Part shown: positions 1 to 20,000 of the stretch, one piece after another
Position numbering within the stretch: the stretch's first letter is position 1
Layout of the letters: every line of letters begins with the position of its first letter
Virus record (IMG/VR): IMGVR_UViG_3300028844_003034
Coordinates: 1-20,000 of that record
Length of the DNA: 20,000 nt
Source: a virus
Reading direction: 5' to 3' (one strand)
Position numbers and translations under genes: made by a program
The notes under the pieces: generated by a model
The model's database searches: none
Seen by the model: the letters and a program-made list of their open reading frames with translations, nothing else
What the model was told of the DNA's origin: nothing

Positions 1-484
1 ACACTACACTTCATTGTGTGTATTAATAGTATTAATCATAGTTATTAATTCGTTTGAAGTAAACATAGTTAGATAGTTCATAGTAAAGTCGATTTAGTAT
101 ATTAGTTATTGTGTTACATATATATTATCCAAATAGACTATTGTTTTGTCTGTAAAATATAAGTAATAGTGTAGTACATGTCTAGAAAAAGTCAAACACT
201 GGGGCGTAATATACTGATAATCAAGGGTATATACGTAAGATCCTAGAGAAAAAGGGGGACCCGGTAAATTAAAAATCGTTTTTGTAACAGACTGATAATC
301 AGGGGGATAGGGGGTAACACTATACTCCAAAATATCTAATAACTTTTTTGTGACACTAGCCTTATAAGTAGTATAGTAACAGGCTTATGTCACCCCTTAA
401 GTAAAAAACTAGCTAAATCTGTGAGTATATAAGATATAAACGAATTTAAAGTAAAAGCTTTAGAAGCTAAGTAATAATATAACT
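1..484. other. Non-coding / control region upstream of the rightward gene set
   Basis: No coding region here can be supported. Frame 2 of the + strand stays open from base 2 to a TAG at 74-76 and reads as a hydrophobic tail, so the end of an upstream gene is possible but too short to claim. A minus-strand open frame at 106-330 (74 aa, Pro/Tyr-rich) has no recognisable family and is judged chance. The region contains G runs (around 250-260 and 301-315), the direct repeat ACTGATAATCA at 213-223 and 291-301, an imperfect inverted repeat at 350-361/382-393, and the short palindrome AGCTT-TAG-AAGCT at 456-468 just before the first gene. It probably carries the promoter for the rightward genes, but I could not fit a convincing promoter consensus. 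Confidence 0.5.
350..393. repeat. Imperfect inverted repeat
   Basis: The arms GTGACACTAGCC (350-361) and GGCTTATGTCAC (382-393) pair at 10 of 12 positions: a 6-bp outer stem, two mismatches and a 4-bp inner stem, with a 20-nt loop. A run of six T lies before the 5' arm (344-349), but there is no T run after either arm in the orientation an intrinsic terminator needs. An operator or an RNA structure in the leader of the rightward genes is more likely than a terminator. Its role is unknown. Confidence 0.35.
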
Positions 485-1033
485 ATGGCAATTATCTATT
501 CATATCCACCGATAGGCGATCTTTCAGGGTCAGACACAGTATTAGTAAATGACACATCGAAAGATAACAGCACTAAAACAGCTTCTATCGATGACATTAA
601 ATCTTATATTGGAGCTAATTTATTTAAAAAAGATATAACAATAACATCTGCTCAACTATTAAGCCTTAATGGAGGTGGATCAATAGAACTGATAGCTGCG
701 CCTGGAGCTGGAAAATTAATAGCCGTGCAAAACATGATTTATTTTTTAGATTATAACAGTGTAGCGTACAATTTTACTAATCCAGGAATAAGTGACACTA
801 TAACTTTTAAGATAGGTACAGTTAATACTTTTCAAAATCTCAGCCCAACAAACGATTTAAACTTAACAGCAGATAAGTATATTAGTTTTGATTTTCCTAA
901 CAACGATGAAAATGATGACATACAACCAAACGTAGCTTTTACTTTAGATGCTACTGCTGGTGTAACTGTGTCTCAAGGTAATTCACCGATTAAATTATCA
1001 ATTTTATATAGAAATGTAAACTTAAATTTTTAA
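485..1033 (+). CDS. Hypothetical protein, probable virion structural component
   Basis: This is a 182-residue protein of unknown function and the first gene of the rightward set. It is rich in Asn, Thr, Ser and Asp and low in Lys and Arg, with alternating hydrophobic and polar stretches that suggest a mostly beta fold. The segment around residues 55-80 (SAQLLSLNGGGSIELIAAPGAGK, shown here as SAQLLSLNGG then SIELIAAPGAGK) resembles, from memory, proteins of marine phages that sit among virion genes. There is no signal peptide, membrane segment or catalytic motif. The start codon follows an A/T-rich leader. The head module further right and a second Ser/Thr/Gly-rich protein at 2638 support a structural role such as a decoration, fibre or baseplate-associated protein, but this is inference. 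Confidence 0.72.
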   Translation: MAIIYSYPPIGDLSGSDTVLVNDTSKDNSTKTASIDDIKSYIGANLFKKDITITSAQLLSLNGGGSIELIAAPGAGKLIAVQNMIYFLDYNSVAYNFTNPGISDTITFKIGTVNTFQNLSPTNDLNLTADKYISFDFPNNDENDDIQPNVAFTLDATAGVTVSQGNSPIKLSILYRNVNLNF

Positions 1034-1088
1034 TCATACACCCTGCTCGGAAGTAGAGCAAACCAATTAATAACATAAACCAAAACCA

Positions 1089-1373
1089 ATGACACTATAT
1101 TATAAGACTAGCACGTGGAATAGTCAACCACAAATATCCGAAGACCAAATAGAATTTTGGAAACATATCGCTGATAAAACAAATTGGCGAATAGTACAAT
1201 TACCAAATGGATATTACCAAACTGAATATAAAGATCAAGATGAAACTTGGCAAGATGTAACTCGTAGAGAAACTCTTGAAAGTGCTGAAGCTGCAATTGA
1301 TGGTAGCATCGAACACTATACTAAAAAGCTTGAATTTGTAAAAGGTCCTAAGGTAGTAAAAACCTTTGAATAA
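1089..1373 (+). CDS. Small hypothetical phage protein
   Basis: A 94-residue soluble protein with unusually many aromatic residues (five Trp and five Tyr) and a charged, probably helical second half (ETLESAEAAIDGSIEHYTKK, residues 61-80). The first half reads like a small beta domain that compares and repeats the pattern W-x-IVQLPNGYYQTEYKD. No signal peptide, membrane segment or known catalytic motif is visible. It lies 55 nt after the previous gene and 39 nt before the glycosyltransferase, all in the same direction. Function is unknown; its place between a probable virion protein and a glycosyltransferase gives only weak context. Confidence 0.65.
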   Translation: MTLYYKTSTWNSQPQISEDQIEFWKHIADKTNWRIVQLPNGYYQTEYKDQDETWQDVTRRETLESAEAAIDGSIEHYTKKLEFVKGPKVVKTFE

Positions 1374-1412
1374 TACTAAAAAATAAAATTAAATTAAATT
1401 TACTCAAAAACA

Positions 1413-2645
1413 ATGAATGTATTATTAGTTTCACCCGATACCACTGAAAACCCATTCGGTGGTATGGGTGTTCAAATGAAAGGTCTGCAGTCAGCTGATT
1501 CTCCAATAAATTTTAAATTTCATTATGTAGAAACTCATTCTTTTCAAGAGCAAGATTCTGCAAGTAAAATGAAAATAAACGGAAAATTAGGTTATTATGG
1601 AGGAAATTATGACCACAAAAAGTTTACTGTAGATAGTTTGTACTCACAATTATTAAATTTTCCTAACATATCAAAACTAAAAGACATAGATATAGTAAAC
1701 TCTTTTGATGCTTCAACAGGGATGCTTGGGTATGTTATAGCTAAAGCTTTAGGAGTTCCACACGTGTGGACGCTTCAATTATCTAATATCTTTTTATTAA
1801 GAGATGTGCATGGAATAAAAGGTTCTGATTATTTTAAAATGTTAGAACTTAAATGCATGCAGCATGCTAACGCTGTAGTTCATGGATCAATGGAATATGC
1901 TAAAGAATTTTATTATTTAAACAACAATGTTTATACTATAAAATGTGGTATTGAGTTTGATAAATGGCAAAGCGTAAAAAAAGATTCTAAAAGTTTACCA
2001 GGTAGAAAAAACGCTAAAAAACTTTGTTATATAGGTAGAATAACTACTATGAAAAATGTACAAAGTTTAATGGAAACTAAACTACCTGAAGATGTTGATT
2101 TATATTTTATAGGTCACCACAGAGCTGGCAGTGAACTTATATATGAACATTTCAAAGACTTTGTTAAAGAAAATAAAAATGTACATTTTTTAGGTCCTAT
2201 TTATGGTGATGAAAAAATAAAAACATTAAAAAAAATGGATGCTGTTATAGTTCCATCTATTCACGAGCCATTTGGTATTGTTACATTAGAAGCTTTAGCA
2301 TCTAACAATATATTATTATCTTCTTTTAAATCAGGTATGGGAGAATACTTAAATGAAGATGTGGCAATAAATTGTGGTGTAACTCCAGATGAAATATCTA
2401 AAGCTATTTTAAAATGGAGTAAAATGACAAGTAAACAAATTAATAATCAAATTAAAAAAGGTCATGAGTTTTTAAAACCTTTTACTTGGGAGAATTCAGC
2501 AGCTACGCTGCATGAAATATATAAAAGAACTATAAAACAATATAATATACTTAAAGAATACAACACAGAGTCTAACAACAGTCCGCCTACATACGATGGC
2601 TTGACTAAACTTTTAAACAATAAAAACAAAATAAAAAATGAGTAA
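1413..2645 (+). CDS. GT-B fold glycosyltransferase (family 4/5-like)
   Basis: This 410-residue protein should transfer a sugar from a nucleotide-activated donor to an acceptor in the host cytoplasm. The N-terminus (MNVLLVSPDT...GGMGVQ, residues 1-21) is the glycine-rich start of the first Rossmann domain, as in glycogen-synthase-like and GT4 enzymes. The second domain opens with LCYIGRIT near residue 207, and the donor-binding E-x7-E motif is present as HEPFGIVTLE (E285 and E293) followed by ...SGMGEYL. Length is normal for GT4. The leader is A/T only (AAAATTAAATTAAATTTA, 1385-1402). The 3' end overlaps the next gene by 8 nt. It has no neighbouring sugar-nucleotide genes, so it probably uses host donors. 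Likely jobs are glycosylation of a virion protein or of host surface sugars. Donor and acceptor cannot be read from sequence. Confidence 0.9.
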   Translation: MNVLLVSPDTTENPFGGMGVQMKGLQSADSPINFKFHYVETHSFQEQDSASKMKINGKLGYYGGNYDHKKFTVDSLYSQLLNFPNISKLKDIDIVNSFDASTGMLGYVIAKALGVPHVWTLQLSNIFLLRDVHGIKGSDYFKMLELKCMQHANAVVHGSMEYAKEFYYLNNNVYTIKCGIEFDKWQSVKKDSKSLPGRKNAKKLCYIGRITTMKNVQSLMETKLPEDVDLYFIGHHRAGSELIYEHFKDFVKENKNVHFLGPIYGDEKIKTLKKMDAVIVPSIHEPFGIVTLEALASNNILLSSFKSGMGEYLNEDVAINCGVTPDEISKAILKWSKMTSKQINNQIKKGHEFLKPFTWENSAATLHEIYKRTIKQYNILKEYNTESNNSPPTYDGLTKLLNNKNKIKNE

Positions 2646-3555
2646 ATTTGACGTAACCGGTCAGGTAGCTGGTATAAGTTATACTGACGCAGAAAAAGCA
2701 AAAGCATCAGGTGCGGTTACTGATGCTGGATATTTAGGCGGAACAAGTTGGATAAAAACCCAACACGAAGCCGCTAGAGAATTTTCTAAAAATGGAATTT
2801 CTCAATTTAAACAATTAGAATTTTCAGATGCTGTAGAAGGATTAAGCATACCAGATGGTGAGTTTGACTTTTTTGATAAAACTTTTAACTTAACAAATAA
2901 AGGCGTAACAGATCTTTTAGTTGGTTTTAAATATAAATCAAGCTCTTCTAATCTTGACAAATCGGTCCCGATAGATTCAGTAGGCACGCCACTACCTTTA
3001 TATCTAAACAGTGCAATGTTTACAACAGATGGAAATGGTGGAATTACAACAAATACTATTGGAAGCGCCCAAGTTACAGCACAAAGTGGTTCTCCAACCC
3101 AAGGACCAATAGTAACGTCTACTACATTTTTAGTAAATACTGATTATACTAAATGTGGTCCTTACGGAACAACCTTTACGGCGCGATCGGCTGGTATTTA
3201 TACTGGTGACGCGTGGGGAACAAATTCTCCTCCAACAGATACAGGAGGAATGGCTGATCCAAATAGATATCACCAACCAGGAGACGCAGGTGAAAAGGCG
3301 GCTTTTGGATTTTGGCAATATGGAGATTCTACAGATAGTAAAGCAGGATTTAGATATATGATCGGGTTATATAATGGTACATCAGCGCTTTCTAGCGAAG
3401 CTAGTCAAGATTATGTTGTAAAATCAATGTCTATAAACACTACAACGGCTGGTGTAAGTCAATTAGTTTTACATTTTAGAAAAACAGCAGTAACATCTGG
3501 AGTAAGCATAAATCAACCAGATATTTTAATAACAACACTTAAAATTAATCTATAA
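2638..3555 (+). CDS. Hypothetical protein, probable virion structural component
   Basis: A 305-residue protein that starts 8 nt inside the end of the glycosyltransferase gene, so the two are probably translated together. The N-terminal 90 residues look helical and charged. Residues from about 95 to the end are rich in Thr, Ser, Gly and Asn with few charges and alternate like beta strands, as in phage tail, fibre or decoration proteins. No enzyme motif, signal peptide or membrane segment is seen. The high Ser/Thr content and the coupling to a glycosyltransferase make it a reasonable candidate acceptor for glycosylation, which is speculation. I do not recognise a named family. Confidence 0.72.
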   Translation: MSKFDVTGQVAGISYTDAEKAKASGAVTDAGYLGGTSWIKTQHEAAREFSKNGISQFKQLEFSDAVEGLSIPDGEFDFFDKTFNLTNKGVTDLLVGFKYKSSSSNLDKSVPIDSVGTPLPLYLNSAMFTTDGNGGITTNTIGSAQVTAQSGSPTQGPIVTSTTFLVNTDYTKCGPYGTTFTARSAGIYTGDAWGTNSPPTDTGGMADPNRYHQPGDAGEKAAFGFWQYGDSTDSKAGFRYMIGLYNGTSALSSEASQDYVVKSMSINTTTAGVSQLVLHFRKTAVTSGVSINQPDILITTLKINL

Positions 3556-3570
3556 TATAGATATTATTTT

Positions 3571-3604
3571 AAAATTAAATTAAATTAAATTAAATAAATA
3601 AAAT
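3571..3604 (+). promoter_or_regulatory. A/T-only AAATT-repeat leader before groEL
   Basis: The stretch before the groEL ATG contains no G or C and is built from repeated TAAAT/AAATT pentamers. Shorter versions precede the glycosyltransferase (1385-1402) and the coiled-coil gene (10042-10055), and A/T-only leaders without the exact unit precede 16052 and 18775. Bacteroidota commonly initiate without a Shine-Dalgarno pairing, so an unstructured A/T leader is a plausible ribosome-binding substitute. Promoter function is possible but not shown. Confidence 0.4.
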
Positions 3605-5146
3605 ATGATTGTAAAAAATCTAAACTTTGGCGACAAAGCTAAAGAACAGGTTTTTAACGGTATAGAAAAACTCACTAATGCTGTTAGCTCCACTTTAGGA
3701 GCTAGCGGCAAGTGTGTTATACTTGAAGATGAAACTGGAAAACCAATTATAACAAAAGATGGTGTAACAGTAGCAGACTCAATAATACTTTTAGATCCTG
3801 TAGAAAACATGGGAGCTACTTTATTAAAAGAAGCTGCCCGTAAAACAGTTAAAGAAGCTGGTGACGGAACTACAACTGCAACAGTATTAGCATATTCAAT
3901 ATTACAACACGCTGATAAAAAAGATATTAATACTCGTGAAATGAAAAACGGTATTGATTCTGCAGTAAAAAAAGTAGTAAAATACTTAAAAGAAAATTCT
4001 GTAAGTGTTACAGAAGACATGCTAGATCAAGTAGCAACTATTAGTTGTAACAACGATGCTGATTTAGGTAGTATTATTGGTGACGCTTTTAGAGCTGTAG
4101 ATAAAACTGGAGTAGTTGTAATGGAACCAACAGAAGAAACAGAAACATCTGTTGAAATTGTTGAAGGTGTTGAATACGACAAAGGTCTTGTTAACTCACA
4201 TTTTGTAACTAGTAAAACAAAACGAGTTGCTGAGTTAGAAAATCCTTTAGTGTTGATAGTGGAGTCTCCAGTTGAAAATATAAGAAAAATACAAAACGTA
4301 CTTGAGTTTGTAATAAAAAACAACAAGTCACTTTTAATTATCGCTGATTGTGAGCAAGCTGTAACTTCAGCTCTTGCAATGAATAAAGTAAAAGGTAATA
4401 TAAAAGTAAATATAATAAACGCACCTACTTATGGCGTTAATAAAAAAGATACACTTTCAGACCTAGCTCTTTTAACAGGAGCAACTGTTATTAATGAAGA
4501 TCTTGGTGATGATATGGATTTAATTCAATCTGAACATTTAGGTCAAGCAATAAAAAGTGTAACGACAGATACAGAGACAATTATACAAGTCGATAATAGT
4601 AATCCTAAAATTTCTGAACTTGTTGAGTACTTGAAAAAAGAGCTTAGTAAAACTAAAAACTCAAATGAAATTATAAAGTTAGAAAAGCGTTTAGCTCGTG
4701 TTTCTGGTAAAGTTGCTATTGTAAAAGTTGGAGCAAATTCTGAAATTGAATTAAAAGAAAAACAAGATAGAGTCGAAGACGCTATTTGTGCTACTAAAGC
4801 CGCTATTAAAGAAGGTATTGTTTCTGGTGGTGGTATTGCTCTTTTAAATGCTTCACAAAACATAGAAGCAGACAACGAAGGCGAACGCGTGTTGCTTGAT
4901 GCTATTCAAGCGCCGTTTAAAACTATACTAAGCAATGCAGGTGTTGATTCTTACAAAATATCTAAAAGTGTTGGTAAAGGTTTAGATGTGGTTACAGGAA
5001 ATATGGTAAATATGATAAATTTTGGTATTATTGATCCACTGTTGGTAACTAAAAGTGCTATTCGTAACGCGGCTTCTGTAGCTACAACAATATTATCTAC
5101 TGATTGTGTAATCAATAACGTTAGAATCGATGAAAGCAATAGGTAG
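3605..5146 (+). CDS. groEL: Phage-encoded GroEL (group I chaperonin, Cpn60)
   Basis: This 513-residue protein is a full-length ATP-dependent chaperonin subunit, expected to form a double ring that encloses unfolded proteins with GroES. Equatorial motifs are intact: ITKDGVTVAD with D52, GDGTTTATVLA at 86-96 with D87, RVEDA with the ATP-hydrolysing Asp at about 392 (D398 in E. coli), SGGGIALL, and GIIDPLLVTKSA near the C-terminus. Differences are notable. TLGPKG is TLGASG, the apical binding segment GYLSPYF is GLVNSHF (so Y199 and Y203 are replaced by Leu and His by eye alignment), and the usual C-terminal Gly-Gly-Met tail is absent. It lies upstream of groES, the reverse of the usual bacterial order, and overlaps it by 17 nt. 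The likely clients are phage virion proteins. Confidence 0.97.
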   Translation: MIVKNLNFGDKAKEQVFNGIEKLTNAVSSTLGASGKCVILEDETGKPIITKDGVTVADSIILLDPVENMGATLLKEAARKTVKEAGDGTTTATVLAYSILQHADKKDINTREMKNGIDSAVKKVVKYLKENSVSVTEDMLDQVATISCNNDADLGSIIGDAFRAVDKTGVVVMEPTEETETSVEIVEGVEYDKGLVNSHFVTSKTKRVAELENPLVLIVESPVENIRKIQNVLEFVIKNNKSLLIIADCEQAVTSALAMNKVKGNIKVNIINAPTYGVNKKDTLSDLALLTGATVINEDLGDDMDLIQSEHLGQAIKSVTTDTETIIQVDNSNPKISELVEYLKKELSKTKNSNEIIKLEKRLARVSGKVAIVKVGANSEIELKEKQDRVEDAICATKAAIKEGIVSGGGIALLNASQNIEADNEGERVLLDAIQAPFKTILSNAGVDSYKISKSVGKGLDVVTGNMVNMINFGIIDPLLVTKSAIRNAASVATTILSTDCVINNVRIDESNR

Positions 5147-5390
5147 AAATTTGATAGTAAACAAACATAAGATAGGTTCTTCTAAAACAAAAGGAGGTCT
5201 TATATTGGCAGAAAAACAAAGAGACGATATAAGATATATAACTGGTGATGTAGTTTCTGTAGGAGATGAAGTTAGTGGTATCAAACAAGGTGATAAAATA
5301 TATTACGATAAACATGCAGGGCATGGAATAGAGTTTAAAGATAATAAATATATTGTTATCAAACTACAAGATGTAGTTGTTGTTTTATGA
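5130..5390 (+). CDS. groES: Phage-encoded GroES co-chaperonin (Cpn10)
   Basis: An 86-residue co-chaperonin, a little shorter than E. coli GroES (97). The mobile loop is recognisable as SSKTKGGLILAEKQ (residues 17-30); the hydrophobic tripeptide IVL of E. coli GroES becomes LIL at 24-26. The second half keeps the Cpn10 pattern GDVVSVGDEV...IKQGDKIYYDK followed by a short roof-like loop (AGHGIEF) and the final strand YIVIKLQDVVVVL. The ATG lies inside the last codons of groEL (17-nt overlap), and the stop overlaps the start of the next gene (ATGA), which implies translational coupling across all three. It is expected to cap the GroEL encoded next to it, possibly also the host's. Confidence 0.94.
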   Translation: MKAIGRNLIVNKHKIGSSKTKGGLILAEKQRDDIRYITGDVVSVGDEVSGIKQGDKIYYDKHAGHGIEFKDNKYIVIKLQDVVVVL

Positions 5391-5833
5391 AAAGGCTAGA
5401 AGCAAGAGATATTAAAGATATGAACTTGCTAAAACATTATCGAATAATAAGACGATGGGCTTGTAGAAACAACAACCTTTTAGATTCAGATTTAGAAGTT
5501 TTAATATATCTTGACTGCTTTGGTCTTTTTAATAAAAAAGATTTTAAAGCTGGTATTTATTCTTACAGTTGGGATAATAGGCGATTCAATAGATTATTAA
5601 AAAATGGTTGGATAATAGTTTGGAGAGAAAGAAACAGAACGACGCAAAAATATAATCTATATAAAACTTCAGTTAAATGTCAGCATTTAATATCACGCAT
5701 GTATAGAATCATGCTAGGTGAAGAAGATATACCTACTAGCACCAGACGTAATAGCATAATGAAAGGCAAAACTTACAGTGATAAAGTTTTATCATTTGCT
5801 ATTAATAAAGTCAATAAAGATAAAAACAGATAA
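5387..5833 (+). CDS. Putative winged-helix DNA-binding protein
   Basis: A 148-residue basic protein. The order of predicted elements fits a MarR-like winged helix: a long helix with DSDLEVLIYLDCFGLF (residues 38-53), a KKDFKAG turn, a recognition-helix candidate WDNRRFNRLLKNGWI (62-76), then a basic beta wing WRERNRTTQKYNLYK (79-93) and a C-terminal helix (HLISRMYRIMLGEED). From memory, similar proteins occur in uncultured marine phages. It overlaps groES by 4 nt (ATGA), so it is coupled to the chaperonin genes. It could regulate phage or host transcription, or act as a DNA-binding packaging or structural factor. The fold is inferred from pattern only, and the target is unknown. Confidence 0.7.
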   Translation: MKRLEARDIKDMNLLKHYRIIRRWACRNNNLLDSDLEVLIYLDCFGLFNKKDFKAGIYSYSWDNRRFNRLLKNGWIIVWRERNRTTQKYNLYKTSVKCQHLISRMYRIMLGEEDIPTSTRRNSIMKGKTYSDKVLSFAINKVNKDKNR

Positions 5834-5834
5834 T

Positions 5835-6887
5835 ATGGGAAAAGGTTTTAAATTACCAGGCGTGTCTCCATTAAAACAAGAAGGGGATAAATTTGGTTTA
5901 CCATCATTCGATAGATCAGAATATAGATCATCAGGCGGTTCGTATTCAAGCCCACAAGATCCTAGCACTTACTTTACACCTGGTAATTATTTCGCTGAAG
6001 GTATAGGCTCGTTTGGTAATATATCTTCTGAATATATTAAAAATAAAAAACCAGAAGTAAATCCTGACGGTAGTATTGGTAATATAGGCGGTGCTAGAAC
6101 TAGTCAAACTCTTGCAACTAATTTAGACAAACGTATTGCTGCAGCTGAAGCTAAAGGTGATAAATCTAAAACAGAAAGATTAAAAGGTAAAAAGCAAAGA
6201 CGTAGTATGCGTGATACTACTAAAGCTGAAATAAATAAGAAAAAAAATAAAGAAATAGAAGCTAAGCTTCAAGAAAGATTAAACGAAAGATTAACTAAAA
6301 AAGGTATAGACCCATCTACAGTAAGTACATCTCAAGGATCTGAATACAAAAAGTTATTTGCTAATATGGCAAGTAATCTTGGCGTACAAACAGATTTAGA
6401 TACTAGTACTGATGGAACAAGTGCAATGAATATGAAAAAAGAATCACCGCTAGGCTTCGTTCCTAGTCAACAAATGGGGCAACCTCAAGCTTTTAGCTAT
6501 GACGTACCGCAACAAGCAAATATGATGGGTACAGCTCAACCTGTATTTAATCAACAAACAATGGGTATGGCAGAAGCTGCTTTTGGTAACCAAGCAATGA
6601 GACAAGCGTCTGTTGGTAGCGCGTTTCAAGTTAGTGCAAAACAAGAAGCTGCATTTGGACCTGACTCTAAGTTAGCAAAAGAGGATCCAGCTCAAGCTAA
6701 AAAAATATATGATGGTATTAAAGCTGGTGATAACTCCCCAGCTGCTAGCTATGAAAACCCACAAACTGTTGTAGATCACTCAGGAGGTTATGTAGCTGCA
6801 AAAGCCTTAGACACATTTGGGCAACTAGCAGGTAATTTTATTACAAAAAAATACGGACAAGGAGAAACTGAAGTTGAACAAAAATAA
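5835..6887 (+). CDS. Hypothetical Q/M/A-rich protein with N-terminal FKLPG-SPLKQ motif
   Basis: A 350-residue protein of unknown function. I chose the ATG at 5835, one base after the previous stop, over one 57 nt upstream, because the upstream stretch lies inside the winged-helix gene and because residues 1-15 then read MGKGFKLPGVSPLKQ, a motif seen again in this window (8107, 8623; SPAKQ in the 7366 gene). Residues about 98-160 are strongly charged and helical, a likely coiled coil. Residues about 200-280 are rich in Gln, Met, Ala and Gly with the repeated unit EAAFG (twice). Such low-complexity composition with no enzyme motif fits an internal virion or injected protein, but that is a guess. 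Confidence 0.75.
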   Translation: MGKGFKLPGVSPLKQEGDKFGLPSFDRSEYRSSGGSYSSPQDPSTYFTPGNYFAEGIGSFGNISSEYIKNKKPEVNPDGSIGNIGGARTSQTLATNLDKRIAAAEAKGDKSKTERLKGKKQRRSMRDTTKAEINKKKNKEIEAKLQERLNERLTKKGIDPSTVSTSQGSEYKKLFANMASNLGVQTDLDTSTDGTSAMNMKKESPLGFVPSQQMGQPQAFSYDVPQQANMMGTAQPVFNQQTMGMAEAAFGNQAMRQASVGSAFQVSAKQEAAFGPDSKLAKEDPAQAKKIYDGIKAGDNSPAASYENPQTVVDHSGGYVAAKALDTFGQLAGNFITKKYGQGETEVEQK

Positions 6888-6903
6888 GAATAAATAAATA
6901 ACT

Positions 6904-7107
6904 ATGGATCATAAAATAGAAAAATTAATTAGAAAACCTGTTCTTGAAGGGCAAGTAGGTGAATCACATGTTTGGGACGGTCCATTAGATACCAGTGGTT
7001 TTCCAATGGGAGATGGTAGTAGTTCTGGTATTACTGGAATGAAACTTAAAATGGCTAAGTGCAAATATACACCAGGACCTATAACTAAAAAAGCTCAAGG
7101 TGCCTGA
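6904..7107 (+). CDS. Small hypothetical protein
   Basis: A 67-residue protein with a basic start (KIEKLIRKP), a Gly/Ser/Asp-rich middle (PMGDGSSSGITGMKL) and a lysine-rich end. No membrane segment or known motif is seen. It sits 16 nt after the previous gene, and the next gene begins inside its last codons, so it belongs to the same transcription unit. Codon use is A/T-rich like its neighbours, which supports it being real. No function can be assigned. Confidence 0.6.
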   Translation: MDHKIEKLIRKPVLEGQVGESHVWDGPLDTSGFPMGDGSSSGITGMKLKMAKCKYTPGPITKKAQGA

Positions 7108-7363
7108 AGTAAATAAAAAAACTTTAAAATGCAATAAACCTAGAAAAACACCAAGTCATAAGACTAAATCGCATGTTGTTAAAGCTTGCGAAAATGGTAA
7201 AGAAAAAATAATTAGGTTTGGGCAACAAGGTGTAAGCACTGCCGGTAAGAAGCAAGATAAAAAATCAAAAGCAAGGCGTGCTAGCTTTAAAGCTCGTCAT
7301 GCAAAAAATATTAAGAAAGGTAAAATGTCCGCCGCTTACTGGGCTGACAAAGTAAAATGGTAA
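7100..7363 (+). CDS. Small basic protein, conserved in marine phages (recalled); GTG start
   Basis: An 87-residue, very basic protein (about one third Lys or Arg). The first in-frame start is a GTG that overlaps the end of the preceding gene by 8 nt; no in-frame ATG occurs near the N-terminus, so the GTG is the best choice. The segments VVKACENGKEKIIRFGQQGV (residues 26-45), RRASFKARHAKN (59-70) and the closing YWADKVKW pattern match, from memory, a small family often seen in marine phages and cyanophages, where function is unknown. The charge suggests nucleic-acid or virion contact, but no DNA-binding fold is evident. Confidence 0.7.
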   Translation: MPEVNKKTLKCNKPRKTPSHKTKSHVVKACENGKEKIIRFGQQGVSTAGKKQDKKSKARRASFKARHAKNIKKGKMSAAYWADKVKW

Positions 7364-7365
7364 TT

Positions 7366-7950
7366 ATGGAAAAAGGACACTTTGGTCAGTACTCTGGCAA
7401 CGCAAGACACTCACGTACTCCAGTTACAAGAAGTAACTATAGATCTTCAGTAGCAGACGATGCTGCACATATTCATTATCTAAAAGAAGATATCAACTAT
7501 GACGCTAAACATGGTCATAGTGATGAGAATATGACTGCAGACGAAAAGCATATATCTAAGCTAGCAGGTGATATGAAGTATGATAAAAAACATCATGGTT
7601 CACCAGCTAAACAACTAGATGAAAGAGAAGGTAGTAGAGGTACATCAATCACAGAAGGTATAGAGCTCGGTGAAGCTACTGCTAGCTTGTCTGATATGTA
7701 CAAAAGAGATGCAAAAATGAAAGTACCGTCTTTTCCTGAATTTACCACAACATCTGCAGGTTACACTCAAGTAGGTGGCGAAGGTAGTATTGAGCCGTTT
7801 CCAAGTGCAGTGTATATTGGCAAAGGAACTAGTGTGCCAGGTGTTGGTAGAACTTTTTCAGAAAAAGAAATTTCTGCTGGTAGAAAAAAATACGAAAATT
7901 TACAAGCTAGAAAACAAAAAGCTTTAGATTATTTAGCTGCAAATCAATAG
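7366..7950 (+). CDS. His-rich hypothetical protein, paralogue of the 9075 gene
   Basis: A 194-residue protein. The ATG at 7366 lies 2 nt after the previous stop; another in-frame ATG at 7357 would add three residues and overlap that gene. Residues 35-49 and 62-76 form two imperfect copies with a 27-residue period (H-I-x2-L-x2-D-x2-YD-x-KH), giving a His/Asp-rich segment that ends in GSPAKQ (78-83). The second half is shared with the 9075 protein, including TEGIELGEATASLSDMYK (96-113), encoded by 50 identical bases, and similar C-termini. No enzyme motif or membrane segment is visible. The clustered His and Asp could bind metal, but this is untested. A structural or accessory virion role is a guess from context. 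Confidence 0.75.
   Translation: MEKGHFGQYSGNARHSRTPVTRSNYRSSVADDAAHIHYLKEDINYDAKHGHSDENMTADEKHISKLAGDMKYDKKHHGSPAKQLDEREGSRGTSITEGIELGEATASLSDMYKRDAKMKVPSFPEFTTTSAGYTQVGGEGSIEPFPSAVYIGKGTSVPGVGRTFSEKEISAGRKKYENLQARKQKALDYLAANQ
7651..7700 (+). repeat. 50-bp perfect direct repeat, copy 1
   Basis: These 50 bases are identical to 9351-9400, 1,700 bp downstream, and lie in the same reading frame of the two paralogous genes. Flanking bases diverge quickly (one mismatch in the ten bases before). Perfect synonymous-site identity inside otherwise diverged paralogues suggests recent gene conversion, or selection on the nucleotide sequence. Confidence 0.95.
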
Positions 7951-7951
7951 C

Positions 7952-8107
7952 ATGAAATCAAAAGGTTTAGGTGACGACATAGCTAAGTTTACTAAAGCTA
8001 CTGGTATTAAAACAGTGGTTGATAAAATGGCTGAAGGTCTAAACATAAACTGTGGCTGTAATAACAGGCAAGAGTGGTTTAACGAAAAATTCCCATACAG
8101 AAACTAA
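7952..8107 (+). CDS. 51-aa Cys-containing hypothetical protein
   Basis: This small open frame starts one base after the previous stop, and its TAA overlaps the next ATG (TAATG at 8105-8109). It reads MKSKGLGDDIAKFTKATGIK, then TVVDKMAEGLNINCGC and NNRQEWFNEKFPYRN. From memory, short proteins with GLGD-x-I-x-K-x-TKATGIK near the start and CGC...FPY near the end recur in Bacteroidota and marine phages, usually unannotated. The CGC pair could bind metal or form a disulfide. The perfect packing between its neighbours and the recognisable motifs support it as real despite its size. Confidence 0.72.
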   Translation: MKSKGLGDDIAKFTKATGIKTVVDKMAEGLNINCGCNNRQEWFNEKFPYRN

Positions 8108-8412
8108 TGGCATTTAAACTAACACCTCCATTTCCAATAGACAACACTCCAATATATCAAGTTGATATGGAAGATGGCGTGTTAGGCAAAGCTAATAACA
8201 ATGGTACTATTATTATAAATGATAAAGTAGGGCCAGATAAAATTGATGAAGTTGTTGCTCACGAGAAAGTACATATTGCACAAATGCGTAGAGGCGATCT
8301 TGATTATGACGATAAAAACGTTTATTGGAAAGGTAAAACAATACCTAGGTCAAGCATAAAAGAAGGGGCAAAAGACTTGCCATGGGAAGCTGAAGCATAT
8401 AGAAACGCATAA
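8107..8412 (+). CDS. Putative small HExxH zinc metallopeptidase-like protein
   Basis: A 101-residue protein with a zinc-protease signature: VVAHEKVHIAQM places H52, E53 and H56 as HExxH on a predicted helix. The downstream LPWEAEAYRN (residues 91-100) offers Glu 94 or 96 as a third ligand in a gluzincin-like arrangement. The N-terminus is MAFKLTPPFP, echoing the FKLPG starts of the 5835 gene and the mini-ORF at 8623. There is no signal peptide, so it would act in the cytoplasm or in the virion. At 101 residues it is much smaller than most peptidases and may be a minimal domain. It is coupled at both ends (TAATG). Possible roles are virion protein processing or cell-wall entry; substrate is unknown. 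Confidence 0.7.
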   Translation: MAFKLTPPFPIDNTPIYQVDMEDGVLGKANNNGTIIINDKVGPDKIDEVVAHEKVHIAQMRRGDLDYDDKNVYWKGKTIPRSSIKEGAKDLPWEAEAYRNA

Positions 8413-8618
8413 TGAAGCCATCTAAGAAAGGATATTTAAGAAACAGCCCTGATGTTAACAAGCCAGTAAATAAGATAATAGGTGGCAAGATAACAATGAA
8501 AGGAGTTAACTTTAAAGTATTAGGTACTGACGATAGAGGTTACACTAAGATTATGTACCCGGGATATGACTACACGTTTCCTGGCGCTAAATACGTTATA
8601 GAAAAACGTTTAAAATAA
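8412..8618 (+). CDS. Small basic hypothetical protein
   Basis: A 68-residue basic protein whose ATG overlaps the previous TAA by one base (TAATG). The sequence alternates charged and hydrophobic residues as in a small beta barrel (KITMKGVNFKVLGTDDRGYT, then KIMYPGYDYTFPGAKYVIEKR). There are no membrane segments and no motif I recognise. Tight coupling to the HExxH protein suggests a shared role, but nothing more can be said. Confidence 0.65.
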   Translation: MKPSKKGYLRNSPDVNKPVNKIIGGKITMKGVNFKVLGTDDRGYTKIMYPGYDYTFPGAKYVIEKRLK

Positions 8619-8622
8619 AACT

Positions 8623-8655
8623 ATGGTATTTAAATTACCAGGACTAAAAAAGTAA
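8623..8655 (+). CDS. Mini-ORF (10 aa) repeating the FKLPG start motif; possible gene remnant
   Basis: A ten-codon frame reads MVFKLPGLKK. It shares 14 identical bases (8629-8642 with 5847-5860) and the residues FKLPG with the start of the 350-aa gene at 5835, and resembles MAFKL-x-PP at 8107. It begins 4 nt after the previous stop. It could be the 5' remnant of a deleted paralogue or a true leader peptide. Alone it cannot be called a functional gene. Confidence 0.35.
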   Translation: MVFKLPGLKK

Positions 8656-8698
8656 AAAAATAAGTGATAATATTAGTATAACAATTTAATCTAATATT

Positions 8699-9070
8699 AT
8701 GAAAAAACTATTTTTAGCGCTATTATTTAATTTAATTACATTAACAGCTTTTAGCCAAGACAATTTCGCGGGTTGGTGGGAAAGCAAAACATCTAAATAC
8801 ATTACAATGATTTATGTAGGAGACTACGGTGTATCACAGGTTGTTAACTATAACCCTTGGAATGAAGATGTTATAGAAGAAAAAATAATCAAGAAAAACA
8901 AAAATACATTTGTAACACACTTATTTAATAAGCGTAATGGTTATTCAGTAAAAGTAAAATACAAACTAAAAGATAAAAATAACTTAATATGTAAGTTTAC
9001 TGGTGATTTAAAAAGAACAGTACATCTTACTAGGTATAAGTTTGATTTAAATAATAAACTAAAAACATAA
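8699..9070 (+). CDS. Secreted hypothetical protein with Bacteroidota-type signal peptide
   Basis: A 123-residue protein. Residues 1-19 are a textbook signal peptide: MKK, a hydrophobic core (LFLALLFNLITLT), then AFS with cleavage before Q20-D21. A Gln directly after the cleavage site is typical of Flavobacteriia secreted proteins and is a host clue. The mature part is small, Lys-rich and probably beta (WWESKTSKYITMIYVGDYG; YSVKVKYKLKDKNNLICKF), of no family I can name. There is no lipobox Cys. It should be exported to the periplasm or beyond, so possible roles include superinfection exclusion, lysis support or host-envelope change. It may be a captured host gene. The 43-nt gap before it is A/T-rich. 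Confidence 0.75.
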   Translation: MKKLFLALLFNLITLTAFSQDNFAGWWESKTSKYITMIYVGDYGVSQVVNYNPWNEDVIEEKIIKKNKNTFVTHLFNKRNGYSVKVKYKLKDKNNLICKFTGDLKRTVHLTRYKFDLNNKLKT

Positions 9071-9074
9071 AACG

Positions 9075-9647
9075 ATGCCGTATTCACCAATGCAAAAACA
9101 TTGCATACAAATGAAAAATCATAAAGGTAAAACTACCGGGATTATGATGGAAGGATCTGTAGCACATCAAGAGTCTGCAGCTCAAGAAAAGAAAAACTTA
9201 CTAAAAGATATGCCTATCGATAGTAAAGCTTCAGCTATGGAAATGTCTCCATATAAAATGGGTCATGAGTCACCAGCAGAATTTACTGGTATGAGTGGAG
9301 GTTCAGCTTTACATCAAAAAGATGAAAGATCTGGTAATGGAAAATCAATGACAGAAGGTATAGAGCTCGGTGAAGCTACTGCTAGCTTGTCTGATATGTA
9401 TAAAAAAGATTCAAAGTTAAATATTAAAGATTTTCCTCGACTAAGAGAGTCTTTAACGCAGCCTGGAATGTTTCAAGTAGAAGGAAGTCCAACTGGTCAT
9501 AATGCTTATCTTGGACGAGGTAGTTTTTTACAAGGTGATGTTGGAAGCTGGTATACATCTGAACAAGTTAATGAGGCTAAAAATAAACATCAAGGCTTAG
9601 TTAATAGAAAAACTAAAGCTAAAAAGTACCTAGCTTCAAATATGTAA
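9075..9647 (+). CDS. Hypothetical protein, paralogue of the 7366 gene
   Basis: A 190-residue protein homologous over its second half to the 7366 product. The shared block TEGIELGEATASLSDMYK is followed in both by a K/D-rich linker, a Gly-rich middle and a similar basic helical C-terminus ending ...YLASNM here and ...YLAANQ there. Its own first half is different: a short Cys/His/Lys-rich start (KHCIQMKNHKGKTTG) and the Pro-Tyr/Met segment EMSPYKMGHESPAEF, which carries two SP motifs like SPAKQ and SPLKQ in other genes of this cluster. There are no membrane or enzyme motifs. The pattern suggests a duplicated module with a swapped N-terminal region. Function is unknown. Confidence 0.75.
   Translation: MPYSPMQKHCIQMKNHKGKTTGIMMEGSVAHQESAAQEKKNLLKDMPIDSKASAMEMSPYKMGHESPAEFTGMSGGSALHQKDERSGNGKSMTEGIELGEATASLSDMYKKDSKLNIKDFPRLRESLTQPGMFQVEGSPTGHNAYLGRGSFLQGDVGSWYTSEQVNEAKNKHQGLVNRKTKAKKYLASNM
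9351..9400 (+). repeat. 50-bp perfect direct repeat, copy 2
   Basis: Identical to 7651-7700 and in the same frame within the paralogous gene. Downstream, the copies differ within a few bases (TAAAAAAGAT here, CAAAAGAGAT in copy 1). Confidence 0.95.
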
Positions 9648-9648
9648 A

Positions 9649-10044
9649 ATGAAAAAACTTTTAAGTCTTTTATCAGGTGGCATAATTAAAGACGTAGGTA
9701 ATGTAATAGATAAACTTACAACTACAGATGAAGAAAGATTAGCTGCTAAACAAAAGATTCAAGAGTTGTTAGAAAAAGCAGATCAAGATGCGCAGACTCA
9801 AATTACTGAGCGCTGGAAACTTGATATGCAATCAGATTCGTTTTTATCAAAGAATATCCGCCCGCTAGTGTTAATATATCTTACTGTTATATTTACGGCA
9901 TTAGCATTTTTCGATGGTAACATTGGTGGGTTTAAAGTAGCTGAAGAATATATCCCAATATTTCAATCGCTATTAATTACAGTATACGGCGCTTATTTTG
10001 TAGGTCGCACTTGGGAGAAGTCAAAAAAAAGTAAACAAGAATAA
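9649..10044 (+). CDS. Holin-like membrane protein (GTA holin 3TM-like)
   Basis: A 131-residue membrane protein. The N-terminal 60 residues hold a short hydrophobic start (KKLLSLLSGGIIKDVGNVI), the signature-like DKLTTTDEERLAAKQKIQEL and a charged helix. Two clear transmembrane segments follow at about 71-88 and 102-119, with SKNIRPLVL before the first and VYGAYFVGRTWEKSKK after the second. This layout matches, from memory, the gene-transfer-agent/phage holin family with up to three membrane segments. A holin would assemble in the inner membrane and time lysis. No endolysin is recognised nearby, so the assignment rests on the protein itself. It begins one base after the preceding stop. Confidence 0.8.
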   Translation: MKKLLSLLSGGIIKDVGNVIDKLTTTDEERLAAKQKIQELLEKADQDAQTQITERWKLDMQSDSFLSKNIRPLVLIYLTVIFTALAFFDGNIGGFKVAEEYIPIFQSLLITVYGAYFVGRTWEKSKKSKQE

Positions 10045-10055
10045 AATTAAATTAA

Positions 10056-10325
10056 ATGTCAAAGTCAATTACAGCTGAAGAGCTTAAACAAGTTAAAGAT
10101 CAACAAGCAGATTTAGGTCAAGTAGTAAATCAAATAGGTCAACTAGAAGCTAACAAGCACGCTTTGCTACATAAGATTGCTGGTATTAACGAAGGTATTG
10201 AAGATACTAAAAAGCAATTAGAAGAAAAGTATGGCTCTATTAATATTGATTTAGAAACCGGAACTTACACTGAAATCGAAAAAGAAGATGATAGTGAGCT
10301 AAGTGTTGTTAAATCAGAAGACTGA
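10056..10325 (+). CDS. Small coiled-coil protein
   Basis: An 89-residue acidic protein. Residues about 5-60 have a strong heptad pattern (AEELKQVKDQQADLGQVVNQ; IGQLEANKHALLHKIAGINE; IEDTKKQLEEKYG), so it should form a helical hairpin or oligomeric coiled coil. The tail is very acidic (EIEKEDDSELSVVKSED). From memory, close relatives are common in marine phages and have no known function. It follows a short A/T-only leader (TAAATTAAATG) after the holin-like gene, and its TGA overlaps the next ATG. Confidence 0.7.
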   Translation: MSKSITAEELKQVKDQQADLGQVVNQIGQLEANKHALLHKIAGINEGIEDTKKQLEEKYGSINIDLETGTYTEIEKEDDSELSVVKSED

Positions 10326-10552
10326 TGAGTGCTATTATAAGAAAAATCAGTATTGGTTCTGATTATAAAAATGATGCTATGCATTATTCGTTAGGTCAAG
10401 AAGTATACGGCGGTCATAATATTAATAGTATTTTATTTGATGAGCTAGATAATTCTTACAATATTTACATCAAAAAAAACGATGAAGTAATGCCATGGAA
10501 AAAGTTTAATTCTAATATGGCTATATCTGTTGAGTACGATTTAAAATACTAA
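10325..10552 (+). CDS. Small hypothetical protein
   Basis: A 75-residue protein sharing one base with the previous stop and one with the next start, so it lies in a strictly coupled run. It reads as a small beta protein (IIRKISIGSDYKNDAMHYSL; GQEVYGG; YNIYIKKNDEVMPWKKF). From memory the pattern RKISIG-x-DYK...GQEV-x-GG recurs next to terminase genes in uncultured marine phages. No function is known. Confidence 0.65.
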   Translation: MSAIIRKISIGSDYKNDAMHYSLGQEVYGGHNINSILFDELDNSYNIYIKKNDEVMPWKKFNSNMAISVEYDLKY

Positions 10553-11157
10553 TGAGAAGTGTATATGATTTTATAATCAAACCATTTGGAGAAAAGTATG
10601 ATAATGAAATTAAAGTTGGAAACAAAAAATTAATACTTAACTCTAACATAGAAAGTTATAAGTTTGTAAACAATAAAGCTATTATAGTATCTACACCGTT
10701 AGCGGTAAAAACCCCTATTGAAGTAGGGGATGTAGTCATAGTGCATCATAATATATTTAGACGCTATTATAACGAAAAAGGCAAAGAAGTTAATAGTAGT
10801 AAATTTTTTAAAGAAGACATGTACTTCTGTCAATTAGACCAAATATATTTATATAAAAATAGCTCTACGTGGAAAGCGTTTAGCGATAGGTGTTTTGTTG
10901 CTCCTGTTGTTGATACCGACATTTTAGAATTGTCTAAAGAAAAAAAGCATATTGGTTTTTTACGCTATACAAACAAATCTTTAGAAAGTAAAAATCTAAA
11001 TAAAGGCGATGTTGTTGGTTTTACACCTAACAGTGAGTTTGAATTTATTGTAAACGACGAGCTACTGTATTGTATGCGAACAAAAGATATTGTAATCAAA
11101 TATGACAACAAAAAAAACGAAATTAAATATAATCCAAGCTGGGCAAAAAGCAGTTGA
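10552..11157 (+). CDS. Putative tandem GroES/Cpn10-like protein
   Basis: A 201-residue protein that reads as two Cpn10-like halves. Half one (about 1-102) has a start VYDFIIKP like GroES VIVKR, a loop KVGNKKLILNSN where GroES has its mobile loop, then KAIIVSTPL...IEVGDVVIVHHN (GD at 59-60) and YFCQLDQIYLYK as last strand. Half two (about 112-186) repeats this: DRCFVAPV, IGFLRYTN, LNKGDVVGFTPNSEFEFIV (GD at 152-153), LLYCMRTKDIVIKYD. The GroES pattern VKVGDIVIFND...VLIMSESDILAI fits both. No database search was possible, and divergence is large. It may be a co-chaperonin, an inhibitor or cap, or only share the fold. It is coupled to the gene before it and overlaps the next by 56 nt. Confidence 0.7.
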   Translation: MRSVYDFIIKPFGEKYDNEIKVGNKKLILNSNIESYKFVNNKAIIVSTPLAVKTPIEVGDVVIVHHNIFRRYYNEKGKEVNSSKFFKEDMYFCQLDQIYLYKNSSTWKAFSDRCFVAPVVDTDILELSKEKKHIGFLRYTNKSLESKNLNKGDVVGFTPNSEFEFIVNDELLYCMRTKDIVIKYDNKKNEIKYNPSWAKSS

Positions 11158-11377
11158 TGAATTAATTAAAGTTGCTGAAGAAAAAATCATTACTAACACT
11201 GAAGATGATGTTTCTGCAGATAGACTTAAAAACGCGGCTGCAACTAAAAAGCTAGCTATATTCGATGCTTTTGAAATACTGTCTAGAATAGAAGAAGAAA
11301 AAAATATACTTGAAGACAAACCTAAAGAAACTAAAGAGAAAAGTTTTAAAGGATTTGCTGAGGGTAGATCAAGATAA
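11102..11377 (+). CDS. Small helical protein, possible terminase small subunit
   Basis: A 91-residue, mainly helical and charged protein directly upstream of terL, sharing the TAATG with it. The segment DDVSADRLKNAAATKKLAIF (residues 38-57), then DAFEILSRIEEEKN, is recalled from similar loci in marine phages. Position is the main reason to suspect the small terminase subunit; no helix-turn-helix is obvious, and the protein is short for that role. The ATG lies 56 nt inside the previous gene, and there is no other in-frame ATG downstream near the N-terminus, so this long overlap seems real. Confidence 0.7.
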   Translation: MTTKKTKLNIIQAGQKAVDELIKVAEEKIITNTEDDVSADRLKNAAATKKLAIFDAFEILSRIEEEKNILEDKPKETKEKSFKGFAEGRSR

Positions 11378-13599
11378 TGCACAAACAGTCTTTAGCAGTA
11401 GTAATAAAAGACCACATTAAACCTAAAGTTTTAAAAAGAAACAATAGGTATAAAAAATGGGAGTATGGTTATGATGTAGAAAATGACATCATAATTATAA
11501 GTAAAGATGGTACAATAGGTGATGTTGTAGAAATACAAAACCTTAAAATAGCTTTACCACTTAAGCCAGAAAAAGTTTATTCTGCAAGTGATAAAAAAGA
11601 AAACCAAAGATGGGTTAGGTCAGAATATCCTAAACCATTATCTAAAATAAAAAATGTATTTGAATGGGAACAATATCCTATTGATTTTAAAGAAAAGTGG
11701 TACGATTATATTGATGAAGAGTTTAAAAAAAGAGAAGAAGGTTTTTGGTTTTATAACAACGGTAAGCCTATTTATATTACTGGTTCTCATTACATGTTCT
11801 TGCAGTGGTCTAAAATTGACGTTGGGGCCGCTGACTACAGAGAATCAAATAGATTATTCTTCATTTTCTGGGAAGCTTGCAAAGCAGACCAACGTTGTTA
11901 TGGAATGTGCTACCTTAAAAACAGACGCTCTGGTTTTTCATTTATGGCGTCATCGGAACTGGTTAATCAAGCAACAATATCTTCCGACTCTAGATATGGT
12001 ATATTATCCAAGTCTGGAGCTGACGCTAAGAAGATGTTCACCGACAAGGTGGTGCCAATGTCAATTAACTACCCGTTCTTTTTCAAACCGATACAAGACG
12101 GTATGGACAGGCCAAAGACAGAGCTCGCATACCGGATACCAGCTTCAAAGCTCACCAGAAGAAAACTTGATCAAGGTGAGGCGCCAGAGGAGCGCGAAGG
12201 GCTTGACACCACGATTGACTGGAAGAACACGGGTGATAACTCATACGACGGTGAGAAGCTCAAACTCCTTGCGCACGACGAATCAGGAAAGTGGGAGCGG
12301 CCGGACAACATCCTTAACAACTGGCGAGTCACAAAGACGACGTTAAGATTAGGTAGTAAAGTTGTTGGTAAATGCATGATGGGATCAACAAGTAATGCTC
12401 TTGATAAGGGTGGTGATAACTTTAAAAAATTATACTATGCTTCAGACGTCACGCAAAGAAACCGCAATGGACAGACTAGCTCGGGACTATATAGTTTGTT
12501 CATACCTATGGAATGGAACTACGAAGGATTCATTGATTCTTATGGCGTACCTGTATTCGACTCACCAAAAGATGTCGTTAAGGACACGCAGGGTGATTTA
12601 ATTATTAATGGTGTTATAGAACACTGGGAGAATGAAGTAGATGGTCTTAAAAACGATCAGGATAGTTTAAACGAATATTACCGTCAGTTTCCTCGTACAG
12701 AAAAACACGCGTTTAGAGACGAAGCAAAATTATCTTTATTTAATCTAACTAAAATATACGAGCAAATAGATTACAATGAAGATATGAAGAATAAAACTAT
12801 GATTACTAAAGGTAACTTTCAGTGGGCTAATGGTGTAAAAGATACTACTGTAAGTTTTGTACCAGATAGAAATGGTAGATTTTTAGTTTCATGGATTCCA
12901 CCTACAAATCTACAAAATCGTGTGATAATAAAAAATGGAGTAAAGTTTCCAGGTAATGACCACATAGGAGCTTTTGGTTGTGATAGTTACGATATATCTG
13001 GAACAGTAGATAAACGCGGCTCTAAAGGATCTCTACACGGCTTAACAAAATTTAGCATGGAGCAAGCTCCTTTTAATATGTTTTTTTTAGAATACATATC
13101 AAGACCTCCAACAGCTGAAATATTCTTTGAAGATGTTTTAATGGCGTTGCATTTTTATAGCATGCCTATACTCGCAGAGAATAATAAACCTAGACTGTTA
13201 TATTATTTAAAACGTAGAGGTTATAGAAAATTTTCAATGAACAGGCCAGATAAAATATACAACAAACTGTCTGTTGCGGAAAGAGAAATAGGTGGTATAC
13301 CTAATTCAAGTGAAGATATCAAACAAGCTCACGCTGCTGCTATAGAATCCTATATAGAAGATTACGTGGGTTTAAAAGAAAATGGATATGGTAACATGTA
13401 TTTTCAAAGAACGCTAGAGGATTGGGCTAAATTTAATATAAACAACAGGACGAAATTTGATGCAACAATCAGTTCTGGATTAGCCATAATGGCTTGTAAT
13501 AAAAATAAATACACGCCAGTAAACACACAACAACTCGATCCAGTTAACATATCGTTTAAAAAATATGATAACACAGGTTACATTTCAAAAATAATATAA
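11377..13599 (+). CDS. terL: Terminase large subunit (packaging ATPase/nuclease)
   Basis: This 740-residue protein should drive DNA into the prohead and cut it. An unusual Walker A-like segment LKNRRSGFSF lies at 180-189, Walker B LLAHDE at 297-302 followed by SGKW, and the coupling motif GSTSN at 336-340. The nuclease half begins near 529 (HIGAFGCDSYD), with D536 the probable first metal ligand of the RNase H-like site. The protein is long for TerL, with about 130 residues before the ATPase. Bases 11821-12600 are much richer in GC than the rest and peak at 12181-12300; codons there favour AAG, CTC and CGC, unlike the AAA/TTA use of the flanks, which suggests a recombination insert. The frame is intact. 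The N-terminal 140 residues are unassigned. Confidence 0.9.
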   Translation: MHKQSLAVVIKDHIKPKVLKRNNRYKKWEYGYDVENDIIIISKDGTIGDVVEIQNLKIALPLKPEKVYSASDKKENQRWVRSEYPKPLSKIKNVFEWEQYPIDFKEKWYDYIDEEFKKREEGFWFYNNGKPIYITGSHYMFLQWSKIDVGAADYRESNRLFFIFWEACKADQRCYGMCYLKNRRSGFSFMASSELVNQATISSDSRYGILSKSGADAKKMFTDKVVPMSINYPFFFKPIQDGMDRPKTELAYRIPASKLTRRKLDQGEAPEEREGLDTTIDWKNTGDNSYDGEKLKLLAHDESGKWERPDNILNNWRVTKTTLRLGSKVVGKCMMGSTSNALDKGGDNFKKLYYASDVTQRNRNGQTSSGLYSLFIPMEWNYEGFIDSYGVPVFDSPKDVVKDTQGDLIINGVIEHWENEVDGLKNDQDSLNEYYRQFPRTEKHAFRDEAKLSLFNLTKIYEQIDYNEDMKNKTMITKGNFQWANGVKDTTVSFVPDRNGRFLVSWIPPTNLQNRVIIKNGVKFPGNDHIGAFGCDSYDISGTVDKRGSKGSLHGLTKFSMEQAPFNMFFLEYISRPPTAEIFFEDVLMALHFYSMPILAENNKPRLLYYLKRRGYRKFSMNRPDKIYNKLSVAEREIGGIPNSSEDIKQAHAAAIESYIEDYVGLKENGYGNMYFQRTLEDWAKFNINNRTKFDATISSGLAIMACNKNKYTPVNTQQLDPVNISFKKYDNTGYISKII
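11821..12600 (+). other. Higher-GC, foreign-codon patch inside terL
   Basis: By hand count 12001-12360 has 177 G/C of 360 (49%), and 12181-12300 has 69 of 120 (about 58%). A flanking line inside the same gene (11461-11520) has 17 of 60 (28%). The shoulders at 11821-12000 and 12361-12600 are around 40-45%. Lys codons are mostly AAG and Leu includes CTC here, whereas the rest of the window uses AAA and TTA. The patch covers TerL residues about 149-408, including Walker B and the coupling motif. The reduced stop density explains the long open frames seen in other frames here. Confidence 0.85.
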
Positions 13600-13602
13600 T
13601 AA

Positions 13603-16020
13603 ATGGTTTATACTAATGTAAATAGTTCCTTTCCAAGTCAGGTGGTACCAGACGTAGAAAAGAATACTTTGGATTATGGTTTCCAAGTAGGTAGAGCTAT
13701 TGAAAACGAATGGTTTAGAGGTGATCGTAGTTTAGGAGCTGGTGGTCGTTTTGGTAATAACTGGCAAGATTTTCATAGATTAAGATTATACGCAAGAGGT
13801 GAGCAATCTGTAGCTAAATATAAAGATGAGTTATCAATTAATGGTGATTTGTCTTATTTAAATTTAGACTGGAAACCTGTCGCGGTGTTGTCTAAATTTG
13901 TAGACATTGTGGTAAACGGAATGACTGATAAAGGCTATGAAATAAAATCTTTTGCAAGTGATCCTTTTGCTATAAAGCAAAGAACTCAATATGTTTTTGA
14001 TGCTATAAAAGATATGCAAAGTCGTGAGCAAATTGAATCTTTAAATCAAGCAACAGGTCAAAACTTTTATTCTAGTGTAAATCCAGACGCTTTACCTCAA
14101 AACGAAGAAGAGTTAGAACTTTACATGCAGTTAACTTATAAACAGTCTATTGAAATAGCTGAAGAAGAATTAATTGAAAATGTTTTTAATTACAACAAGT
14201 ATGACGAAATAAAGAAAAGACTAGCTTATGATCTGGTTGTACTTGGAATAACTTGTGTTAAAACAGATTTTAATTTAGCTAATGGTGTTACAGTTGATTA
14301 TGTAGATCCAGCTAATTTAGTTTATTCATACACCGAAGATCCTAACTTTGAGGATATTTATTATGTTGGGGAAGTTAAAAGCGTGAGTTTAGAAGAGGTT
14401 AAAAAACAATTTCCATATTTAACTGATTCTGAATTAGAAGAAATTCAAAAGTACCCAGGTAATTCTAATTACACTAGAAACTATTTGGGTCAAGATGACA
14501 GTTACAACAATGTTCAAGTTTTATATTTTGAGTATAAAACATATAACAATCAAGTATTTAAGATCAAACAAACAGATCAAGGTTTAGAAAAAGCGTTAGA
14601 AAAGCCAGGTGATTTTAATCCACCTGAAAATGAAAACTTTGAAAGAGTACATAGAGCAATAGAGGTTTTATACAGCGGTGCTAAAATACTTGGGCAAGAA
14701 AAAATGCTTAAATGGCAACTTGCTGAAAATATGACAAGACCTTATAGCGATCAAACTAAAGTTCAAATGAACTACGCTATAACTGCCCCACGTATGTATA
14801 AAGGTAGGATAGAGAGTGTTGTTAGTAAGTGTATCGGGTTTGCTGATATGATTCAACTTACTCATTTAAAAATACAACAAGTTCTAGCTCGTATGGTACC
14901 AGATGGTGTATTTGTAGATGTTGATGGTTTAGCAGAGGTTGATTTGGGTAACGGAACAAATTACAATCCGCAAGAAGCTTTAAACATGTACTTCCAAACT
15001 GGTAGTATTGTTGGAAGATCAAAAACTATAGAGGGTGATTTAAATCCAGGTAAAGTACCTATACAAGAACTACAAACATCAAATGGTCAAGCTAAAATAG
15101 GTGCGCTAGTTCAAACGTATCAATATTATTTACAAATGATACGTGATGTAACTGGATTAAATGAAGCTAGAGATGGTAGTCAGCCAGATAAAAATGCTTT
15201 AGTTGGTTTACAAAAATTAGCAGCAGCTGCTTCAAACACAGCAACAAAACATATATTACAGTCTCTTATGTATTTAACAATTAGAGCTGCAGAGAATATT
15301 AGCTTAAGAGCTGCAGATATGTTAAATTTCCCGCTTACTAAAAACGCTTTAATAAGTTCTATAAATCAATACAATGTAGGTTCTTTAAAAGATATAGAAA
15401 AATTAAACATGCACGAGTTTGGTATTTTCTTGGAGTTAGAGCCAGACGAAGAAGAGCAGCAAAGATTAGAACAAAACATACAAGTTGCTTTGCAATCTGG
15501 AGCTATAAATCTAGAAGATGCTATTGATATTAGACAAATTAAAAATATTAAATTAGCTAATCAATATTTAAAACAAAAACAAAAAGAACGAGCCGCAGCT
15601 GCTGCAGCCGCGCAACAACAAAACATACAAGCACAAGCTCAAGCTAACGCTCAAGCTTCTGAGCAAGCTGCTTTAGCTGAAGTGCAAAAACAACAAGCAT
15701 TAACAGAAAGTAAGTTACAATTAGAGCAAGGTAAATCTCAGTTTGAAATACAAAAACTAGAACGCGAAGCTCAAATAAAACAAATGTTAATGGAGCAAGA
15801 GTTTGGTTATAACTTGCAATTAGCTCAATCTAAGGTAAATGCTGAAGCTACTCGTGAAAAAGAAATAGAAGATCGTAAAGATAAACGTGCTAGAATCATT
15901 GGCACACAGCAATCAGAAATGATATCGCAAAGACAAAATGATGAATTACCAAAAGACTTTGAATCATCTGGTAATGACACGCTTGGAGGATTTGGACTTG
16001 AACAGTTTGAACCTCGTTAA
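13603..16020 (+). CDS. Portal protein
   Basis: An 805-residue protein lying 3 nt after terL, the usual place and size for the portal of long-portal podovirus-like or crAss-like phages. It should form the dodecameric ring at one vertex through which DNA passes. Residues 1-100 include the ELSINGDLSYLNLDW and VVNGMTDKGY segments typical of portals. A central wing/stem region follows, with YVDPANLVYSYTEDPNFEDI (near 230-250) and the helical VTGLNEARDG (near 517). The C-terminal 140 residues are an Ala/Gln-rich coiled coil (ERAAAAAAAQQQ; then heptads to about 785), as expected for a long barrel or crown. Function is assigned from order, size and recalled similarity; no enzyme motif is expected. 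Confidence 0.86.
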   Translation: MVYTNVNSSFPSQVVPDVEKNTLDYGFQVGRAIENEWFRGDRSLGAGGRFGNNWQDFHRLRLYARGEQSVAKYKDELSINGDLSYLNLDWKPVAVLSKFVDIVVNGMTDKGYEIKSFASDPFAIKQRTQYVFDAIKDMQSREQIESLNQATGQNFYSSVNPDALPQNEEELELYMQLTYKQSIEIAEEELIENVFNYNKYDEIKKRLAYDLVVLGITCVKTDFNLANGVTVDYVDPANLVYSYTEDPNFEDIYYVGEVKSVSLEEVKKQFPYLTDSELEEIQKYPGNSNYTRNYLGQDDSYNNVQVLYFEYKTYNNQVFKIKQTDQGLEKALEKPGDFNPPENENFERVHRAIEVLYSGAKILGQEKMLKWQLAENMTRPYSDQTKVQMNYAITAPRMYKGRIESVVSKCIGFADMIQLTHLKIQQVLARMVPDGVFVDVDGLAEVDLGNGTNYNPQEALNMYFQTGSIVGRSKTIEGDLNPGKVPIQELQTSNGQAKIGALVQTYQYYLQMIRDVTGLNEARDGSQPDKNALVGLQKLAAAASNTATKHILQSLMYLTIRAAENISLRAADMLNFPLTKNALISSINQYNVGSLKDIEKLNMHEFGIFLELEPDEEEQQRLEQNIQVALQSGAINLEDAIDIRQIKNIKLANQYLKQKQKERAAAAAAAQQQNIQAQAQANAQASEQAALAEVQKQQALTESKLQLEQGKSQFEIQKLEREAQIKQMLMEQEFGYNLQLAQSKVNAEATREKEIEDRKDKRARIIGTQQSEMISQRQNDELPKDFESSGNDTLGGFGLEQFEPR

Positions 16021-16051
16021 AAAACTTTTAATTATTTAATTATATTATATT

Positions 16052-17245
16052 ATGTCAGAAGAAGTAAAACAAGAAGGTGAGTTTAAATTACAAGCCAAAC
16101 CTAAAAAACCTAAAAATTTAGGCAAAACCGAAGAAGTAACTAAAGTTCACATACCTAACACGGCTCATGAGGCTCAAGGTAAAGTAATACCTGATGTTAC
16201 TAAAATTGAGATAAAAAAAGAAGATGCCGTTCAAACACAAGAGACAAATGATAGCGATGTTACTATCGAAGGATCCACAGACAGTAGTGACAGCCAAGAA
16301 GTGGTTGAAGAAGTACGGGAAACCGAAGAGAAAATAGAAACACCTTTAACACTAGTTGAAGAAACTGAAGCTACTGAGCAGTACAAGGTTACCGAAGAAC
16401 CTGTACAACAAGCAGAACAAACAAAACAGTTACCTGAAAATATTGAAAAGCTAGTTTCTTTTATGGAAGAAACTGGTGGCACAGTTGCTGATTACGTGCG
16501 ACTTAACGCAGACTACACTAACGTAGATAATAATACTTTAGTGAGAGAATATTATAAACAAACACGGCCGCATCTTGATCATGAAGATGTTAGTCTTTTA
16601 TTAGAAGACTTTACTTATGATGAAGAGTTAGACGACGAAAAAGATATACGCAAAAAGAAAATTGCGTTTAAAGAAGAAGTTGGAAAAGCAAAAAACTTTT
16701 TGGAAGACTTAAAAGGTAAATACTACGACGAGATCAAGTTGAGACCGGGCGTAACCCAAGAGCAACAAAAAGCTGTAGATTTTTTCAATCGATACAATGA
16801 AGAACAGCAAGTTGTAAAACAAAGACAGGAGCATTTTAGTAATACTACTGATCAACTTTTTTCTAATGATTTCAAAGGTTTTGATTTCTCAGTTGGAGAT
16901 AAAAAGTTTAGATATGGTGTTAAAAATCCTGAAAGTGTTGCCAAAGCTCAAACAGATATTGCTAATTTCGTTAAGACGTTCTTAAACGACAAGGGAGAAA
17001 TATCTGATGCTAAAGGTTACCACAAAGCTTTATATGCAGCTCGCAATGCTGATACTTTAGCTCAACATTTCTATGAGCAAGGAAAAGCTGATGCTGTTAA
17101 AAACGTTATGGCTAAGTCAAAAAACATATCGACTGAACCAAGGCAAACGACAGGCGGTGAAGTATTTGTTAATGGATTAAAAGTTAAAGCCGTTAGTGGC
17201 GCTGATTCTTCAAAACTAAAAGTAAAAACAAGAAAATTTAACTAA
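16052..17245 (+). CDS. Scaffolding-like head assembly protein
   Basis: A 397-residue protein between portal and capsid genes, the usual place for a scaffold. The first 140 residues are disordered and very acidic, rich in Glu, Thr, Val and Gln (EVVEEVRETEEKIE; KVTEEPVQQAEQTKQLPENI). The middle is helical (NTLVREYYKQTRPHLDHEDV; KIAFKEEVGKAKNFLEDLKG), and the C-terminus is basic (NGLKVKAVSG...KLKVKTRKFN). An acidic helical body with a basic tail that touches the capsid fits scaffolding proteins. There is no protease triad that I can see, so a fused prohead protease is unlikely. The leader before the ATG is A/T only. Confidence 0.75.
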   Translation: MSEEVKQEGEFKLQAKPKKPKNLGKTEEVTKVHIPNTAHEAQGKVIPDVTKIEIKKEDAVQTQETNDSDVTIEGSTDSSDSQEVVEEVRETEEKIETPLTLVEETEATEQYKVTEEPVQQAEQTKQLPENIEKLVSFMEETGGTVADYVRLNADYTNVDNNTLVREYYKQTRPHLDHEDVSLLLEDFTYDEELDDEKDIRKKKIAFKEEVGKAKNFLEDLKGKYYDEIKLRPGVTQEQQKAVDFFNRYNEEQQVVKQRQEHFSNTTDQLFSNDFKGFDFSVGDKKFRYGVKNPESVAKAQTDIANFVKTFLNDKGEISDAKGYHKALYAARNADTLAQHFYEQGKADAVKNVMAKSKNISTEPRQTTGGEVFVNGLKVKAVSGADSSKLKVKTRKFN

Positions 17246-17256
17246 AAACATTTATT

Positions 17257-18696
17257 ATGAGTTTAACTCCAACATTTGGTAGTATTGTACCAAGTCAAAA
17301 GCAAGAGTTATTAGATTCAAACTATTTGGTATTCAACAATGGTACCACTGGAACTGACACTTTTGCTCAACAATACTTACCTGAAATTTACGAACAAGAA
17401 GTAGAGCGTTATGGAAATCGTACACTCTCTGGCTTTTTGAGAATGGTAGGTGCAGAAATGCCCATGACCTCTGACCAAGTAATTTGGTCTGAACAAAACA
17501 GACTGCACATTGCTTATGACGATTGTACTCAAACTGGTGCTGGTAACACTATTAACGTTAACCCTACTGCTGCTGCAGATATAAAAAACGTTATTTCACC
17601 AAGAGCTACAGTTGTTATTTTAGACAGCAGTGGTAATGAAGTTAAAGCGTTAGTAACGGCTTCAGATACAGATCCTGCAAACCCAGTTATTACTGTTAAA
17701 CCTTATACATCTGCAACTTTAGCTTCCGCTGGTATTACTGGCACCGTTAAAGTGTTTGTCTATGGTTCTGAGTATGAAAAAGGTTCTGTTACACCAAACA
17801 ATACAGCTACAGCTGGTCCTGCTAATGGGTATATTAGTGTTGATCCATCTTTTACTCAATATTCAAATTCTCCAATTATTGTTAGAAACAAATACACTGT
17901 AAATGGTTCTGACATGGCTCAAATTGGTTGGATTGAAGTTGCTACTGAAGACGGAACATCTGGGTATCTATGGTATTTAAAAGCTGAGTCTGAAACAAGA
18001 TTGCGTTTTGAAGATTACCTAGAAATGGTATGTGTTGAAGGTGAAGTAGTAAGTGGTGGTTCTTCTATCACAACTGCAAAAGGTACTCAAGGTTTATTTG
18101 CCGCTATCGAAGATAGAGGTAACGTGAACGTTGGATTTACCGCCGCTCCTTCTATTGGCGACTTTGATAATATTCTTAAGAATTTAGACACTCAAGGAGC
18201 TATTGAAGAAAACATGCTATTTTTACAGCGCCAAACTTCTCTTGATTTTGATGATATGCTAGCTGCAGTAAATGCTGCTTACTCTGGTGGTACTTCTTAT
18301 GGTATCTTCGAAAATTCAGAAGATATGGCATTGAATTTAGGATTCAGCGGTTTCCGCAGAGGTTCTTATGACTTCTACAAAACTGACTGGAAATATCTAA
18401 ACGATGCTTCTACACGAGGTGCTATTACTGGGGTAAGTTCTATTGAAGGTGTTTTAGTGCCAGCTGGAACTTCAACAGTATATGATCAAATCCTAGGCAC
18501 GAACATTCGTCGTCCATTCCTTCACGTACGTTATCGAGCTTCTCAAGCTGATGATCGCCGCATGAAGTCTTGGTTGACTGGTTCTGCTGGAGGTGCATTT
18601 ACATCTGATTTAGACGCTATGGAAGTTAACTTCCTGTCTGAAAGATGTTTAGTAACTCAAGGTGCTAACAACTTTGTTCTTTTCAAAGGAGTGTAA
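17257..18696 (+). CDS. Major capsid protein (HK97-fold expected)
   Basis: A 479-residue protein that follows the scaffold and is itself followed by a strong terminator hairpin, as expected for a highly expressed capsid gene. The N-terminal arm (SLTPTFGSIVPSQKQELLDS; then QQYLPEIYEQEVERYGNRT near 45-65) and the long beta-rich insertion (NVNPTAAADIKNVISPRATV and on, about 95-190) resemble capsid proteins of crAss-like and related marine phages, from memory. The C-terminal part holds a helical GIFENSEDMALNLGFSGF and GSYDFYKTDWKYLND. Codon choice here is less A/T-biased (for example ACT, GCT, GGT, AAC), consistent with high expression. The insertion at 95-190 may be a surface domain. Identification is by order, length and composition. 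Confidence 0.88.
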   Translation: MSLTPTFGSIVPSQKQELLDSNYLVFNNGTTGTDTFAQQYLPEIYEQEVERYGNRTLSGFLRMVGAEMPMTSDQVIWSEQNRLHIAYDDCTQTGAGNTINVNPTAAADIKNVISPRATVVILDSSGNEVKALVTASDTDPANPVITVKPYTSATLASAGITGTVKVFVYGSEYEKGSVTPNNTATAGPANGYISVDPSFTQYSNSPIIVRNKYTVNGSDMAQIGWIEVATEDGTSGYLWYLKAESETRLRFEDYLEMVCVEGEVVSGGSSITTAKGTQGLFAAIEDRGNVNVGFTAAPSIGDFDNILKNLDTQGAIEENMLFLQRQTSLDFDDMLAAVNAAYSGGTSYGIFENSEDMALNLGFSGFRRGSYDFYKTDWKYLNDASTRGAITGVSSIEGVLVPAGTSTVYDQILGTNIRRPFLHVRYRASQADDRRMKSWLTGSAGGAFTSDLDAMEVNFLSERCLVTQGANNFVLFKGV

Positions 18697-18711
18697 TTAT
18701 TGAATAAAAAT

Positions 18712-18746
18712 CTTAGGGTCGCTAAATATAGTGGCCCTAGGTTTTT
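18712..18746 (+). terminator. Intrinsic terminator after the capsid gene
   Basis: The arms CTTAGGGTCGCT (18712-18723) and AGTGGCCCTAGG (18730-18741) form a 12-bp stem with three G-U pairs around a 6-nt loop, followed directly by TTTTT. An A run precedes the 5' arm, so the structure could also work on the other strand. It lies 16 nt after the capsid stop and probably limits or sets the level of downstream transcription. Confidence 0.8.
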
Positions 18747-18774
18747 ATTATTAACTATTTAATTTTATTATATC

Positions 18775-19623
18775 ATGGCTAAAAAAGCTGAAACAACAAA
18801 AAACGTTGAGATTGAAACCAAAGAAGACGTGAAAGTTCAAACTCAAAAAAGGGTAAATGTTGAAATTAAAGAACAACAACCTAAAAAAAATACTTGGGAA
18901 ATTAAAGATAGAATTTATTACTTAAAAAATAATAAATCTCCACTTACTTTAACCATACCAGGCAAACACACACGTAAGCATGCTTTATTGTATTTTGACT
19001 CGAAAACCGGAAAGCAAAAAGAAATTAGGTATGCTACTAATCAAGATTCTCCTTTTGTTGAAGATCAAAAAGGTGAAGCTACTTTAGGGCATATAACGTT
19101 TAGAGACGGTGATTTAAAAGTTCCTAAAGAAAAACAAAATTTACAAAAACTACTATCTTTATATCACCCTTTAAAAGGTAGAATATATGAAGAGTTTGAT
19201 GCTATAGAAGAAGCAACTGACGCACTAGACCTATTAGAGCTACAAATAACAGCGTTGAATATGGCTAAAGAAACAGATGTAGATAAAGCTGAAGCAATAC
19301 TAAGAGTTGAATTAGGTTCTAAAGTTTCAAGCATGAGTTCTAAAGAAATAAAAAGAGATTTATTGTTATTTGCTAGAAGTAACCCAGAATTATTTGTTAA
19401 TTTAGCTAATGATGAAAATGTTCAACTTAGAAACATGGCTATTAAAGCTACAGAAGGTGGTATTATAAATATATCTCAAGATCAAAGAACATTTACTTGG
19501 GGTTCAAATGGAAGAAAACTAATGACTGTACCATTTGACGAAAATCCATATTCTGCTTTTGCTGCTTTCTTAAAAACAGATGAAGGTATTCAAATTTATA
19601 ATTCTATAGAAAAAAAGTTATAA
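18775..19623 (+). CDS. Head-module hypothetical protein
   Basis: A 282-residue protein between two hairpins, directly after the capsid gene. Residues 1-40 are Lys/Glu-rich and probably disordered (KNVEIETKEDVKVQTQKRVN). A beta-rich domain follows (about 43-120), then helices (YEEFDAIEEATDALDLLELQ; IKRDLLLFARSNPELFVNLA) and a C-terminal segment with ISQDQRTFTWGSNGRKLMTV and PFDENPYSAFAAFLKTDEG. From memory this C-terminal pattern is frequent downstream of capsid genes in marine phages, with no known role. Position suggests a capsid-associated or head-completion protein. The A/T-only leader and separate hairpins suggest its level differs from that of the capsid. Confidence 0.75.
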   Translation: MAKKAETTKNVEIETKEDVKVQTQKRVNVEIKEQQPKKNTWEIKDRIYYLKNNKSPLTLTIPGKHTRKHALLYFDSKTGKQKEIRYATNQDSPFVEDQKGEATLGHITFRDGDLKVPKEKQNLQKLLSLYHPLKGRIYEEFDAIEEATDALDLLELQITALNMAKETDVDKAEAILRVELGSKVSSMSSKEIKRDLLLFARSNPELFVNLANDENVQLRNMAIKATEGGIINISQDQRTFTWGSNGRKLMTVPFDENPYSAFAAFLKTDEGIQIYNSIEKKL

Positions 19624-19635
19624 ACAAGTGATAAT

Positions 19636-19668
19636 AGTATAGGGCTCGTCTACTCGAGCCCTTATACT
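19636..19668 (+). terminator. Hairpin after the 18775 gene (weak terminator or processing site)
   Basis: The arms 19636-19648 (AGTATAGGGCTCG) and 19655-19668 (CGAGCCCTTATACT) form a 13-bp stem with one bulged base around a 6-nt loop. The stem is strong, but no T run follows on the + strand (TAAAAAAAA instead) and none follows on the other strand. It may be a pausing, RNA-processing or mRNA-protecting structure rather than a true intrinsic terminator. Confidence 0.5.
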
Positions 19669-19682
19669 TAAAAAAAATATAA

Positions 19683-20000
19683 ATGGCAATAAACGTAGAT
19701 ACAGTATATAAAACCGTTTTGCTAATACTCAATAAAGAACAAAGGGGTTATATAACTCCTGATGAGTTTAATAAAACAGCTACGCAGGTTCAATTAGATA
19801 TATTTGAACAATACTTTGATGATTTAAATCAACAACTACGCGTGCCACAAGCAGACGTTGATTATGCTGATAGGCAGCTTAATATTGATGAAAAAATATC
19901 ATTTTTTAAAGCTCACGGCGTTTGTACTTATGACGCTGTAAATAAGTTTTGGCAGCTACCTATAACTGTAAATGGTAGCGTATCAGGATTTCAAGTTCTA
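19683..20000 (+). CDS. Partial phage structural protein (probable connector), cut by window edge
   Basis: The frame is open from the ATG at 19683 to the last base, giving 106 residues with no stop. It starts MAINVDTVYKTVLLILNKEQ and continues RGYITPDEFNKTATQVQLDI and FEQYFDDLNQQL. From memory this N-terminal pattern (NKEQRGYITP-x-EFN...Q-x-IFE-x-YF-x-DLN) is one of the most frequent ones just downstream of capsid genes in marine and Bacteroidota phages. The context suggests a head-tail connector or other structural protein, but the family has no proven role that I know. The A-rich bases before the ATG act as its leader. Confidence 0.78.
   Translation, partial: MAINVDTVYKTVLLILNKEQRGYITPDEFNKTATQVQLDIFEQYFDDLNQQLRVPQADVDYADRQLNIDEKISFFKAHGVCTYDAVNKFWQLPITVNGSVSGFQVL

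Follow-up and report, generated by a model that had tools for sequence, protein, structure and literature searches.

RESULTS

Layout of the chaperonin cassette

The window, by which we mean the whole 20-kb stretch analyzed, comprises positions 1 to 20,000 of the viral record IMGVR_UViG_3300028844_003034. It begins with short ORFs, a glycosyltransferase gene, and an uncharacterized 305-aa ORF. These are followed by groEL, groES, an ORF at 5387 to 5833, small ORFs, a holin gene, a second GroES-like gene (10552 to 11157), and genes for the large terminase, a P22-type portal, and a probable capsid protein. The features discussed below are as follows.

3605..5146, + strand: groEL, phage group I chaperonin large subunit, 513 aa (Pfam Cpn60_TCP1, 4.6e-56; phrog_5725, 4e-129)
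3692..3709, + strand: TLGASG loop (TLGPKG in E. coli, residues 30 to 35)
4187..4204, + strand: apical segment LVNSHF (YLSPYF in E. coli, residues 199 to 204)
4292..4294, + strand: Gln230, equivalent to E. coli L234, a GroES-contact and substrate-binding residue
4376..4381, + strand: Ala258-Met259, equivalent to E. coli V263-V264, in helix I
5130..5390, + strand: groES, co-chaperonin, 86 aa (Pfam Cpn10, 1.5e-13)
5130..5146, + strand: 17-nt groEL/groES overlap, in which the same bases encode the GroEL end ...DESNR-stop and the GroES start MKAIG
5387..5833, + strand: third cassette ORF, function unassigned (phrog_17028, 3.5e-8), overlapping groES by 4 nt
10552..11157, + strand: second GroES-like protein, tandem, about 200 aa (phrog_13932, co-chaperonin GroES, 7e-22, full length)
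17257..18696, + strand: probable major capsid protein and candidate client, 479 aa, 51.9 kDa (phrog_13704)

The ORFs at 3605 to 5146 and 5130 to 5390 confirmed the preliminary description of this DNA, which had placed groEL before groES with a 17-nt overlap. The terminase and the capsid-like protein match those of Flavobacterium, Cellulophaga, and Maribacter phages, and because of these matches we consider that the virus probably infects marine Bacteroidota.

A 45-nt stretch containing only A and T (3560 to 3604), with repeated AAATT units, abuts the groEL start. We found no clear terminator or ribosome site within it, and the signals 5' of groEL were limited to unremarkable AT-rich inverted repeats. 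A group 1 glycosyltransferase gene (1413 to 2645) lies shortly 5' of the cassette and was not detected beside groEL in the relatives compared.

The phage GroEL keeps its ATP site and lacks the Gly-Met tail

The PF00118 match of the window GroEL spans residues 23 to 505, which corresponds to a full-length Cpn60 domain. Its AlphaFold model (pLDDT, 83.9) matches GroEL chains over their full length (about 515 columns). We set the residue register with MAFFT and HMMER alignments and use E. coli numbering throughout. The preliminary description had noted that the ATP-site Asp residues remain; we found D52, D87, and D398 in place, together with T89 to T91, and all of these are kept in 81/81 family members listed. 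The median dN/dS in the family is 0.06 for the whole of groEL and 0.05 for the apical domain, indicating strong purifying selection. Judging from these sequences, groEL and groES very probably encode a working GroEL-GroES pair.

The window GroEL terminates in ...DCVINNVRIDESNR and, as first described, has no GGM tail. A Gly-Met-rich C-terminal tail is missing from 81/81 family members listed and from most phage GroELs, whereas hosts have it. Among the proteins compared, this loss is not special to the window pair because nearly all phage GroELs examined share it. E. coli GroEL with altered C termini could not substitute for the wild type (PMC11978752), and by this analogy loss of the tail likely matters functionally. 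Relatives whose overlap is 1 to 4 nt simply end in ...NNLRA or ...NNLRVS, and so the new C terminus of the window GroEL looks like a by-product of the gene overlap.

The reversed gene order is a shared phage trait

We compared the best 80 of at least 594 IMG/VR relatives (68 to 79% identity). All 80 have groEL and then groES, always adjacent and overlapping, by 17 nt at 72 loci, 20 nt at 4, 4 nt at 3, and 1 nt at 1. GroES is 86 to 87 aa long across these relatives, and GroEL is without the GGM tail in every one. The same order is found in Flavobacterium phage elemo, MW202828, and Panino. Because all listed relatives and these other phages have groEL before groES, the reversed order is, on the loci compared, a shared phage trait and not peculiar to the window phage.

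For the host comparison, we used 32 Bacteroidia loci for gene order and GroES and 31 clean GroELs for residues. At one locus (L121) an antisense ORF was picked, and its GroEL was thus omitted from the residue counts; at another (L134) the mechanical ORF start extends upstream into groES. We found groES upstream of groEL in 32/32 host loci, with a gap of mostly 18 to 133 nt. Neither the order nor the overlap of the phage genes is therefore shared with the sampled host operons. The window GroEL is only 38 to 42% identical to the host proteins.

In the tree, the family forms one clade (100/98) within a phage clade that is separate from hosts (99/96). Of the cellular GroELs, those of the Bacteroidia type lie nearest, and the other phages have long deep branches whose resolution is poor. 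The basal immuto phage retains the groES-then-groEL order together with Y199 and Y203.

Phage elemo (Elemovirus, NC_062741) resembles the window phage in its groEL-groES order with a 1-nt overlap, its lack of a GGM tail, and its short-roofed GroES. It also has a related terminase, capsid-like protein, and third cassette gene (g5387), and a second GroES beside the terminase. In contrast, its GroEL is 40% identical and keeps Y199 and L234, its cassette lies on the strand opposite its neighbors, and its GroES mobile-loop segment has 25 residues (28 in the window). MW202828 (Podoviridae sp. ctfjg026, Manatee Spring) likewise has groEL and then groES, overlapping as annotated, a terminase that is 63% identical, and a second GroES-like gene at the terminase, but it keeps Y199 and TLGP, and its GroES is only 40% identical.

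Bacteroidetes phages with GroEL have been described (Nishimura et al. 2017; PMC5332604). As summarized in PMC9611531, a link between GroEL phylogeny and the order of the genes was reported for virioplankton (Marine 2017, ISME J 11:2479); as far as that summary goes, those genes resemble the window pair in being group I chaperonin genes on marine phage genomes. Ocean phages were thus already known to carry a GroEL-GroES of the kind found in the window.

Fixed replacements in the apical domain

The preliminary description had aligned Y199 and Y203 by eye with Leu and His, and both alignments agreed: Y199 is L195 and Y203 is H199 in the window GroEL. S201 is replaced by N197, and F204 is kept. 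The reported change of TLGPKG to TLGASG was also correct, with P33 as Ala and K34 as Ser. Further apical changes had been overlooked: Q replaces L234, A replaces V263, M replaces V264, and T replaces L259, with position 259 being variable within the family.

A33, Q234, A263, and M264 are present in 81/81 family members listed (pairwise identity, ≥64%), a count that comes from related sequences and does not represent 81 independent events. Position 199 is Leu or Ile and position 203 is His or Asn in the family, and N201 occurs in 79 of the 81 listed. GTDB MAG contigs yielded another seven relatives, with identities as low as 47%, and all of them keep Q234, M264, and A33. In the 31 Bacteroidia hosts, P33, K34, Y199, Y203, V263, and L234 (rarely V) show essentially no variation, positions 263 and 264 are V-V in nearly all, and the tails are Gly-Met rich. 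The apical residues of the window are thus absent from the hosts sampled.

In the hydrophobic groove (positions 199, 203, 204, 234, 237, 259, 263, and 264), F204 and L237 are kept, Q234 and H/N203 are polar, and L/I199, A263, and M264 are nonpolar. We identified 220 positions that hosts conserve and that have the same residue in E. coli; the family has lost 63 of them, in many cases to a single fixed replacement. Groove positions are lost more often (5/8 versus 63/220 overall; Fisher P = 0.045), an enrichment that is only marginal given how widely the apical domain has diverged (32/82 conserved positions lost); 26 equatorial positions are changed. Replacing such apical residues in E. coli GroEL is said, from the 1994 work of Fenton, to block binding of both substrate and GroES. 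In the crystal structure, the GroES triad contacts GroEL L234, L237, and V264 (PMC3514286), and two of these three are changed in the family (L234 to Q and V264 to M). V264 and Y203 contact non-native substrate (PMC10723157).

Since dN/dS is about 0.06 and the residues are fixed across 81/81 members listed, the apical changes are, as read from the alignment, fixed and not decay. Nor is the observation due to chance, because 80/80 relatives listed have the same gene order and likewise lack the tail, and several replacements are fixed in 81/81. We concluded that the pair is a genuine, well-conserved variant and not one phage's anomaly.

The GroES lid

The window GroES (PF00166) has a Cpn10 barrel and a mobile loop with the hydrophobic triad LIL. 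We aligned the family with the 32 host GroES proteins, E. coli GroES, and T4 gp31. The roof segment has 11 residues in 81/81 family members listed, compared with 15 to 20 in hosts, 20 in E. coli, and 13 in gp31. The mobile-loop segment has 28 to 29 residues in the family, compared with 25 in 32/32 hosts and 28 in gp31, so that the window segment is 3 residues longer than that of hosts; the gp31 lengths are approximate owing to very low alignment identity. Roof shortening alone is also found in elemo, Panino, and DAC20, but the longer mobile loop is not (26 residues in Panino, 25 in the others).

In T4 gp31, the roof loops are missing, the mobile loops are longer, and the chamber is about 8% larger and folds the 56-kDa capsid protein gp23 (PMC6318259). 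The window GroES is like gp31 in its reduced roof loop, longer mobile loop, and hydrophobic triad (LII in gp31). The two differ in that gp31 pairs with host GroEL, whereas the window supplies a phage GroEL, and their sequence similarity is very low.

The preliminary description had proposed that groEL and groES are co-adapted, with IVL to LIL in the mobile loop as the matching change. That particular change is weak evidence: the triad stays hydrophobic, and IVL is the E. coli state. In Bacteroidia hosts the triad is mostly III, so that going from IVL to LIL does not describe a departure from the host sequence. Within the phage family, the triad is LLL, LML, or LIL and shows little covariation with the apical states (mutual information, 0.03 to 0.24). 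Given this and the fact that T4 gp31 works with E. coli GroEL through LII, we rejected the triad change as evidence of co-adaptation. The broader proposal is better served by the family-conserved L234Q and V264M at the GroES-contact triad and by the lid loops. It is plausible that the pair is tuned to phage clients.

A second GroES-like gene and a third cassette gene

The second GroES-like ORF sits two genes upstream of the terminase gene. Its product has a full-length match in 12/12 long family contigs and in phi38:1, Calle_2, elemo, Panino, and MW202828, and Pfam Cpn10 was detected in 15/16 relatives (best, 1.8e-4). phi18:3 and phi46:3 have the second GroES-like protein and a single Cpn10 and no GroEL; their relative of the second GroES-like protein exceeds the Pfam Cpn10 cutoff. 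A PDB profile search with the tandem protein gave no useful match. Because the profile comparison of the two GroES-like proteins was weak (probability, 20%; E, 0.0012), the link between them rests on PHROG and Pfam and on the phi18:3 and phi38:1 relatives.

Since the related phi18:3 and phi46:3 have no GroEL, the wider lineage can do without one. The occurrence of lids with or without a phage GroEL fits lids that would be able to work on host GroEL, with the phage GroEL being gained or lost.

The ORF at 5387 to 5833 is conserved (about 148 aa) and overlaps groES by 4 nt in 81/88 loci, and elemo and Panino have distant copies of it close to groEL. Pfam and PHROG searches gave no function for it. 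It may act with the chaperonin, or it may merely be co-expressed.

A probable phage-dedicated folding chamber and its alternatives

We consider it fairly probable that the pair forms an ATP-driven, phage-dedicated chamber that a lid of its own would close, with a changed docking site and a larger interior, and that would serve bulky phage proteins. According to this model, GroEL subunits with intact ATP-site residues would form one or more heptameric rings that hydrolyze ATP, and the phage GroES would cap them through its conserved hydrophobic mobile-loop triad. The apical groove and the GroES docking site would be respecified relative to those of the host by L/I199, H/N203, Q234, A263, and M264. 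As in T4 gp31, the mobile loops of the lid would be extended and its roof hairpin nearly absent. From the lid loops and the missing GGM tails, we infer a chamber that would be roomier and would prefer its own lid over the host lid. Its clients would probably be large phage structural proteins, such as the 52-kDa capsid-like protein. Whether lid and client specificity have really changed is, in our judgment, an evenly balanced question.

The same genes could instead be an ordinary phage pair that provides a general folding supplement, with apical changes that arose by long-branch drift and were then fixed, with no lid or client specificity. Such drift would suit a phage clade that is long diverged and that has changed at many nonapical positions too (the 26 equatorial ones). 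Other phage GroELs also have odd apical residues (G203 in elemo, A234 in Calle_2), and IVL to LIL is mild. However, drift does not readily account for the identity of Q234, A263, M264, and A33 throughout the listed family or for the persistence of Q234 and M264 in relatives down to 47%. Moreover, a hydrophobic-to-Gln change at a GroES contact is expected to impair capping unless compensated. We regard an ordinary pair as a serious but rather unlikely alternative. Recent capture and rearrangement of a host groESL operon is far harder to credit. It would agree with Bacteroidia-type GroELs being the nearest cellular group, but identity to hosts is just 38 to 42%, the family lies within the phage clade apart from hosts, and no sampled host shares the order or the residues. 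On these grounds (host residues, operon order, identity, and tree), we rejected a host origin for the gene order or the apical residues.

A further alternative concerns the ring-ring interface, which could be eroded so that the protein works as a single-ring chaperonin, perhaps with little need for a lid, as in phages EL, OBP, and AR9. Equatorial contact segments around 103 to 110, 428 to 436, and 460 to 470 are shortened or variable. Hosts conserve R452, A109, S463, and V464, whereas the family varies at the first two and has replaced or deleted the other two. Among the altered contact sites are the four that carry the mutations of the single-ring GroEL SR1 (PMC5653362). On the other hand, K452 and D461 in the window could preserve a salt bridge, and because gap placement at 460 to 467 is ambiguous between alignments, we treat single-ring behavior only as a hypothesis. 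The window chaperonin shares with those of EL, OBP, and AR9 a phage origin and possibly weakened ring-ring contacts, but those proteins act without a GroES (PMC9598537; PMC7185714) and are far more divergent (39% identity to GroEL for the window versus 22% for EL). The window encodes a GroES whose triad is intact, and in the listed relatives the groES gene is always adjacent, which argues against co-chaperonin-free function. An eroded, largely lid-independent ring is thus improbable, and single-ring operation as such is compatible with the dedicated-chamber model that we prefer. It is similarly doubtful that the phage has a single-ring chaperonin that rewritten lid docking has made orthogonal to that of the host, with an enlarged chamber and two alternative lids for different virion proteins, one lid being the short-roofed operon GroES and the other the tandem protein encoded close to the terminase gene.

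L234, Y203, and V264 help define client and GroES binding in GroEL and are nearly fixed in the bacteria sampled. A large, clearly selected phage clade that replaces them and has its own modified lid would be a natural experiment on how chaperonins alter their specificity for lids and clients. It would also bear on why a phage brings its own GroEL despite that of the host. If the phage pair works, it is a candidate orthogonal folding chamber.

The candidate capsid client

The capsid-like protein is encoded downstream of the portal gene, and phrog_13704 is annotated as a head and packaging, virion structural protein. A model built from 26 close relatives had a pLDDT of 42, and the fold was not confirmed. 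Its place as a client of the chaperonin is suggested by analogy with T4 and by gene neighborhood, and we propose only tentatively that it could be the main one.

Family members in MAG contigs

Contigs binned in Euryarchaeota, Maricaulis, Alphaproteobacteria, Aliivibrio, and Rickettsiales MAGs hold family members (L092, L095, L096, L098, and L099). These are probably misbinned viral contigs, or else they reflect a wider host range. The Flavobacteriaceae MAG of L094 (G001) has four Cpn60 genes, one of which is host type, and the others score like phage copies.
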